This document shows, in pieces, positions 1 through 64,000 of a stretch of 64,000 nt of DNA. Every line of letters starts with the position of its first letter. Within the stretch, counting starts at the first letter, position 1. Source of the DNA: Rhodococcus qingshengii JCM 15477 (GTDB taxonomy: Bacteria > Actinomycetota > Actinomycetes > Mycobacteriales > Mycobacteriaceae); contig NZ_CP096563.1 of assembly GCF_023221595.1 (NCBI RefSeq), positions 5,885,001-5,949,000 of the forward strand, written 5' to 3'. Both the position numbers and the translations under genes were made by a program. The notes beneath the pieces are model-generated. The model ran no database searches. It was not told the origin of the DNA and worked only from the letters and a program-made list of their open reading frames with translations.

Positions 1-1125
1 GACGTCGGAGATCTTCACCTCGACCTGCGGCAACGCGAGTCCGACCGTCTCCGACTTGTCTTCGTGGGTGTCGGCCGGGCTGGTCTGTGTGATGACGGGG
101 CTGGCCTCGGTTTGTCCGTAGACGATGCTGAACCCCGCCCCGAAGGCCGACTCCACCGTGCTGACGAGTTCGGGCGGGACCGACGACCCGCCGGATACGA
201 CCACCGAACAGGCCGAGAAGTCGCGGCTCGCGAAGCTGGCGTCGTTGATCATCGCGATCAGCATCGTCGGCACTCCACTGACCACGTCAGCGTGAAAGCG
301 TTCCGCCGCATCGAGAACCGCAGTCGGATCGAAGTACTGGATCAGGCCGATGGACATTCTTCGCTGCGCGGCGCCGAGAACCAGGATGCCGCACCCGGCG
401 GTGTGGAACAGCGGCATGGCCGACACAACCGAACCCCGCTCAGGGAATCGGCCTCTCCGACTCACAAAATCGGCATTGTTGACCAATCCGCGGTGATGCA
501 ACAGAGCACCTTTGGGAACTCCGGTGGTTCCCGACGTGTACTGGATCTGCGCATTGTCGTCAGGCGAGACTTCGGGCAGAGCGCCCCGTTCGCCCGCCCA
601 ACCTCGAACCTGGCGATCCCACTCCTCGAAGTTGACTGCAAGAACTTCTTCTCCCGAAATCGAAATCGCCTCGGATGCAACCGCTGCCATATCGCCACCG
701 CGAAACTTTCCGGTGTGGAAGAGCCCCCGAGACTGGGACTGCGACAAGACGTACGCCAGCTCCTCCGCACCCAACGCAGGATTGGCGGTCACCAGAACCA
801 TCCCGGCGAGCGCGGCGCCGTATTGCAGAATCATCCATTCCGGAACGTTCGGAGCCCAGACGGTGATCCTGTCTCCGCGATCGAACTGGGACAAGAGGTA
901 GTGCGCACACCCCTCCGCTTCGTCCAGCAGTTGCGCGAAGGTCCACGTGCGATCGGTTTCAGCCGCCCCGGAGAGCGAATGCGATTGCGTCGGAACCACT
1001 TCTCTGATTGCAATCAGATTCGGCGAGTCCGCGGCGCACTCTCGCAGCAGCCCACCCACCGTTTGCTCCTCTATCGGGTCAGACACGTCAGCGGGGAAGT
1101 ACGACGTTTCGAGAACACTGCTCAT
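1..1125 (-). CDS. AMP-dependent acyl-CoA synthetase/ligase, 3' part cut by window edge
   Basis: This gene encodes an ANL-superfamily enzyme that activates a carboxylic acid as acyl-AMP and then as acyl-CoA. About 375 N-terminal residues are visible, starting MSSVLETSYF. The P-loop-like motif QYTSGTTGVPKG and the adenylate-binding motif YGQTEAS are both present; the C-terminal lid domain lies outside the window. It begins 14 bases after the crotonase gene and follows the TetR gene, so all three probably form one operon for breakdown or activation of a fatty or related acid. The substrate cannot be told. The reading frame is open to base 1, so it is truncated only by the window. Confidence 0.9.
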   Translation of the reverse strand, partial: MSSVLETSYFPADVSDPIEEQTVGGLLRECAADSPNLIAIREVVPTQSHSLSGAAETDRTWTFAQLLDEAEGCAHYLLSQFDRGDRITVWAPNVPEWMILQYGAALAGMVLVTANPALGAEELAYVLSQSQSRGLFHTGKFRGGDMAAVASEAISISGEEVLAVNFEEWDRQVRGWAGERGALPEVSPDDNAQIQYTSGTTGVPKGALLHHRGLVNNADFVSRRGRFPERGSVVSAMPLFHTAGCGILVLGAAQRRMSIGLIQYFDPTAVLDAAERFHADVVSGVPTMLIAMINDASFASRDFSACSVVVSGGSSVPPELVSTVESAFGAGFSIVYGQTEASPVITQTSPADTHEDKSETVGLALPQVEVKISDV

Positions 1126-1139
1126 CTCACATCCACTTT

Positions 1140-2021
1140 CTATCGAGGAGGGGTGTCGGACGCGGGGAGCGGCCCGCCTCCGTCTGGAATCTTGCGTCCG
1201 GAATCGCGGTACTGAACCGCGGCATGGAATCCGTCGCGCTCGGCAAAATCCTTGAACCAGCGCCCCTCCGGGGAGTGACGCGTAATTCCGTCGAACAGGG
1301 TTGCCAGTACCTGGGTGCCTTGCAATCCCATGTTGTCGTACGCCTGGTTGATCATCATCTTCTGCATGGCCAACTGATTGAGCGGAACACCGGCGATGCG
1401 ATCCGCCAACGCTTCCACCGCCGAGTCCAATTCGTCGGCCGGCACCGCTTCGAGCGCCAATCCCCAGTCAGCCGCAGTGACACCGTCAATGGTGTCTCCC
1501 GTCAACAGCATTCGCTTGGCACGCTGGGCTCCGAGCCGGTACACCCACATCGCCGTCGTCGGGCAACCCCACACACGCGCAGGCGGGTATCCGATGCGAG
1601 CGTCGTCGGCCATGATCAGCATGTCGCAGGACAGCGCGATGTCACTCCCACCGGCAATCGCATATCCCTGAACCTTGCAGATCGTCGGCTTGAGCGATCG
1701 CCAGAGCGTGAAGAAGTCGTCGGTGTTCTGCTTCATCCCGCGAAAGTCCTTGATGGGGTCCCAGACCGGGCCCTGGTTCCACTTTCCGTCAAGGTCGCCT
1801 TCGGCAAACTTCTTGAGGTCGTACCCGGCACAAAACGCCTTGCCCGCACCTTGCAAGACGATCACACGGACCTCGTCGTCGTCATTGGCTGCTGCCACCG
1901 CGTTTCGAATGTCCGACGGCATCCGGTCGTCGATCGCGTTGAGCCGATCGGGACGGTTGAGCGTGATATACGCTTTACCACCGGACGTCTCGTACTTCAG
2001 GGTCGCAAAATCCGTCATCAT
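1140..2021 (-). CDS. Crotonase-fold (enoyl-CoA hydratase/isomerase family) protein
   Basis: The protein has 293 residues and the crotonase fold: an oxyanion-hole stretch (GAGKAFCAGYDL) and the second glycine-rich stretch (AIAGGSDIALSCDM). The two catalytic glutamates of classical enoyl-CoA hydratases do not appear conserved. The first aligns with Asp in GGSDIAL and the second with Pro in IGYPPARVWG, so simple enoyl hydration is doubtful and another crotonase chemistry is possible. Two Met codons open the gene. The second (2018) has better spacing from an AGGA ribosome site. It lies between the TetR gene (42-base gap) and the acyl-CoA ligase (14-base gap), consistent with an acid-catabolism operon. 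Confidence 0.88.
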   Translation of the reverse strand: MMTDFATLKYETSGGKAYITLNRPDRLNAIDDRMPSDIRNAVAAANDDDEVRVIVLQGAGKAFCAGYDLKKFAEGDLDGKWNQGPVWDPIKDFRGMKQNTDDFFTLWRSLKPTICKVQGYAIAGGSDIALSCDMLIMADDARIGYPPARVWGCPTTAMWVYRLGAQRAKRMLLTGDTIDGVTAADWGLALEAVPADELDSAVEALADRIAGVPLNQLAMQKMMINQAYDNMGLQGTQVLATLFDGITRHSPEGRWFKDFAERDGFHAAVQYRDSGRKIPDGGGPLPASDTPPR

Positions 2022-2063
2022 CGGTCCTGTCGACAGAGCGCGCCTCGCTCGGAACGAGTTGCG

Positions 2064-2657
2064 CTAGTTCTGGGTGAGGAGCAGGCGAACGACGCCTGCC
2101 CATTGACTGATCGAACGACGCGCAGACGCGTCGCTCTTCTGCACTGCCCGGGACAGCGCCAAACCACGGAGCATCAGCACCGTCAGATCTGCAATCTGCG
2201 AATAGTTCTCGGAAGCAACAATTTCGGGACCGAAAGCATCGTGGACAACTCGCCGCAGATCCCGTCCGGCGATTCGCTCCGATTCCCGGAGCACCTCGGC
2301 CAACACCGGATCCGTCCGCGCTGCGGACCACAGTTCGAGTTCCGCTTGAAATGGCGGCTGAGTCAACGCCGAATACAGAGCGGAGATCGAGTTCTCGATC
2401 GTGTCAACCGACGAATCCTGCCGAGACATGGCAGCTCTTACCGCCACCTCGTTCCGTACGACGATGTTCGACACCAACGCCGCAGTGAGCTCCTGCATGT
2501 TCGGAAAGTGGTGCAGCAGAGCGCCCCGACTGACTCCGGCAGCGGTTTGCACCGACTGCGCCGTCAGAGATGAATAACCGTCCGCTATCAGTAAATCCGT
2601 TGCCGCATCGAGAATCCGGTGGCGCGTCGCTTCGCGCTGCGCATCGCGCAGGGTCAC
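2064..2657 (-). CDS. TetR/AcrR family transcriptional regulator
   Basis: A one-domain regulator of about 197 residues. The N-terminal helix-turn-helix reads RILDAATDLLIADGYSSLTA and then VSRGALLHHFPN, typical of TetR. The C-terminal ligand domain has no recognisable substrate signature. I chose the GTG start at 2657 because a strong ribosome site (GGAGGTGA) precedes it. An in-frame ATG at 2708 also exists but falls inside the palindrome at 2700-2717, which then could not serve as an upstream operator. It is first in the operon with the crotonase and acyl-CoA ligase and probably represses its own operon until an acyl-CoA-like ligand binds. Confidence 0.87.
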   Translation of the reverse strand: MTLRDAQREATRHRILDAATDLLIADGYSSLTAQSVQTAAGVSRGALLHHFPNMQELTAALVSNIVVRNEVAVRAAMSRQDSSVDTIENSISALYSALTQPPFQAELELWSAARTDPVLAEVLRESERIAGRDLRRVVHDAFGPEIVASENYSQIADLTVLMLRGLALSRAVQKSDASARRSISQWAGVVRLLLTQN

Positions 2658-2699
2658 GGTCTCACCTCCAACTTCTCGAGTGGCATGGATCACAGTTTC

Positions 2700-2717
2700 A
2701 CAGTCCATTCAGACTGT
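2700..2717. promoter_or_regulatory. Inverted-repeat operator over the -35 of the TetR operon
   Basis: ACAGTC and GACTGT form perfect 6-base arms around a 6-base spacer. On the minus strand a consensus -35 hexamer, TTGACA (2720-2715), overlaps the first arm. The site is about 43 bases upstream of the chosen TetR start and in the gap to the divergent kinase gene. A repressor bound here would block the -35 of the operon. That TetR binds it is an inference. Confidence 0.55.
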
Positions 2718-2781
2718 CAATGGCCGAAAGCCTCCGGCGTACTCTCGATGCACCGGCCCTTCGGACTGATCGGAGCAACAC

Positions 2782-3435
2782 GTGACGACCTCACCGCCGA
2801 CCGTCTCGCTGACGCTCGACCAACTTGCTTCACGCGCTGCTTCCCTGATCACCGACGACGGTCGGAGAATCCTCGGCATCACGGGCGCACCGGGAGCCGG
2901 AAAGTCGACGGTGTCACAGGCAATTGTGCGGAAATTAGGTTCTCGTTGCTCCATCGTCGAGATGGACGGTTTTCATCTTGCCAATCGGGAACTCGACCGA
3001 CTCGGCAGGCATGAACGCAAAGGCGCACCGGACACCTTCGACGTCGACGGCTACGCGGCTCTACTACGCCGACTCCGAGCCTCGAACTCGACGGTCTATG
3101 CTCCGGTCTTCGATCGCGAGTTCGACGAATCAATAGGCAGCACAACGGCTGTCGATCCATGTACACCGCTGATAGTCACCGAGGGGAACTATCTCCTCCT
3201 ACCCAGTGGTGGATGGCAGGAAGTGCGAGCAGCACTCGACGAGGTCTGGTATCTCGACGTTCCGGAGGAAACTCGGACGAAGCGCTTGGTGAAACGCCAC
3301 AGCCGCTTCGGAAAGAGTTCCGAAGCGGCTGCAGAGTGGGTGAAACGGGTAGATCAGCCGAACGCCGAGTTGATCAGCGCAGTCAGGCCACGCGCGGATC
3401 TGATCGTCAGAATCGAACGGTCCGAGCCTCACTGA
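2782..3435 (+). CDS. P-loop nucleoside/nucleotide kinase family protein (uridine kinase/FrcK-like)
   Basis: A 217-residue soluble kinase with Walker A GAPGAGKST near residue 38, an acidic strand MDGFHLAN that probably holds the phosphate-acceptor base, and the uridine/pantothenate-kinase-like motifs GAPDTFDVDGY and TEGNYLLL. This is the family annotated as nucleoside/nucleotide kinase or fructose-transport kinase. The real substrate is unknown. The start is GTG with GGAG six bases upstream. It is transcribed divergently from the TetR operon and is followed by the minus-strand small peptide gene, so it is probably monocistronic. Confidence 0.85.
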   Translation: MTTSPPTVSLTLDQLASRAASLITDDGRRILGITGAPGAGKSTVSQAIVRKLGSRCSIVEMDGFHLANRELDRLGRHERKGAPDTFDVDGYAALLRRLRASNSTVYAPVFDREFDESIGSTTAVDPCTPLIVTEGNYLLLPSGGWQEVRAALDEVWYLDVPEETRTKRLVKRHSRFGKSSEAAAEWVKRVDQPNAELISAVRPRADLIVRIERSEPH

Positions 3436-3449
3436 TGTCAGCTGAAAAC

Positions 3450-3584
3450 CTAAGAACCGCCGCCGGTTCCGAGAAAATTGGCCAGCCCGGCAACTCCGGC
3501 GATTCCGCCGAATATCGCCGCCAATGCACCGGCGACGGTGATAACGCTGTCGAGCGCTTTGAGATCGGTGTCGGATGAACCCAT
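3450..3584 (-). CDS. Small hydrophobic 44-residue peptide, unknown function
   Basis: A short frame starting ATG, with a strong ribosome site (CCAGGAG, about 8 bases upstream), encodes MGSSDTDLKALDSVITVAGA followed by a Gly/Ala-rich hydrophobic stretch and a GTGGGS tail. One membrane-length hydrophobic helix spans roughly residues 12-38, after an acidic N terminus and without a signal-peptide n-region. Short, leaderless, hydrophobic peptides of this size include the PorA/PorH channel peptides of Corynebacterium, but I see no sequence identity that proves a link. A toxin-like or membrane-modulating peptide is an alternative. It ends 14 bases from the kinase stop. Confidence 0.6.
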   Translation of the reverse strand: MGSSDTDLKALDSVITVAGALAAIFGGIAGVAGLANFLGTGGGS

Positions 3585-3640
3585 GGCAGTCTCCTGGAGT
3601 CAGAACTGAAAGTGGGGTTGAATGTGCGCCGAAGTGCGCA

Positions 3641-3718
3641 ATGTTGCACACGTCACTTTACCGGCATTCGCGGCCCGAATCAACGAAAATTCTCTCTAAA
3701 CATGTTGCACTGCAACAT
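3641..3718. promoter_or_regulatory. TGTTGCA palindrome region upstream of the small peptide
   Basis: Positions 3702-3718 form a perfect 17-base palindrome: ATGTTGCA, one C, then TGCAACAT. A partial copy, ATGTTGCACA, lies at 3641-3650 inside a looser GCAA/TTGC repeat. The gap between the small peptide gene and the ALDH operon terminator is otherwise empty of genes. The spacing suits a dimeric regulator acting on the minus-strand peptide gene. The regulator is unknown. Confidence 0.45.
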
Positions 3719-3753
3719 ATTCAAACAGCAGCTTGCAGGTCCACCGAGGCACG

Positions 3754-3794
3754 ACGACGGCCACCGGCCCGCAGCGCGGGCAGATGGCCGTCGT
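3754..3794 (-). terminator. Long GC-rich hairpin downstream of the aldehyde dehydrogenase operon
   Basis: Arms ACGACGGCCA (3754-3763) and TGGCCGTCGT (3785-3794) enclose a second stem, GCCCGC with GCGGGC. The hairpin begins 17 bases after the ALDH stop on the minus strand. There is no long U tract. Confidence 0.6.
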
Positions 3795-3811
3795 TGGATA
3801 TTGCCGAGGAG

Positions 3812-5257
3812 TCAGACGCTCGTCACATGCATGACGTGCTTGGCCCTCGTGTACTCCGCCAGTGCGAGCTCCGACAGATCCTTGCCGTAACCCGACCCGG
3901 CGAAGCCACCGTGAGGCATCTCAGCGGCGAGCATTCCGTGGGCTCCCACCCAGACGCAGCCGAAATCCAGTTCGGCCGTCATCCTCATCGCGGTGCCGTG
4001 GTCGGACGTCCACACGCTCGACGCGAGAGCGTACTTGGTCCCGTTCGCAAGTTCGATCGCTTCAGCCTCGGTGGAGAACGACTGTACGGTGACAACCGGC
4101 CCGAATATCTCTTCCTGGACCAGCTCATCTTCCTGCTGCACCCCGGAAATAACAGTCGGCAGATAGAAAAACCCTGGTCCAGCCGGCTTTCCCCCGCCAA
4201 TACATACGTTCGTATTTGCTGAGCGTCTCTCTACCAACTCCGCCACTCGATCACGGTGAGCGCGGCTGACCAGGGGGCCGAGACAATCGCCCGATTCCGG
4301 TCCGCCCAACCTCAAGTCCGCGGCCGCAGCCGTCAACTTCTCGGTGAACTCCTCCGCAACCTCCTCTTGAACGAGAATCCTCGTCGCAGCGGTGCAATCT
4401 TGACCGCTGTTGTAAAAGGCCCCGGCAACAATCCCCGCGACTGCGCCGTCGAGGTCCGCGTCGGCGAAAACAACGGCGGGTGCCTTGCCTCCGAGTTCGA
4501 GATGCAACAGCTTGACGTCTTCCGACGCGGCCTTTGCGACCGAAATACCCGCTCTCGTCGATCCCGTCAGCGCAATCATCCGAGGAACCGGATGAGCGAC
4601 GAGCGCGGCTCCGGTATCGCGATCGCCGCACACTACGTTCAACACCCCGGGCGGATAGATCTGCGCTGCAAGCACTCCCAGCATCACCGCGGTTTCCGGC
4701 GTCTCCTCGGCCGGCTTGAGCACGAGGGTGTTTCCCGTCGCGAGTGCCGGCGCGATCTTCCAGACCGCCATCATCAACGGGTAGTTCCAAGGAGCGATCG
4801 CACCGATCACGCCAATGGGTTCACGTCTGACATAAGACGTAGCACCCTCCGTGTACTCCATTGCGGCAACGCCCGGCAGAGAGCGGGCAATACCAGCGAA
4901 GTACCGCAGAAAGTCAACACACTGCGGGATCTCGTCGTCTCGCACCTGCCTGAGAGGCTTGCCGGTACTGCGGCATTCGACCTCAAGGAAATATTTCGCG
5001 TTTGCTTCCAGCGCGTCCGCGAGGGCCAGCAGCAACTCCTGACGGCGCGCAGGGGTGGACCGGCGCCAGGACCGCGCAGCCTTCTCGGACGAACGGCAGG
5101 CTCGGTCGACGTCATCGGCGGAACCGACGGCAGCACGGGCGTATACATTGTCGGTCACCGGATCGACCAGCACGGAAAGTCTACCTGCCGGGCTCTCGCA
5201 CGTTCCGTTGATCACGTGACCAAACGCTGCGACAGTCATCGAAGTTTCCACCGTCAT
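3812..5257 (-). CDS. NAD(P)+-dependent aldehyde dehydrogenase, aminobutyraldehyde (PatD/YdcW) type
   Basis: A full-length ALDH of 481 residues. The general base is Glu254 in LELGGK and the catalytic nucleophile is Cys288 in NSGQDCTAATR. The NAD-binding motifs APWNYP and TGST are present. The GQDCTAA context is typical of gamma-aminobutyraldehyde dehydrogenases, which oxidise amino-aldehydes from polyamine breakdown; this subfamily call is an inference. Its ATG overlaps the cupin stop as ATGA, so translation is coupled. It is the last gene of the permease, DMFase-like, cupin, ALDH operon and would oxidise an aldehyde released upstream. Confidence 0.9.
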   Translation of the reverse strand: MTVETSMTVAAFGHVINGTCESPAGRLSVLVDPVTDNVYARAAVGSADDVDRACRSSEKAARSWRRSTPARRQELLLALADALEANAKYFLEVECRSTGKPLRQVRDDEIPQCVDFLRYFAGIARSLPGVAAMEYTEGATSYVRREPIGVIGAIAPWNYPLMMAVWKIAPALATGNTLVLKPAEETPETAVMLGVLAAQIYPPGVLNVVCGDRDTGAALVAHPVPRMIALTGSTRAGISVAKAASEDVKLLHLELGGKAPAVVFADADLDGAVAGIVAGAFYNSGQDCTAATRILVQEEVAEEFTEKLTAAAADLRLGGPESGDCLGPLVSRAHRDRVAELVERRSANTNVCIGGGKPAGPGFFYLPTVISGVQQEDELVQEEIFGPVVTVQSFSTEAEAIELANGTKYALASSVWTSDHGTAMRMTAELDFGCVWVGAHGMLAAEMPHGGFAGSGYGKDLSELALAEYTRAKHVMHVTSV

Positions 5258-5616
5258 GAGCGCGATCCGGGGAGCGCGACGAAGAACTTCTTCGACGGCT
5301 CAACCGTCTCCCAGGTACCGCGAAACGACTGCGGCACGAAAAATGCTTCCCCAGCGGAGAATTCGCGACGGTTTCCATCGAGGTCGATCAGCGCCACCCG
5401 GCCGCTGATCATGATGCAGACCTCGTCGTACGGATACGGGTCGCACAAGAGCGTGCCGGGCTCGCCTTCCCAACCACCGCCGAAGTATTCCCCGTTCGGA
5501 TCTCCGAACGACCTCCATTCGGATTCCGACCAGTTCGGGCTCGCGTCGTCACCCCATTCCGGGATGAACCGCGTCCCCTGCCCTGGCCCGAACATTCGAA
5601 TGTCGTTGACACTCAT
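5254..5616 (-). CDS. Cupin_3 (DUF861) family protein
   Basis: A 120-residue single-domain cupin. The motif order YDEVCIMISGRVALID, GEAFFVPQSFRGTWE and KKFFVAL matches the DUF861 family that includes ureidoglycine aminohydrolase-like proteins. The usual metal histidines are largely absent, so a metal-free or structural role is possible. I chose ATG at 5616, one base after the stop of the DMFase-like gene, with GAAGGAAA upstream; a longer in-frame start at 5658 would overlap that gene. In this operon it may act on an amide or ureido intermediate, or act as a partner of the large amidohydrolase. Both ideas are unproven. Confidence 0.8.
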   Translation of the reverse strand: MSVNDIRMFGPGQGTRFIPEWGDDASPNWSESEWRSFGDPNGEYFGGGWEGEPGTLLCDPYPYDEVCIMISGRVALIDLDGNRREFSAGEAFFVPQSFRGTWETVEPSKKFFVALPGSRS

Positions 5617-5617
5617 G

Positions 5618-7222
5618 TCATTTTTCCTTCGTGTTGGAGCTGGAAATTCGTGCAGCAAACAGATTCAGTACGTTTGCAGTTATTCGTTCGGTGAACGGAT
5701 CGTGATGGATCAGCCCGTTCACCCATTCGGTGGAACCTGCGTTGAACACGGAGCCGAGACCTCGCTTGTGACAGGCGACCATTCCCGATCCGTATTCGAG
5801 ATCACGAAGGTGATCTGGAGGCTCACTGCCATAGAAGCATTCGATGATTCCCTGCACTTCGGCGAAAGGCGCACCGATCGGAACTTTCCCGTTCCATTTG
5901 TCCCGCGAACCCGAAACTGCCGGCGCCATCGCGATGATCTCCAGATCCTCGGGAGCGCCGTCGACGCCGGTCGCATACGGCTGGCCCTTCCGGAACGTGA
6001 AATCCACGCCGTCCATCTCGAATCCGGCAACACAGATCGGGGCGATCCCGAAGTTGTCTCCGTAGTACAGGTCGGTTCCGTTCAACGCCCAATGATCCGG
6101 CCGGTATACCGTGAAACCGCCCGAAGACCTGGGAGTTGTTGCACCGTAACGATTGTAGACACCGGCCATGCCGGTCAATCCCATCGTCCACGCCCCCGGT
6201 CGGGCAACCTCGGGCGAATCCCACGCCGTCGTCACCCGGGTCGGGTCGACTTCTCGCATCGGATCGTCGAACGGATTCTTGTAACAGACTTGTGCGTCGT
6301 TTTCGAGGCGTACCTGCCACAGGAAGTTCCCGCCGAATCGCGCCAGACCACCACCCTCTTCGACGAAATCATCTATGCGGTCACGCATCTCCCAGGACCA
6401 GTACTCGTCGTGACCGACGACAACTGCGCATGAATATCCATGCAGCGCTGACGGATCGTTATGCAGATCGTGTTGTGTCACGTGGTGGACGCGGAACCCC
6501 TGCTCTTCCGCCCAGACCGTGAACGGCCTCTCGTAAGTGGCCCAGAAGGCGTCCGCATGGTGACGCGAGTAGCCGTTCACCCACGCCCATTCGTACGGCG
6601 GGTGACGGGGTATCCATCCGATTCCCGGTGTGTCGGTGTGGATGTTGCGTGCTGCGCCCTCGGGTTTGCGCAACATCCCCCGCGCGACGGGACGCTGCGT
6701 CGAGGAAATCGGTGTCGGCACATCGCCGGAGCCGTCCCGAACACCTCGGTAGTGGTTTGCCCCACCCCAGTCGTTGTAGGCCAACATCGTGCTGGTGGTG
6801 TGAATGAGTACGAAGTCGGCATGCTCGGGTTCGCGCGCCTTGACGACGAAGAAGCCCTCCCGCTCAATAGTCACCCCTTCGTGGAGCATCCGGACCAGAA
6901 CCAAGTACATGCCGGACGTCCACTTCGGATCTATCTCGACGGCAAGGGATTCCGACCAGTCGCAGCCCACTGCGTACGCGTCGGCAGGCGTCTGCTGCTG
7001 CTTGCCCGGCAGACCGACGTATTGCGCGACCTGTTGCGGCCGGGCGCCGTCTCGAACAATTTCGAGGTCGTATTCTTCTGCGGTGGTATGCACTCGGATC
7101 GAGACGGTGTCACCACCGAAGTACGAGAACCTGTCCGCATAGACCCATATCTCGGGAGCGCCCGGAACAATTCCGGGACGTTCGACCAACCCTCCGGGGA
7201 CCGACCATGCGTATTCGCTCAT
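5618..7222 (-). CDS. N,N-dimethylformamidase large-subunit-like amidohydrolase
   Basis: A 534-residue protein that resembles the beta (large) subunit of N,N-dimethylformamidase, an iron enzyme that cleaves amides. The N-terminal third looks like a beta-rich domain (WVYADRFSYFGGDTVSIRVH); the rest matches the conserved C-terminal domain. Residues 271-274 read HDEY, matching the His-x-Glu pair of the mononuclear iron site in the Paracoccus enzyme. Tyr149 in AYNDWGG is a candidate tyrosine ligand. No separate small subunit is visible. Its ATG overlaps the permease stop as ATGA, and one base separates its stop from the cupin start. The substrate is probably an imported amide. Confidence 0.82.
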   Translation of the reverse strand: MSEYAWSVPGGLVERPGIVPGAPEIWVYADRFSYFGGDTVSIRVHTTAEEYDLEIVRDGARPQQVAQYVGLPGKQQQTPADAYAVGCDWSESLAVEIDPKWTSGMYLVLVRMLHEGVTIEREGFFVVKAREPEHADFVLIHTTSTMLAYNDWGGANHYRGVRDGSGDVPTPISSTQRPVARGMLRKPEGAARNIHTDTPGIGWIPRHPPYEWAWVNGYSRHHADAFWATYERPFTVWAEEQGFRVHHVTQHDLHNDPSALHGYSCAVVVGHDEYWSWEMRDRIDDFVEEGGGLARFGGNFLWQVRLENDAQVCYKNPFDDPMREVDPTRVTTAWDSPEVARPGAWTMGLTGMAGVYNRYGATTPRSSGGFTVYRPDHWALNGTDLYYGDNFGIAPICVAGFEMDGVDFTFRKGQPYATGVDGAPEDLEIIAMAPAVSGSRDKWNGKVPIGAPFAEVQGIIECFYGSEPPDHLRDLEYGSGMVACHKRGLGSVFNAGSTEWVNGLIHHDPFTERITANVLNLFAARISSSNTKEK

Positions 7223-8673
7223 GCCGACAACTCCTCGACCGAGTGTTCACGTACGCGCATCCCGCGTCCCATGCCGAATGCGAAAGCCAACAGCAATGGC
7301 ACTGCCAACAAGAAGTTTTGCGCGGTGGTCAACCCGGTCAGGTCACTCATGTTCATCAAGAGGTATCCGAGCGCGACGATCAACGCCACTGCAGCGAGCG
7401 AGGGTGCAATCAACCTCTGCCACAGACCTTCACCGCGAGAATCCTGCGAGAAGAACCTGAGCACGGCGACGGAAGTGAGAACCTGCAACACCAGCACACC
7501 GATGATCGTTGGTGTATTCGTCCACACGACTACTTGGGTGTACGGGTCTGCGGGCGTCAGCGCAAAGCCGGCGATTGCCGCGAATACCAGTGCGCCTTGT
7601 GTGATTCCGGCGACGCTCGGCGTTCCAGTGGTCGGCGAAACCCGTGCAAGCGCGGCAGGAAAGACTTTCGCGCGCCCCATGGTGAGCAGATAGCGACTGC
7701 AAGCATTGTGGAGGGCAAGGCAACCCGCGAAGAAGCTCGTGACGATCAACAGATGCATCACGTCGGTCATCATGGAGCCGGCAAATTCATTGTTGAGATC
7801 GAAGATCAGCTCGGACGGGTCACCGCCGAGTAGGTCGCCCATCCGACTCGGGCCGACGGCCTGCACGATCACCCAAGCACAGAATGCGTAGACCACAGCC
7901 AGAACAGTGACTGCTGTGTAGGTCGCACGCGACACTGTGCGTTTGGAATCGACAACTTCCTCGCTGTAGATCGCCGTTTGCTCGAAACCGACGAAGGAGG
8001 TGAAGGTCAACACGAAGACGCTCGCCAGTCCGGCTGTCATGAAGGTCGACGGCGAAAAACTGTCGAGCGACAGTCCTTCGTGGCCGCCTTTCAACAGAAC
8101 CGCCACACAGAAGACTGCGAGGACGCCGAGCTCGAGCGCCATCAAAACGGCCAGCACCTTCGCGCCGATATCGACCCTGCGATATCCCACCACCACGACC
8201 AGAACTGCGACCGCCAATGCGCAGGTGTAGACGGAAACGGTTACTCCCAAGAACAACTCGATCGTCGACGAGAGAAAGATGCCGCAAGCGACGACGAATC
8301 CGATCTGGCCACCGAGATAGCCGATGTAAGCCAGCACAGAGGCGCCTGCGCCGACTGTTTTTCCGAGCCCTTCGGTGATGTAGGCGTAGAACGCGCCCGC
8401 GCCGCGGATATGCCTGCTCATCGCCGTGAAGCCGACGGCGAACAGTAGATAGACGATCCCGGGAACGACGTACCCCACCGGAAGCGCAGCGCCGGAAACC
8501 ATCAGGCCCAGTGGCGCGAATCCCACCAGGATCGTCAGTGGCGCCGCTGCGGCGATGACGAAGAAGACCAGATGACGGCTGTTGATAGTTCCGGCGCGCA
8601 GGCCCGAGGATGACGTGGGAGAACCGGATTCAGAATGCGTTCCTGCACCGGGAGGGTCGGTTTTTTCGGTCAT
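7219..8673 (-). CDS. APC-superfamily amino acid/amine permease
   Basis: A membrane permease of about 484 residues with some 12 hydrophobic segments. The first one carries the APC signature (FFVIAAAAPLTILVGFAPLG) and later GFEQTAIYSEE. I start it at ATG 8673 (MTEKTDPPGAG) because a GGAG ribosome site precedes it and the extra upstream residues have no membrane or conserved character. It is the promoter-proximal gene of the minus-strand operon and faces the LacI regulator across the operator cluster. It probably imports the amide or amine handled by the downstream enzymes; the substrate is unknown. Confidence 0.87.
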   Translation of the reverse strand: MTEKTDPPGAGTHSESGSPTSSSGLRAGTINSRHLVFFVIAAAAPLTILVGFAPLGLMVSGAALPVGYVVPGIVYLLFAVGFTAMSRHIRGAGAFYAYITEGLGKTVGAGASVLAYIGYLGGQIGFVVACGIFLSSTIELFLGVTVSVYTCALAVAVLVVVVGYRRVDIGAKVLAVLMALELGVLAVFCVAVLLKGGHEGLSLDSFSPSTFMTAGLASVFVLTFTSFVGFEQTAIYSEEVVDSKRTVSRATYTAVTVLAVVYAFCAWVIVQAVGPSRMGDLLGGDPSELIFDLNNEFAGSMMTDVMHLLIVTSFFAGCLALHNACSRYLLTMGRAKVFPAALARVSPTTGTPSVAGITQGALVFAAIAGFALTPADPYTQVVVWTNTPTIIGVLVLQVLTSVAVLRFFSQDSRGEGLWQRLIAPSLAAVALIVALGYLLMNMSDLTGLTTAQNFLLAVPLLLAFAFGMGRGMRVREHSVEELSA

Positions 8674-8778
8674 GGGGAGGCTCCGCGAGTTAAGGCAAGT
8701 ATGCGCCTGCCTGGTCAGGTTTCCCGAGGTTCGCCCGAATTTCTCTCGACGTTCGCCCGGTGTTCCTAAGAGAGTGCC

Positions 8779-8918
8779 GAATCGTTTCATCAGTGTCAAT
8801 ACCTGCGCTGAAACGATTCGACGTTTTGTTTTGAGGTGCCCCTCACCGGTGCACGCAACATGCCGAAACGATTGATCGATAGGCTGGAGACAAACCGACC
8901 AACGAGTAGAAACGATCC
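8779..8918. promoter_or_regulatory. Cluster of four LacI-type operator boxes
   Basis: Four copies of a 10-base box fitting GAAWCGWTTC lie in the divergent gap: GAATCGTTTC (8779-8788), GAAACGATTC (8810-8819), GAAACGATTG (8865-8874) and GAAACGATCC (8909-8918). The first two fully match the palindromic consensus with a central CG, the hallmark of LacI/GalR operators. Centres are 31, 55 and 44 bases apart. The last box ends three bases before the LacI GTG, so autoregulation and control of the permease operon are both likely. Confidence 0.75.
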
Positions 8919-8921
8919 GCA

Positions 8922-9968
8922 GTGGCTACCCCTGTTTCGCCGACGCTTCGTGATGTCGCCAACGCCGCCGGCGTCGCGGTGTCCACGGTCTCCTATGCAC
9001 TCAACGGCAAGGGCCGGGTCGACGCGGCCACTCGCGCTCGGGTTCAAGAGGTTGCCGACCGCCTTGGATACCGTGCCAATCGGTCGGCCCAGAATCTCAG
9101 GTCGGGTCGGACTGCCACCCTCGGGCTGATGCTCCCCGCTCCCGACCAACTGTCATCGGCCGAGTACCTCAATTTCGACTGGTACGGGCGCGTGGCGACC
9201 GCCGCGACCCAGGCTGCATTCCACGCCGATCACTCACTCCTCCTACTACCGTCGATGAAAGATCCGAACGGACTGCGGCGCATCGAGATGGACGGCGTAC
9301 TGGTCGTCGACCCGATGGTCGACGACCCGCGCGTCGAGGTTCTGCAGAAGATCGGAATCCCCTCTGTCGCAGTGGGTCCTGGACAATCCGGGCAATTCGG
9401 ATACTCCACCTCACCGGACCTCGTCTCCACCACGGAGACTCTTCTGAACCACCTCGCCGAACGTGGCGCAAGGGACATTTTCGTCCTCACTCCCGGAATG
9501 CATTCGGAGTGGACCCGCGCAACGACTTTCGCTTACTTCGAGTGGTGCCGCGCCCGAGGGGTGGCACCACGCACCAGCGAGGAATTGACGTCGTTTCCGG
9601 GCGCCAGCACCGTCGGAGGCCTCATCGGGGCCGCGTATGCGGCCACCCGCGAGGCCCTCGACTCCTCGACTCCGCCTGACGCGATCCTGTCGTTGATTCT
9701 CGGTTGCGCCCCGGCAGCGGCGCGAGCGGCCCTCGATCTCGGGCTGTCGATTCCGGGTGACGTCTTGATTGCACAGGACAGTGACGAACCCGCCCTGCTG
9801 GTTTCCCAGCCCCCGATCACTGCCTTCGACTTCTTCCCCCAAGAACAGGCGGCAGCGGCCGTAGATGCACTGTTGGCTCTGGTCAACGGTGACGAACCCC
9901 CAGTTCAGAGCTATACGCGTAGCGAACTCCGCGTGCGAGCGAGCACGGCCCATTCGCTCACACCATAA
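8922..9968 (+). CDS. LacI family transcriptional regulator
   Basis: A 348-residue regulator. The N-terminal HTH plus hinge reads LRDVANAAGVAVSTVSYALNG and NRSAQNLRSGRTATLGL, and the rest is a periplasmic-binding-protein-like effector domain. The start is GTG at 8922 with no clear ribosome site. It is divergent from the permease, DMFase-like, cupin and ALDH operon and is its natural regulator. A LacI member controlling an amide/amine pathway rather than sugar use is less common, so the effector may be the imported compound itself. Confidence 0.88.
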   Translation: MATPVSPTLRDVANAAGVAVSTVSYALNGKGRVDAATRARVQEVADRLGYRANRSAQNLRSGRTATLGLMLPAPDQLSSAEYLNFDWYGRVATAATQAAFHADHSLLLLPSMKDPNGLRRIEMDGVLVVDPMVDDPRVEVLQKIGIPSVAVGPGQSGQFGYSTSPDLVSTTETLLNHLAERGARDIFVLTPGMHSEWTRATTFAYFEWCRARGVAPRTSEELTSFPGASTVGGLIGAAYAATREALDSSTPPDAILSLILGCAPAAARAALDLGLSIPGDVLIAQDSDEPALLVSQPPITAFDFFPQEQAAAAVDALLALVNGDEPPVQSYTRSELRVRASTAHSLTP

Positions 9969-10058
9969 ATTCACCTGGCACCGATAGACTGATTTCCGAA
10001 TTATCGTCCGTCGCCTGCCGAGAGGAATCAGGTCATCGCGCACCGCTCCCGCGACCGC

Positions 10059-10925
10059 TTGGCCGGGTATCTCGCCGTAGTGCTGGTCTGTGCACTCGCC
10101 CTCCTCGCATCTGTCAGCAGTGCGACCGGCCTCGACCGCGACGTCGCTCCGGTCCGCATCGCCTACGCCGCGGCCGCAGACACTTTCGGCGATCTGTATC
10201 TTCCAGAAGGATCGGACGGTGACCTGCCGGTCGTCGTACTCATTCACGGCGGTGGATGGGCCCAGAAGAGCAATCTCGAATACGCGGGCGCGTGGGCAAA
10301 AACCCTGACCCCGTACGGAATTGCGGTCTGGAACATCGAATACAGACGCGTCGGCGGTCAGGGTGGTTGGCCGACCACGCTCTCCGATACCGTTACGGCC
10401 ACCAACGCCCTGGCCGGCATCGTTCAGGAAAAGGCCTCCGGGCGACTGGATTTGAGCCGTATACACATCGCCGGCTACTCCGCGGGTGGACAACTTGCCG
10501 CCTGGGTCGCATCGCGATCCCAACAGGGTGCAGACGCCCCGGAACCAAACCTCTCGGTGCCGGTTCGCTCGACGACGATCATGGCCGGCGTCTTCGACAT
10601 GACGCTCGCCGCAACCGCGGGCAAAGATCGATTTGTTCGAAATCTTCTGGGCGGCATGCCTACCGATCATCCCGATCGCTACCGCATCGCATCACCGATC
10701 GAGCACCTCCCCACCGGCCTCCCCGTCACGGTGATCCACGGACTCGGAGACAAGGTCGTGTCGGTCGAACAGAGTCGGCGCTATGCCCGTGCCGCCCGAG
10801 CAGCAGGCGACGTGGTCGATCTGATCGAACTTCCCGGCGTCGGCCACGGCGAGTTCGGCAACCCGACGACCGACGCCTGGGCTACCACCAAGCAAGCAAT
10901 AATCGGCCACATAAATGCCTCTTGA
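10059..10925 (+). CDS. Exported alpha/beta hydrolase (esterase/lipase-like)
   Basis: A 288-residue hydrolase with HGGGWAQ (oxyanion-hole HGGG), nucleophile elbow GYSAGG, an Asp in HGLGDKV and a His in GVGHGEFG. A hydrophobic segment (YLAVVLVCALALLASVSSA) at the N terminus is a signal peptide or anchor. The TTG at 10059 is the first ordinary start codon in the frame, but the only good ribosome site (GAGAGGAA, 10020-10027) is 8 bases from an in-frame ATC at 10035. Starting there would add AHRSRDR, a basic n-region the signal peptide otherwise lacks. The substrate is unknown. Confidence 0.82.
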   Translation: MAGYLAVVLVCALALLASVSSATGLDRDVAPVRIAYAAAADTFGDLYLPEGSDGDLPVVVLIHGGGWAQKSNLEYAGAWAKTLTPYGIAVWNIEYRRVGGQGGWPTTLSDTVTATNALAGIVQEKASGRLDLSRIHIAGYSAGGQLAAWVASRSQQGADAPEPNLSVPVRSTTIMAGVFDMTLAATAGKDRFVRNLLGGMPTDHPDRYRIASPIEHLPTGLPVTVIHGLGDKVVSVEQSRRYARAARAAGDVVDLIELPGVGHGEFGNPTTDAWATTKQAIIGHINAS

Positions 10926-11261
10926 GCAGGTAATACGGGCCACAGTGCTCTCAGCCGCTCGAAATAGAATTAGCTGAAACTCCAACGATGACGTACGGTG
11001 GGGTTATCAGAGGGCAGCCGTCAGTCAGGCAGCCGGTCGCTTCGCCCGGAACAACAGTTCCAGTATTCGTTCCAGGGGCAGACTTCCAGTTCGGTGCAAA
11101 TCCGCGCCTTTGATCACTACGCACTTTCATCAGTCCCGCAGATTGTTGACCAGGCCGAAGGCTCCGACGGAGTCCGCCGCCAATCGCGTACCGACTGCAC
11201 CAGTATCAACATGCGCTACACACCGCACGGGCCCAAAGACCCTGCGGTTCAAAGGAATACC
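10926..11261. other. Gap between esterase and ANTAR gene, no confident gene
   Basis: About 335 bases. The frame of the ANTAR gene is open back to a GTG at 10998, but the extra residues are low-complexity and have no visible domain, so I treat them as untranslated. TTCCAG occurs three times within about 40 bases near 11060-11095. I see no clear terminator after the esterase. Confidence 0.4.
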
Positions 11262-11627
11262 TTGATCAACACCATGATTCACCCCGACGACACGAACAAC
11301 CAGACGAACAGCAACTCGACGAACGGTCTACGGATCCCGACTACTTCGGGCCGGATCCGCGAGCGCGGTATCGAAATCGTCTGCACCCTCTACCGTTGCA
11401 GCACCGACGAAGCCGCCGAGCTGTTGCTCCGACATTCTCAGACCAACAACCTCAAGGTCACCAGCCTGATCAAAGCGCTTGTCGCCCTGATCGACGAAGA
11501 CACGTCCGGCACTGGTTACGGAAGCAGTAACACGCTGGCGTCTCACTTCTGGCTGCGTGAGATCAGAAATCTCAGCCAGGCCCACCGACGCAGCGATCAT
11601 TTTCATCGCCATCTCGTCGGCGCGTAA
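11262..11627 (+). CDS. ANTAR domain protein (putative RNA-binding antiterminator)
   Basis: A protein of about 121 residues that is little more than an ANTAR domain: RERGIEIVCTLYRCSTDEAAELLLRHSQ and then NNLKVTSLIKALVALI fit the three-helix motif with its conserved Ala, Ser and Asn positions. ANTAR proteins bind dual hexaloop RNA hairpins and prevent termination. I chose TTG 11262, which has AAAGGA five bases upstream; ATG 11274 is the alternative. No GAF or receiver domain is attached, so any signal would come from a partner or RNA. It ends at a strong bidirectional terminator. Confidence 0.72.
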   Translation: MINTMIHPDDTNNQTNSNSTNGLRIPTTSGRIRERGIEIVCTLYRCSTDEAAELLLRHSQTNNLKVTSLIKALVALIDEDTSGTGYGSSNTLASHFWLREIRNLSQAHRRSDHFHRHLVGA

Positions 11628-11655
11628 CCGGCGCTGAACGACAACTGACCTGAAA

Positions 11656-11702
11656 CGACAGCTGGGGCAGTACACGGAAATCGTGTACTGCCCCGGCTGT
11701 CG
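11656..11702. terminator. Strong bidirectional terminator between ANTAR and MFS genes
   Basis: Two 21-base arms (11656-11676 and 11682-11702) pair with only one T-G mismatch around the loop GAAAT. The core is GGGGCAGTACACG with CGTGTACTGCCCC. It is followed by TGTTTT on the plus strand and lies between convergent genes. Confidence 0.85.
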
Positions 11703-11713
11703 TGTTTTCAGTT

Positions 11714-11754
11714 GTCAGGCGGAAGCCGACTCTCGGCAGTCAGGCGGAAGCCGA
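11714..11754. repeat. Direct repeat at the 3' end of the MFS gene
   Basis: A 16-base sequence, GTCAGGCGGAAGCCGA, occurs at 11714-11729 and again at 11739-11754, 25 bases apart. The second copy holds the end and stop codon of the transporter gene; the first is a spare copy just downstream. This suggests a small tandem duplication of the gene tail. Confidence 0.6.
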
Positions 11755-13074
11755 TTCCTTGTTGAGGTCCGGCCGGACGTCCTCGGTATCGGTCGCCTCG
11801 TCCACATGCTGAGGAGCGAAGAGCAGGCAGACGATGCTCAGGACGCACATGCCGATCAGCAGTGCGATGACCGGCCAGATGCTGCCGGTTGCCTTGTACA
11901 TCAGCGTCGACACCAGCGGAGACAACCCACCGAAGATCGCGCCTGCGCCCTGGTACGCCAACGAAATGCTCGTGTAGCGGGCCTGCGGCTTGAACATCTG
12001 TGACAGGACGGCGGCGATCGGGCCGTACGTGGCCGCCAGCACCAGTCGCATGACAGCGAAGGTCAGGAAGATCAGGAACACGGATCCGGACTTCAGCACC
12101 AGGAACTGCGGCGCTGCGAGAATCGCGACTGCCGCAAGGCCCCAGATGACGACGCGGACGCGTCCCACCTTGTCGCCGAGCCACGCCACGCCGAGAGTCG
12201 CGATCAATTCGACCACTGCAGCGACACTGAGGGCGTTGAGAATCAACGTCTCCGACAATCCGACATCGGGGTCGGTTGCGTATGCCGTGATGAAGGTCGT
12301 CACGAGGTAGTAGCCGCCGACTGCGACGGGCAGAATGCCGATGCCCAGGATGATCGGGCGCCAGTTGGTCACCAGCGCGTACTTGAGCGGGAGCATTTCC
12401 GGTACGTCCGCGGACTTCACCTCGGATTCGAAAACCGGGGACTCTTCGACCTTCAGGCGAACGACCAAGCCGACGAGAATCAGCAGCGCCGAGCAGAGGA
12501 ACGGCAGACGCCAAGCCCACTCGCGCAGAGCGTCGTCGCCGAAGGTGGAGAGAATGCTGAAGAAACCTGTGGCCAGGAGCGCGCCGGCCGGGTTGCCCAG
12601 CTGAGCGAAACCGCCGTAGAAGGTCTTCTTGTCCTCGGGTGCATGCTCGACGGCCATCAGGACCGCGCCGCCCCATTCGCCGCCGACGGCAAAGCCCTGG
12701 ACGAAGCGGAGCAGTACCAGCAGTAACGGCGCCCAGAACCCGATCGACGCGTAAGTGGGCAACATGCCGATGAGGAACGTGCCTGCACCCATCAGCGTCA
12801 AAGTCACCACCAATGCGGTGCGTCGGCCCATCTTGTCACCGACATGGCCGAACACGATTCCGCCGAGCGGGCGAGCGAAGAAACCGACGGCGTATGTCGC
12901 GAACGCCGCCGCAACGCCGGTCAGGCGGTCGGTTCCGGGTGGGAAGAAGATGTCACCGAACACCAGGGCGGCTGCCGTGGCATACACGTAGAAGTCGTAC
13001 CACTCGATAGTTGTACCGACGAAGGCTGCAAATCCCGCCTTGCGGGCCTTCACGATCTGTTGCTCTCGGTTCAT
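11740..13074 (-). CDS. MFS transporter, metabolite:H+ symporter (MHS/ProP) type
   Basis: A 444-residue 12-TM transporter. The N terminus (FVGTTIEWYDFYVYATAA) and the loop motif GDKMGRRTALV are signatures of the MHS subfamily, which takes up organic acids, betaines or shikimate. Its ATG overlaps the TAA of the amidohydrolase by one base (TAATG), with GAGGAAAA upstream, so the two are coupled. It probably imports the amidohydrolase substrate. Confidence 0.9.
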   Translation of the reverse strand: MNREQQIVKARKAGFAAFVGTTIEWYDFYVYATAAALVFGDIFFPPGTDRLTGVAAAFATYAVGFFARPLGGIVFGHVGDKMGRRTALVVTLTLMGAGTFLIGMLPTYASIGFWAPLLLVLLRFVQGFAVGGEWGGAVLMAVEHAPEDKKTFYGGFAQLGNPAGALLATGFFSILSTFGDDALREWAWRLPFLCSALLILVGLVVRLKVEESPVFESEVKSADVPEMLPLKYALVTNWRPIILGIGILPVAVGGYYLVTTFITAYATDPDVGLSETLILNALSVAAVVELIATLGVAWLGDKVGRVRVVIWGLAAVAILAAPQFLVLKSGSVFLIFLTFAVMRLVLAATYGPIAAVLSQMFKPQARYTSISLAYQGAGAIFGGLSPLVSTLMYKATGSIWPVIALLIGMCVLSIVCLLFAPQHVDEATDTEDVRPDLNKESASA

Positions 13075-14789
13075 TACTTTTCCTCGGTGGTCGAAGTGCT
13101 CGACAATAGGTGGTTATGACCTGAATGTGCGAGTTCGCCGTCGATCCAGGTCTCTCGGACCTCGATCTGCGCAATCGCGTCGGCCGGAACCTCGAGGGGA
13201 TCCGCGCCCAGAATGACGAAGTCGGCCCGCTTGCCGACCGAGATGCTGCCCAGCTCTGCTTCGCGGCCCAGCGCACGCGCACCGTTGAGGGTATGAGCCT
13301 GCAATGCCTGGTCGGCGGTGATGCGGAGTGCATCGGAGCCGAGCTGATGGCCCTGACGCGTCACACGAGTAACGGCTGCCTGAATTGCTTCGAGCGGCTT
13401 CGGCTCTGCGACGGGGGCGTCGGAGCTGATGGTCACGGGAACTTCGGCAGCGATGAACTCGCCGAGCGGGTTGAACCGCTCGCCCGGAGTGCCGATCGCA
13501 GCGGTGACGCCCTCGCCCCAGTTGTAGTAGTGCTGTGGCTGGTTCACCGGGTAGACGCCGGCCAGGTTCATCCTTGCGATCTGCTCGGCCGTCGGGAGTC
13601 CGCAATGCTCGATGCGGTGACGAGCGTCGGCGTCGGGGTGAGCCTTCTGCGCAGCTTCGATGGCATCGAGCACCATGTCGATGGCGGTCGGTGACTGAGC
13701 GTGCGTGGCGGTCTGCAGACCCACCGAATGTGCCTTGGCAATCAGCTCCGAGTAGTCCGCCGGCTCGTGGTAGAGCTGCCCGGTGCGGCACGGGTCGCCC
13801 ACGTAGCCGTCGGGGAAGTATGCGGTCCAGCCTCCGAGTGTGCCGTCGGCGTAGAACTTGATGCCGCCGAACGCGAGCCGCGAATTGCCGAAGGCTCCGT
13901 GCATTCCCGTGTCGATGACGTGATCGAGGAGGTGGCTGAGCATGTACATGCTGACGCGGGTCTTGAGCTGATCCTGCTCGGCCAGACGCAGGTACATGTC
14001 GAATTCACGCCGGGTCACCTGGCAGTCACCGATGGTGGTGACGCCACCGGCCAGGAACTTGTCCTGAGCGACCGACAGCTGGCGAAGGTGCTCTTCCGGC
14101 TCGTCCTCGAGATGGAAGTTGGGGCCGTGATGGCCGACCTTCACTCCGTTGACGCCGGTGAGAATGTTGCACGCGGCGTCGGAGAGCTCACCGGTGAGTT
14201 CGCCGTCTTCATCTCGGAAGAACTCGCCACCGGCCGGATTCTCGGTGCTCGCGTCGATACCGTGCTTGTCGAAAGTGAAGGAGTTGACGACGCCGCCGTG
14301 ACCGCTCGCGTTCATGAGGTAGACCTCGCGATCGGTGGCCACCTGATCGAGCTCTTCCTTGAGCGGGTGACGTCCTTCGATCAGGTTGCGGTGCTCGTAG
14401 CCGTAACCACGAATCGGGACACCCGCAGGTGCTGTGAGCGCCGCTTCCTGAAGTAGCGCAATGATTCCGGGGATGGAATGTGCCTTCTCCGGCCCACAGT
14501 CCACCCAGCTGAGCATCTGCCCGTACATCAACGGGTGTGCATGTGGATCGACGAAGCCGGGGACGACGGTGGCGCCGTCGAGTTCGACCACCGCGGTTGT
14601 GCGAGTGCTCAGCCGACGCGCCTCCGTGCGGCATTCCTCGAGCGTTCCCACCGCTGCAAAGCGGTTTCCGAACACCAGGAACGCTTCGGCTCCCACCGTG
14701 CTGTCGTCAACGGTGTGGATCTTGGCGCCGGTGAAGATCGTGCCGGTGGCGTCGAGAGGCGAGGCTTCGTGCGTGTGCAACTTGCGCAT
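13074..14789 (-). CDS. Amidohydrolase family 3 (YtcJ-like) metal-dependent hydrolase
   Basis: A 571-residue enzyme with the metal-binding DPHAHP motif near residue 82, later NASGHGG, HAQSP, HRIEHC and SSDAPV, and a C-terminal HTLNGARALG segment. This is the order of amidohydrolase family 3. These enzymes hydrolyse amide or related bonds of small molecules; the substrate is not evident. It has a good ribosome site (GAAGGACC). It is first in the operon with the MHS transporter and divergent from the Lrp/AsnC regulator. Confidence 0.88.
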   Translation of the reverse strand: MRKLHTHEASPLDATGTIFTGAKIHTVDDSTVGAEAFLVFGNRFAAVGTLEECRTEARRLSTRTTAVVELDGATVVPGFVDPHAHPLMYGQMLSWVDCGPEKAHSIPGIIALLQEAALTAPAGVPIRGYGYEHRNLIEGRHPLKEELDQVATDREVYLMNASGHGGVVNSFTFDKHGIDASTENPAGGEFFRDEDGELTGELSDAACNILTGVNGVKVGHHGPNFHLEDEPEEHLRQLSVAQDKFLAGGVTTIGDCQVTRREFDMYLRLAEQDQLKTRVSMYMLSHLLDHVIDTGMHGAFGNSRLAFGGIKFYADGTLGGWTAYFPDGYVGDPCRTGQLYHEPADYSELIAKAHSVGLQTATHAQSPTAIDMVLDAIEAAQKAHPDADARHRIEHCGLPTAEQIARMNLAGVYPVNQPQHYYNWGEGVTAAIGTPGERFNPLGEFIAAEVPVTISSDAPVAEPKPLEAIQAAVTRVTRQGHQLGSDALRITADQALQAHTLNGARALGREAELGSISVGKRADFVILGADPLEVPADAIAQIEVRETWIDGELAHSGHNHLLSSTSTTEEK

Positions 14790-14892
14790 GGTGGTCCTTC
14801 GTCGAGATGGTGGTGCAGGTCACTGCGTGTTGAGCGAAAACTACGCCCTGACCTGGAGCTATGCAATGCATCAAAGTTTCAGACCAGGCGGT

Positions 14893-14990
14893 ATACAACT
14901 TTTTTGTATGAGTTTTCGAGCATTTCTGCACTTATCCACATCATCCATGGCCACATGCGACTGTTCTAATAGGAAGCTCATACAGAAAAA
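14893..14990. promoter_or_regulatory. Palindrome and half-copy in the Lrp/amidohydrolase divergent promoter
   Basis: ATACAA and TTGTAT form perfect arms around CTTTT at 14893-14909. Read on the other strand its flank is CTCATACAAAAAAG. A degenerate second copy, CTCATACAGAAAAA, lies at 14977-14990. The gap (14790-15013) is notably A/T-rich. Short A/T-rich palindromes in repeated array are typical of Lrp/AsnC binding, so this is the likely operator. Confidence 0.6.
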
Positions 14991-15013
14991 TCTCTGGAAA
15001 AGTTGGGGCAACC

Positions 15014-15916
15014 ATGACGGTCGATCTCGATTCCAAGCTCATTGCCGCACTTCAGCGCAACGGGCGAGCGACGTACCGCGAACTGTCCGTGGCGGTCGAC
15101 GCCCCACGAGCGGCGGTGTCTACCAGAGTGCAGGCGCTACTCGACTCGGGAACGGTGTCCGTAGTGGCCGTCGCGCACCCCGAACTTCTCGGGCTGAAGG
15201 CGCTTGCACACGTCTCGATCGCGGTGTCCGGACCGATGACCCCGGTGCTGGACGCGTTGATCGCATCCGAGGCCGCCGTCTACATCTCGGCAGTCAGCGG
15301 GCAGTACAACGTGATTGCGGAACTTCGGGTGCCCAGTCACGACGATCTGTACCGTGCCATCGCCGAACTCCGCTCACAACGTGGCGTTCGATCCGTGAGC
15401 ACGCTGGTCTACGTCGACGTCATCAAGGGAATCTTCATGCCCGAGACCGCTTTACAAGCCGATATCCGACTCGACTCGACAGATGTCGCGTTGATCGAAC
15501 TGCTCGAGCGCAACGGGCGAATGCCCTTTCTCGAGCTGGCCGAACACACCGGACTGTCGCCGAGCGCCGTGCGCAACCGGGTCAATCATCTGATCGCGAG
15601 CACGGCACTGCGCGTCGGCGCTGTCGTCAAGCGGCGAGGTGGTGGCCGAACGCTGGCGATGGGCATCGGCGTCAATCTGGGCTCACGGGACGACAACGCG
15701 GTATCGGAGATCGAGTCGCTGCCCGGAATCGAATTCCTCGCCCGGACCCTCGGACGATACGACGTGATCGCAACGGTCGCCGCCAACTCGTCCAACGACC
15801 TCCATGCCCTGTCCGAGCGAATCCGGGGCATCGACGGTGTCAGCGGCTTGGAATCTTGGGCGCATCTCGAGGTCTTCAAGGAGCACTACGCCCGCAGCCT
15901 GGACGTACGCGGATAA
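15014..15916 (+). CDS. Lrp/AsnC family regulator with two tandem HTH-RAM modules
   Basis: At 300 residues this is twice the size of a typical Lrp protein. The first HTH is DLDSKLIAALQRNGRATYREL and a second one, VALIELLERNGRMPFLELAEH, starts near residue 158. Each is followed by a RAM-like ligand-binding region. Such duplicated AsnC proteins occur in actinobacteria and bind as internal pseudo-dimers. It is divergent from the amidohydrolase-MHS transporter operon and probably controls it through the palindrome in the gap. Confidence 0.87.
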   Translation: MTVDLDSKLIAALQRNGRATYRELSVAVDAPRAAVSTRVQALLDSGTVSVVAVAHPELLGLKALAHVSIAVSGPMTPVLDALIASEAAVYISAVSGQYNVIAELRVPSHDDLYRAIAELRSQRGVRSVSTLVYVDVIKGIFMPETALQADIRLDSTDVALIELLERNGRMPFLELAEHTGLSPSAVRNRVNHLIASTALRVGAVVKRRGGGRTLAMGIGVNLGSRDDNAVSEIESLPGIEFLARTLGRYDVIATVAANSSNDLHALSERIRGIDGVSGLESWAHLEVFKEHYARSLDVRG

Positions 15917-15921
15917 TTCCC

Positions 15922-15978
15922 AAGTCATTGACCCACTCGTGAGAGCACGCTAACCTCGGGCAAAGTCATTGACTCACT
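15922..15978 (+). promoter_or_regulatory. Promoter with flanking direct repeats upstream of the GntR gene
   Basis: AAGTCATTGACCCACT (15922-15937) and AAGTCATTGACTCACT (15963-15978) differ at one base and are 41 bases apart, close to four helical turns. The first contains a -35 (TTGACC, 15928-15933) and is followed after 17 bases by a -10 (TAACCT, 15951-15956). The second falls on the expected transcription start. A repressor dimer pair here would close the promoter. Confidence 0.65.
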
Positions 15979-15995
15979 TACCCGAGGTGGCACAC

Positions 15996-16652
15996 ATGTC
16001 CGACTCCGGACGCAAGGTAGACATCGTCGCTGCGGCGATCGAGGAGGCGATATCGACCGGCCGATGGCCCGTCGGATCGAAACTCCCGCCGGAGACCGCA
16101 TTGGTCGAAGAATTGGGAGTCGCCCGAAACACCATGCGCGAAGCGGTACGGGCGCTTGCACACGCCGGAGTTCTGTCCGTACGCCACGGTGGCGGCGTGT
16201 ACGTCATGGCGGCGTCGCCGGTCGAAGGATTACTCGGGCGCAGGCTCGCCAGAGGTGACGTTCTCGACGTACTGAGCGTGCGACGCGGACTCGAGGTCGA
16301 AGCCGCGCGACTTGCAGCGCAGCACCGCACCCGAGAAGATCTCGCGCGAATACACGCAGCCTGGAACGCCCACCCTGGTCACGTCGGCGGCTTCACTGCC
16401 GAAGCCGGCATGGCCTTGCACCTTTCGATCGTCGAGGCGTCCCACAATTCCGCACTGATCGACGTCTACCGGGGAGTCCTTGCCGCCGTGACGGATTCGC
16501 TGTCCGCCGTCAGTGTCGGTCCAGGTTTCCACATCGACGAGCACCGACCCTTGATCGCTGCCATCGAGGAACGCAACCCCGGCGAAGCAGCGCGTGCGGC
16601 AGGCGCAGCGCTCGATACGGTCATCGACGCAGTCGAAAGGAGCTTGTCGTGA
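15996..16652 (+). CDS. GntR/FadR family transcriptional regulator
   Basis: A 218-residue regulator. The winged HTH is seen in GSKLPPETALVEELGVARNTMREAVRALAHAG and the all-helical FCD ligand domain follows. I start it at ATG 15996 (MSDSGRK) with GAGGTGG upstream. Its stop overlaps the next start as GTGA, so the methyltransferase is co-expressed. The direct repeats upstream suggest autoregulation. Confidence 0.88.
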   Translation: MSDSGRKVDIVAAAIEEAISTGRWPVGSKLPPETALVEELGVARNTMREAVRALAHAGVLSVRHGGGVYVMAASPVEGLLGRRLARGDVLDVLSVRRGLEVEAARLAAQHRTREDLARIHAAWNAHPGHVGGFTAEAGMALHLSIVEASHNSALIDVYRGVLAAVTDSLSAVSVGPGFHIDEHRPLIAAIEERNPGEAARAAGAALDTVIDAVERSLS

Positions 16653-17452
16653 ATCGGGGAAACTGGAACGGTGCGGCATATTCCCCTCTTGCCGAACAAC
16701 TCTCACCTGCATCGACAGAGGCGCTGCGCTCGATCGGGCACGTGAGCACGGCGTACGACGTCTGCGCCGGAACGGGGAACTTTACGCTCCCGGCGGCCCA
16801 GTCCGGGATCGCGGTCCACGCACTCGACCTCTCCGCCAGCCAGCTGGAGGTCGCGCGCGAACGCTGGATTCCTCGCCCCGGAACTACCGAACCCACTTTC
16901 ACGATCGGCGATGCACAGTCTCTGCCGTGGTCGGATTCGAGCGCCGACGCCTGTGTCAGCATCTTCGGGATCATCTTCTGTCCCAACCCTGCGATCGCCC
17001 TCGCAGAGATGATGCGGGTGACCCGGCCAGGCGGAAAGATCTGCGTCGCAACGTGGTCGGAGAACGGGTGGGCAGCAGCACTCCGCCGGGAGGCCGCCTC
17101 GGCGTGGAATGGCATCACACCACTACCGACGACATGGTCGAGCTCGAGCGAATTCGACAAGGCAGCAGCCGGATTGGAGTCGGTGAGCTCGGCCTCCCAC
17201 CTGCTCGAGTGGCAACTACCAGCCGGATCGGATCCCGTCGAGGAACTGTGCGACCAGGCACCGGCGTTGAAGAACTTCCGCGAGGCCGTTCGAAGCACAG
17301 GGAATTGGGCTTCGATGTCAGCGCACCTCCGCTCGACGCTCGAGCCCTATCTCAGGTCGAGCGCGGCCGGACCCGTCGCCACCAGCGAATACATCCTCCA
17401 CGTTGGCACTGTCCCGAACTCTGACACCGCGCTCTTCCGAACGCGCGGGTAA
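16649..17452 (+). CDS. Class I SAM-dependent methyltransferase (UbiE-like)
   Basis: A 267-residue methyltransferase. Motif I reads YDVCAGTGNFTLPAA near residue 36, the acidic ribose-binding position is HALDLSASQ, and post-I motif FTIGDAQSLPWSD and motif RVTRPGGKICVATW follow. This is the small-molecule methyltransferase pattern; the substrate is unknown. It starts with GTG overlapping the GntR stop, so the pair forms a two-gene operon, possibly a substrate-inducible detoxification module. Confidence 0.85.
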   Translation: MNRGNWNGAAYSPLAEQLSPASTEALRSIGHVSTAYDVCAGTGNFTLPAAQSGIAVHALDLSASQLEVARERWIPRPGTTEPTFTIGDAQSLPWSDSSADACVSIFGIIFCPNPAIALAEMMRVTRPGGKICVATWSENGWAAALRREAASAWNGITPLPTTWSSSSEFDKAAAGLESVSSASHLLEWQLPAGSDPVEELCDQAPALKNFREAVRSTGNWASMSAHLRSTLEPYLRSSAAGPVATSEYILHVGTVPNSDTALFRTRG

Positions 17453-17508
17453 CCCTCTTGGCCGGATACGGTCTCTTCACCGTCCACCGACCCGGAGAGG
17501 CCCGCTCG

Positions 17509-18060
17509 ATGTCTGAATCGAACTCCCTACCTGAATTGAAGCAAGCCTCGCAGCAAGCATCGAAACAAACCTTGTCCATGTCCGTCCTCATGACGCCGGA
17601 CATGTCAAACTTCTCGGGCAACGTGCACGGCGGAACGATTCTGAAGTTTCTCGACCAGGTTGCCTATGCGTGCGCGAGTCGATATGCCCAGACCTACGTC
17701 GTGACTCTGTCGGTGGATCGTGTGGTGTTCCGCGAACCGGTGCATGTCGGCGAACTCGTCACGTTCAGCGCTTCCGTCAATTACACCGGGCGCACCTCGA
17801 TGGAAATCGGAATTCGAGTCGAAACCGAAGACATTCTTCTCGGAAAATCTCGACACACCAATAGTTGCTATTTCACGATGGTGGCGATGGGAAGCGACGG
17901 GAAACCGGCTGAGGTACCCCAACTCCGGCCGACCGGAACAATCGCGAGGCAGCGATTCGAGGCCGGGCGTCGGCGTCGTGAACTGCGCAGAGAGAACGAG
18001 CTTCGTGAACAGTCCATCCGGGCCGCAGTTCGGGACTTAACGCCCGAACACGATGACTGA
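17509..18060 (+). CDS. Acyl-CoA thioesterase, hotdog fold (ACOT/YciA type)
   Basis: A 183-residue hotdog thioesterase. The key helix reads NFSGNVHGGTILKFLDQVAYACASRY, with the Asn and HGG expected for substrate binding, and the second half has the strand TLSVDRVVFREPVHVGELVTF. The C-terminal tail is very basic (RRRRELRRENELRE). ATG 17509 has a strong GGAGAGG site 8 bases upstream. It would hydrolyse acyl-CoA to free acid and CoA in the cytoplasm. Confidence 0.87.
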   Translation: MSESNSLPELKQASQQASKQTLSMSVLMTPDMSNFSGNVHGGTILKFLDQVAYACASRYAQTYVVTLSVDRVVFREPVHVGELVTFSASVNYTGRTSMEIGIRVETEDILLGKSRHTNSCYFTMVAMGSDGKPAEVPQLRPTGTIARQRFEAGRRRRELRRENELREQSIRAAVRDLTPEHDD

Positions 18061-18105
18061 ATCCAGTCATATTTAAGTTATAACCTTATGCATTAAGCTG
18101 ATCGA

Positions 18106-19386
18106 GTGACTTCGAAGGCACGGGAAAAGTATGACGTTGTGATTGTCGGCGCGAGCATCGCGGGATGCGCGGCCGCAATCATGTACGCCCAGCAAGGTCT
18201 GCGGATAGCGCTTCTCGACGCTCGCTCCGACATCCGGGCGCACAAAGTCCTGTGCACTCACCACCTGCAACCGTGCGGTGCCCCGATCTTGCAACGACTC
18301 GGCGCCACGGAAAAACTGCTCGCCCTGGGAATGGTGGAAACCGTTCCGACATTCTGGACCCCTTGGGGAGTGATCACCCCTGACGCGGCAGAGAACTCAC
18401 CGCCACCTGGGTTCAACGTCCGAAGGGAAACTCTCGACCCCCTACTGCGCCAACTCGCGAACGACTACCCGAACGTCGACCTTCTTCTCGGGTATCGCGT
18501 TTCCGGACTGCTGACCGAGAACGGCACTACTGCAGGCGTCTACGGCACCGAACAGGGTTCGGTCTTCACTGTCGAAGCACGATTGACCGTCGGAGCGGAC
18601 GGCAAGGATTCGACCGTCGCACGATCCGCTCGTTGCGACTCCGTGACTGCATCCAACGGGCGTTTCAGCTATTTCGCCCAACTCTCCGGACTCGAACGAC
18701 CCGGCGGAGAAACGTCATTGTCGTGGTTCATGGATCCCGACGTCGCCTATCTGCTCCCCAACGACGGCGGAATCAGCGTGCTGGTCGTCTTCCCTGCCCT
18801 CGACAAGCTCGGCTCGTTCGCTGACGACCTGTCTACTGCTTTCCTCGAGTACGCCAACGCATTACCCGGCGCTCCGCTTGTTCGGCGAGAGCACATCGTC
18901 GGGAAGATCGTTGGTACCAAACACTTCTCCACAACCCTCACCGAACCCGTAGGTAACGGGTTCGCACTCATCGGCGACGCTGCGGCAACCAACGACCCGT
19001 TGTGGGGTATCGGATGCTCGTGGGCACTCGAGACCGCTCAGATGCTGGTCGATGCGACCGCGCACATGCTGACGGAGACGCCGGCAGACACACTCGACTC
19101 ACATCGGAACGTGACCGCTGCATTGACCGAATACCGTAGCGCCAGAGCAAGTATGACGAATCACATCGACTACATGAGCGGTTACGCCGGTGGGCGAAAG
19201 TTCACCGCGATCGAACGTCTGCTCATCTCCGCGGCCACCCACGACCACGACGAAGCCCGAAGGTTCTACTTGTTCGGTTCCCGGTTGATACCGGCCGAAC
19301 AGTATCTCTCGACTCGCTCGGTCGCGCGGGCAGCACAAAAACATCTCAGGCACCGTCTGCGTCGTAGATCTGTGGCCGGGACGTAA
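18106..19386 (+). CDS. FAD-dependent oxidoreductase (geranylgeranyl reductase/monooxygenase-like)
   Basis: A 426-residue flavoprotein. The Rossmann motif VVIVGASIAGCAAAI is at the N terminus and the second FAD motif, ALIGDAAATNDPLWGIGCSW, is near residue 285. This places it in the group of PHBH-fold monooxygenases, halogenases and geranylgeranyl reductases. Fe-S, haem and transmembrane segments are absent. It starts with GTG just after an A/T-rich stretch (TTAAGTTATAACC) that may hold its promoter, and no good ribosome site is visible, so it may be leaderless. The substrate is unknown. Confidence 0.82.
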   Translation: MTSKAREKYDVVIVGASIAGCAAAIMYAQQGLRIALLDARSDIRAHKVLCTHHLQPCGAPILQRLGATEKLLALGMVETVPTFWTPWGVITPDAAENSPPPGFNVRRETLDPLLRQLANDYPNVDLLLGYRVSGLLTENGTTAGVYGTEQGSVFTVEARLTVGADGKDSTVARSARCDSVTASNGRFSYFAQLSGLERPGGETSLSWFMDPDVAYLLPNDGGISVLVVFPALDKLGSFADDLSTAFLEYANALPGAPLVRREHIVGKIVGTKHFSTTLTEPVGNGFALIGDAAATNDPLWGIGCSWALETAQMLVDATAHMLTETPADTLDSHRNVTAALTEYRSARASMTNHIDYMSGYAGGRKFTAIERLLISAATHDHDEARRFYLFGSRLIPAEQYLSTRSVARAAQKHLRHRLRRRSVAGT

Positions 19387-19423
19387 TCTGACAAGCGTTT
19401 TTTCGGCGCCGGCAACGGGGAAC

Positions 19424-19448
19424 CCTCCGATCGCAACCGAGCCGGAGG
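19424..19448 (+). promoter_or_regulatory. Hairpin that could mask the ribosome site of the next gene
   Basis: CCTCCG (19424-19429) is complementary to CGGAGG (19443-19448), which is the ribosome site of the gene at 19456. A 13-base loop separates the arms. If it folds, translation would be reduced. Confidence 0.35.
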
Positions 19449-19455
19449 AGCGACC

Positions 19456-19779
19456 ATGCGTGCACACATCGCCATTCCGAGTGAATCGACTTGTCACAGG
19501 TACGTAGTCGCCGTCGCCAGCTCCACCTTCGCCGAATCGGTCATCTGGTGCGACGGCCCCGCGTTCGACGCAGTACTCGTTCTGGGCAGCGAGATTCCGC
19601 AGCACAGTGGCCACCGAGCCGTACTCGCCTGGAATCACTACTTCGGGTGGGCGCTCGGCGTGGAAACCACACCGGATGCGTCGTTCGCCGTTGTCGAATG
19701 CCTCGGTATCGGGAGAATGCCGGATCCTGAACTGTGCGCCGACCGCGCTGTCGAGTTGATTGCCCAGGCGGGTAGTTAA
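19456..19779 (+). CDS. DUF6292-like small protein
   Basis: A 107-residue soluble protein with a strong GGAGGAG site. The central AVLAWNHYFGWALGVE and preceding LGSEIPQHSGHRA resemble the DUF6292 pattern of actinobacterial proteins of unknown function. There is no signal peptide or membrane segment. Its neighbours (a flavoprotein and DUF2252) do not suggest a role. Confidence 0.6.
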   Translation: MRAHIAIPSESTCHRYVVAVASSTFAESVIWCDGPAFDAVLVLGSEIPQHSGHRAVLAWNHYFGWALGVETTPDASFAVVECLGIGRMPDPELCADRAVELIAQAGS

Positions 19780-19859
19780 GGAACTCGTCGCGCGGCGCAC
19801 AATCCGGCGGGCATAAGATCGAGCGCGAGTTTCGCACGCCCGACGAAAGAGAGCCCGAC

Positions 19860-21281
19860 ATGGACCCGCTGAACAGGCCTGCCGGTCAGCTGGCTCTCGA
19901 GAACGAACCGGACGGCAGGGCAACTTTGCGGGCGCGTCAGACGCCGCGCAGTGAGCGTCGCAAGATCGGGAAAGGCCTGCGCAAGCGAGTGGCGCGATCG
20001 TCGCTCGGCGACTGGACGCCCCCATCCGATCGACGTGACCCGGTCGATCAGGTCAACACGGCACACGAGGGAAGACTCGACTGGTTGGTTCCGATCCGTG
20101 TGGGGCGAATGGTCGCTTCGCCATACGGATTCCTGCGCGGTACCGCCGGATTGATGGCAGAGGACATGGCGCAGCTGCCGTCCACCGGCATCACTCCCGT
20201 CATCTGTGGAGATGCGCACGTCGGAAACTTCGGGTTCTACGGATCTCCGGAACGCGAACTTGTCATAGACCTCAACGATTTCGACGAAGCACATCCCGGC
20301 CCCTGGGAATGGGATCTACGAAGGCTGGCTGCGAGCATCTGGGTGGCCGGTCGACAGAACGGTCTCACCGAAGCTCAATGCGAAACAGCAACAACCTCGT
20401 GTGTGTCCGCGTATCGCCTCCACTTGGCGAAGCTCTCCGAGCGTCCGCTGTTCGATCGCTCCTTCGACCGGGTCGATCTCGACGGACTCACCGACCACGT
20501 CACCGATCCTGGGTTGCTGGCCGAGATCAGGCGCGCCGCGGAGCGCGCCCGGCGGCGTACGAGTGACCATGCGGTGCCGCGGTTCACCGTCGAGGATCAC
20601 GGACGGCGCCAGTTGGTCGAGAACCCGCCGCTCACAACACGACTCACGCCGCAGGACACCGACTTCCTCCTGGAGGGTCTGGACGAGTATCTCGAAACCC
20701 TTGCACCACACTGGCGCCGAGTCGTCTCGGGATACAACGTCATCGACGCCGCGCACCGGGTTGTCGGAGTCGGGAGTGTCGCTCTGCGCGCCTATGTCGC
20801 CCTGTGCGAAGGGAGCATCCCGGACGACGTCCTCTTCTTGCAGCTCAAACAGGCTCGCCGATCCGTAGTTGCGCCCTTCGTGCACGGTGACTCGGCCTGG
20901 CACGACCATCAAGGACGACGCGTCGCGGAATACCAGCAAGCTCTCCAGACGGTCAGTGATCCACTGCTCGGTTGGTGCACCGTGGACGACCGCCAGTACT
21001 ACGTCCGTCAGTTCCGGAACATGAAAGGTTCTGTGGACCTGAACAATATCGACGCCGCAGCGCTGACCGATTACGTCGCGATCTGCGGCCGCCTACTGGC
21101 CAAGGGGCATGCACGAACCAGCGGCGCGTCACTGATTTCCGGTTACCTGGGAACCTCGGACGCGGTCGATACCGCCCTCACCCGGTTCGCTCGGCTCTAC
21201 GCCGATCAAACCGAACGTGACCACGACGCTCTGTGCCGGGCGGTATCGGCCGGTACGATCGCCGCGGAGCCGGGAATCTGA
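19860..21281 (+). CDS. DUF2252 family protein
   Basis: A 473-residue protein with the DUF2252 hallmarks: FLRGTAGLMAEDMA, the kinase-like CGDAHVGNFGFYGS near residue 118, DLNDFDEAHPGPWEWDLRRLAAS, and a late LAKGHARTSG. The GDxHxGN and DxNDFD motifs recall the catalytic and metal sites of aminoglycoside-phosphotransferase-like kinases. Kinase activity is an inference and the target is unknown. It has a good ribosome site (GAAAGAGAG) and probably its own transcript. Confidence 0.88.
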   Translation: MDPLNRPAGQLALENEPDGRATLRARQTPRSERRKIGKGLRKRVARSSLGDWTPPSDRRDPVDQVNTAHEGRLDWLVPIRVGRMVASPYGFLRGTAGLMAEDMAQLPSTGITPVICGDAHVGNFGFYGSPERELVIDLNDFDEAHPGPWEWDLRRLAASIWVAGRQNGLTEAQCETATTSCVSAYRLHLAKLSERPLFDRSFDRVDLDGLTDHVTDPGLLAEIRRAAERARRRTSDHAVPRFTVEDHGRRQLVENPPLTTRLTPQDTDFLLEGLDEYLETLAPHWRRVVSGYNVIDAAHRVVGVGSVALRAYVALCEGSIPDDVLFLQLKQARRSVVAPFVHGDSAWHDHQGRRVAEYQQALQTVSDPLLGWCTVDDRQYYVRQFRNMKGSVDLNNIDAAALTDYVAICGRLLAKGHARTSGASLISGYLGTSDAVDTALTRFARLYADQTERDHDALCRAVSAGTIAAEPGI

Positions 21282-21285
21282 TCCC

Positions 21286-21546
21286 TCACGCCGCGACGAT
21301 CCTGCCCTGCTCGAACTTCACTCCTCCCCAGATTCCGGTCTGGCCAGTGGCAGAGGCGAATTCACGACACGATTCCACAATCGGGCACCTGTTGCACACG
21401 TCGGTCGCGTAGTCGTATCCCTCGGACGGAAAGGGAAACCACCGGTCCGGCTCGGGGTCTCCTCGGCATTCCGCCTGCCACCACGTCCGGTCGTCCGAGA
21501 TCGGCAAAAGCTCAGCCAAATTGGAGATTTCGTCAGCGCACATCAC
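21286..21546 (-). CDS. WhiB family iron-sulfur transcription regulator
   Basis: An 86-residue protein with the four WhiB cysteines (Cys27 in QAEC, then Cys51, Cys54 and Cys60 in CNRCPIVESC) that bind a [4Fe-4S] cluster, and the G[VI]WGG turn (GIWGG). The basic C-terminal tail usual in DNA-binding WhiB proteins is short and weakly charged here (VKFEQGRIVAA). It may work through sigma-factor contact or as a redox-responsive partner. It follows the HNH nuclease gene by 16 bases. Confidence 0.9.
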   Translation of the reverse strand: MMCADEISNLAELLPISDDRTWWQAECRGDPEPDRWFPFPSEGYDYATDVCNRCPIVESCREFASATGQTGIWGGVKFEQGRIVAA

Positions 21547-21562
21547 TGGCTCCCTTCGACTG

Positions 21563-22093
21563 TCACGTCCGACTCAATTCGCGCCAGATCTTCTGCTGCA
21601 CTTTCTCGATGCGCCGAGGTGCCTTCGGCTCCCACAGCAGCCGCATACCGGCCTCGGCCGGAGTGCGATCCGCCTTGCGCTGATTGCAGGAACTGCAGCA
21701 CGCCACCAGATTTCCCCACGTGTTGGGCCCGTTACGGCTCCGCGGCTGGACATGGTCGATGGTCGTTGCCCGGGCGGCGCAGTACGCACATTGACGACCG
21801 TCCCGATCGAAGACACCGGCAAAAGTGGCCCGACTGGAATCGGTGACCGTCACCCGGTGAGCAACGTACACGTACTCGGCGAGCAGGATCGTGCTCGGCA
21901 GTGGGATTTCGACGTGCTTGGAGCGCACCGGAAATATCGGGGTCACGTCTTCGGTGGACTGCGCGGAACCGGTGGCGATCAGGACGACCGCACGATCGGC
22001 GCTCACTTCACCGAGGTACTCGTACGTGGCGTTGAGTACCCGGACGGCGCGGTTCATCCAACTGTGAGCAAGTGCGCGGTTCGGGTTCCGCAT
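21563..22093 (-). CDS. HNH endonuclease family protein
   Basis: A protein of about 176 residues. The HNH core is CAYC-x4-TTIDHVQPRSRNG-x-NTWGNLVACCSSCNQRK, with two zinc-binding CxxC pairs. The N-terminal half (NRAVRVLNATYEYLGEVS) matches the common bacterial HNH family found beside housekeeping genes. I start it at ATG 22093; ATG 22057 (MNRAVRVLN) and a GTG at 22135 are alternatives, the last lying upstream of a small palindrome at 22115-22129. The true substrate is unknown. Confidence 0.83.
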   Translation of the reverse strand: MRNPNRALAHSWMNRAVRVLNATYEYLGEVSADRAVVLIATGSAQSTEDVTPIFPVRSKHVEIPLPSTILLAEYVYVAHRVTVTDSSRATFAGVFDRDGRQCAYCAARATTIDHVQPRSRNGPNTWGNLVACCSSCNQRKADRTPAEAGMRLLWEPKAPRRIEKVQQKIWRELSRT

Positions 22094-22428
22094 GAGAGTT
22101 CTCAGTTCGTGTCGAGGAGTGAAACTCCTGGACACGAAGACGGGTCAGGAGCAAATGCAAGAAATGGGGAACGGCATATATCCAGCGCCGCTCTGTTCCC
22201 CGAATGCGGGATGGGAAATACCGCGGGGTGAGTGCCCGCGCAGGTGCAACGCTTGCTTCCAGTCGCGCATGCCTGTCCCCTTCCACTTCTTGTTCTCGTC
22301 ACCGGCGATTGCCGACGCTCATCATCACACGGAAGGCATCCTCAGCGATATCGATTTATCAGGCCGGAAGAGCCGTCCTGGAAATACCGCGGTTTGACGC
22401 CGGAACACGCGGCTTGATCGAATGAGCC
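22094..22428. other. Gap between HNH nuclease and threonine aldolase with small repeats
   Basis: No convincing gene. It holds a palindrome AGGAGT-GAA-ACTCCT (22115-22129) just upstream of the HNH start, a hairpin CGCGGG/CCCGCG (22222-22240), and a 13-base direct repeat GGAAATACCGCGG at 22214-22226 and 22380-22392. The second copy is about 36 bases before the aldolase start. A shared regulator or a small RNA is possible. Confidence 0.4.
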
Positions 22429-23439
22429 ATGACTTCGTCGTACATCGACCTACGCTCGGACACCGTCACCAAGCCTGATGCGGAGATGCGGAAGGCGATG
22501 GCCGACGCCGAGGTCGGTGACGACGTCCTCGATCACGACCCGACCATGGCGGCGCTCGAGGAAGAGGTGGCGCACACTCTGGGTTTACCGGCGGCACTGT
22601 GGGTGCCGAGCGGATCGATGGGCAACCTGATTGCGCTGATGCTGCACCTTCACCGCGGCGATCAGTTCCTGGCACCGGAACACTCTCACGTCTTGGGCTC
22701 CGAATTGGGCACCGCGGCCTGGCTCGCCCAGGGAATGCCGATGGCGTTGCCGCACGACGGCGGACCCGGACGTCCCACCCCCGAGACGGTCGTGAAGGCG
22801 ACGGGCTCCCCCGGCCCGTACTTCGCGTTGAACACCACGCTGCTCTGTCTCGAGAACACTCATAACTTCGCCGGCGGTGCCGTCATGAATCCGACCGAAT
22901 GGACGAAGCTGGTCGACGCAGCGCGATCACGCGGCTTGAAGATTCACCTCGACGGCGCCCGTCTCTGGAATGCCGCTGTTGCACTCGATGTTTCGCCCAC
23001 CGAATTGACTTCCGGCGCCGATACCGTTCAGGTGTGCCTGAGTAAGGGACTCGGTGCGCCGGTCGGCTCGATACTCGCCGCATCACCCGAATTGATCACC
23101 GAAGCCCGAAGGATCCGCAAGATGCTCGGTGGCGGCGTTCGTCAGGGCGGAGTGCTGGCCGCAGCCGGCATCGTCGCGTTGCGCTCACAAGCTCGCCTCT
23201 CCGACGATCACGACAACGCGCAGCGCCTCGCGTCGGGGCTTCGTGAACGCGGTTGGGCCGTCGACGAACCTGCCACCAACATCGTTCTGGCCGCGACAGC
23301 TGATCCGTCGGCCACCGTTGCTCAGCTCGCCGCTGTCGACGTCGGCGCGGTCACTGTTGCCGGGAAGGTCCGGTTCGTGACGCATCGCGACGTGAGCACC
23401 GCCGACATCGACGCGGTTCTGTCCAGGGTAACCTTCTGA
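22429..23439 (+). CDS. ltaE: Low-specificity L-threonine aldolase (PLP-dependent)
   Basis: A 336-residue fold-type I PLP enzyme that cleaves threonine or allo-threonine to glycine and acetaldehyde. It opens with the family signature IDLRSDTVTKP. HSHVLGSELG, HLDGARLWNA and the PLP lysine in CLSKGLGAPVGS are all present. The ribosome site is weak. It ends one base before the convergent luciferase-like gene. Confidence 0.9.
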   Translation: MTSSYIDLRSDTVTKPDAEMRKAMADAEVGDDVLDHDPTMAALEEEVAHTLGLPAALWVPSGSMGNLIALMLHLHRGDQFLAPEHSHVLGSELGTAAWLAQGMPMALPHDGGPGRPTPETVVKATGSPGPYFALNTTLLCLENTHNFAGGAVMNPTEWTKLVDAARSRGLKIHLDGARLWNAAVALDVSPTELTSGADTVQVCLSKGLGAPVGSILAASPELITEARRIRKMLGGGVRQGGVLAAAGIVALRSQARLSDDHDNAQRLASGLRERGWAVDEPATNIVLAATADPSATVAQLAAVDVGAVTVAGKVRFVTHRDVSTADIDAVLSRVTF

Positions 23440-23440
23440 G

Positions 23441-24295
23441 CTACGCCACCAGGGGTTGAACCTCCTGCGCGACAAAGCGAATGAACTCGCGGACATCCGG
23501 CTCGTCAACAGTCGGTTGGAGTACCACGGTGGTTGCACCTGCTGCCACCCATCGCCGTGCTGCTGCCGCGACTTCGGCCGCGGTGCCCGCGGCAATCGCA
23601 TCCTCCGGCGACTCGCTACCGGACGCTGCGGCCTCGGCAAGGGCGCGCTCGCGACCGCCGGAACCGAAAGCGCAGATGACGTAAACGACAACCTCGTGAT
23701 CCGACGCCCCGATGTGAGCGATCGCCCGACGCACGCCGTCCGGGGTCGACCCACCCGAGAGCACAGTGCCCTGCGCCAACTCGCCACTGAGCGCCAAAGT
23801 CTTTGGCCCCGTGGCGCCGACGAGCAACTGCGGCACCTTCTCCGGTGGCCACGCCAGCGTGACGTCCGTGAGATTCACGTATCGACCGGACACCGTCACC
23901 GACTCACCGCCCAGTAGCCGCTCCACCGCTCCGAACTGCTCCCGCAGGAGGGTCAACGGCGATTCGGCTTTGGCCCCGATCTGCCGCATCCAACTCTGAA
24001 CGCCGTGACCGAAGCCAACCCGTAGTCGATCCGGATGAACTCTGGCCAGCGCTGAAATCTCCATCGCCGTGATCGCGGTGTTGCGCATCGGCGTCGGCAG
24101 CACACCGATCGCCACACCCACGCGATCGGTCTCAGCCAATACAGTTGCAGCAGTGGCTATTCCTCCGCCGAAGAAGCAGTCTTCCCACAACCAGACCTCG
24201 TCGATACCGACTTCGTCTGCATACCTGGCATGTCGAACCAGATCTTCCGGAGATTGCTCCGGGCGCACGACGACGGCAATCCGTGCGGCGCTCAT
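23441..24295 (-). CDS. LLM class (luciferase-like) F420- or flavin-dependent oxidoreductase
   Basis: A 284-residue TIM-barrel oxidoreductase. The N terminus (RIAVVVRPEQSPEDLVRHARYADEVGIDEVWLWED), GVLPTPMRNTAITAME and LRVGFGHGVQSWM match the luciferase-like family, whose actinobacterial members mostly use F420. I place the start at ATG 24295, overlapping the patatin stop as ATGA. The long upstream extension of the frame is antisense to the patatin gene and not real. The substrate is unknown. Confidence 0.87.
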   Translation of the reverse strand: MSAARIAVVVRPEQSPEDLVRHARYADEVGIDEVWLWEDCFFGGGIATAATVLAETDRVGVAIGVLPTPMRNTAITAMEISALARVHPDRLRVGFGHGVQSWMRQIGAKAESPLTLLREQFGAVERLLGGESVTVSGRYVNLTDVTLAWPPEKVPQLLVGATGPKTLALSGELAQGTVLSGGSTPDGVRRAIAHIGASDHEVVVYVICAFGSGGRERALAEAAASGSESPEDAIAAGTAAEVAAAARRWVAAGATTVVLQPTVDEPDVREFIRFVAQEVQPLVA

Positions 24296-25146
24296 GCCGT
24301 CACCAGAAACGCGGCGATCTCGTCGGCGGTTCGACGGCCCTGTTCGCGGCCGAGTTCGGCTGCGGGGCGCCTGGTTGTCGGTGAAAGCGAGTTCGTTCCG
24401 ATCGCTTCGACGACGGCGTCGTCGGCGAAGACAGGCAGCACGGGCAAGGGCGTCATCACGTCGATTTCCTCTCGTAGACTGCCGCCCAGAAGATTCGGGG
24501 CGGGGTCGGCTGCGGGTGAAAGAACCACGACCACATCGCAGTCGGCAGCCAGATGAACATTCGAGCCACTCGCCATTCCGCCGTCCATGTACCGCTCGCC
24601 CTCGATCACGACTACCGGCCACACCCCTGGTACGGCGCAACTTGCTCCGACTGCGTCGATCAGTTCTACGCCGTCAGCGTTGCCGAACACCCTCAACTCA
24701 CCGGTCTGTGCGTTGATCGCCGGGATGCGCAACTCCCGGTCGGGCCACAACCGATTGGGCAGCCTCGCCTCGATGACCGCGCGACGCACGGCAGGTTCGA
24801 CGGTATCGGCTCTCATCGCTGCTTCGCCGAGCAAACGGAGCTGCTCGGCCCGGTCCTGCGATCCTGCGATCGCGTCGACGAACATCTGACCGAGTACCTC
24901 GACATCGACCTTCGGGTCGAGCTCCCCGGTGGCCTCCGCTGTTTGTGCGTCGAAAAGCTCTTGCAGTGTCACGCCGCTCGCTATCTGAGCGCTCACCGTG
25001 GAACCTGCGGAAGTGCCGATCAACACGTCCGCCGTCAGCAGCGCAGCTGCAGTGTCCGGTGATTTGTCCTGAAGGCCCAACAGAAAACCTGTTTCCCAGG
25101 CGATTCCCGCAACGCCGCCACCGGCAAGTACCAACCCCAATTTCAC
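24292..25146 (-). CDS. Patatin-like phospholipase
   Basis: A 284-residue serine lipase with the patatin set: oxyanion loop LVLAGGGVAG, nucleophile elbow GTSAGS and catalytic Asp in MDGGMASGSN. There is no signal peptide. I start it at GTG 25146 (MKLGLVLAGGG) because GAGAGG lies 8 bases upstream; a GTG at 25155 is the alternative. It is translationally coupled to the luciferase-like gene, so the two may act on one lipid substrate. Confidence 0.87.
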   Translation of the reverse strand: MKLGLVLAGGGVAGIAWETGFLLGLQDKSPDTAAALLTADVLIGTSAGSTVSAQIASGVTLQELFDAQTAEATGELDPKVDVEVLGQMFVDAIAGSQDRAEQLRLLGEAAMRADTVEPAVRRAVIEARLPNRLWPDRELRIPAINAQTGELRVFGNADGVELIDAVGASCAVPGVWPVVVIEGERYMDGGMASGSNVHLAADCDVVVVLSPAADPAPNLLGGSLREEIDVMTPLPVLPVFADDAVVEAIGTNSLSPTTRRPAAELGREQGRRTADEIAAFLVTA

Positions 25147-25206
25147 GCCGTCCACCTCTCGTCGATCGTGATCCGTGCCCGAAGTCGACGTTAGACCTAC
25201 TCTGAA

Positions 25207-26895
25207 GTGATGTTCATGCGCAGCGCAAAGACATTTGTTCCCGACGCACTCCGTGGGTTGACCGCATCCACCGACGACATCGCGTGGAATCCCGACCCTG
25301 GGTACCTCACACGCGCAAGGCCACTTCCCCGCGGACGGGTCGCGCTCGTCTCCGGCGGCGGTTCAGGCCACGAACCCATGCACGCCGGATTCATCGGCGA
25401 AGGAATGCTCACAGCCGTCTGCCCCGGATTGGTCTTCAGCTCACCCAATGCACTTCAGATCCACGAGGGATCCAAGGCTGCCGACGCCGGCGGCGGCGTC
25501 CTTCACATCGTGAAGAACTACACCGGCGACGTGATGAACTTCGGTATCGCCCGAGAGTTGCTACGCGAGGACAAGATCGATACGGACGTCGTCCTGGTCG
25601 ACGACGACGTCGCGACCGAACGCGCAGACGGCAGTGGCCCGGGGCGACGCGGTACTGCGGCAACCATCGTGGTGGAGAAGGTCTGCGGCGCATCCGCCGC
25701 CCGCGGCGACGACCTGGCCGAGGTGACCCGGATCGGACAACACGTCGCGCACTCCGCTCGGAGCATGGCCGTCGCCCTTCGCCCATGCACTTTGCCGGGG
25801 GCTGACGAGCCGTCGTTCGACTTGCCGGCGGGTCAGATGGAACTCGGTATCGGCATCCACGGCGAACGCGGCACAGAACGCGTGGACGCCCTGCCCGCAC
25901 CGGAATTGGTGCGGCGGCTGACGGACCCGATCATCAAGTCCCTGAGTCTCGCCGAAGGTGACCGCGTCATCGCCGTCGTCAACGGTCTCGGCGCCACCCA
26001 CCCGCTGGAGTTGCAACTACTGTTCGCCGAACTCGGAGATTATCTGGACGAACAGCGAATTCACATCGAGCGGACACTGATCGGAACCTTCGTCACTGCA
26101 TTGAACATGGCAGGCGCGTCCATCACCCTTGTTCGCACAGACAAAGAAATCCTCGAATTATGGGACGCACCAACAAAAGCGCCCGCCTGGCCGAATGCTA
26201 TAGCGCGTGAGTACAGCGGAATGGGCACGCGCGAATCATTCGGTCCCACATTCACACCCGACACCTCACGCACCGCCGAAAGCAGCTTCGTCGGAAGCTG
26301 GATTGCAGACTGGGCCGAGAAGGTACTGGATCAGGAACCGGCACTGACCGATCTCGACCGACGAGCGGGCGACGGCGATTTCGGGACCAACATGGTGGCC
26401 GCACTGGATCAACTCGACATCTCGGCGATCCGTGACACGTACTCCACCGCAACGATATTCGATGCAGTCTCACAGGCGTACCTCGGCCACGCCGGTGGCA
26501 CCTCCGGCGCATTGTTCGGCATCTGGTTCCGGCATTTCTTCCGCGTTGCCGCAGACTCGGCGGACTCCGAACTCGACCTCGGCGCGATCGCGGCTGCAGC
26601 GCGAGCGGGACTCGACAACATCACCTCGCTCGGCGGCGCACGCGTCGGCGACAAGACGATGGTCGACGCGATAGTTCCGGCGGTCGAGTCGTTGGAGCAA
26701 TCCGTGAGCTCGGAAGCCGATCGAGATGCTGCGCTGGCGAGCGCAGCGGAAGCCGCAGCGGCCGGGGCGGAGTCGACCGAAACCATGCTCGCAAACCGCG
26801 GACGTGCAAGTTATGTGGGCGAAGCCGCTCGCGGAGTAGTCGATCCGGGAGCGCTACTCATAGCGTGGTTCTTCGCCAGTGCAGTGGGTCACTAG
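25207..26895 (+). CDS. ATP-dependent dihydroxyacetone kinase, DhaK-DhaL fusion
   Basis: A 562-residue fusion of a DhaK-like domain (residues 1 to about 330) and a DhaL ATP-binding domain (about 360 to the end). The DhaK part shows VSGGGSGHEPMHAGF and the covalent-substrate histidine in GIGIHGERG. The DhaL part shows the magnesium-binding LDRRAGDGDFGTNM and GGTSGALFG. This is the ATP-using form that phosphorylates dihydroxyacetone to DHAP. It is divergent from the patatin gene. The frame opens at GTG 25207, with ATG 25210 and 25216 as alternatives. Confidence 0.9.
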   Translation: MMFMRSAKTFVPDALRGLTASTDDIAWNPDPGYLTRARPLPRGRVALVSGGGSGHEPMHAGFIGEGMLTAVCPGLVFSSPNALQIHEGSKAADAGGGVLHIVKNYTGDVMNFGIARELLREDKIDTDVVLVDDDVATERADGSGPGRRGTAATIVVEKVCGASAARGDDLAEVTRIGQHVAHSARSMAVALRPCTLPGADEPSFDLPAGQMELGIGIHGERGTERVDALPAPELVRRLTDPIIKSLSLAEGDRVIAVVNGLGATHPLELQLLFAELGDYLDEQRIHIERTLIGTFVTALNMAGASITLVRTDKEILELWDAPTKAPAWPNAIAREYSGMGTRESFGPTFTPDTSRTAESSFVGSWIADWAEKVLDQEPALTDLDRRAGDGDFGTNMVAALDQLDISAIRDTYSTATIFDAVSQAYLGHAGGTSGALFGIWFRHFFRVAADSADSELDLGAIAAAARAGLDNITSLGGARVGDKTMVDAIVPAVESLEQSVSSEADRDAALASAAEAAAAGAESTETMLANRGRASYVGEAARGVVDPGALLIAWFFASAVGH

Positions 26896-26996
26896 CGAGC
26901 ACTTCGGGGCTGTGACTAATCTGGCAGCCACAGCACATCGTTTGTGACGACCCGTGGGCAAAAGCACCGGTCTCACACACCACACAGGAGCAGCCC

Positions 26997-28619
26997 ATGC
27001 TGAGCACCATGCAAGACGCCCCCCTCTCCATTGCTCAACTTCTCCGCCACGGCGCCTCCGTTCACGGCGCCTCCGAGGTTGTCACGTGGACCGAGTCCGG
27101 CCCGCGCCGTGTGTCCTACGCTGACGTCGGCAAGCGCTGTGCTCAGCTTGCGCACGCCCTGCGCGGGCTCGGCGTCGAGGGCGACGAGCGAGTCGCCACG
27201 TTCATGTGGAACAACTCCGAGCACCTCGAGGCGTACCTGGCGATCCCCTCGATGGGCGCTGTGCTCCACACCCTGAACATTCGTCTGTTCCCCGAGCAGT
27301 TGATCCATGTCGCCAATCACGCCGAGGACCGCGTGATCATCGTCGACCCGTCCCTGATTCCGCTTCTCTCTCCGCAGCTTCCGTCGCTGACCACCGTCAA
27401 GCACATCGTCGTCACCGGCTCCTCCACTGCAGGACTCGAAGCTCCCGAGGGAGTGCAGGTTCACACCTACGAGGGCTTGATCGCCGATCAGCCCACCGAG
27501 TTCGACTGGCCCGAGGTCGACGAACTGAGCGCTGCCGCAATGTGTTACACGTCCGGAACCACGGGTGACCCCAAGGGCGTCGTCTACTCCCACCGTTCGA
27601 TCTACCTGCACTCCATGCAGGTCTGCATGAGCGACGGCCCCAACCTCGCGCAGGGCGATCGTGCACTCGCCGTGGTGCCTCAGTTCCACGCCATGTCGTG
27701 GGGACTTCCCTACGCCGCATTCATGATCGGTGCTTCGCTGATCATGCCCGACCGCTTCCTCCAGCCTGCCCCGTTGGCTGCGATCATCGCCAGCGAGAAG
27801 CCGACGTTCGCCGCAGCCGTCCCCACCATCTGGCAGGGCCTGCACCTCTACCTCGAGCAGAACCCGCAGGACATCTCCTCGATGCGCGAGGTTCTGATCG
27901 GTGGGTCCGCGGTACCGCCGGCCCTCATGCACGCATTCGAAGCCGATCACAACGTCTCGGTCCTGCATGCCTGGGGCATGACCGAAACCTCCCCGCTCGG
28001 ATCCGTTGCCCGCCCGCCGGCCGGTGTCACCGGCGACGCGATGTGGAAGTACCGCTACTCCCAGGGGCGATTCCCGGCATCCGTCGAGGCACGTCTCATC
28101 GACGATGACGGCAAAGTTGTTGCACACGACGGCGTTTCCGTCGGCGAGCTCGAAGTGCGCGGCCCCTGGATCACCGGGTCGTACTACGGCGTCGACGCGG
28201 AAGACAAGTTCAACGACGGCTGGCTCAAGACCGGCGACGTCGGATCCATCACGGCCGACGGCTTCCTGAGCCTGTCCGACCGCTCCAAGGACATCATCAA
28301 GTCCGGCGGCGAATGGATCTCCTCGGTCGACCTCGAGAACGCCGTCATGGGTCACCCCGACGTCACCGAAGCTGCCGTCATCGGCGTACCGGACGAGAAG
28401 TGGGACGAGCGCCCGTTGGTTGCGGTTGTTCTTCGCGCTGGTTCCGAAACCACCATGTCCGAACTGCAACAGTACCTTTCGGACAAGGTTGCCAAGTGGC
28501 AGCTGCCCGAGAACTGGGCTGTGGTCCAGGAAGTCCCGAAGACGAGCGTCGGCAAGTTCGACAAGAAGCGCCTTCGCGCCGACTACCACGAGGGTGGACT
28601 CGAAGTTACGCGACTCTGA
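26997..28619 (+). CDS. Long/medium-chain fatty-acid-CoA ligase (FadD type)
   Basis: A 540-residue ANL-family ligase with YTSGTTGDPKGVVYSHRS, HAWGMTETSP and the late SGGEWISS plus a terminal lysine region (KTSVGKFDKKRLR) that completes adenylation. This is the pattern of fatty-acyl-CoA synthetases. A GGAG site precedes ATG 26997. It converges with the thiolase-SDR-TetR operon at a shared bidirectional terminator; both are probably part of fatty acid use, but no shared operator is visible. Confidence 0.9.
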   Translation: MLSTMQDAPLSIAQLLRHGASVHGASEVVTWTESGPRRVSYADVGKRCAQLAHALRGLGVEGDERVATFMWNNSEHLEAYLAIPSMGAVLHTLNIRLFPEQLIHVANHAEDRVIIVDPSLIPLLSPQLPSLTTVKHIVVTGSSTAGLEAPEGVQVHTYEGLIADQPTEFDWPEVDELSAAAMCYTSGTTGDPKGVVYSHRSIYLHSMQVCMSDGPNLAQGDRALAVVPQFHAMSWGLPYAAFMIGASLIMPDRFLQPAPLAAIIASEKPTFAAAVPTIWQGLHLYLEQNPQDISSMREVLIGGSAVPPALMHAFEADHNVSVLHAWGMTETSPLGSVARPPAGVTGDAMWKYRYSQGRFPASVEARLIDDDGKVVAHDGVSVGELEVRGPWITGSYYGVDAEDKFNDGWLKTGDVGSITADGFLSLSDRSKDIIKSGGEWISSVDLENAVMGHPDVTEAAVIGVPDEKWDERPLVAVVLRAGSETTMSELQQYLSDKVAKWQLPENWAVVQEVPKTSVGKFDKKRLRADYHEGGLEVTRL

Positions 28620-28648
28620 CACCGAGTGAATGCCGAAGTATGAATACT

Positions 28649-28687
28649 GAAGGTGGGCAACAGATTTTCGACCTGTTGCCCACCTTC
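28649..28687. terminator. Bidirectional terminator between FadD and TetR genes
   Basis: Perfect 15-base arms, GAAGGTGGGCAACAG (28649-28663) and CTGTTGCCCACCTTC (28673-28687), surround a 9-base A/T-rich loop between convergent genes. Confidence 0.85.
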
Positions 28688-28705
28688 GTTCACGAGCGAT
28701 GCATT

Positions 28706-29332
28706 TTACGGCCGATAGCCGACCGTGTGAAAAGCGATGTCGACGTACTTCTGCGCCAATTGCGACGGTGACATCGGACCGCCGGTCTGGAACCAACGCG
28801 GCAGTGACTGCGCCATACCGAGTATTGCCCGGACGGTCTCTTCGGTATCGGTGACCGCGAAATCTCCCGATGCCACACCGTCGTCGACGATCCTGCGCAT
28901 CAGCAACTCGAGCCGCTTACGACTGGCGGCGTACCGACTTCGACTTTCCGGTGAGACATGCCGGATCTCGGTGTCCAACGCAGCATGCCGCGACCGGTGG
29001 GTCATATAGAGAACAATCGCCTCCACCACCAAGGCGAAGCGTCGTACCGGATTTTCGCCGGCCTCCGCTTCTGCCGCTTCGGTTCTGGTATTCAGCTCAC
29101 TCATCGAGATCTCGAACAAAGCGACGAGAACTGCCTCTTTGTTCGCGTGGTGATAGTAGAGCGCGGGAACGGTTACCCCGACACGATTGGCAATCTGGCG
29201 CACCGTCGTGCCGTGGTAACCGTTCTCGTCGAACAGTTCGAGCGAAGCCGTCAGGATGTCGGTCATCACCAGCGGCGGGAAGGACCTCCAGTCCACTGCC
29301 ACCGAGCTCACCGACTCCACCTCGCCAGTCAT
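28706..29332 (-). CDS. TetR family transcriptional regulator (KstR2/FadR-like organisation)
   Basis: A 208-residue regulator. The HTH reads ILTASLELFDENGYHGTTVRQIANRVGVTVPALYYHHANKEA and a TetR_C-type ligand domain follows. I start it at ATG 29332 (MTGEVESVSS), 13 bases after the SDR stop; the longer upstream frame is antisense to nothing useful and overlaps the SDR gene. Its place in an operon with a thiolase and a short-chain dehydrogenase suggests it senses an acyl-CoA and represses this operon through the palindrome at 31425. Confidence 0.85.
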   Translation of the reverse strand: MTGEVESVSSVAVDWRSFPPLVMTDILTASLELFDENGYHGTTVRQIANRVGVTVPALYYHHANKEAVLVALFEISMSELNTRTEAAEAEAGENPVRRFALVVEAIVLYMTHRSRHAALDTEIRHVSPESRSRYAASRKRLELLMRRIVDDGVASGDFAVTDTEETVRAILGMAQSLPRWFQTGGPMSPSQLAQKYVDIAFHTVGYRP

Positions 29333-29345
29333 GTGATAACCGAAA

Positions 29346-30107
29346 TTACCGCGGTGCCATACGGATTGCACCGTCGAGGCGGATCGTCTCACCATTGAGC
29401 ATGGGGTTGGAAACGATGTGCGCAGCAAGCGCGCCGTACTCGCTGGGATCACCCAGGCGAGAGGGGTGAGGCACCTGCTGACCCAACGACGCCTGGGCTG
29501 CTTCGGGCAGTCCGGCCAGCAACGGGGTCTTGAACAAGCCGGGTGCAATGGTGTTGACGCGGATCAGCAGCGACGCGAGGTCACGGGCGATGGGAAGCGT
29601 CATACCGACGACGCCACCCTTCGACGCGGAGTACGCAGCCTGCCCGATCTGGCCGTCATACGCTGCGACCGAAGCGGTGTTGATGATGACGCCGCGTTCA
29701 CCGTCGATCGGCTCGGTCTTCGAAATACGTTCCGCAGCAAGACGAAGGACGTTGAAGGTGCCGATAAGATTGACGTCGATGACCTTCTTGAACGCGTCGA
29801 GCGGGAAAGCGCCCTTCTTGCTGACCGTCTTGACTGCGTTGCCGATTCCGGCGCAGTTGACTGCCACGCGCAGGGGTCCGAGGGACTCGGCCACGTCGAG
29901 TGCCGCGGTGACCGCAGCCTCGTCGGTGACGTCTGCAGCCGCGAAGCGGACCCGGTCGCCAAGTTCCTTGGCGATGGCTTCACCGTTGGACGACGGAAGG
30001 TCGATAATGACGACGCTGGCACCGTCGGCAAGAAGGGCTTTGGTCGTAGCCAGGCCGAGGCCGGATGCTCCACCGGTGACGACGGCGACGCTGTCGTTGA
30101 CGATCAT
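29346..30107 (-). CDS. Short-chain dehydrogenase, 3-hydroxyacyl-CoA dehydrogenase type 2-like
   Basis: A 253-residue SDR with [11 protein letters not shown] (cofactor binding), the NCAG motif, catalytic Ser in [11 protein letters not shown] and YSASK. The [12 protein letters not shown] segment and the adjacent thiolase are typical of the HSD17B10-like enzymes that oxidise 3-hydroxyacyl-CoA to 3-ketoacyl-CoA. It follows the thiolase by 28 bases with an AAGGAACTCTC site. It would supply the substrate that the thiolase cleaves. Confidence 0.88.
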
Positions 30108-30135
30108 GAGAGTTCCTTTCGAAAGGTTATGTGTT

Positions 30136-31329
30136 TCAGATGCGTTCGATGATTGTGGCGTTGGCCATGCCGGCGCCCTCGCACATGGTCTGCAATCCGT
30201 AGCGTCCGCCGGTGGCCTCGAGGTGGTTGACCATCGTGGTCAGCAGACGAGTACCCGAGGACCCCAGGGCATGGCCGAGTGCAATCGCGCCGCCCCACGG
30301 GTTGAGCTTTGCCGGGTCGGCGCCGAACTCGTGAGCCCAGGCGAGTGGAACGGGAGCGAAGGCTTCGTTGACCTCGTAGGTGTCGATGTCGTCGATGCTC
30401 AGACCCGCGCGAGCGAGCACCTTGTGGGTGGCTGGGATGGGTGCGGTGAGCATGAAGATCGGGTCATCGCCCGCAACGGAGAAGGAATGGAAACGAGCTC
30501 GCGGCGTCAGCCCCAGCTTCGACGCCATTTCTTCGCTCATGATCAGTGCTGCGGACGCGCCGTCGGTGAGCGGCGACGAGTTACCGGGAGTGATCGACCA
30601 CTGCGCCTCGGGGAAGCGCTGCGCGTACTTCTCCGAGTAGAACGACGGCTTCAAACCGGCGAGTCCCTCGGCGGTAGTAGACGCGCGAACCGTCTCGTCG
30701 ACGATATGCGAGACGGTCTCACCGGCGGCGTTGGTCACCGAGATCGGCAGAATCTCCTTGTCGAAGAGCCCCTTCGCCGCTGCCTCTGCTGCCCGCTGGT
30801 GGGACTGCGCGGAGAATGCGTCGAGAGCGTCGCGGTCAAGCTTCCACTTGGCGGCGATCAATTCTGCAGAGATTCCCTGGTTGACCAGGCCTTCGGGGTA
30901 GCGAGCCGCGACGCCCGGACCGGAAGCGTCCTTCCCCATCGTCGTGGTACCCATCGGGACACGACTCATGGATTCGACGCCTGCCGCGATCACGATGTCG
31001 TAGGCCCCGGCGATCACGCCCTGCGCCGCAAAGTGCGCAGCTTGCTGACTTGATCCGCACTGGCGATCAATCGTGGTGGCGGGTACCGACTCGGGGAACC
31101 CTGCCGACAGGACCGCGCTGCGGGTGATGTTGAGCGCCTGCTCACCGGCCTGGCCGACGCAACCGCCGATCACGTCGTCCACCAGGGCGGGGTCGAGGCC
31201 GTTTCGCGAGGTGATGGAACGCAGAACGTGGGCCATCAGTTCGACAGGGTGCGTCCCGGACAGTGCTCCGCCCGGCTTTCCCTTGCCGGACGCGATCCGG
31301 ACTACATCGACGATCACTGCCTTGGTCAT
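30136..31329 (-). CDS. Acetyl-CoA acetyltransferase (thiolase)
   Basis: A 397-residue thiolase with the acylated cysteine Cys91 in [24 protein letters not shown] and the second cysteine in [13 protein letters not shown]. All three catalytic elements are present, so it should cleave 3-ketoacyl-CoA to acetyl-CoA plus a shortened acyl-CoA. It is the first gene of the thiolase-SDR-TetR operon, with a GAAGGGAACGAAG site and a palindromic operator 96 bases upstream. Confidence 0.9.
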
Positions 31330-31424
31330 CTTCGTTCCCTTCGAGGACGTGCATTGCTGGGGCGGTCCGGCACCCGAGTTTCGTGGCGCCGGGCACCGGA
31401 CCGAGATCGAGGGAGCACCCTGAC

Positions 31425-31438
31425 TTAGCGCTCGCTAA
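31425..31438. promoter_or_regulatory. TetR-type palindrome upstream of the thiolase operon
   Basis: TTAGCG-CT-CGCTAA forms a 14-base palindrome with perfect 6-base arms. Sites of the TTAGCG/CGCTAA kind are common for TetR regulators of fatty acid metabolism. It is the only clear signal in the 31330-31696 gap, which otherwise holds no gene and leads into the LanKC start. Confidence 0.7.
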
Positions 31439-31696
31439 AGAACTACCACCGACTTGATCCCCTCGTCAAGAGGCGCCTCCGAACTCGAAACAAATGTGGC
31501 CGACTATAAGCTGGGCGATCAGTGACCTCGCCTGGCCCACACCCTTCATTAGTACTTTCGAATGATAGGTTTTCAATCTTCGCCCGAAATGTCCGGAATC
31601 GGATAACCTTCCGCCACAAGCAATCCAAGCCACAGGGGATTCGGGGCGTGGCACCAATCGATGACAACCGCAGGGGGACTGACCGGGAGGTTTGGC

Positions 31697-34279
31697 GTGG
31701 ACCTGCGATACGTTGCCTTCACGCGTGCCGACCCGCATTTCTACGACCGAATCAGAACGGTCACCCGACCAGATACATCAACTGACCAGCACTTTATCCC
31801 CGCGAAGTCGGTGGATTGGTCGCTCTGGCGGCGCGGTCCCCAAAGTGGACCGTGGAACTACTTCCAACCGCCCGACGGTCTGCTGCCAGAACAAGGATGG
31901 AAGATTCACTGCTCCGCTACCCGAGCCAACGCGCAGGAGCTGCTCGATACCGTTTCCGTGTATTGCGGTCACAATCATGTGCCGTTCAAATTTCTTCGGA
32001 CGGCAGCAGACCTCATGTTGTCCAACAGCAAGCAGGCCAATCGAACTTCCAGCGGAAAATTCATCACGATCTATCCGGCGGATGGTGTTGCCACACAACG
32101 TGTCATCACCGAACTAGACACGCTTGTCACCGGTGCCGACGGGCCGTACATCCTCAGCGATGTGCGATGGAACCGGGGACCGCTCTACTTACGGTACGGC
32201 GCGTATCTGCCCATGCAGACCTACGATTCATTCGGCGATCGCGTCCCCGCAATTCGGCGTCCTGACGGATCGCTCGAACCCGATGTGCGCGGCACTTCCT
32301 TCAGAACTCCGGACTGGGTACAAATCCCGGACTTCGTTCGCGCGCAGCAAGACAAGCTGAAATCACATGACGAATTCCCCTATTCGATCAATGAAGCCCT
32401 GCACTTCAGCAACAGCGGGGGGATCTACTCCGCGTTCGACGACGCCGGCATCGATCTGGTCATCAAAGAAGGCCGTCCCTTTACCGCCCCGGACGCCAAC
32501 GGCCGGTACGCAATCGACCGCATCCGTAACGAGTACGACAAGTTGACTCACCTTGCCGACAACCCGTACGCACCTTCTGCGATCAGGTTGTTCGAGCGCG
32601 AGGGACACCACTTCCTTGTCACCGAGCGCGCTGCCGGCACTCCCCTGAATCAGGAAGTTGCGCTCCGCCACCCACTGATACGCGCGGACCAGACACTCAG
32701 TTCCCGAACGGAATACAGAACCTGGGCACTCGACATTGCACAACAGTTGACTACCGCAGTCGAGAGCTTCCACAACGCCGGAATCGTTCATGCCGATCTT
32801 CACCCTGGCAACGTCATGTGCTCACCGTCCGGTATTCGGATCATCGACTTCGAGATGGCCCACAACATCGACGAGCATCCGCCCCGGTCCACCGGAGCCC
32901 CCGGATACACAGCACCTCGACAGTTGACAGGAATCGCGGCGGATCGATACTCGTTGGGATGCATCGAGCTGGGACTCTTTGTCCCACTTACGACATTGTT
33001 CCCTCTCGATCGCAACAAGATTCCCGAACTCATCGACTATGCGGTGTCTCGATTCGATCTTCCTCGTGCCTTCGGTGCCTCGCTCTATTCGATGCTCGAC
33101 GTACAGGCGCCGGAGCCGGAGAATCGCCCGCATCGTTGGGACACGTCGTCGAACGAAACCTTGCAACGCACGGCCGCTCTATTGCGCTGCGGCATCCTCG
33201 CCTCGCTTGATCTCTCCCGCCCTGATCGACTCTTTCCCGGTGACATCGCCCAGTTCGAAGTGAACGGCTACGGCATTGCTCACGGCTCGTGCGGAAACCT
33301 GCTCGCCGATGTACTTCCCGCAGACACCTTGGAGTCAGTTCTGGAATGGACTGAACATCAAGTTGATTCGGATACTCAACCAAAGTTCGGCTTCTTCGAC
33401 GGGCTCGCGGGTGCGGTGCATACATTTCGGCATCACGGGCGACATTCGACAGCCGACAGGTGGGTCGAGACTTTGCGTCGAGCCCCACTCGACGACATCG
33501 ACTCCAGCCTTTTCAGCGGCCTTTCCGGAATCGGTTGCCTCCTACTCGAGGAATCGGTTTCACGACCGACTGTGTCACCCACTCTCGCTGTCGTGACCGA
33601 GACTCTGCGCGAACGAATTTCAGCTGCTCGCTTGCATGTCCGCGACGCCGGCGGAACACCTTGGGCAGTGGCCGGCCGAGGTGGGCTGATGCGGGGACCG
33701 AGCGGACAAGCACTGTTCTGGACTCGCCACTACGAACTGAGTGGTGATCCTCGATCGCTGGAACACGCACGCCAGCTCGTCGACATCGATCTGTCTGTGA
33801 TGTCGATGTGCCCTGACGGGTCGATGCAGCTGAGAGAGGAGCGCCGGACGATGCCGTATCTCGGATCCGGGTCTGTCGGTGTGGGCCTGGTACTTCTACA
33901 ACTTCTGCGCCATGTCGACGAACCGCGTTACGCAGCTGCGGTGCGTGCGATATCCCGCGCCGCCACAGTCGAATTCACTGCCCAAGCCGGACTACTCAAC
34001 GGGCGAGCCGGGCTGATTCTGTTTCTCAGCGAACTCTCCAAGACTCCATACGCCGGCGCCGATTGTGAACAGACGCTTGCACAGCAGTTTCAGCTTCTGG
34101 GCTTGCACAGCCTCAATCACGCAGGAGGCCTGCACTTTCCAGGTGAACAGAACCTGAGACTCTCGACAGACTGGGCAACCGGATCTGCAGGAATACTGGC
34201 GTTGCTCCGATATACCCGATCGGCAACTGCCCGACAGTCGTTTCCACTGATGTGCGCGTCGAACTGCCACATCGCCTAG
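31697..34279 (+). CDS. Class III lanthipeptide synthetase (LanKC)
   Basis: An 860-residue three-domain enzyme that makes lanthionine or labionin rings. The N-terminal lyase part is seen in KFITIYPADG and GPYILSDVRWNRGPLYLRYGAY. The Ser/Thr kinase domain has VHADLHPGNVM (about residues 363-373) and IIDFEMA (about 382-388). The C-terminal LanC-like cyclase has AHGSCGN near 527, YLGSGSVGVG near 720 and TDWATGSAGI. The Cys-Cys-His zinc ligands of class IV cyclases are missing, which places it in class III. I start it at GTG 31697 (MDLRYVAFTRAD) because GGGAGG is six bases upstream and class III enzymes begin this way. Confidence 0.9.
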   Translation: MDLRYVAFTRADPHFYDRIRTVTRPDTSTDQHFIPAKSVDWSLWRRGPQSGPWNYFQPPDGLLPEQGWKIHCSATRANAQELLDTVSVYCGHNHVPFKFLRTAADLMLSNSKQANRTSSGKFITIYPADGVATQRVITELDTLVTGADGPYILSDVRWNRGPLYLRYGAYLPMQTYDSFGDRVPAIRRPDGSLEPDVRGTSFRTPDWVQIPDFVRAQQDKLKSHDEFPYSINEALHFSNSGGIYSAFDDAGIDLVIKEGRPFTAPDANGRYAIDRIRNEYDKLTHLADNPYAPSAIRLFEREGHHFLVTERAAGTPLNQEVALRHPLIRADQTLSSRTEYRTWALDIAQQLTTAVESFHNAGIVHADLHPGNVMCSPSGIRIIDFEMAHNIDEHPPRSTGAPGYTAPRQLTGIAADRYSLGCIELGLFVPLTTLFPLDRNKIPELIDYAVSRFDLPRAFGASLYSMLDVQAPEPENRPHRWDTSSNETLQRTAALLRCGILASLDLSRPDRLFPGDIAQFEVNGYGIAHGSCGNLLADVLPADTLESVLEWTEHQVDSDTQPKFGFFDGLAGAVHTFRHHGRHSTADRWVETLRRAPLDDIDSSLFSGLSGIGCLLLEESVSRPTVSPTLAVVTETLRERISAARLHVRDAGGTPWAVAGRGGLMRGPSGQALFWTRHYELSGDPRSLEHARQLVDIDLSVMSMCPDGSMQLREERRTMPYLGSGSVGVGLVLLQLLRHVDEPRYAAAVRAISRAATVEFTAQAGLLNGRAGLILFLSELSKTPYAGADCEQTLAQQFQLLGLHSLNHAGGLHFPGEQNLRLSTDWATGSAGILALLRYTRSATARQSFPLMCASNCHIA

Positions 34280-34416
34280 TTGTTCGGAAGTTATCACCCA
34301 CGGCAGATTGGAGCACAGAAGTACCAGGCGAAAAACCTGGAATTAAATCAACACCGCAAGCAAACTCGATCGATCAAATCCATCGGCAAGAACGCCGATC
34401 AACAAAGGAAATGACA

Positions 34417-34617
34417 ATGGACGCTATTCTCTCCCTTCAAGATCTGTCAGTCGCCGCCGGCAACGTCGGAGATGCCGGCCAACTCGAGCAGAACCGGCAA
34501 TCAGTTCCCTCAGTTTCTTCTGCCTCTGACCTCAGGCCGATACCTCGGAGCAAGTCCGGGGTATCGGCTTTCGCAATCAGTGCGAATCGTCAAACGGACA
34601 GTATTGTTTCACCATGA
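34417..34617 (+). CDS. Class III lanthipeptide precursor with apparent frameshift in the core
   Basis: The leader starts MDAILSLQDLSV, which carries the I-L-x-L-Q-D-L hallmark of class III precursors such as labyrinthopeptin. ATG 34417 has AAAGGA seven bases upstream. The written frame runs to 66 residues without any Cys, so no ring could form. In the -1 frame, 34500-34529 reads ISSLSFFCL then TGA, with the Ser-x2-Ser-x2-Cys ring pattern, and the terminator-like hairpin follows that stop. I think the functional gene ends at 34529 and that a base is missing, or a sequencing error is present, between about 34460 and 34500. Confidence 0.7.
   Translation: MDAILSLQDLSVAAGNVGDAGQLEQNRQSVPSVSSASDLRPIPRSKSGVSAFAISANRQTDSIVSP
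34536..34568 (+). terminator. Hairpin directly after the predicted precursor stop (attenuator)
   Basis: Fourteen-base arms (34536-34549 and 34555-34568) pair with one T-G wobble around the loop GCAAG; the outer part is GCCGATACC with GGTATCGGC. TTT follows. It starts seven bases after the -1-frame stop (34527-34529). An attenuator between precursor and downstream genes is usual in RiPP clusters. Confidence 0.7.
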
Positions 34618-34651
34618 GACGCATACACACTTCACCGAGCTGCATTCGCCG

Positions 34652-35692
34652 ATGATGTGCGCGACCTGGCGGCAATGCCGAGGGCAGATCGTATGGTCAT
34701 CGGCGGTGATATTCCTACTGATCCTGACAGCCGCACTTTCGGGCTGGTTCGTTCAGCGTTCGGGCGAGAGTTGGGACTTCGGCGACATCTGCTCACGCTG
34801 GTACGACGGAGGTGGCGGTTGCCGTGCCGACACCGCTCTCACCTTGACGACGCTTCTCGTACTCCTACTACCGTTCGCCTCAGGAATGCTGGTCGGCGTC
34901 ACCACATTCGCCCGAGACTTCGAGCAGGGTCCCGAACACCTCGATTTTCTCGAGTCCACCAGCCTTGTTCGATGGTACTTCTTGCGGGTCCTGGTGGTCT
35001 TCGTTCCCATCACCCTTGCGATGGCAGTCCTGGGCATGGTGCTCGGCTGGACCCAGACGCTTGGCCGGGGACAGGCGGCAACAAATGAGGCCACCTCGTT
35101 TTCCTTGATGGAGTTCCCCAATTTTCAGACGACGGGAATCGTCGTCGGCGCCTACACCTTTTTAGCAATGACTACCGGCAGCGCAGCCGCATTGCTCATC
35201 AGCAACACCGTCTTCGCGATGGTCATGACTCTTCTCGCGTTCTTGATCGTGCCCGTCGCACTGAGCGCGACGATGCGCGAGCATTACTTGGCCCCCGACA
35301 CTGAAGTGCAACCCATCGACGGACTGGCACGTGCAGCGGAATATCCACCGTCGCCGTATGAAAATCTCGACTCGAGGTGGGTCATCGATGCCGGCTTCGC
35401 CGATACGGATGGCAACATGATCGACGCCGATTACACAATGTGCTGGGGCTCAGACAATTCCGATCGCAAGCAGCAAGACCTCGAGGTCGACAACTGCCTT
35501 CGAGAACAGGGAATCGATCACTATGCCGTGATCTATCACCCACAGAGCCGGTACTGGCAGTTTCAGTTCATCGAGACTGCCGTGATGCTGTTGTGCTCCG
35601 GGTTGATGGTGGCGCTCGCACTCGTCGGCGCACGTGGACTACGTCGGCGACCCGCCTATAGCCGACTGTCCGAAATGTCGAAATCGATTTGA
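34652..35692 (+). CDS. ABC-2-type transporter membrane subunit-like protein
   Basis: A protein of about 346 residues with roughly six hydrophobic segments: two in the first half (VIFLLILTAALSGWFV and TLLVLLLPFASGMLVGVT), three in the middle, a Cys-containing extracytoplasmic loop of about 100 residues, and one near the C terminus. This is the layout of ABC-2-type exporter permeases. ATG 34652 or 34655 is the likely start; the frame is open farther back, but that part overlaps the precursor and hairpin. No ATPase gene is nearby, so a partner must be encoded elsewhere, or it has been lost. Confidence 0.65.
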   Translation: MMCATWRQCRGQIVWSSAVIFLLILTAALSGWFVQRSGESWDFGDICSRWYDGGGGCRADTALTLTTLLVLLLPFASGMLVGVTTFARDFEQGPEHLDFLESTSLVRWYFLRVLVVFVPITLAMAVLGMVLGWTQTLGRGQAATNEATSFSLMEFPNFQTTGIVVGAYTFLAMTTGSAAALLISNTVFAMVMTLLAFLIVPVALSATMREHYLAPDTEVQPIDGLARAAEYPPSPYENLDSRWVIDAGFADTDGNMIDADYTMCWGSDNSDRKQQDLEVDNCLREQGIDHYAVIYHPQSRYWQFQFIETAVMLLCSGLMVALALVGARGLRRRPAYSRLSEMSKSI

Positions 35693-35754
35693 TAGCAGCA
35701 ATTTTCGATCCACATTCTCTTGTGTTCGAAACTTTGTTCGATTATGCTTTCGGC

Positions 35755-36993
35755 ATGGACAGTCGGGATGCGTGGCAACTGGATGGTGAGGGCCTCAAGA
35801 GCGAGGTTCTCGATCTGGTGCGCGCCCGGCACGAGTTGCAGTCGCGGATGGTGTTGTTGATCGTGGAGATGTTTTCCCGGGAAGTTCTCGGCGGGAAGGG
35901 TTTTCGGGCGATCGCGCAGTGGTTGCATGGTTCGACGAATTTGGAGATCGGTGAGTGTAGTCTGCTGGTCGGGTTGGCGCGGTTGTTGATGCTCGAACCT
36001 GTTGTCGCGGATGCGTTTCATCGCGGTGACGTGGATGCGTTGAAGGCGCGGCAGGTGGCGTCGTTTTGTCAGCATCCGCCGAAGAACATGACCCTGGCGG
36101 ATGTGGACAAGGCTCGCGGGATTTTGTTGTCGTTGGCGTCGAAGAACATTGCGGATTGCGATGCGGTGCGGGCGGCGATTCGGCGGATCGAGAAGCAGTA
36201 CGGAAAACGCGAGGACGGCGTCCCGGTCGGCGAGGATTCCGAACGTAACGAGTTCTACGCCTCGAAAGGCTTGTACGGGCGGGTCACTGTGAAGGGTGAT
36301 CTGGATGCGATCAACGGGGCCCGGTTGATCACGTTGTTGTCGAGTCTGTCTGCGCCGACGCCGGAGAAAGACGGCGTCAAAGACGCCCGCACTCCGGCGC
36401 TACGGCGTGCGGACGGCTTTTGCGAGTTGTTGCGCCGGTACGAGCGGGCGGGGTTGGGTCCGATCGAGGGCGGAGTGAAACCGCACATCACGGTCACCGC
36501 CAGCGCGAAAGACATGACGGACCTCAAGGCGTTGAAGGACCTCTTGCCGTCGACTCAGGAACTGGGTTTCGCGTGGACGGATTGGGTGGGCCCCATCAGT
36601 ATCGATACCGCGCGGATGTTGGCGTGCGACTGCACCGTGACGCGAATTTTGTTGGATGAGAACGGTGTTCCGCTCGACTGCGGCAAGGAAGCGAGAACAG
36701 CGACGGTTCCGCAAAGGCGAGCACTGGCCGTCCGGGATGGCGGGTGCGCGTTTCCGGGGTGCGGGACTCCGTCGGGGTGGTGCGATGCCCATCATATTGT
36801 TCACTGGAACGATGGTGGCCCAACAGATCTCGACAACCTGATCTTGTTGTGCGGTCATCACCACCGGACGATGCACCACACGGAATGGCGGGTGGAGATC
36901 GGACCGGATCGAAAGACGGTGTTCTATCCACCGATGTCGATCGATCCGTATCAACAGCCGATCGGCGGGAACAGCCCACCCACAGCGGCGTGA
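35755..36993 (+). CDS. DUF222/HNH endonuclease (13E12-like family)
   Basis: A 412-residue protein. The N-terminal DUF222 region covers about residues 1-300, and a C-terminal HNH motif reads CAFPGCGTPSGWCDAHHIVHW and then GPTDLDNLILLCGHHHR. This family is widely duplicated in actinobacterial genomes, often as mobile or repeat-like elements. Codon use differs from the neighbours, with many TTG leucine and GTT/GTG valine codons, which suggests transfer. ATG 35755 has no clear ribosome site; the frame opens further up at 35689. It sits directly after the lanthipeptide locus. Confidence 0.85.
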   Translation: MDSRDAWQLDGEGLKSEVLDLVRARHELQSRMVLLIVEMFSREVLGGKGFRAIAQWLHGSTNLEIGECSLLVGLARLLMLEPVVADAFHRGDVDALKARQVASFCQHPPKNMTLADVDKARGILLSLASKNIADCDAVRAAIRRIEKQYGKREDGVPVGEDSERNEFYASKGLYGRVTVKGDLDAINGARLITLLSSLSAPTPEKDGVKDARTPALRRADGFCELLRRYERAGLGPIEGGVKPHITVTASAKDMTDLKALKDLLPSTQELGFAWTDWVGPISIDTARMLACDCTVTRILLDENGVPLDCGKEARTATVPQRRALAVRDGGCAFPGCGTPSGWCDAHHIVHWNDGGPTDLDNLILLCGHHHRTMHHTEWRVEIGPDRKTVFYPPMSIDPYQQPIGGNSPPTAA

Positions 36994-37063
36994 ATCGCGA
37001 CAATCGAATACATCAGCACCGGGGACGAACCATGCCCCGGTGCTGGTGCACGTTTCTGGTCAG

Positions 37064-37123
37064 ATCCCAACCCCTCAAATCCCAACCCCTCAAATCCCAG
37101 CCCCTCAGATCCCAGCCCTTCGC
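37064..37123. repeat. 15-base tandem repeat, four units
   Basis: Units of the form ATCCCRRCCCCTCAR run head to tail: 37064-37078, 37079-37093, 37094-37108 and a degenerate 37109-37123. The stop codon and last residues of the SDR gene (minus strand) fall inside units 3 and 4. This could be a slippage-prone 3' end. Confidence 0.75.
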
Positions 37124-37947
37124 ACGAGAGCGTCAGTGGCAGAAGGGGATACAACGTCAATCGCTCGTAACAGCCCCGCGTACCGCGGATACAGCTCGAC
37201 GGGACGCGTATTGATCGCCCTCAAGATCCACGATGCAGCTTGATCGGCCGTCAGCGCCGGCTGGCTCACGTAATCCGCCGTCGGCGCGATCATCGGTGTT
37301 CGTATGAGTGGGAATTGCACTGTGGTGACATCGACACCGGTGCCGTGACATTCCGCGCCGAGGCTTCGGCCGAATGCACTGAGAGCAGACTTCGACGCGT
37401 GATAGGCGCTGAACCTGGGCATCACGCCCGCAGTGACTCCCCAGGTTCCGACGTTGATGATGTGTCCGGACTTCGCCTCGAGCATCGCGGGCAGTAGCCG
37501 CAGCGTCAGTCTTGTCGGCCCGAAGTAGTTCAGCGCCATGGTGCGCTCGTAGTCATGGAATCGGTCGACCGAATCCAACGCGGTACGCCGGATCGAGCGA
37601 CCCGCATTGTTGACGAGGATGTCGACCGACCCGAATCGATCCGCGATCGTCTCCGCGAGTTCGTCGACGGCTTCACCGCTGGAGAGGTCCGCAGGCACGA
37701 TGTGTGCCCATCCTCCCCTGCGGTGAATCTCGTCCCGTACGTGTTCGAGGTTTTCCTCACCGCGCGCGACCAGGATCATCTCGGCTCCCCGACGAGCCAA
37801 TAGATGAGCTGTCGCCTCACCGATCCCCGACGAGGCTCCCGTCAGGACGATGGTCTTGTCGGAAAGCGTGACGCCGCGAGACGGAACAAGGGAGCGCAGA
37901 CGCGTCGGCGGTCTCAATGCAAGATTGCTGAGAATCGATCTGATCAC
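37105..37947 (-). CDS. Short-chain dehydrogenase/reductase
   Basis: A 280-residue SDR with TGASSGIGEAT, VNNAG, catalytic Ser in INVGTWG and Tyr in YHASKSAL. It resembles mycobacterial SDRs with a long basic N terminus. I start it at GTG 37947 (MIRSILSNLAL), which has GAGG upstream; the open frame reaches 38067 but the extra residues have no conserved feature. The C terminus (DALVRRAGI) is encoded by the tandem repeat. The substrate is unknown. Confidence 0.82.
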   Translation of the reverse strand: MIRSILSNLALRPPTRLRSLVPSRGVTLSDKTIVLTGASSGIGEATAHLLARRGAEMILVARGEENLEHVRDEIHRRGGWAHIVPADLSSGEAVDELAETIADRFGSVDILVNNAGRSIRRTALDSVDRFHDYERTMALNYFGPTRLTLRLLPAMLEAKSGHIINVGTWGVTAGVMPRFSAYHASKSALSAFGRSLGAECHGTGVDVTTVQFPLIRTPMIAPTADYVSQPALTADQAASWILRAINTRPVELYPRYAGLLRAIDVVSPSATDALVRRAGI

Positions 37948-38026
37948 GTCGGCCTCGGTTCGATCTTCGCGTGCGATTCGGTGCGAACCCGTCCCTGAAT
38001 AGCCCACTTCGGACGCACCGCGGAAA

Positions 38027-38040
38027 TTACTCAAAAGTAA
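38027..38040. promoter_or_regulatory. Small palindrome in the gap between SDR and AurF-like gene
   Basis: TTACT-CAAA-AGTAA is a perfect 5-base inverted repeat. The gap 37948-38224 is otherwise without genes. It is a candidate operator of the divergent promoters. Confidence 0.45.
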
Positions 38041-38224
38041 GTTATGGCGCCGTTTCGGCCGTGTCAAGAATTCGTCGGGATTCAGGAGTATCTGCCACTA
38101 GCTTTTCCTGATACCTCGGGTTACATTAAATCCAGACCGAGTGCCAGCGATCACACAACCGGCCCTCGATTCCACCGAACACCGCGAGAAATACCAGCGG
38201 TGACCGAAACGAAGAGGAGACGCC

Positions 38225-39232
38225 ATGACGCTCACATCGCCGCTCGACAAGCGCGGAGAAGCATCCGACGACTCGTACAACGAGACGCTTCGACTCCTGT
38301 CCGAGGGCTCGGTGCACAAGCACTTCGACCCGTACCTCGACATCGACTGGGACTCCCCCGAGTTTGCCGTCGTCCCGAACGATCGCCGCTGGATCCTCCC
38401 GGCCGAGACTGACCCGCTGGGTGCACACCCGTGGTACCAGTCGCAGTCCGAGGCCAGGCAGATCGAAATCGGCATGTGGCGCCAGGCCAATGTCGCGAAG
38501 GTCGGTCTCCAGTTCGAGAACATTCTGATCCGCGGCATGATGCAGTACGTCTTCTCACTACCCAACGATTCGGCCGAGGCGCGCTACTGCACGCACGAGT
38601 CGGTCGAAGAGTGCAACCACACGATGATGTTCCAGGAGATGGTCAACCGCATCGGTGCCGACGCTCCCGGGATGAGCCGTCCGATGAAGATGCTTGCACC
38701 CTTCATCCCCCTCGCTGCGGGTCCGTTCCCCGAACTGTTCTTCGTCGGTGTCCTCGCCGGTGAAGAGCCGATCGACCACATTCAGAAGAGCATCCTGCGC
38801 GCCGGCGGCCAGATCCACCCGATCATGCAGTCGGTCATGGCCATCCACGTAGCCGAGGAAGCGCGTCATATCTCGTTCGCGCACAAGCTTCTGAGCCGTC
38901 GCATCCCGCTGATGTCACGCCCGAACCGGTTCGTCCTCTCGCTGCTGTTCCCGATCGTCATGCGCATTCTCTGTGACGCCATCGTCATCCCGCCGAAGTC
39001 CTTCTGGAAGCAGTTCGACATCCCGAAGTCCGTGAAGAAGGACCTGTTCTGGGATCTGCCCGAGTCGCGCCAGACCCTGCGCAACTACTTCGGTGACGTC
39101 CGCATGCTGGCCACCGACACCGGTCTGATGAACCGTGCCTCGCGCCTGGTGTGGAAGGCCTGCAAGATGGACGGCCGCGCATCACGCTTCCGTAGCGAAC
39201 CTCACCGCAGCTCGCACAACGCCGCCGCGTAG
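38225..39232 (+). CDS. AurF-like diiron oxygenase family protein
   Basis: A 335-residue helical protein with diiron-binding motifs in ESVEECNHTMMFQEM (near residue 120), GVLAGEEPID and HVAEEARHISFAHK. These are the E..EExxH repeats of the AurF (p-aminobenzoate N-oxygenase) family. AurF oxidises aromatic amines, but many actinobacterial members have unknown substrates. The strong GAGGAG site supports ATG 38225. It is 33 bases from the ferredoxin-reductase gene, which probably supplies the electrons. I recall the same pairing in Mycobacterium tuberculosis (Rv0885-fprB). Confidence 0.85.
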   Translation: MTLTSPLDKRGEASDDSYNETLRLLSEGSVHKHFDPYLDIDWDSPEFAVVPNDRRWILPAETDPLGAHPWYQSQSEARQIEIGMWRQANVAKVGLQFENILIRGMMQYVFSLPNDSAEARYCTHESVEECNHTMMFQEMVNRIGADAPGMSRPMKMLAPFIPLAAGPFPELFFVGVLAGEEPIDHIQKSILRAGGQIHPIMQSVMAIHVAEEARHISFAHKLLSRRIPLMSRPNRFVLSLLFPIVMRILCDAIVIPPKSFWKQFDIPKSVKKDLFWDLPESRQTLRNYFGDVRMLATDTGLMNRASRLVWKACKMDGRASRFRSEPHRSSHNAAA

Positions 39233-39265
39233 CTCCCGGACAGTCGAGATCGGACTCATAGCGCC

Positions 39266-40993
39266 ATGCCACACGTAGTCACGCAGTCCTGTTGCAGCGA
39301 CGCCTCGTGCGTCTACGCCTGCCCGGTCAACTGCATCCATCCGACGCCGGACGAGCCGGACTTCCTCACCGCCGAGATGCTGCACATCGATCCGCAGGCC
39401 TGCGTCGACTGTGGCGCATGCGTCTCGGCCTGCCCGGTCGACGCCATCGTCCCCGAGTCGAAGCTGACCGACCCGCAGCGAGTCTTCCTGTCCATCAATG
39501 CGGACTTCTACAAGGAAGAGCGACCCAGGCCGCTTCTCGCCAAGGTCATCCCGGCAGCCCACGTCGACAAGGGCCGACCGCCGTTGCGCGTTGCGATCGT
39601 CGGTTCCGGACCGTCGGCGATGTACGCCGCGGACGAGTTGCTGACTCAGCCTGACGTGCAGGTCAACGTCTTCGATCGCCTTCCTGTGCCTTACGGCTTG
39701 GTTCGCGCCGGCGTTGCTCCGGACCATCAGAAGACCAAGCAGGTCACTCGCTTGTTCGACAAGATCGCCGCACAAAAGGGTTTCGAGTTCTACCTCAACG
39801 TCGAGATCGGCAAGCACATCTCGCACAGCGAACTGCTCGAAAATCACCATGCGGTGCTCTACGCAGTCGGCGCTTCGTCCGACCGTGGTCTCGGCATTCC
39901 GGGCGCTGATCTGCCTGGCACGGCCTCGGCCACCGACTTCGTAGCCTGGTACAACGGCCACCCCGATCACGCCGACGACGTCTTCGACCTCTCACATCGC
40001 CGCGCGGTCATCATCGGAAACGGAAATGTCGCGCTCGACGTCGCTCGCATTCTGACGGCCGATCCCGAGAAGTTGGCCGGTACCGACATCTCCGCTCACG
40101 CACTCGCCGCTCTGCGGAAGAGTCGCGTCGAAGAAGTTGTCATCGTGGGTCGACGCGGAATCGCGCAGTCCGCGTTCACGGTCCCCGAGTTCACCGGCCT
40201 GATGGCACTGCCGGACATCGAACTCTCTGTCGGACCCGACGACATGGTTCTCGACTCGGCCACCGAAGAACTGGCAAAACGCGGCGAACTCCCGCATGCC
40301 GTCGAGCAGAAGTTGCGTCTCCTCGAAGCCCTGAAGAACCGCGATCACGTCGACGTCGGCAACAAGCGCATCACGTTGCGCTACCTGCTCACGCCGACCT
40401 CGATCACCGGCGACGATCAGGTCAGCGGAATCGAGTTCGCTCGCAACGCTCTTGTCGACGCAAACGGAACCGTGCAGATCGAAGCAACCGGCGATACTGA
40501 GACCATCGATACCGGCTTGGTCCTCACCTCGATCGGCTACCGCGGAGTGCCCATCCCCGGCGTCCCGTTCGACGAGCGTGCGTCGGTCATTCCGAACGAG
40601 AACGGCCGAGTCCTCGAAGCTCCGAACGGTGATCCCGCCACCGGGGTCTACGCGACCGGTTGGATCAAGCGCGGACCGAGTGGGTTCATCGGCACCAACA
40701 AGTCCTGCGCGCAGGAAACGATCAGGATGCTCGTCGACGACTTCAACGACGGACGCCTGACCAACCCGGTCGCCGACGACTCCGCAGTCGATCGTCTGGT
40801 CCGGGCGCGACAGTCCGACGTCGTCGACCGCGAGGGCTGGCATGCCATCGACAAGGCGGAACTGGAACGCGGCGCTGCGCACGACCGTGTCCGCGAAAAG
40901 GTTCTGGATCAGGTCGAGATCACCTCCATCCTCGACGCTGCGGCCCGGGTGAAACCGACGCGTCGATTCGGTCGACCCGTTCGCGCTCGCTGA
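39266..40993 (+). CDS. fprB: FprB-type ferredoxin-NADP+ oxidoreductase with N-terminal ferredoxin domain
   Basis: A 575-residue flavoprotein. The N-terminal ferredoxin domain has cysteine clusters CCSDASCVYACP and CVDCGACVSACP for two Fe-S clusters (residues about 9-60). The adrenodoxin-reductase-like domain follows with IVGSGPSAMYAADEL, the NADP motif GNGNVALDVARIL and the late ATGWIKRGPSG. Length and order match mycobacterial FprB. It transfers electrons between NADPH and ferredoxin and likely serves the adjacent diiron protein. A hairpin follows the stop. Confidence 0.9.
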   Translation: MPHVVTQSCCSDASCVYACPVNCIHPTPDEPDFLTAEMLHIDPQACVDCGACVSACPVDAIVPESKLTDPQRVFLSINADFYKEERPRPLLAKVIPAAHVDKGRPPLRVAIVGSGPSAMYAADELLTQPDVQVNVFDRLPVPYGLVRAGVAPDHQKTKQVTRLFDKIAAQKGFEFYLNVEIGKHISHSELLENHHAVLYAVGASSDRGLGIPGADLPGTASATDFVAWYNGHPDHADDVFDLSHRRAVIIGNGNVALDVARILTADPEKLAGTDISAHALAALRKSRVEEVVIVGRRGIAQSAFTVPEFTGLMALPDIELSVGPDDMVLDSATEELAKRGELPHAVEQKLRLLEALKNRDHVDVGNKRITLRYLLTPTSITGDDQVSGIEFARNALVDANGTVQIEATGDTETIDTGLVLTSIGYRGVPIPGVPFDERASVIPNENGRVLEAPNGDPATGVYATGWIKRGPSGFIGTNKSCAQETIRMLVDDFNDGRLTNPVADDSAVDRLVRARQSDVVDREGWHAIDKAELERGAAHDRVREKVLDQVEITSILDAAARVKPTRRFGRPVRAR

Positions 40994-41025
40994 TCCGCTA
41001 CAGGTAAACAGCTACTTTCACGCAC

Positions 41026-41064
41026 ACGGCCCCGCCTGCAGACTCGTCTGCCCGGCGGGGCCGT
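41026..41064. terminator. GC-rich hairpin after fprB
   Basis: Outer arms ACGGCCCCGCC (41026-41036) and GGCGGGGCCGT (41054-41064) with an inner stem GCAGAC/GTCTGC. No U tract follows, so termination may be of the actinobacterial GC-hairpin kind. Confidence 0.75.
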
Positions 41065-41130
41065 CTGCGTTCCGGCAGCGTCCCACTCAGCGAAAATTTT
41101 TGCCCGTCAGCGGCCGAAATCGTGTAATAC

Positions 41131-41144
41131 TGCAACCTGTTCCA
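41131..41144. promoter_or_regulatory. Exact KstR-type operator
   Basis: TGCAACCTGTTCCA fits the 14-base KstR consensus TNNAACNNGTTNNA. It abuts a -10-like TAATAC (41125-41130) and is 63 bases upstream of the DUF35 gene. KstR is the TetR repressor of cholesterol catabolism in Rhodococcus and mycobacteria. Confidence 0.75.
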
Positions 41145-41206
41145 GTAAGCGGCACAGCGGGCCCACGATCCCCCCGGATCAGGCTCGCCAACCAGATGAG
41201 GATTGC

Positions 41207-41680
41207 ATGAGCGAGACTGCAACGCCGGCGCCGAACGGGAGTGTGACGCCTGCAGTAGAGGGTTGGTTCACCACCGGCGACGAACCTGCTCTGATCGGCA
41301 CGAAGTGCCAATCCTGCGGCACCATTTCCTTCCCTCGTGAGGCGACGTTCTGCAAGAACCCGAGCTGCTTCAGCGAGGAGTTCGACGACGTGGAACTCTC
41401 CCGCCGCGGCACTGTCTGGTCGTACACCGACGCGCAGTACCAGCCCCCGCCGCCGTACATCCCGCGCTCGGATCCGTACGAGCCTTTTGCTCTCGCAGCA
41501 GTCGAACTGCCCGAGGGCATCGTCATCCTCGGCCAGGTGGCCGACGGATTCGGCGTCGACGATCTCAAGGTCGGCAATACCGTCGAATTGGTTGTCGAGC
41601 CGCTGTACACGGACGAAACCGGAGTACGTACGACGTGGCGCTGGAAGCCTGTCGCCGCCGATCAGGAGTTGCAGTCATGA
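41207..41680 (+). CDS. Zinc-ribbon OB-fold (DUF35) protein, partner of the thiolase
   Basis: A 157-residue protein. The rubredoxin-like zinc ribbon has GTKCQSCGTISFPREATFCKNPSC (four cysteines), followed by an OB fold with GTVWSYTD and PFALAAVELPEGIVILGQV. DUF35 proteins hold the active complexes of SCP-x-type thiolases and aldolases (for example ChsH2-Ltp2 in sterol side-chain breakdown). It overlaps the thiolase as ATGA and both follow the KstR-type box. It has a GAGGATTGC site. Confidence 0.88.
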   Translation: MSETATPAPNGSVTPAVEGWFTTGDEPALIGTKCQSCGTISFPREATFCKNPSCFSEEFDDVELSRRGTVWSYTDAQYQPPPPYIPRSDPYEPFALAAVELPEGIVILGQVADGFGVDDLKVGNTVELVVEPLYTDETGVRTTWRWKPVAADQELQS

Positions 41681-42867
41681 GCAAGGACGTCGCAGTACTC
41701 GGTGTCGGTATGCACCCCTGGGGCAAGTGGGGGCAGTCGTTCGTGAAATACGGCGTTGCGGCCGCTCGCGCCGCGCTCGCCGATTCGGGTGTGAATTGGC
41801 AGGATGTCGACTTCATCGTCGGCGGCGAGACCGTCCGCAACGGGTACGGCGGATACGTCGCCGGAGCCACCTTCGCCCAGGCACTCGGCTGGAACGGCGC
41901 TCGCGTCGCCACGTCGTACGCCGCGTGTGCGACGGGAGCCCAGGCACTCGACACCGCTCGCGCACGAATCCTGGCCGGCCTCAGCGAAGTTGCCCTGGTC
42001 GTCGGCGCCGACACCACGCCGAAGGGCTTCCTCGCTCCCGTCGCCGGTGAGCGTTGGGACGACCCGGACTGGCTGCGCTTCCGCCTCATGGGTATGACCA
42101 ACCCGGCGTACTTCGCGCTCAACGCGCGTCGTCGCATCGACCTCTACGGCGCCACCGCGGAGGACTTCGCCAACGTGAAGGTCAAGAACGCCAAGCACGG
42201 ACTCAATAATCCGAATGCGCGCTACCGCAAGGAAGTCACCGTCGAGAACGTGTTGGCCTCCCCCGTGGTGTCCAATCCCCTTCACCTGCTCGACATCTGC
42301 GCGACGTCCGACGGCGGCGCCGCAATCTTGCTGACGTCGATGGAATACGCCCGCAAGATGGGCATCGCGGAACCTGTTCGCATCAAGGCTATTTCGACGG
42401 TCACGCCGACGTTCCCCCAGACGATCATGGACATGCCGAACTTCTCCACCGATTCCAGCTCCGCCGTTCCCGCTCCGGAGCGCACGTTCAAGGAATCCAT
42501 CGGCTACGCCGCATACGAAGAGGCCGGGATCTCTCCCGAGGACGTCGACGTCGCCGAAGTCTACGACCTCGCTACCTCCGTGGAACTGGACTGGATCGAA
42601 GACCTTGCCCTCTGCAAGCGGGGCGAGGCCGAGCACCTCCTGCGTGCGGGTGACACCAGTATTGGAGGCCGCATCCCGGTCAATCCGTCCGGCGGTCTCG
42701 CGTGCTTCGGCGAAGCCGTTCCCGCACAGGCACTTGCGCAGGTGTGCGAGCTCACTTGGCAGCTTCGTGGACAGGCCGAAGGCCGTCAGGTCGAAGGCGC
42801 CCGCATCGGTATCACCGCCAACCAAGGTCTGTTCGGACACGGCTCCTCGGTAATCGTTTCCGCCTGA
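41677..42867 (+). CDS. SCP-x/Ltp-type thiolase-like lipid-transfer protein
   Basis: A 396-residue thiolase-superfamily protein of the SCP-x/Ltp group. The N-terminal half has ATSYAACATGAQAL, with a Cys where the nucleophile would sit. The C-terminal half has DVAEVYDLATSVELD, GGRIPVNPSGGLACFGE and ITANQGLFGHGSSVIV. In sterol degradation such proteins cleave or thiolyse side-chain CoA esters with a DUF35 partner. The start is ATG 41677, overlapping the DUF35 stop. The KstR-type operator supports a role in steroid catabolism. Confidence 0.87.
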   Translation: MSKDVAVLGVGMHPWGKWGQSFVKYGVAAARAALADSGVNWQDVDFIVGGETVRNGYGGYVAGATFAQALGWNGARVATSYAACATGAQALDTARARILAGLSEVALVVGADTTPKGFLAPVAGERWDDPDWLRFRLMGMTNPAYFALNARRRIDLYGATAEDFANVKVKNAKHGLNNPNARYRKEVTVENVLASPVVSNPLHLLDICATSDGGAAILLTSMEYARKMGIAEPVRIKAISTVTPTFPQTIMDMPNFSTDSSSAVPAPERTFKESIGYAAYEEAGISPEDVDVAEVYDLATSVELDWIEDLALCKRGEAEHLLRAGDTSIGGRIPVNPSGGLACFGEAVPAQALAQVCELTWQLRGQAEGRQVEGARIGITANQGLFGHGSSVIVSA

Positions 42868-42881
42868 CCCTGTTCTACTTT

Positions 42882-42919
42882 CGTGGCGGTCGCACACTCA
42901 CCCGTGAGCGGCCGCCACG
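42882..42919. terminator. Bidirectional hairpin between thiolase and exported hydrolase
   Basis: Arms 42882-42893 and 42908-42919 (CGTGGCGG with CCGCCACG, extended by CGC/GCG) and an inner CTCAC/GTGAG stem. The hairpin overlaps the last codons and stop of the minus-strand hydrolase. Confidence 0.7.
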
Positions 42920-43704
42920 ATCACGTCTGCCACTGCCCCTGGCCGGGAAACCAGCGATGCGTGCGAGGTCGGGAGTTCGCTGGTGTTCGCGCCCATCCGG
43001 TTTGCCATGAACCGCTGCGCCGATGCGGGGATCACGCGATCCTCACCGGCAACCAGATACCAGCTCGGTGTGTTCGCCCACGACGGTGGCCCGCCGAGCT
43101 CGAGGTTCGCCCACAAAGCCGCAGACTTCTGATGCGCCAACATCGTTGCCGCTGTCTCGTCGGAAACATCCTGAGCGAAGACGGAATGGAAATACTCGTC
43201 CGTGACGTAGCCGTCGACGTTCTTCCCGCCGATCGCGTGAGGATCGTCGACGATCTTCAATCCCAGAGCCGGAGGAAGCAATTGGCTGCCAGGAAACCTG
43301 ATGGGATCGATCGTGATCTGCACCGGCTCACCCTGAACCGGAGCAAACGCCGCGATGTACACCAACGACTGCACCTTCGGGTCGTGAACATTGGTGATCA
43401 CCGCGCCGCCGTACGAGTGTCCGACGAGCACGACAGGTCCGTCGATGTCCGCAACCGTCTTCTCGATCACGGACGCGTCGTAAGCGGGCCCGCGTAGAGG
43501 ATTGTCCGGCGCCACGACGCGATAGCCACGCGAGCGTAGGTCGGCGGCAACGCCGTCCCAACTGGTCGCGTCGGCAAAAGCGCCGTGGACGAGAACGACG
43601 GTTGGCTTGGGGCTCGCCACCGCAGCGCCGGAGCCGAAGATCACTCCAGCCGCGACTGTCATGAGTAACGCCAGAACTGCGGTGAATACACGTGAGATCT
43701 TCAT
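42898..43704 (-). CDS. Secreted alpha/beta hydrolase
   Basis: A 268-residue hydrolase with an N-terminal signal peptide (KISRVFTAVLALLMTVAAG, cleavage likely after AVAS). VHGAFADATSW, nucleophile GHSYGG, acid AGEDRVI and base His in PTSHASLV form the expected set. It resembles EstC-like esterases of unknown substrate. It is divergent from the AraC gene, whose regulator could control it. Confidence 0.87.
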   Translation of the reverse strand: MKISRVFTAVLALLMTVAAGVIFGSGAAVASPKPTVVLVHGAFADATSWDGVAADLRSRGYRVVAPDNPLRGPAYDASVIEKTVADIDGPVVLVGHSYGGAVITNVHDPKVQSLVYIAAFAPVQGEPVQITIDPIRFPGSQLLPPALGLKIVDDPHAIGGKNVDGYVTDEYFHSVFAQDVSDETAATMLAHQKSAALWANLELGGPPSWANTPSWYLVAGEDRVIPASAQRFMANRMGANTSELPTSHASLVSRPGAVADVIVAAAHG

Positions 43705-43872
43705 GCGTTTCCTTCACTCTCGTCGAAAAGCGAGAAACTGCGGTAGGCCGGGACACGCCCGTTTCGATCCTAGAAATACCTGCTGCGACGGACGTGACTG
43801 TCCGTGCAGACTTTTGAGCTCACACTGCACAACTTCTGGTTGAGCGTCCGCATCGCGGGGTATCAGGGCTGC

Positions 43873-44820
43873 ATGGCTTTGCTCCTGGATACTTCCGTGT
43901 TGGAGCCTGACCAACGCGCGGACGCCTTTGTCGACGCGATGGGTCGTGCCTCGGTCCCGTGTGCAATCCACTTGGAGAACCCGGAACGGGTGAGCGCGAG
44001 AATGAACGTGTGGAACCTCGGTGCAGCATCACTGTTCCGCTCCGAGTCGACCGGTATGCGGTTGACCCGAACACCACGTCACGTCCGGTCCGCGTCGATG
44101 CCCGTCCTTGCGATTGCCCTGCAGGAGATCGGGATCGGCCATCTAGATCAGCACGACGAACAACGCAGAGTGCCCGCCGGTGAGCTGTTGATGACGGACC
44201 TGACGTCGACCTACGATTTCTCCTGGCCGGGAACGGGCGCTTCCCAGTGCCTCTACGTTCCGATGGATCGGCTGGGACTGCCGATCGACACCGTGCGGGA
44301 CGCAGCTACCCGGCCTCATCACAGCAATCTGTACCCCGTGATGATCGCGCACGTTCGTGAATTGTTCCGCAGCGCCGCTCTGTTGGAGACCGATCCTGCC
44401 GCCGAACAATTGGGCGAGGCCTCAATCGAACTCGCGCGCGCTTTGGTCGCTTCGATCGCACATGCGAATCCTGACGCATCCGCTCCGAGATCGGCCCTTG
44501 CCATGACTTCGATCCGTCGATACATCCGTGAACACCTTCACGATCCGACACTGAATCCCGCACGAATTGCTCACGCCCACAACATCTCACTGCGACAGCT
44601 GTACAAGATCTGCTCGGACAACGAATTCCGGCTCGAACAGTGGATCATCACCCAGCGCCTGCAGAAGGCTCGGGACGAACTGGCTCGACCCGCTACCGTC
44701 GATCTGCCGATCGCGACCGTTGCGCACCGGGCGGGGTTTGTCGACGCCGGACACTTCAGCCGACGCTTTCGACAGGCCTACGGGCTGAGCCCGACTCGTT
44801 GGCGTCAGCTCCGCGATTGA
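43873..44820 (+). CDS. AraC/XylS family transcriptional regulator
   Basis: A 315-residue regulator. The C-terminal double HTH is RRYIREHLHDPTLNPARIAHAHNISLRQLYKI and then IATVAHRAGFVDAGHFSRRFRQAYGLSPTRWR. The N-terminal half is the ligand/dimer domain of the type starting MALLLDTSVLEPDQRADAF, which supports ATG 43873. Its end overlaps the ankyrin gene by 16 bases on the opposite strand. It probably governs the divergent exported hydrolase. Confidence 0.86.
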   Translation: MALLLDTSVLEPDQRADAFVDAMGRASVPCAIHLENPERVSARMNVWNLGAASLFRSESTGMRLTRTPRHVRSASMPVLAIALQEIGIGHLDQHDEQRRVPAGELLMTDLTSTYDFSWPGTGASQCLYVPMDRLGLPIDTVRDAATRPHHSNLYPVMIAHVRELFRSAALLETDPAAEQLGEASIELARALVASIAHANPDASAPRSALAMTSIRRYIREHLHDPTLNPARIAHAHNISLRQLYKICSDNEFRLEQWIITQRLQKARDELARPATVDLPIATVAHRAGFVDAGHFSRRFRQAYGLSPTRWRQLRD

Positions 44821-45566
44821 AGCAGCGCCACAACGTCTGACTGACCACGACTTTCGGCATTGTCCAACGCGGTCTTCCCCGATGCATCCCGGATCGAGGG
44901 ATCTGCCCCCGCGTCGAGAAGCTGAGTGATCACGTCGATATAGCGCGCCGAACCATCGCCGTACACAACGGCTTCGAGTAGCGCCGTCCACCCGGGATCG
45001 TTGACGTGATTGACCGGAACCCCGGCAGCGATCAGCATCCGGACGCTCTCGACATGCGCGTGTTCACTCGCGGGAATCAGCGCCGTACCGCCGTAACGGT
45101 TCACGCTGTCGACGTCCGCGCCGTGGGCGAGCGTGAGCGCCAGAATCTCGTTCAAACCCTCGGCTCCGGAATACAGGAAGGCCGAATCCTGCATGGAATC
45201 CTTCGCGTTCACGTCTGCTCCGGCAAGAATCAACGTAGAAGCCGCAGCGACAGCGTCGTTCTTGGTGGCCTCGACGAGTGGAGTCCGTTCGCCCTCGCCG
45301 CGAGCTTCGATGTTCGCGCCCGAAGCCAGGGCCGCGGTGATCGCTGCCGGATCATTGCGGTCCACCGCATCGAAGAGTGCCCGTTCGGATTCCGGCGTCG
45401 ATGGCGGCTTTACGCCCGTAATCGATACAGCTGCCGTTGTCGTCGCTGACGCGGCGATCGTCGACGTCACCGGGGTGTCGGACGAACTGCAGCCGGCCAA
45501 CACCCCGGTCACTGATACCGCGAGGATGACGTAGACGAGGACAGACCTATCCGGAAGCGCCGTCAC
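44805..45566 (-). CDS. Ankyrin-repeat lipoprotein
   Basis: A 253-residue protein. The N terminus (VYVILAVSVTGVLAGCSSSD) is a lipoprotein signal with LAGC lipobox. About five ankyrin repeats follow, seen in TPLVEATKNDAVAAASTLILAGADVNAKD, YGGTALIPASEHAHVESVRMLIAAG and GKTALDNAESRG. It starts with GTG overlapping the GntR stop (GTGA) and so is coupled to it. Its role is unknown; an extracytoplasmic binding scaffold is plausible. Its 3' end overlaps the AraC gene. Confidence 0.82.
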   Translation of the reverse strand: MTALPDRSVLVYVILAVSVTGVLAGCSSSDTPVTSTIAASATTTAAVSITGVKPPSTPESERALFDAVDRNDPAAITAALASGANIEARGEGERTPLVEATKNDAVAAASTLILAGADVNAKDSMQDSAFLYSGAEGLNEILALTLAHGADVDSVNRYGGTALIPASEHAHVESVRMLIAAGVPVNHVNDPGWTALLEAVVYGDGSARYIDVITQLLDAGADPSIRDASGKTALDNAESRGQSDVVALLQSRS

Positions 45567-46273
45567 AGCGGATTACTTTCTTGGACAGGAGTTTCAAGCG
45601 TCATCCTGACGGCGTCCAGATGTTCGGCCATCGCTCTGGAGGCGTGGTCGTAACTGCCGGATGCGATTCCTTCGACTATTCGTTCGTGTTCCTCGTTCGA
45701 CCTTTCCTGGCGACCGGCAACAAGATTGAGTGTCTCGGACTGCCTTGTCAACGCTTCACGAATATCGACGATTACCGACTCGAAGACCCGATTCCTACTG
45801 GCTTTCGCGATCAGTCCGTGGAACTGCGCATCGAGTGCGACCCATACGAGCGGATCATCCTCGTCACGCATCTGCTGGACCAGTCCGCGGAGGGCCGTCA
45901 ACTCCTCCGCTGTGTGCCGTTGGGCAGCCCACCCTGCGGCCGGAATTTCGACATGCGGCCGCGCTTCGACCAACTCGTTGGCCGCGTAGCTGCCGAAGTC
46001 GAGGTCTCGCGCTATCGAATCGCTGACGACGAAGGTGCCGAGCCCGGATTTCGTCTCGGTGAGCCCGAGGGCATGGCACGAGCGCAGGGCTTCACGGATG
46101 ACCGATCGACTGACCCCGTGCCTTTCGGCCAGGGACGCTTCGGACGGGAGACGCTCTCCGACTGCCAGATCGCCGGAGGCTATTGCGGCACGAAGGTCTG
46201 CGAGGACTGCCTCGGCAGCACTCACCCGCGCGGCGACTGGTCGCCTGGTGGCCCAGCTGTCTGACAGGTTCAT
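45563..46273 (-). CDS. GntR/FadR family regulator of the asparagine operon
   Basis: A 236-residue regulator. The winged HTH is GERLPSEASLAERHGVSRSVIREALRSCHALGLTE and the FCD domain follows (EIPAAGWAAQRH, LDAQFHGLIAKASRNRVFESVI). ATG 46273 is the likely start; the frame above it runs into the divergent promoter region and is not real. It faces the aspartase-permease-asparaginase operon and is followed by the ankyrin gene. It most likely represses the operon until aspartate or a related ligand is present. Confidence 0.86.
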   Translation of the reverse strand: MNLSDSWATRRPVAARVSAAEAVLADLRAAIASGDLAVGERLPSEASLAERHGVSRSVIREALRSCHALGLTETKSGLGTFVVSDSIARDLDFGSYAANELVEARPHVEIPAAGWAAQRHTAEELTALRGLVQQMRDEDDPLVWVALDAQFHGLIAKASRNRVFESVIVDIREALTRQSETLNLVAGRQERSNEEHERIVEGIASGSYDHASRAMAEHLDAVRMTLETPVQESNPL

Positions 46274-46329
46274 GCCGTCATTGTTGCGACTGCCGAAGTC
46301 CCGCGTCAAACATCGCACCCGATGAAGGG

Positions 46330-46375
46330 TTGACGTGCCGGAGTGAGCGAGGTAACAATTACACCTGTCAGACAG
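46330..46375 (+). promoter_or_regulatory. Promoter and palindromic operator of the aspartase operon
   Basis: A -35 TTGACG (46330-46335), a 17-base spacer and a -10-like TAACAA (46353-46358) are followed by an 11-base perfect palindrome CTGTCAGACAG (46365-46375) around the likely start of transcription. The divergent GntR regulator is the obvious candidate to bind it. Confidence 0.6.
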
Positions 46376-46489
46376 CCTGATAGCCCGATAGCTGGGCGGG
46401 ACTACTACTCGACCGTCAGCGCTGCGATCCCGAAATACACCCACCGCGCAGAGTGATGCTTGCGCGAAGAGACACGAGGAATTGATCAA

Positions 46490-47929
46490 GTGCTCGAAAC
46501 GCGAACAGAACACGATCTGCTCGGCGATCGCGAGGTTCCAGCCGATTCGTACTGGGGTATCCACACCTTGCGCGCAATGGAGAACTTCCCGATCACTGGT
46601 CGAACAATCGCCACGAACCCGCATCTGATCCGCGGCATCGCTTACGTCAAGTGGGCCGCAGCCAGCGCAAACGAAAAGCTGGGCATCCTCGACCGCCCGC
46701 GCGCGGAGGCCATCTCACAGGCATGCAAGGAGATCGTGGACGGGCGGTGGCACGAACAGTTCGTGGTGGACGTCATCCAGGGTGGCGCCGGCACGTCGAC
46801 GAACATGAATGCGAACGAGGTCATCGCCAATCGCGCGTTGGAAATCCTCGGCCACCAGCGCGGCGACTACGAACGGCTTCACCCCAATGAACACGTGAAC
46901 CTGAGCCAATCGACCAACGACGTCTACCCCACGGCCGTGAATATCTCGACGATCTTCGCGATCGATGACCTGCTGGATGCACTTCTTACACTCCAGAACG
47001 CATTCACGACCAAATCTCTTCAGTTCGCCGACACAGTGAAGATGGGACGCACCCAACTGCAGGACGCCGTGCCGATGACCCTGGGTCAGGAGTTCGGGAC
47101 CTACGCGGTCATGATCGAGGAGGATCGGGCGCGTCTGGCTGAGGCCGCTCTTCTCGTTCACGAGATCAACCTCGGTGCGACTGCTATCGGCACTGGCCTC
47201 AACGCACCCGCCGGCTACGCCGAGGTGGCCTGTTCCGACCTGGGCGCACTGACCGGACTGCCGCTGGTGTTGGCAACGGATCTTGTCGAAGCGACCCAAG
47301 ACGTGGGCCAGTTCGTCCACCTCTCCGGCGTCCTCAAGCGGGTCGCTGTGAAGTTGTCCAAGGTGTGCAACGATCTCCGGCTGCTCTCTTCGGGCCCGCG
47401 AGCCGGATTGAACGAGATCAATCTTCCACCGGTGCAGGCAGGTTCGTCGATCATGCCGGGCAAGGTCAATCCTGTCATTCCCGAAGTCCTCAATCAGGTC
47501 GCGTACGAAGTCATCGGCAACGACGTGACGATCACGATGGCTGCGGAATCCGGTCAGCTCCAACTCAACGCTTTCGAGCCGATCATCGTGCACTCACTGT
47601 CCGAAGGAATGCGACACCTCGGTGCGGCTTGCCGCATTTTGGCGGACCGGTGCGTACTCGGCATCACGGCTAACACTGAACTGCTGCGCGCCCGAGTCGA
47701 AGACTCCATCGGCCTCGTCACCGCGCTCAACCCCTACATCGGATATACCGCGTCCACTCGGATCGCCCAGGAGGCGTTGATTTCCGGGCGTCGCGTCGCC
47801 GATCTCGTAATCGAAGCCGGCCTGCTCGACCGCGAGGAACTCGATCGGTTGCTCAGCCCCGAACATCTCGCCAATCTCCGCGTTTCGGGCGAGAAGCCTC
47901 ATGCCACCGCTGTTGCGGAGGAGGTTTGA
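46490..47929 (+). CDS. aspA: Aspartate ammonia-lyase
   Basis: A 479-residue lyase that converts aspartate to fumarate and ammonia. The N-terminal [24 protein letters not shown] and the fumarase/aspartase signature [11 protein letters not shown] are present, as is the [11 protein letters not shown] segment. I prefer GTG 46490 ([12 protein letters not shown]), which has ACGAGGA 9 bases upstream; TTG 46460 is the alternative. It is the first gene of an operon with the permease and asparaginase, so asparagine can be imported, deamidated and deaminated. Confidence 0.9.
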
Positions 47930-49374
47930 TGACCGTCGAACGGGAAGAGACAGGCCGCGCCGAAGTTGCCACTGAGGAGGATCTCGGATATCAGAAGGCG
48001 CTCGGCCCCAGACAAATTCAGATGATCGCGATCGGTGGCGCGATCGGAACCGGCCTTTTCATGGGGGCGGGAGGGCGACTACAACAGGCGGGCCCGGCCT
48101 TGGTTCTCGTGTACGCGCTGTGCGGATTCTTCGCGTTCCTGATCCTGAGGGCGCTCGGCGAACTGGTGATGCACCGACCGACTTCCGGATCCTTCGTTTC
48201 CTACGCACGCGAATTCTTCGGCGAAAAGATGGCTTTCGCTGCGGGCTGGTTGTACTGGATGAACTGGGCAATGACTGCCGTGGTCGACGTCACGGCTGTG
48301 GCGTTGTACATGAACTTCTTCAAAAAGTACTGGGCGCCACTGGGACACATCGATCAGTGGATGTTCGCTCTGATCGCGGTGTTGCTGGTTCTCGGACTGA
48401 ATCTCGTGTCCGTGAAAGTCTTCGGAGAGTTGGAGTTCTGGTTCGCGTTGATCAAGGTCGTGGCCTTGACCGCATTCCTCGGGTTCGGTGTCTATTTCGT
48501 ACTCTTCGGCACGCCCATCGAAGGGCATTCCTCCGGATTCAGCCTGATCGCCGACAACGGTGGGCTGTTCCCCAACGGAATACTGCCGGCAGTCGTGGTG
48601 ATTCAGGGCGTCGTGTTCGCTTACGCTTCAATTGAACTCGTGGGGACCACGGCTGGAGAGACCGAAAATCCCCGGAAGGTGATACCCAAGGCGATCAACA
48701 CAGTGATCATTCGGATCCTCGTCTTCTACGTGGGGTCGGTCCTGCTGCTCTCGCTGTTGCTCCCGTACACCGAATACCACGCCGGTGAAAGTCCATTCGT
48801 CACATTCTTCGGTTCGATCAACATCCAAGGCGCAGATGCGATCATGAATCTGGTCGTTCTCACGGCGGCGTTGTCTTCCCTCAATGCCGGATTGTATTCG
48901 ACCGGACGAATACTCCATTCGATGGCGACGGCCGGTTCGGCGCCTGCCTTCGCTGCCAGAATGAACAAAGCCGGAGTGCCGTACGGGGGAATCGCACTCA
49001 CCGGCGTGGTCATCCTGTTCGGCGTCGGGCTCAATGCTGTTGTCCCAGCGCAGGCCTTCGAAATAGTCCTCAATCTTGCGGCACTGGGCATCATCAGTGC
49101 ATGGGCGGTAATTGTGCTGTGCCAGTTGAGGCTCTGGCAACTTGCGAAACAAGGCAAAGTCACTCGCCCTTCCTTCCGCATATTCGGCGCACCGTACACC
49201 GGGATCGCGACACTGGTCTTTCTTGCGGTCGTTATCGTGTTGATGGCATTCGACAACCCTGTTGGAACGTGGACCGTCGGATCCATCGCGATCATCGCAC
49301 CGCTCTTGATGATTGGTTGGTACGCCGCCAGGAATCGTATTCGCGAGTTGGCCATCCACCACCCCGCAGCTTGA
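47929..49374 (+). CDS. ansP: Amino acid permease of the APC family (asparagine permease-like)
   Basis: A 481-residue permease with 12 TM segments. The first has [21 protein letters not shown] and TM2-3 shows [23 protein letters not shown], the amino acid permease signature. Its ATG shares one base with the aspartase stop (TGATG), with GGAGGAGG upstream. Its operon partners, aspartase and asparaginase, make asparagine or aspartate its likely cargo. Confidence 0.87.
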
Positions 49375-49389
49375 CGTGAAAGGACCACA

Positions 49390-50352
49390 GTGTCGAAAGT
49401 CGCAGTTGTCACTACCGGTGGCACCATCGCCAGCACCCGGGATGCGCATGGAATCAGCCGGCCCGCAATCACCGGTGCAGATCTGGTCGGCAACGAGCAG
49501 GCCGACATCGAGCTTCGAGTCGTCGACGTGATGTCGAAGGACAGCTCGAGCATGACCTTCGCGGACATGGATCGTGTTCGCGACGCCGTAGCCGATCAAT
49601 TGAAAGATCCCGGACTCGACTCGGTGGTCGTGCTTCACGGCACCGACACGATGGAGGAAACTGCGTTCTTGTTGGACCTGCACCACGACGACCAACGCCC
49701 GGTGGTCTTCACCGGCGCGCAGCGCACTTTCGACCATCCCGAATCCGACGCTCGTTCGAATCTCGCCGCGGCGATCTCAGCCGGACTGGACATCTCGTCA
49801 CACGGGCGTGGTGTCCTCATCGCCTTCGGCGGTTCGGTCCATCCAGCCGCAGGTACGCGAAAGTCCGATACGACGGCACTCGAAGCCTTCCGCCGCGTGC
49901 ACATCGATCCGCTCCTGCTGCGTACTCCCGAACCATTGCCGTGGCATCCGATTTCGGACACCCGCGTCGACATCATCGCCGTGTATCCCGGGGCAGACCG
50001 CGTACAAATCGACGCCTGCGTGCACGCCGGGGCGCAGGGACTTGTTCTCGACGGACTCGGTTCGGGAAATGCCAATCCGACGATAGTCGAGGCCGTACGA
50101 GACTGCGTAGGCGCTCACATTCCGGTAGCCGTGACAACTCGGGTGCCCTCGGGGCCAATCTCCCCGGTTTACGGTGGCGGTGGTGGCGGGCACGACTTGA
50201 TCGCCGCAGGCGCTGTATTTTCCACCGATCTTCGAGCCGGGCAGGCACGTGTACTTCTGGCAGCCTTGTTGTCAGATCCGGATCTCGTGGGCCTGGAAAA
50301 GGTATTCGACCGCTATTCGAGGTTTGCTCGCACCCCGCCGTTCGGGCGGTAG
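49390..50352 (+). CDS. ansA: L-asparaginase
   Basis: A 320-residue amidase of the type I/II family that hydrolyses asparagine to aspartate. Both active-site motifs are present: VVTTGGTIAST at the N terminus and VLHGTDTMEETAFLL near residue 80. No signal peptide is visible, so it is cytoplasmic. It starts with GTG 15 bases after the permease stop and completes the pathway. Confidence 0.9.
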   Translation: MSKVAVVTTGGTIASTRDAHGISRPAITGADLVGNEQADIELRVVDVMSKDSSSMTFADMDRVRDAVADQLKDPGLDSVVVLHGTDTMEETAFLLDLHHDDQRPVVFTGAQRTFDHPESDARSNLAAAISAGLDISSHGRGVLIAFGGSVHPAAGTRKSDTTALEAFRRVHIDPLLLRTPEPLPWHPISDTRVDIIAVYPGADRVQIDACVHAGAQGLVLDGLGSGNANPTIVEAVRDCVGAHIPVAVTTRVPSGPISPVYGGGGGGHDLIAAGAVFSTDLRAGQARVLLAALLSDPDLVGLEKVFDRYSRFARTPPFGR

Positions 50353-50402
50353 AACTGGCGACACCATTCATTGTTCGAAATTCACTTCACTAAATCAGGG
50401 AC

Positions 50403-50447
50403 TTTGGTCCGAATTTTCGACTTGGACGCTTATTTGGTGTCCGAATT
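50403..50447. repeat. Imperfect direct repeat upstream of the LuxR-type regulator
   Basis: TTTGGTCCGAATT (50403-50415) recurs as TTTGGTGTCCGAATT (50433-50447), 30 bases on and with a 2-base insertion. The region is more A/T-rich than its neighbours and lies 80 to 125 bases before the regulator start. It may be an operator. Confidence 0.4.
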
Positions 50448-50527
50448 GGGTAGTTTCACATCATCTAACTCGTTCAAAATTTCGATCCAGCGGTCACGTC
50501 CAGTGCAGCCAGTCGAACAGGAGTCGG

Positions 50528-53227
50528 ATGAGCAGCCCATTTCGTGATGCCGCTGCAGTAACGCTCGCCGCGGCTCACCGCGTCGGGCAAGCGCACGTGC
50601 CAGGCGCCGCACTCAACGGTCGTTTTCACCCGCCAACTGCCGTGAAAGGACTGGTCGCGCGTCCGCGCCTGCACCGCAAACTCACCGCATCCACTGCCAC
50701 CAAAGGCTCAGGCCCCGGGCCTGTCGGGTTGCTCTCGGCTCCGGCCGGTGCGGGGAAGACCCTACTTCTGGCCGATTGGGCTCGCGAATATTCTCGAGCC
50801 TCCCCTGATGTTGCGCTGGCCTGGCTGACGTTGGCCGAGCGCGACAACAACGTGTCGATACTGTGTGAATCCCTCGCCGAGGCGATCGCGACCTCCGTCG
50901 ATGCGGCCGGCCAGAGGCTCCCCGTGCAGACCGGATCCAGGCCGCCCGTCGAGCAGTGGCTCGCGCACTTTGCGGAAACCCTCGAAACGCACGAGCGCCG
51001 AACAACGTTGATCCTCGACGACGTTCACACCCTCCACGATCCGATGTCGATCGGTCTCCTCGATCGGATACTCACACAGACCCCGGGCAACCTGTCGATT
51101 ATCGTTGCCGCCCGCTACGAACCACCGCTCACGTGGCATCGTCTGGCTCTCGACGGCCGACTCACCCGCTTTGCATCCACCGATCTCGCTTTCGATCGCT
51201 CCGAGATCACCGCGATATTCGGCGAGTACGACATCACGCTGCGCGACGACGAACTCGCAATCGTCGAGAACTTCACCAAGGGGTGGGGCGCCGTCGTTCG
51301 CCTGACCGCCGCGTTTCTGGCCGGCCGCAGTGACATCGGCGATGCACTGGACGAGTTCACGCACACACCCCGCCCGATCGCCGACTTTCTCGTCGACGAG
51401 GTACTGACGTCCTTGCCCGAACATGTCACCTCGTTCATGTTGCGAACATCGGTGGTCGATTCTTTCTCCGCCCAACTGGCGGAAACTCTGACGGACTCGA
51501 ACGCTCTATCCGAGATCGACTCGCTGATTCAGTTCAACTTCCCCGTGACCCGTACCGATTCCGCCGACCACACAACGTGGTTCAGCTATCACCCTCTCTT
51601 GCGCGAGCACCTTCGGGCAGAGTTCCGTCGCGTCGATCACGTCGAGAGAAACCGCGTACACCTGCGAGCAGCAAGCTGGTTCGAAAGCAATCACTTCGAA
51701 CTCGAGGCGCTCGAACTCGAGGTGTCGATCGGAGACCCACACCGCATTCTCGCGTTTCTCGAACGCTGCGGGCTGGGCCTCGTACTCGACGGGCACTGCG
51801 GGGACGTCGTGCGAGTCCTGGAATCGGTGTCGACGCAGGTTTCGGAATCCCCGATCACCCGACTGGTGCTGGCGGCGGCCGCCCTCCACTCCGGTGACGT
51901 GACCTCGGCGACCACGTGCCTCGATCTTCTCGAGGCAACTCATCCACCGATTGCAGAAGATCCATTGTTCCTGGCGATGAGCCTGGAAATCTCCTGCGTT
52001 ACGGCGACTTCCGACAACGAGCCGCTGGCGGCACGTCTGGAGCGGCGTCAGAAGAGCACCCACTCCGACATCGAAGCCTACGCACACATGGAATTGGCGA
52101 CGGCACACTTACTGCGACGTGAGTTCGACAGGGCGACTGTCGAATACACTCAAGCCGTCGCACTCGGGACAATACGGGGCAGGGCGCGATTCGTCTTGAA
52201 GTCGCTGACCGGACTGGGCTACGTAGCTTCTCTCAGCGGAGACATCGGGGCGATGAGGGCTCACTCCGTCTACGCTCTCGACTACGCGGTCGAACATCGC
52301 ATCACGACGACTGCGGAGTACGAGTTGTCCGCGTCGGTGGCCGCCTTTGCCACATACCTCTGCGCTTCGAGCGAACTCCCGTACCGCATCCCGACAATCG
52401 GAAACTACCGGAGCACAGACGTTCTCGGCGCCAGCGCGCCGGTGTTCGGGTGGCACTCCGTCGTAACCTTCGGCCTTCACAGTCTCGACGGCTCGACCGA
52501 CCGACGCTCGACCGCCGCCGATGTCCGCGACGCGATGCTCAGCGCGATCGAATTACGTACCTTCGCGTTCGCGACCTTGGCTCTTCTACCACCCGTCGTC
52601 CACGCATGCCTTTCCGTCGGTGAGGTGGAATGGGCAGCGAGACTCGTGCGTGACGCAGCCGATCAATTCGGAGAAACGTCGGAGATACATCTCGCACGGG
52701 GTGCCGTCGCCTTCTCGTCCAACAAGTTCGCGGAAGCACTCGTCGAAGTTTCCGAAGCTCTCGGGTCCTCCGAAATCCCGTTGCTCGCACATCACGTCTA
52801 CGCCTGGACACTCGAAGCCGGGATCCACGCTGCAACAGGTCACGAGCGCAAGTCGTTTCGCTCCCTCCACAAAGCGCTGCGCGCCGCGGAAGCCGGTAGC
52901 CTGCTACGCCCCTTCCTCGACTACGGCGCATCCCTGCGGCCGGTGTTCGACGAGTTCAGTGGACATTTCGGCGATCAGGAAGCATTTGCCGAACAGGTAC
53001 GTAGCCGCATTCGCCCACAAGAATTGGTGAGTGCACCGATCCTCACGCCAGGCGAATACACCGTGCTCCGTGAACTGGCTTCCGGAGACACCACCGAGTC
53101 CATTGCCGACACGCTGTTCCTTTCCGTCAACACCATCAAGACGCATCTTCGCGGGATCTATCGCAAGTTGGAAGTGAGCAACCGACGCGACGCGCTCAAG
53201 GCTGCGCGACGCGGCGGACTCATCTGA
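50528..53227 (+). CDS. LuxR-family ATPase regulator (MalT/LAL-like)
   Basis: An 899-residue STAND-type regulator. The Walker A motif LLSAPAGAGKTLLL is near residue 70 and Walker B TLILDDVH near 160. A tetratricopeptide-like helical middle follows. The C-terminal LuxR HTH runs from LTPGEYTVLRELASGDT to NTIKTHLRGIYRKLEVSNRRDAL (about residues 838-890). This is the MalT/LAL architecture, in which inducer plus ATP leads to oligomerisation and activation. ATG 50528 has AGGAG four bases upstream. It is not next to an obvious target operon. Confidence 0.86.
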   Translation: MSSPFRDAAAVTLAAAHRVGQAHVPGAALNGRFHPPTAVKGLVARPRLHRKLTASTATKGSGPGPVGLLSAPAGAGKTLLLADWAREYSRASPDVALAWLTLAERDNNVSILCESLAEAIATSVDAAGQRLPVQTGSRPPVEQWLAHFAETLETHERRTTLILDDVHTLHDPMSIGLLDRILTQTPGNLSIIVAARYEPPLTWHRLALDGRLTRFASTDLAFDRSEITAIFGEYDITLRDDELAIVENFTKGWGAVVRLTAAFLAGRSDIGDALDEFTHTPRPIADFLVDEVLTSLPEHVTSFMLRTSVVDSFSAQLAETLTDSNALSEIDSLIQFNFPVTRTDSADHTTWFSYHPLLREHLRAEFRRVDHVERNRVHLRAASWFESNHFELEALELEVSIGDPHRILAFLERCGLGLVLDGHCGDVVRVLESVSTQVSESPITRLVLAAAALHSGDVTSATTCLDLLEATHPPIAEDPLFLAMSLEISCVTATSDNEPLAARLERRQKSTHSDIEAYAHMELATAHLLRREFDRATVEYTQAVALGTIRGRARFVLKSLTGLGYVASLSGDIGAMRAHSVYALDYAVEHRITTTAEYELSASVAAFATYLCASSELPYRIPTIGNYRSTDVLGASAPVFGWHSVVTFGLHSLDGSTDRRSTAADVRDAMLSAIELRTFAFATLALLPPVVHACLSVGEVEWAARLVRDAADQFGETSEIHLARGAVAFSSNKFAEALVEVSEALGSSEIPLLAHHVYAWTLEAGIHAATGHERKSFRSLHKALRAAEAGSLLRPFLDYGASLRPVFDEFSGHFGDQEAFAEQVRSRIRPQELVSAPILTPGEYTVLRELASGDTTESIADTLFLSVNTIKTHLRGIYRKLEVSNRRDALKAARRGGLI

Positions 53228-53241
53228 GCAAGACTGCTTCC

Positions 53242-54063
53242 ATGCCCCCGAAGCTGTATTCCGATACGCGCGATCGATTGACCGTGTGGGCGAGACGTAC
53301 ACCCAGTCGACGGTTGGCGACTGATGCAACCATCGGGGTCTTCGAAGTCGGGCTCGTGGACAGCGCCATGACTTTGGCGGCCCAGGCCTTTACGTCATTG
53401 CTCCCGGTCATGATTGCAGCGTCGACCTTGGAGAAGCTGAAGCCGTTGGCTGATGCCGCCAAAGACGACCTCGGCGTCCAACTCCCCGACACCGTATTGA
53501 CCAGTACCTCTACCGCGGCAGCGTTCGGGATTGTCGGCTTGCTCATGCTGCTGATCAGTTCCACGTCCTACGCTCGCGCTCTCGGCCGGATGTACGGACG
53601 GATCTGGAGCGTGCCGACGGCGACACTCCGTCAGGCGTGGCGGTGGTTCGCGGTAGTGTGCGTCGTGGCCGCGTCGGTGGTCGGTGCGGCCCTGTGCCGT
53701 GAACTGAATGGTGTTCCGGGAGTAGGCAGAGTCCTGGAGTTCACAGCGGTCTACGTCGTGTGGGCACTCGTGTGGACAGCCGTGCCTATGCTGCTGACGG
53801 CCAATCGCATGACCACTCGAATGTGCGTCGGGTCAGGATTGCTCACCGCGACGGGCCTGACCGGACTGCACGTGGCCGGCACTCTTTTCCTCCCCCGAAT
53901 GACAAAGACGTCGCAGGACGAGTTCGGTCTTCTGGGCGTGATGTTCACCGTCATCGGCTGGCTGTTCATCTTCTCGGCCATCGTGGTTGTCGCGTCGTCG
54001 ATCGTCGGATCAGTGGCCAAAGATTCCGGTCCCCTGGGAATCTGGCTACGGACATCACGCTGA
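53242..54063 (+). CDS. YihY/BrkB-like inner membrane protein
   Basis: A 273-residue membrane protein with about six hydrophobic segments; the first, SAMTLAAQAFTSLLPVMIAA, has the YihY pattern, and SYARALGRMYGRIWSV follows. It starts 14 bases after the LuxR stop and may be co-transcribed. Its 3' end overlaps the SulP gene by 9 bases on the opposite strand. Function unknown. Confidence 0.8.
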   Translation: MPPKLYSDTRDRLTVWARRTPSRRLATDATIGVFEVGLVDSAMTLAAQAFTSLLPVMIAASTLEKLKPLADAAKDDLGVQLPDTVLTSTSTAAAFGIVGLLMLLISSTSYARALGRMYGRIWSVPTATLRQAWRWFAVVCVVAASVVGAALCRELNGVPGVGRVLEFTAVYVVWALVWTAVPMLLTANRMTTRMCVGSGLLTATGLTGLHVAGTLFLPRMTKTSQDEFGLLGVMFTVIGWLFIFSAIVVVASSIVGSVAKDSGPLGIWLRTSR

Positions 54064-55755
54064 GGTGTTGTCTCGATCTGCAAGCGCTTGCGAGACGGTC
54101 GGATAGACGTCGACCTTCAGCGCGCCCTGGTCGGCACCGGACAGAACGTCGCGGAACTGCCCGATGTCGCGTGCCACTCGGAAGCTCACATTTTTGCGTG
54201 CCAACGAATCTCGAAGCTGAGCCAACATCTGCGCAGCGCTGACGTCGATGAACGGTGACGTCTCGGCGTCGAGAACGACCATGGTGGTGCCGGCGGTCAC
54301 CAGACCGGTGATCTGATCACGCACGTGATCGGCATTGGCGAAGAACATCCCCGCTTCGACCCTGACCACTACGACGCCGTCGAGTGTCTTCAGATCAGGA
54401 TGCTCACTGATGTCGACCCAGCGCGTGCCGTCCTTGGCCAGAGCAGCCACGTGCGGTTTGGAGACTCGATACAGGAGCAGCAACATCGAGACGGCGATTC
54501 CGATGATCAGACCGGGCAACGTGTCGAAGAGGAGAACCCCGAACATCGCCGCGATCGCCGCGGCGAAATCGGCCCGGGCAGCGTGCCCGTAGATACTGCC
54601 CAACCTCTTCGTCCACACCCGGTACAGCGCTGCGAGAGAGGAGAAATCGACCAGTTCGATCACTGCTGCGATGACCACAGCTGAGAGCGTCGCCTCTGGC
54701 AACTTCTCGAACAGGCCGGTGAGAAACAGCAGTGTCACCAGCGTCAGTGCCGCGACCACCAGTCCGCTGACCTGAGATTTGGCGCCCGCTCCTCCGTTGA
54801 CGGCGGTCTTCGACAGGCTGCCGTTGACCACCATCCCCGAGCAGAGACCCGATCCGAGATTGGCCGCACCCAGTCCTGCCAGTTCACGATTCGCGTCGAT
54901 GGTGTAGCCGGCCTTGGCCGCGTATGTCTTTGCAGCGCCAAGACCTTCGGCGAAACCGATGAGCAGAACGCCGACCGCCGGTCCGACCAGGTCGAGGTAG
55001 TCCTCGGCTCCCACACCACTCGGCAGACCCATCGACGGCAGGCCCGAGTCGATGTGTCCGACAATGTCGATGCCACGATCGTCGAGGCCGAACAACGCTA
55101 CTGCGGTAATGCCCAGCAGCACGACGAGGAGCGAACCCGGTACGAGCGGAAGCCATCGCTTGACGCCCAGGACCATTGCCAGGCTGAGCAATCCGATGAT
55201 CACGGTCGGTAGGTCGACCTCACCCAGTTCCTTCACCACTGTCCACGTCTGGACGAAGAAGTTTCCCTCCCCCTTGTCCACGCCCAGGAGTTTGGGTACT
55301 TGACCGATGATGATCGTGAGCGCCAGACCGACGATGAATCCCTTGAGAACCGGCTCGGAGATGAAGGACGCGATGAATCCGAGGCGCATGAATCCTGCGA
55401 GCAGTCCGACGAGCCCGGTCACGATCGCCAATGCCGCCGACAGCGCGATGAACCGGCCGTCGTTTCCTGAAGCCAATGGCGCAATCATCGCCGCGGACAA
55501 CGCTGCGGTCGCCGACATCGGCCCGACGATCAGATGGCGCGAACTGCCGGCTGCTGCATACAGAATCAATGACGGAACCGCAGCATAAAGCCCGACCACC
55601 GGCGGAACTCCGGCGATGGTGGCGTACGCGAGCGCTTCCGGAACAAGGACAGCCCACACCGTAAGGCCCGCAATGATGTCGGGGCGAAGCCAAGCGCGTT
55701 GATAGTCGGACAACGATCCGAAGACCCACCAGGTCCGCGTGTGCGGAGCACTCAT
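54055..55755 (-). CDS. SulP family anion transporter with STAS domain
   Basis: A 566-residue transporter: about 12-14 TM segments with the SulP motif QRAWLRPDIIAGLTVWAVLVPEALAYA and VGLYAAVPSLILYAAAGSS, then a cytoplasmic STAS domain (VVVVRVEAGMFFANADHVRD, LDAETSPFIDVSAAQML). SulP proteins carry sulfate, bicarbonate or other anions; the cargo is not evident. Its ATG overlaps the GAP-family stop (ATGA). Confidence 0.88.
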   Translation of the reverse strand: MSAPHTRTWWVFGSLSDYQRAWLRPDIIAGLTVWAVLVPEALAYATIAGVPPVVGLYAAVPSLILYAAAGSSRHLIVGPMSATAALSAAMIAPLASGNDGRFIALSAALAIVTGLVGLLAGFMRLGFIASFISEPVLKGFIVGLALTIIIGQVPKLLGVDKGEGNFFVQTWTVVKELGEVDLPTVIIGLLSLAMVLGVKRWLPLVPGSLLVVLLGITAVALFGLDDRGIDIVGHIDSGLPSMGLPSGVGAEDYLDLVGPAVGVLLIGFAEGLGAAKTYAAKAGYTIDANRELAGLGAANLGSGLCSGMVVNGSLSKTAVNGGAGAKSQVSGLVVAALTLVTLLFLTGLFEKLPEATLSAVVIAAVIELVDFSSLAALYRVWTKRLGSIYGHAARADFAAAIAAMFGVLLFDTLPGLIIGIAVSMLLLLYRVSKPHVAALAKDGTRWVDISEHPDLKTLDGVVVVRVEAGMFFANADHVRDQITGLVTAGTTMVVLDAETSPFIDVSAAQMLAQLRDSLARKNVSFRVARDIGQFRDVLSGADQGALKVDVYPTVSQALADRDNTSA

Positions 55756-56465
55756 AGTCCTTGCACCCCTTTACTGATCTGCATCGCCGCGATCAGGACG
55801 AGGAGCCCGACGTTCAGCAAGTGCGTGTTGGTGGCTATCCAGGTGCGGATCTTCAGCAGCGGTTCGGTTGCCTCGTCCTTCTTGATCAGCAGGAGGGCAA
55901 CAGGTACCGCGACCGAGGTCACGGACACCAACGAGAAGATCACGGCCGAGACGATCTGCGACGTCGGTGCCACGGTGCTGAGACGAAGGTTCATCGCTGC
56001 TGCGATGGCACACGACATGTCGATGGGGTTGAGAACGAACAGCGCGAAACCGAGCACACCGGATCGCATTGGTTGGAAGTGCTCAACCGATTGCAGCATC
56101 TTCGGCAGCTGAGGGGCCGCAGCCACAACGTCGCCAGGGGCAACTGCAGCCGCCATCGCCTGAACCCCGCGACGACTGCGTGAGTAGACGAACCAGGCAC
56201 CCGCCAGCAGAGTTGCCCCGAGAACGAGATGGATGATGGGCACCCACAGCGGAGGGTGTGTGCGCTGATGAACCTGGAGTGCGGTCAAGATGACGTACGA
56301 ACCGGCCAGCGCGACAACTATTCCGAGATACCACCCGATCAGGTACGCAATGCTGTTGATACGCGCTCGTTCGGAAAACAGTACGGCCACAACGGCGACA
56401 ACCGCCAGCGGGCTCATGATGATCCCGAGCGCCAGCGGGATCTGTTGCAGTAGCAGCGATCCCAT
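55752..56465 (-). CDS. GAP-family membrane protein
   Basis: A 237-residue membrane protein with six or so TM segments, opening with LLLQQIPLALGIIMSPLAVVAVVAVLFS. It matches the GAP/Sap family (GPL- or sulfolipid-addressing proteins) implicated in moving lipids across the actinobacterial membrane. A strong GGAGGTAG site precedes ATG 56465. It lies between a second GAP gene (15-base gap) and the coupled SulP gene, so all three are probably one operon. Confidence 0.82.
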   Translation of the reverse strand: MGSLLLQQIPLALGIIMSPLAVVAVVAVLFSERARINSIAYLIGWYLGIVVALAGSYVILTALQVHQRTHPPLWVPIIHLVLGATLLAGAWFVYSRSRRGVQAMAAAVAPGDVVAAAPQLPKMLQSVEHFQPMRSGVLGFALFVLNPIDMSCAIAAAMNLRLSTVAPTSQIVSAVIFSLVSVTSVAVPVALLLIKKDEATEPLLKIRTWIATNTHLLNVGLLVLIAAMQISKGVQGL

Positions 56466-56480
56466 AACTACCTCCAGTTG

Positions 56481-57140
56481 TCAGAGACCGCCGATGCCCT
56501 TGCCGATGAGAACAACACCAATAACCAGGATCAACACACTCATCACCGTGGCGTTGTTTTCCTGCAACCACACCTTCAGCTTGGCCAGCGGACCACGCAG
56601 TCGCTCCGCGGCAACGAGGTAGCCGATCACGGGCACGCACACTGTGCAGGCCGCGATGATCGTGAAAACCAGAATGGCGACAACAACTTCTCCGGAGCCC
56701 AATGACGCGGATCCGATCGAGATTCCGGCCGCGATACACATCATCAGATTCTTCGGATTGATCGCAGCCAGAGCGAAGCCCAAGCCGAGGCCTTTGACAG
56801 CGGTCATGTCATCGATGGCGTGCATCCACTTCGGGGTTTCGTGCTCGCCTCCGCGTCCGCGCCATTGCTTGACTCCGAACGCAAGAAGCAATACACCCAA
56901 CGCCAGCTTGATCCACGACACTGTCGCTGACGGATCACCTTCGGAGTCACCGAGCTTGCTGGACAGAAGCACGAAGATCACGGTGGCGACGACGATTCCC
57001 AGTATCCAGCCCAGCGCGAACCCGACGCTCGTGCTGCCGGCACGCTTGGACAACAACATCAAGATTGCCGCGATGATCGGGATCGGCGATACCGCAACGC
57101 CGACCGCGAGGGGTAACAGATCCCCGATGACAGATCCCAT
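56481..57140 (-). CDS. GAP-family membrane protein, second copy
   Basis: A 219-residue paralogue of the next gene. It has the same order: GDLLPLAVGVAVSPIPIIAAILML, then FALGWILGIVVATVIFVLL, a charged loop, and FALAAINPKNLMMCIAAG. I start it at ATG 57140 with AAGAGG upstream; the longer frame to 57332 adds no membrane or conserved residues. It is the first gene of the GAP-GAP-SulP operon. Confidence 0.82.
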   Translation of the reverse strand: MGSVIGDLLPLAVGVAVSPIPIIAAILMLLSKRAGSTSVGFALGWILGIVVATVIFVLLSSKLGDSEGDPSATVSWIKLALGVLLLAFGVKQWRGRGGEHETPKWMHAIDDMTAVKGLGLGFALAAINPKNLMMCIAAGISIGSASLGSGEVVVAILVFTIIAACTVCVPVIGYLVAAERLRGPLAKLKVWLQENNATVMSVLILVIGVVLIGKGIGGL

Positions 57141-57398
57141 GCCGACCTCTTCTCTCTCCCGGTCGACACTAGGGGTGGCGACTCTACGGAGCCTCACACA
57201 AAAGGGATGAACGGACCCGCGACGACATTCACCCGTAGGGGATGACGCCCCGAGCGCGTACGGGAGTAAGACTGGATCCCACGGATGCGGAGTCCTGGAT
57301 CGGGCAGCGACGCCGATTGCACTTGACGACATGCGATTTCGAGGCTCGGAGCGCTGCCTTCTCGAACCTCATGGCCCTACGAAATGGAGCGGATACTG

Positions 57399-57611
57399 AT
57401 GAATGCTCCCACTCGGTATCAATTCCTCATCGACGGCGAAGTGTCGGACCGCGTCAAGGCCGCATTTCCTGAACTCAGTGTCGCCAGTGCCGCCGGCGGG
57501 TTCACCAGTTTGTACGGACCCGTCGCGGACCACACGGCTATGCGGAGCATCATGGCCCGTCTCGATTCCCTCGGCCTGACCGTCGCCGAAATGCGTCGAC
57601 TCCCAGACTGA
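57399..57611 (+). CDS. Conserved small protein, ACT-like size, unknown function
   Basis: A 70-residue soluble protein (RYQFLIDGEVSDRVKAAFPE, then LDSLGLTVAEMRRLPD). It resembles a small actinobacterial family with an alternating beta-alpha-beta pattern, but I do not recognise a function. ATG 57399 has GGAG 9 bases upstream; ATG 57384 is an in-frame alternative without a site. The 57141-57398 gap before it holds only a weak GC hairpin. Confidence 0.6.
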   Translation: MNAPTRYQFLIDGEVSDRVKAAFPELSVASAAGGFTSLYGPVADHTAMRSIMARLDSLGLTVAEMRRLPD

Positions 57612-57651
57612 TCCGAGCCACACCCTGTCGAAATGTCCCACGCACGAGCGA

Positions 57652-57683
57652 TGGTCCCGACCGAGTCGACTCGGTCGGGACCA
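57652..57683. terminator. Perfect 32-base palindromic bidirectional terminator
   Basis: TGGTCCCGACCGAGTC followed directly by its exact reverse complement (57652-57683) between the convergent small protein and DUF7144 genes. Weak extra pairing (GAGC/GCTC) extends the stem. Confidence 0.85.
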
Positions 57684-57706
57684 ACTGCTCTCGGGTTGTT
57701 CGGTGC

Positions 57707-58123
57707 CTAGACTCTGTCCCTGTCCCAGGTCGCGACCGCCCAGATCACAACGACATCGAGCGCGATGACCAGGATCGACCACAGTGGGTAATACGGCATC
57801 CACAAGAAGTTGGCGATGATCGAGAGCGACGCAATGACGATTGCCGCCGCCCTGGCCCACACTGCACCGGTGAAGAGGCCGAGGGCCACCACGATCCCGA
57901 TGATGCCCAAGATGATGTGGATCCAACCCCACGTCGTGATGTCGAACTTGTACGTGTAGTTGATACCCACGACAAACAGATTGTTGTCGGCAACGGCCGC
58001 GATGCCCTGAAGCAGAGCGACAATGCCTGCGGTGAGCAGCAGAATTGCTGCTGCAAACGTCGTACCTACCGCGAAACCCTGCCGGACAGGGTGATTCGCG
58101 GGTTCCCGCGGTGGAGCAGTCAT
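57707..58123 (-). CDS. DUF7144 family four-TM membrane protein
   Basis: A 138-residue membrane protein with four hydrophobic segments (FAAAILLLTAGIVALLQGIA, WGWIHIILGIIGIVVALGLF, AAAIVIASLSIIANFLW, ILVIALDVVVIWAVA). The pattern with GINYTYKFDITTWGWIHI is that of DUF7144. It has an AAAGGAACG site. Function unknown. Confidence 0.82.
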   Translation of the reverse strand: MTAPPREPANHPVRQGFAVGTTFAAAILLLTAGIVALLQGIAAVADNNLFVVGINYTYKFDITTWGWIHIILGIIGIVVALGLFTGAVWARAAAIVIASLSIIANFLWMPYYPLWSILVIALDVVVIWAVATWDRDRV

Positions 58124-58268
58124 CAGCGTTCCTTTCGACAGAATGCACTTCCCTTACTCAGTCTCGAGGGGCTGGAAGGCGAAAACATCACCCGTCGCGG
58201 ATGAACCGCAGGTCACCGACCCGTACCCGTTTGCCGGGATCGCAAACCAATGTTGGCAGACTGGCACT

Positions 58269-58742
58269 GTGCAACACACCGTAGTCGTGATCACCGATAT
58301 CTATGCTCCACCGGCGGTGATCTTCGATCTCGAACTCGACATGGACGAACACTCGGCCTCGCTCCGCGCAACAGATGAGGTGGCAGTCACGAGTACGGGT
58401 AGATCGACGCTGGGAGAGGGCGACGAGGTGTCGTTCACTGCTCGGCATCTCGGGTGGAGATTCTCGATGACAAGCCGGATCACGCAGTACAACCGTCCGT
58501 ACTCGTTCACAGACGAGCAGGTCCGCGGCCCGTTTGCCGCAATGCGGCACGAGCACGTCTTCGACGTTCAGCCGGGTGGGTGGACGCGGATGCATGACCG
58601 CTTCACGGTTACGGCCCCCTTCGGGGCGCTCGGACACCTGGCACTGAGGTTGGCTGTCGGCCCGTATCGGCGGCGCCTTCTCGAGCAACGCGCCGCGCAC
58701 ATCAAGGGCCGCGCAGAAGTCGGCACGCCTTTCATCGAGTGA
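58269..58742 (+). CDS. SRPBCC family protein
   Basis: A 157-residue START/Bet v1-like protein, seen in PPAVIFDLELDMDEHSAS, PYSFTDEQVRGPFAAMRHEHVFD and the C-terminal helix LALRLAVGPYRRRLLEQRAAHIK. This fold binds small hydrophobic ligands. GTG 58269 is the likely start (MQHTVVVITD); no clear ribosome site is visible. The longer open frame upstream is not conserved in character. Confidence 0.78.
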   Translation: MQHTVVVITDIYAPPAVIFDLELDMDEHSASLRATDEVAVTSTGRSTLGEGDEVSFTARHLGWRFSMTSRITQYNRPYSFTDEQVRGPFAAMRHEHVFDVQPGGWTRMHDRFTVTAPFGALGHLALRLAVGPYRRRLLEQRAAHIKGRAEVGTPFIE

Positions 58743-58798
58743 ACACCCGCTCTGACGCACCGCAGGGAGTGCTCACTCGACAAAACCTGTGTTCACTC
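58737..58798. terminator. Inverted repeats between SRPBCC and cation-efflux genes
   Basis: GAGTGAACAC (58737-58746) is the exact reverse complement of GTGTTCACTC (58789-58798), and GAGTG/CACTC recurs at 58767-58778. The arms lie over the ends of both convergent genes. Bidirectional termination is likely. Confidence 0.6.
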
Positions 58799-59468
58799 AG
58801 CAGCAGTCGCACTCGTCACCGCTCTCGGGCACAGCCACAACCGGGCAGCACGGATCACCCTTCCACGCGTTGATGCCTTCTTTCACCGCGATGACGGCGA
58901 TGACCAGTGCCGCAATCGGATCCGCCCACGACCAGCCGAGCAGCGAGTTGAGCAGCAAACCGACCAACAAGACAGCAGAGAGGTAAGTGCAGAGCAGCGT
59001 CTGCTTCGAATCCGCGACCGCCGACAGCGAACCCAACTCCCGACCGGCTCGGCGTTGCGCATAGGACAGGGCCGGCATGATCGCCAAACTCACCGCAGCC
59101 AAGAGTATTCCGACGCTCGTGTGCTGAGCTTCCCCCAGACCGAACAGCGACCGAATCGCGTCGAACGAGACGTACGCAGCGAGCCCGAAGAACGAGAATG
59201 CGATCACTCGCAGTGCCGTCTTCTCACGGCTCGTCGGATCCGGCGCCGAGAACTGCCAGGCAACAGCTGCCGCCGAGGACACTTCGATCACCGAATCAAG
59301 GCCGAAACCGAACAGTGCTGCGGACGACACCCGTGTGCCCTCCGCCAGCGCGATGATCGCTTCGACGACGTTGTAGCTGATCGTGATCGCCACGAAGATG
59401 CGAATTCTTCTCGACAAGAGCGCACGCCGGTCAGTCGAGAGCCCGACACCGTCAACGGGCGCAACCAT
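58797..59468 (-). CDS. Cation diffusion facilitator-like efflux protein with Cys-rich tail
   Basis: A 223-residue membrane protein with about six hydrophobic segments. TM1-2 (FVAITISYNVVEAIIALAEG) and SVAALFGFGLDSVIEVSSA match the CDF metal-transport family. The C terminus ends DPCCPVVAVP and DECDCC, five cysteines that may bind soft metals. It shares one base with the upstream ArsR stop (TGATG), so metal sensor and efflux protein form one operon. Confidence 0.85.
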   Translation of the reverse strand: MVAPVDGVGLSTDRRALLSRRIRIFVAITISYNVVEAIIALAEGTRVSSAALFGFGLDSVIEVSSAAAVAWQFSAPDPTSREKTALRVIAFSFFGLAAYVSFDAIRSLFGLGEAQHTSVGILLAAVSLAIMPALSYAQRRAGRELGSLSAVADSKQTLLCTYLSAVLLVGLLLNSLLGWSWADPIAALVIAVIAVKEGINAWKGDPCCPVVAVPESGDECDCC

Positions 59469-59812
59469 CAGCAGCACCCCTCTGATTCGCTGTCCGGGCA
59501 GTACGACGGATCCACCGCGAGTACGACCCCGAGCAGGTCGTCGAGGGCCCGACCGATATGTACATCGGCGAGTTCGTATCTGGTCCGGCGCCCTTCCGGG
59601 ACGGCCACCACCAAGCCACAACCGCGCAGGCACGCCAGATGGTTGGACAGCTTCTGCCTGGTCACAGCCAGCGTTTCAGCGAGGTCGGACGGATACCGCG
59701 GTGCGGTCTTCAGTTCGAGCAGTATCCGTGTCCGAGTCTCGTCGGACAGTGCATGCCCGAACCTCGCAAGCACCGCCACGTTGGTCACCACATCTACGCC
59801 CTCGATATCCAT
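59468..59812 (-). CDS. ArsR/SmtB family metal sensor, CmtR-like
   Basis: A 114-residue sensor. The HTH is PSDLAETLAVTRQKLSNHLACLRGCGLVV. Cys61, Cys65 and Cys105 match the C57-C61-C102 spacing of the Cd(II)/Pb(II) sensor CmtR, and the tail adds Cys113-Cys114. The beta-wing PEGRRTRYELAD is present. I start it at ATG 59812; the longer frame upstream is not sensible. It should repress the coupled efflux gene until cadmium, lead or a similar soft metal binds. Confidence 0.87.
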   Translation of the reverse strand: MDIEGVDVVTNVAVLARFGHALSDETRTRILLELKTAPRYPSDLAETLAVTRQKLSNHLACLRGCGLVVAVPEGRRTRYELADVHIGRALDDLLGVVLAVDPSYCPDSESEGCC

Positions 59813-59936
59813 ACGTGCGACAGTACATCGAAAACTGGATTCAGAAAACGATGAACTCCGATGGTTCAAGATCCCACCATCGGGTAACGCAAGCGTGAAG
59901 CCACCCAACCAGGCGAACACCGGGAGCCCACATCCG

Positions 59937-60707
59937 ATGAACCGTACAAAAGTCGACGACCACGTAGCGATGGCCGAACTACCGACAACCGGAAGCATCT
60001 TCCAGGCCTCGTGGCCGGTGCGTACGGGTGACATCCACACCGACAAACAACTGCGCCTCGACGCGATCGCGCGCTACCTCCAAGACGCGGGCTTCGACAA
60101 TCTCGTCGACCGCGGCGCCATGGATACACACCCGCTGTGGATGGTACGAAGAACGGTGATCGATGTACTCGAACCGGTCGTCTGGCCGGATCGAGTTCAC
60201 CTACAGCGCTGGTGTTCAGGCCTGTCGAACAAGTGGTGTTCGATGCGAGTTCGCATCAGATCCGATGGCGGCGGGTTGATCGAAACCGAGGCGTTCTGGA
60301 TCAACATCGACCCGAAGACGGGAATGCCGGCATCCATCAGTGAGAAGTTCACCGCTGCCCTGGCATCAACGGCCGTGGACCAGCATCTTCACTGGCGTCG
60401 GTGGATCGACCCGACCCCGGACACGACGCCGTCAGCGGATACGCCGTTCCCGTTGCGCTCGAGCGATTTCGACCCCTTCGATCACGTGAACAACGCAATC
60501 TACTGGCAGCCCGTGGAAGATGCGCTGCCCGACAGATTACGAGGCGGGCCCTTTCGCGCGATCCTCGAGTACACCCAGCCCATCAAGAGAGGTGAGCAGG
60601 TGAGCGTGCGAACCGGCACGAACACGCTGCACATCGACGCAGGCGACGAGGCACGTGCGTCGGCGCGGTGGTTCGCCTTGACTCCGAAGAACAGCGATCA
60701 GGGGTGA
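59937..60707 (+). CDS. Acyl-ACP thioesterase-like hotdog protein
   Basis: A 256-residue double-hotdog protein. Repeat one has VRTGDIHTDKQLRLDAIARYLQDAGFDNL, and repeat two has FPLRSSDFDPFDHVNNAIYWQPVEDAL with the DHVNN motif typical of acyl-ACP or 4-hydroxybenzoyl-CoA thioesterases. ATG 59937 (MNRTKVDDHV) has GGGAG about 11 bases upstream; ATG 59970 is an alternative. It is divergent from the ArsR gene, and its end overlaps the CHAP gene by 10 bases on the other strand. Confidence 0.82.
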   Translation: MNRTKVDDHVAMAELPTTGSIFQASWPVRTGDIHTDKQLRLDAIARYLQDAGFDNLVDRGAMDTHPLWMVRRTVIDVLEPVVWPDRVHLQRWCSGLSNKWCSMRVRIRSDGGGLIETEAFWINIDPKTGMPASISEKFTAALASTAVDQHLHWRRWIDPTPDTTPSADTPFPLRSSDFDPFDHVNNAIYWQPVEDALPDRLRGGPFRAILEYTQPIKRGEQVSVRTGTNTLHIDAGDEARASARWFALTPKNSDQG

Positions 60708-61294
60708 AGTTTTCCGAATCCCACGACGGCAGAGTCGGATTGCCAGTCCAGATCATGAACCCGCACCTTGCCGAACTCGTTGCCGCCAACCGTGACCGCA
60801 GAGTTGCCGTCCACTGCCACAACGATGTTGGTGTGCTGACCGACCCATCTCGAACTGTCGTAGATCACCACATCACCCACATTCGGGGTGTACCCGCTGC
60901 CGTTCTCGGCGTACGCGCCGATCCCTTGGTAATACTCCTGCAAGGTGTACACCCCCGGGATGCGCCAACTTCCGGAGTTCGGGTTGGACAACGGTCGACC
61001 CGCTTCCCTCATGATCCAGCTGACAAAGTCGGCGCACCACTCTTCGTCGATGCCGTCGGAATAGAAGGTGCCCGGACGGTCCTGCTCATGCTCGGATTGC
61101 AGTAGCTCGAGCACCCGACCTTGATCCGACGTGAGCGCACTCGCGTCCACCGCCGGGAACTCAGCCGTGTCCCAGGGCAGGTACCGCGATGGTGCGACCG
61201 CGACGACCACCACCCCAACCACGATCACGACGCCGAGCACCCCGGCAATCCAGAGCACGATGCGGCGTCGGCGGTTCGATTCGGCAGGACTCAC
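60698..61294 (-). CDS. Membrane-anchored CHAP domain protein
   Basis: A 198-residue protein with an N-terminal anchor (IVLWIAGVLGVVIVVGVVVV) after a basic stretch (NRRRR). The CHAP-like domain has Cys in EEWCADFVSWIMREAG, VGDVVIYDSS, His in VGQHTNIVV and Asn in GGNEFG. These fit the Cys-His-Asn triad of peptidoglycan amidase/endopeptidase CHAP domains. The GTG at 61294 is the likely start, without a good ribosome site. A cell-wall hydrolase role is an inference. Confidence 0.75.
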   Translation of the reverse strand: MSPAESNRRRRIVLWIAGVLGVVIVVGVVVVAVAPSRYLPWDTAEFPAVDASALTSDQGRVLELLQSEHEQDRPGTFYSDGIDEEWCADFVSWIMREAGRPLSNPNSGSWRIPGVYTLQEYYQGIGAYAENGSGYTPNVGDVVIYDSSRWVGQHTNIVVAVDGNSAVTVGGNEFGKVRVHDLDWQSDSAVVGFGKLHP

Positions 61295-61396
61295 CCTTAC
61301 GAGTGTGCCAGCCTGCCGCGAACCGAATCGCCGGCCACCCCGATGACCTGGCAATTCTCACCAAATTCACACGAATGTGCCACCAAACTATTGCGG

Positions 61397-61415
61397 TGGC
61401 ACCAAAGTGGTGCCA
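61397..61415. promoter_or_regulatory. Inverted-repeat operator just upstream of the RHH gene
   Basis: TGGCACC-AAAGT-GGTGCCA is a perfect 7-base inverted repeat, flanked by TGTGCCACC (61377-61385) and TGCCA near 61422. Several TGCCA-type half-sites within 50 bases suit a ribbon-helix-helix protein that represses its own gene 11 bases downstream. Confidence 0.7.
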
Positions 61416-61425
61416 TAGTGATGCC

Positions 61426-61941
61426 ATGGACTTGACACCGTACGTAGACAACCTTCGCCACGAACTCGCGGTGGCGGCCGAAGCAGGCGGAGAAGACGCA
61501 AAGGCACTCGCCGATCGTTTGACCGCACCGCTGGAATCAGCAGTGCGACTCACCCTTCTCGACGCATTGTCTGCGGCAGCCGCCGAGATCACGCGTGACC
61601 TCGCCCCGGGTTCGGTGGACCTGCGCCTGCGGGGACGCGAACCCGAATTCGTGGTGGCACCAGCCATCAGTGAACCGGTTCCAGCCCCCGTCGAAGAGGA
61701 CCCGACTCCGGCACCGCGCCCCGTCACGGAGTCCGACGACGCCTCGATGACTCGAATCAACCTGCGGCTGGGGCAAGACCTCAAAGACCGGATCGAGGCG
61801 GCGGCCCGGGAAGCCGGTATCTCCGTCAACGCGTGGCTGGTTCGCTCGGCTGCAACGGCTCTGGAAGGCGGCGCGAACAGAAGCACTCCGAGACAGCGCA
61901 CGTCCCAAGGTTCCGAAAGCTTCAGCGGCTGGGTGCACTGA
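61426..61941 (+). CDS. Ribbon-helix-helix (HicB-like) DNA-binding protein
   Basis: A 171-residue protein. The N-terminal half is helical (YVDNLRHELAVAAEAGGEDA), the middle is Pro-rich, and the C terminus reads RINLRLGQDLKDRIEAAAREAGISVNAWLVRSAATALE, an Arc/HicB-like ribbon-helix-helix. No toxin gene is next to it, so it may be a solitary repressor. ATG 61426 lies 10 bases after the inverted repeat, so it may be nearly leaderless. It precedes the DUF4097-ABC operon and may control it. Confidence 0.78.
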   Translation: MDLTPYVDNLRHELAVAAEAGGEDAKALADRLTAPLESAVRLTLLDALSAAAAEITRDLAPGSVDLRLRGREPEFVVAPAISEPVPAPVEEDPTPAPRPVTESDDASMTRINLRLGQDLKDRIEAAAREAGISVNAWLVRSAATALEGGANRSTPRQRTSQGSESFSGWVH

Positions 61942-62006
61942 CACCGGCTTCATCTTTCGCGCCACCCTCTTTCATCAACCGAGACAACCTCATCGGGAGT
62001 ATCACC

Positions 62007-62882
62007 ATGCCTACATTCAGCACACCTGACCCCATCACCTTGAACTTCGACGTGGCAGTCGCACACATCCGGATCACGGCGAGCAGCCGCAACGACACTG
62101 TCGTGGAAGTGTTGCCCAGCAACTCGTCTCGCGAGGTCGACGTTCGAGTCGCCGAACAAACGCGCGTCGAATTCGCAGGTGGCCGGCTGCAGATCAAGAC
62201 TCCGAAACAGCGCGGCCTCGGCATCTTCGGGAAGGCAGGATCTGTGGACATCTCCGTTCAGCTTCCCTCCGGCTCGGAACTCGAAGGCACTGCTGCAGTT
62301 GCCAGCCTCCGTAGCGAAGGCACTCTCGGACGATCACGGGTGAAGGTTTCCGCGGGCGATTGCACACTGGAAACCACCGGGCCGCTCAACGTCAGCACCG
62401 GGGCCGGCGCGATCATCGTCGAGCACGTGGCCGGTGACATCGACACGAGCACCGGGTCCGGAAGCATCCGCATCGGCCGCGTCGACGGCAACGCGGAGGT
62501 CAAGAACTCCAACGGCGACATCAACATCGGCACGATCACCGGCGCACTGAAGGCGAAGACCGCCAACGGCAGTGTCGCCGTCGAGCACGCCGAATCCGAC
62601 GCGAGCGCCGCAACCGCCAACGGCGACATCCGTTTCGAGACCATCGAGAGTGGAGTCGTATCCGCCAAGACGGCCGCCGGGCGAATCCATATCGGCGTTC
62701 GATCCGGAACCGCCGCACGATTCGACGCTCATACGTCCTTCGGCCGCGTCGACAACCAGATGAATGCCACGCACGGTCCGGCTTCCACTGAACGCCGGGT
62801 AGACGTCCGGGCACACACCAGTTACGGCGACATCGTCATTCGACGTTCGGAGCCCCGAGAAGAATCCAACAAGAAGATCTAG
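62007..62882 (+). CDS. DUF4097 beta-strand repeat protein
   Basis: A 291-residue protein made of short beta repeats: GSIRIGRVDGNAEVKNSNGD, INIGTITGALKAKTANGS, VAVEHAESDASAATANGD and RFETIESGVVSAKTAAGR. They are characteristic of DUF4097 (bactofilin-like beta-helix). No signal peptide is visible. It has a GGGAG site. It sits 14 bases before an ABC ATPase, and the two with the permease probably form an operon. Confidence 0.86.
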   Translation: MPTFSTPDPITLNFDVAVAHIRITASSRNDTVVEVLPSNSSREVDVRVAEQTRVEFAGGRLQIKTPKQRGLGIFGKAGSVDISVQLPSGSELEGTAAVASLRSEGTLGRSRVKVSAGDCTLETTGPLNVSTGAGAIIVEHVAGDIDTSTGSGSIRIGRVDGNAEVKNSNGDINIGTITGALKAKTANGSVAVEHAESDASAATANGDIRFETIESGVVSAKTAAGRIHIGVRSGTAARFDAHTSFGRVDNQMNATHGPASTERRVDVRAHTSYGDIVIRRSEPREESNKKI

Positions 62883-62896
62883 CGAAAGGAACGCTG

Positions 62897-63834
<938 letters not shown>

Positions 63835-63838
<4 letters not shown>

Positions 63839-64000
63839 CCACCATGACGCTTGCCTATCAGGACTCGAAAACCATGCTGCGTCGCAGCATTCGACACATC
63901 CTTCGATATCCGTCGATGACGGTGATGCTCGTCGGAATGCCAGTCGTTTTCCTACTGCTGTTCGTCTACGTGCTCGGCGGAACGCTCGGGAACGGCCTCG
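63835..64000 (+). CDS. ABC transporter permease (DrrB-like), start only
   Basis: The first 55 residues are visible (MTTMTLAYQDSKTMLRRS, then the hydrophobic MTVMLVGMPVVFLLLFVYVL). ATG 63835 overlaps the ATPase stop as ATGA. This is the N terminus of an ABC-2-type permease, cut by the window edge. Confidence 0.8.

Follow-up and report, generated by a model that had tools for sequence, protein, structure and literature searches.

Class III lanthipeptide loci are already on record for Rhodococcus erythropolis. A ‘lanthipeptide-class-iii’ cluster is called by antiSMASH in all five strains compared in one paper, whose text gives the product as unidentified (PMC10819586), and the text of another calls a lanthipeptide cluster conserved in the species (PMC7358434). 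In systems of this class, the precursor leader carries an LxLQ motif (PMC7268733), the precursor an SxxSx(2-5)C motif (PMC11251773), and the kinase of the LanKC synthetase can have DFE in place of DFG, as in ThurKC of Bacillus thuringiensis (PMC10604976). The titles, abstract openings and text passages retrieved hold no description of an erythropolis-type precursor or of a break in its frame. The stretch of DNA analyzed here (64,000 nucleotides of R. qingshengii JCM 15477, referred to as the window) contains a locus that shares genus, species group and class call with the published R. erythropolis cluster but has its precursor out of frame. From the presence of the locus in four relatives, we infer that the published cluster and that of the window are the same.

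The features of the locus (Table 1) lead us to conclude, with high confidence, that it is of the class III lanthipeptide type and that its precursor gene was inactivated recently, when a single base was lost at the leader-core junction. The break of the leader-core frame, first noticed from the letters alone, is confirmed as an observation and supported as an interpretation. The case is one of recent gene loss, not a new kind of system, and leaves the picture of class III biosynthesis unchanged. It illustrates that LanKC, on which the calling of such clusters depends, can be intact and yet adjoin a dead precursor, and the relatives supply the sequence of an intact, short precursor with a single ring motif from R. 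erythropolis and its kin.

Table 1. Features of the lanthipeptide locus, in window coordinates.
Feature	Position	Strand	Basis
LanKC, class III lanthionine synthetase, intact, 860 aa	31697..34279	+	Profile, domain, comparison with relatives
Precursor frame with class III leader, core frame lost, no Cys	34411..34617	+	Translation, compared with four relatives
Leader MDAILSLQDLSVAAGNVGDAGQLEQ, with LxLQ (LSLQ)	34417..34491	+	Translation and relatives
Site of the window’s one-base deficit against each of the four chromosomal relatives	34490..34500	+	Alignment
End of the ancestral core (ISSLSFFCL, motif SxxSxxC) with its stop, in the -1 frame as counted from the leader	34500..34529	+	Letters; in the leader frame in 4/4 relatives
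Hairpin, 14-bp stem, 5-nt loop, terminator-like, six bases past the ancestral stop	34536..34568	+	Conserved spacing
Membrane protein, ABC-2-like permease, 346 aa	34652..35692	+	Homologue name, domain near cut-off, locus context

The synthetase had been described as complete, and this is borne out: the frame is open up to the stop at 34279, and the protein scores 884 bits against NCBIfam NF038151 (cut-off 575), as opposed to 375 bits against the class IV model (cut-off 650). A RamC-type lyase, a kinase and a LanC-like cyclase are arranged in one chain, matching the Pfam domains RamC_N, Pkinase and LANC_like. GTG 31697 is supported as the start: both in R. erythropolis NBRC 15567 and in Rhodococcus sp. 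IEGM 1409, the open frame starts no more than one codon ahead of the position aligned with it. The kinase reads IIDFEMA, with DFE where DFG is expected. The best PDB matches are the LanKC entries 8sao, 8sap and 8sam (256 bits over residues 51–837), which we take to be ThurKC, an enzyme that has the same DFE (PMC10604976) but is distant in sequence and comes from a firmicute. Identity to the LanKC of the four relatives is 88–91%. Among these five sequences, no relaxed selection was seen by dN/dS, which is 0.178–0.234 for the four pairs involving the window and 0.182–0.228 for the six other pairs. The window’s share of non-synonymous changes among private LanKC changes (9/24) is slightly elevated, without differing from that of the other four together (46/170; Fisher p 0.33). 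With no relaxed selection on its enzyme, the loss of the precursor looks recent, and a recent loss would explain why the enzyme gene is still intact.

Downstream of LanKC, the precursor begins at ATG 34411 (MTM..., 68 residues) or ATG 34417 (MDA..., 66 residues), with AAAGGA, a ribosome-site-like sequence, just upstream, and ends at the stop 34615–34617. Its leader contains MDAILSLQDLSV, and the LSLQ of the class III motif is present in the window as in all four relatives; the leader and ribosome site of the preliminary description thus stand, as do its 66-residue count from ATG 34417 and the lack of Cys throughout the translation. It had also placed ISSLSFFCL and a stop in the -1 frame, and the letters agree, with the stop at 34527–34529. 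The SxxSx(2-5)C motif is accordingly outside the leader frame in the window, where the leader stands in a frame other than the core’s, and inside it in 4/4 relatives.

The chromosomal relatives with the locus are R. erythropolis NBRC 15567, R. qingshengii IEGM 1359, Rhodococcus sp. P-2 and Rhodococcus sp. IEGM 1409. Aligning the locus to other Rhodococcus genomes with a LanKC had been proposed beforehand; in all four, leader and core form one intact frame closed by the matching stop, and the core reads AAISSLSFFC(L). Apart from the missing base, the window core differs from those of the two CL-type relatives by a single change, synonymous in the core frame. A 66-residue frame shared among these relatives, with residues conserved past 34529, was not seen; the tail as a conserved protein was rejected, since the relatives end before it. 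The stop and the hairpin are likewise conserved, six nucleotides apart in all five sequences. The fusion of leader and core recurs in 4/4 chromosomal relatives together with the stop and the hairpin, which argues that the arrangement is not due to chance. Given the single leader-core frame of the relatives and the window’s one-base deficit, the Cys-free frame of 66 residues is a broken precursor, in which reading continues across the terminator-like hairpin.

The hairpin had been reported to start on the seventh base past the core stop, inside the written frame, and both the letters and the fold agree. Its arms (34536–34549 and 34555–34568) form 13 Watson–Crick pairs and one G-U pair, and the fold, with one added closing pair, has an energy of -28.2 kcal/mol. 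Only three T residues follow the stem, and the hairpin is not listed by a generic terminator scan of 31300–35800; the label ‘terminator’ is drawn from position and conservation. RNA families sought in 31000–36000 gave none at the gathering threshold.

The relation of the precursor to known families was examined with seven intact precursors, three of the erythropolis type and four from divergent loci. NF038154 (lanthi_III_a, ‘class III lanthipeptide’) matches six of the seven at 12.7–15.1 bits, all below the cut-off of 22, the exception being the divergent precursor G023; the three erythropolis-type precursors match end to end (profile 1–41 of 41), sharing the leader LSLQ and a Cys at or adjoining the C terminus. 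The window frame, scanned twice, does not match. The SapB/AmfS type (NF033212) has its enzyme class in common with the window locus but differs in that the erythropolis-type precursor has one ring motif only, SxxSxxC. None of the erythropolis-type precursors matches NF033212; among those scanned, only the divergent G017 does, weakly (13.2 bits, cut-off 25). We presume that SSLS..C of the window core resembles a SapB ring, the second one according to the preliminary description; the ring type is a guess because the spacing SxxSxxC has one residue fewer than SxxSxxxC, found in the four divergent cores. The precursor exists in one copy: a search of the window’s genome with the intact P-2 precursor returned one match, the broken copy itself, and a search with NF038154 returned three at 11.8–12.9 bits, all below the cut-off, a model that also gives matches in 8 of 14 control genomes.

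In the intact form, LanKC would bind the LSLQ leader helix, phosphorylate the core serines and then eliminate them, closing one ring on the single Cys, with SxxSxxC giving a labionin or a lanthionine. The leader would be removed and the peptide exported, perhaps via the adjoining permease. In the window, translation would quit the core frame ahead of the Cys, cross the hairpin and enter intergenic DNA; a thioether ring would then be impossible, and LanKC could at most dehydrate the serines of a Cys-free peptide.

Partly overlapping with recent precursor loss is an older loss, with the whole pathway on its way out in the lineage, which we regard as a rather improbable account. It would fit the megaplasmid copies, which have a damaged precursor and only about 50 LanKC codons in the stretches read, the fragmented permease of R. 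erythropolis NBRC 15567, and other damaged precursors among public proteins. In the window, however, neither LanKC nor the permease is truncated, and dN/dS of LanKC shows no rise.

We consider an assembly error unlikely. Long reads often contain gaps of one base, and the strain’s precursor could be intact if the missing base were such a gap, as the locus otherwise looks functional (LanKC intact and under selection, hairpin intact) and the only other core difference from the CL-type relatives is synonymous. Yet the 66-residue frame recurs in one of seven matching public proteins, on two contigs of which the longest has 161,978 bp; the window contig has 6,405,102 bases and is therefore distinct from both, although these may stem from a further assembly of this very strain. 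There are no homopolymers of four or more in 34411–34530, and the assembly has no significant excess of frame breaks. With a codon filter, breaks affect 2/209 testable genes in the window’s genome versus 1/210 in P-2 (Fisher p 0.62); the filter was applied because the unfiltered count (7/226 versus 5/224 in the control genome) includes open frames on the opposite strand. Best matches with an internal stop number 14/209 versus 8/210 in P-2 (Fisher p 0.20); most of the 14 have it near the gene start, and those with the stop at 15–90% of gene length number 6 and 5.

More speculative, and quite improbable, is that the precursor is repeatedly lost while LanKC is kept (at least in the window) since non-producers that keep the enzyme gain, either by cheating among producers or through a second LanKC role, such as acting on a peptide whose gene lies elsewhere. 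Cases of repeated loss counted were the window, the megaplasmids, one further public sequence whose frame is broken differently, and a ring-serine change present in 13 member sequences.

It is very improbable that the Cys-free frame of 66 or 68 residues is a new functional substrate, whose many serines LanKC dehydrates without forming rings. The leader is intact, about 40 more residues, rich in Ser, follow before the frame closes, and the text of PMC11251773 mentions a cysteine-free companion peptide alongside one Streptomyces subfamily; but the tail is read from the hairpin and intergenic DNA, 4/4 relatives end at the core stop, and a single one of the seven public matches has the tail frame. 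Programmed ribosomal frameshifting that fuses leader and core in the window, suggested by their retention one frame apart, a required shift of -1 and a stable hairpin nearby, is rejected as extremely improbable, for 34417–34530 contains no XXXYYYZ slippery heptamer, the relatives need no shift, and the hairpin lies past the core-frame stop and is identical in them.

Beyond the precursor, the adjoining permease is possibly the exporter part of the locus. No ATPase gene was seen beside it. A homologue with 45% identity is named ‘ABC transporter permease’ in its source, ABC2_membrane_2 falls just below the cut-off in a distant homologue, and homologues of the permease adjoin some divergent LanKC loci.

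The class III lanthipeptide locus combines an intact synthetase with a precursor gene that, judged from its sequence, is broken and not a working one. The enzyme (LanKC) is complete, as the preliminary description had proposed: besides carrying the expected domains, it scores 884 bits against the NCBIfam class III model (cut-off 575) and reaches only 375 of 650 bits with the class IV model. The solved structures closest to it are LanKC entries, headed by 8sao at 256 bits, and all class III features that were tested were found in it. After a gap of 131 bases comes the small gene, in which AAAGGA precedes both candidate ATG codons. Its written frame runs, as first described, from a class III leader into a tail free of Cys; it lacks the ring motif and gave no match to the NCBIfam precursor model NF038154, whether scanned as 68 or as 66 residues. 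Re-reading the sequence located ISSLSFFCL and a stop in the -1 frame at 34500-34529, with a 14-bp hairpin beginning on the seventh base past that stop.

Features of the locus and of the corresponding stretches in two relatives
Feature	Record	Position	Strand	Description
LanKC, complete	window	31697-34279	+	RamC-type lyase, kinase and LanC-like cyclase domains (Pfam)
Precursor frame	window	ATG 34411 / 34417 to stop 34615-34617	+	leader MDAILSLQDLSVAAGNVGDAGQLEQN, Ser-rich Cys-free tail
Membrane protein (permease)	window	34652-35692		no Pfam match at 0.001
259-aa secreted-looking protein	L035 (P-2)	5452-6231		
259-aa secreted-looking protein	L038 (IEGM 1409)	8655-9434		

A search of 28 Rhodococcus genomes returned the LanKC at 88-91% identity in four genomes besides the window's own. 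Precursor DNA is present in one copy in each of five genomes, namely the window's own and those of four close relatives (R. erythropolis NBRC 15567, R. qingshengii IEGM 1359, Rhodococcus sp. P-2 and Rhodococcus sp. IEGM 1409); a sixth genome, G004, matched over 27 bases only. In all four relatives, leader and core form a single frame, aligned as MDAILSLQDLSVAAGNVGDAGQL(E/D)QNAAISSLSFFC(L), in which both the leader and the ring motif are present. Between 34490 and 34500, the window has one base less than every one of them. The relatives' core ends in C in two cases and in CL in the other two, a three-base difference, and the window core differs from the CL-type pair at one further position, synonymous in the ancestral frame. 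The hairpin-to-stop distance is 6 nt in all five. The alignment suggested as a check thus recovered the intact leader-core frame, and the original claim held both as a reading of the sequence and in the cause it named, a one-base frame difference parting core from leader.

The missing base could reflect a sequencing error, and for this reading we compared 400-kb stretches of two genomes, the window's and that of P-2. Unfiltered, 7 of 226 testable P-2 open frames were split in the window's genome and 5 of 224 in the reverse direction; a codon-composition filter left 2/209 and 1/210 (Fisher p 0.62). Best matches with an internal stop numbered 14 in the window's genome and 8 in P-2 (p 0.20), or 6 and 5 within 15%-90% of the gene. 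This comparison gave no significant excess of broken genes in the window's assembly, and the same 66-residue frame occurs in public proteins on two other contigs, neither longer than 161,978 bases, which may come from the same strain; a true mutation is therefore the more likely origin.

That frame was one of seven proteins matched, from nine candidates, when public proteins were searched with the 68-residue frame. Four of the seven end in frame at FFCL. Three (P0004, P0005 and P0008) contain the core AAISSLSFFCL; P0006, which has 13 member sequences, shares their frame and end but carries Ile in place of the first ring serine, and it gave no NF038154 match. P0007 contains the core in a frame that continues beyond the stop, and P0009, from a contig of 3.8 kb, has its break in a different frame. 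When seven intact precursors were scanned, NF038154 matched six of them at 12.7-15.1 bits, below the cut-off of 22, and gave no match to the one from genome G023.

Pairwise dN/dS of the LanKC is 0.178-0.234 in the four pairs that include the window and 0.182-0.228 in the six others; of the private changes, 15 synonymous and 9 non-synonymous ones fall to the window, and 124 and 46 to the other four together (Fisher p 0.33). Across the five genomes, neither measure points clearly to relaxed selection on the enzyme, which suggests that the precursor was lost recently. Overall, the locus is of a known kind, and its short precursor gene was very probably lost recently; our confidence was lowered slightly by the internal-stop counts and by the intact precursor without a family match. 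In published work, R. erythropolis MGMM8 and the four strains compared with it are listed with a class III lanthipeptide cluster whose product is unknown (PMC10819586), a study of IGTS8 calls a lanthipeptide cluster conserved (PMC7358434), a count over 616 Rhodococcus genomes gives 136 class III clusters (PMC11433410), and ~55% of class III precursors are said to be without gene annotation (PMC7268733). Our literature search found no description of the frame break in this precursor.

Four large Rhodococcus plasmids (486-704 kb; NZ_CP077418, NZ_CP014942, NZ_AP023173 and NZ_CP089607) also contain precursor-like stretches of 80-84% identity. Over the 9.2 kb examined per plasmid, the LanKC is cut to about its first 50 codons and the precursor loses its frame at another place than in the window; one of the four has ACG as start. 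No gene is listed under these matches, in a collection whose gene table is incomplete. Very short minus-strand open frames follow the plasmid remnants and form a patch in IEGM 1409 (L038, about 13033-13889), for example one of 33 aa behind a AAGGAGGTGAG site (by eye) and one of 44 aa. The first part of this patch is common to IEGM 1409 and the four plasmids and absent from the window; two frames tested gave no Pfam match.

Four further genomes of the 28 hold a distinct, nearly full-length LanKC at 42-45% identity, and five stretches (L039-L043) were fetched around such divergent genes or fragments. Each of four divergent loci encodes a precursor of its own; these end in YSWSALSVALC, YSWSGLSTIFC, YSWSAWSISLC and YAWSSLSFAICP. 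All four carry SxxSxxxC, whereas the motif of the window family, SxxSxxC, has one residue less; the latter falls inside the range SxxSx(2-5)C given in the literature (PMC11251773). A permease homologue is found in L041 (residues 1-334) and partially in L040 and L043; none was found in L039 or L042. In L041, LanKC and permease are separated by genes for a histidine kinase and a LuxR-type response regulator (3966-5944), and frames resembling both are listed in L040. By comparison of listed translations, the genes at 37105-38067 and 38225-39232, downstream of the window locus, also follow in L040 and L041, and these two divergent loci occupy the same chromosomal place as the window locus.

For the window's permease, higher E-values added only two sub-threshold Pfam matches (Tetraspanin and GAP1-M). 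Scoring limited to the 7,995 candidates with the most words in common yielded 17 homologues; the eight with a named organism are all Rhodococcus, and one at 45% identity bears the source name ABC transporter permease. All 17 carry the precomputed accession PF26999; our own Pfam scan of three (P0010, P0021 and P0023) gave no match, and the distant homologue P0025 reached 25.9 of 27.2 bits for ABC2_membrane_2. Because no ATPase gene was seen adjoining the permease in the window, we can only infer a role in export. The permease gene of NBRC 15567 is fragmented (L036, about 7065-8981), with 1.3-1.4 kb of other sequence in place of one part. P-2 and IEGM 1409 have, between thiolase and LanKC, ~1.5 kb absent from the window that encodes the 259-aa protein, for which the P-2 copy gave no Pfam match. 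A DUF222/HNH endonuclease gene directly follows the window's permease (35689-36993).
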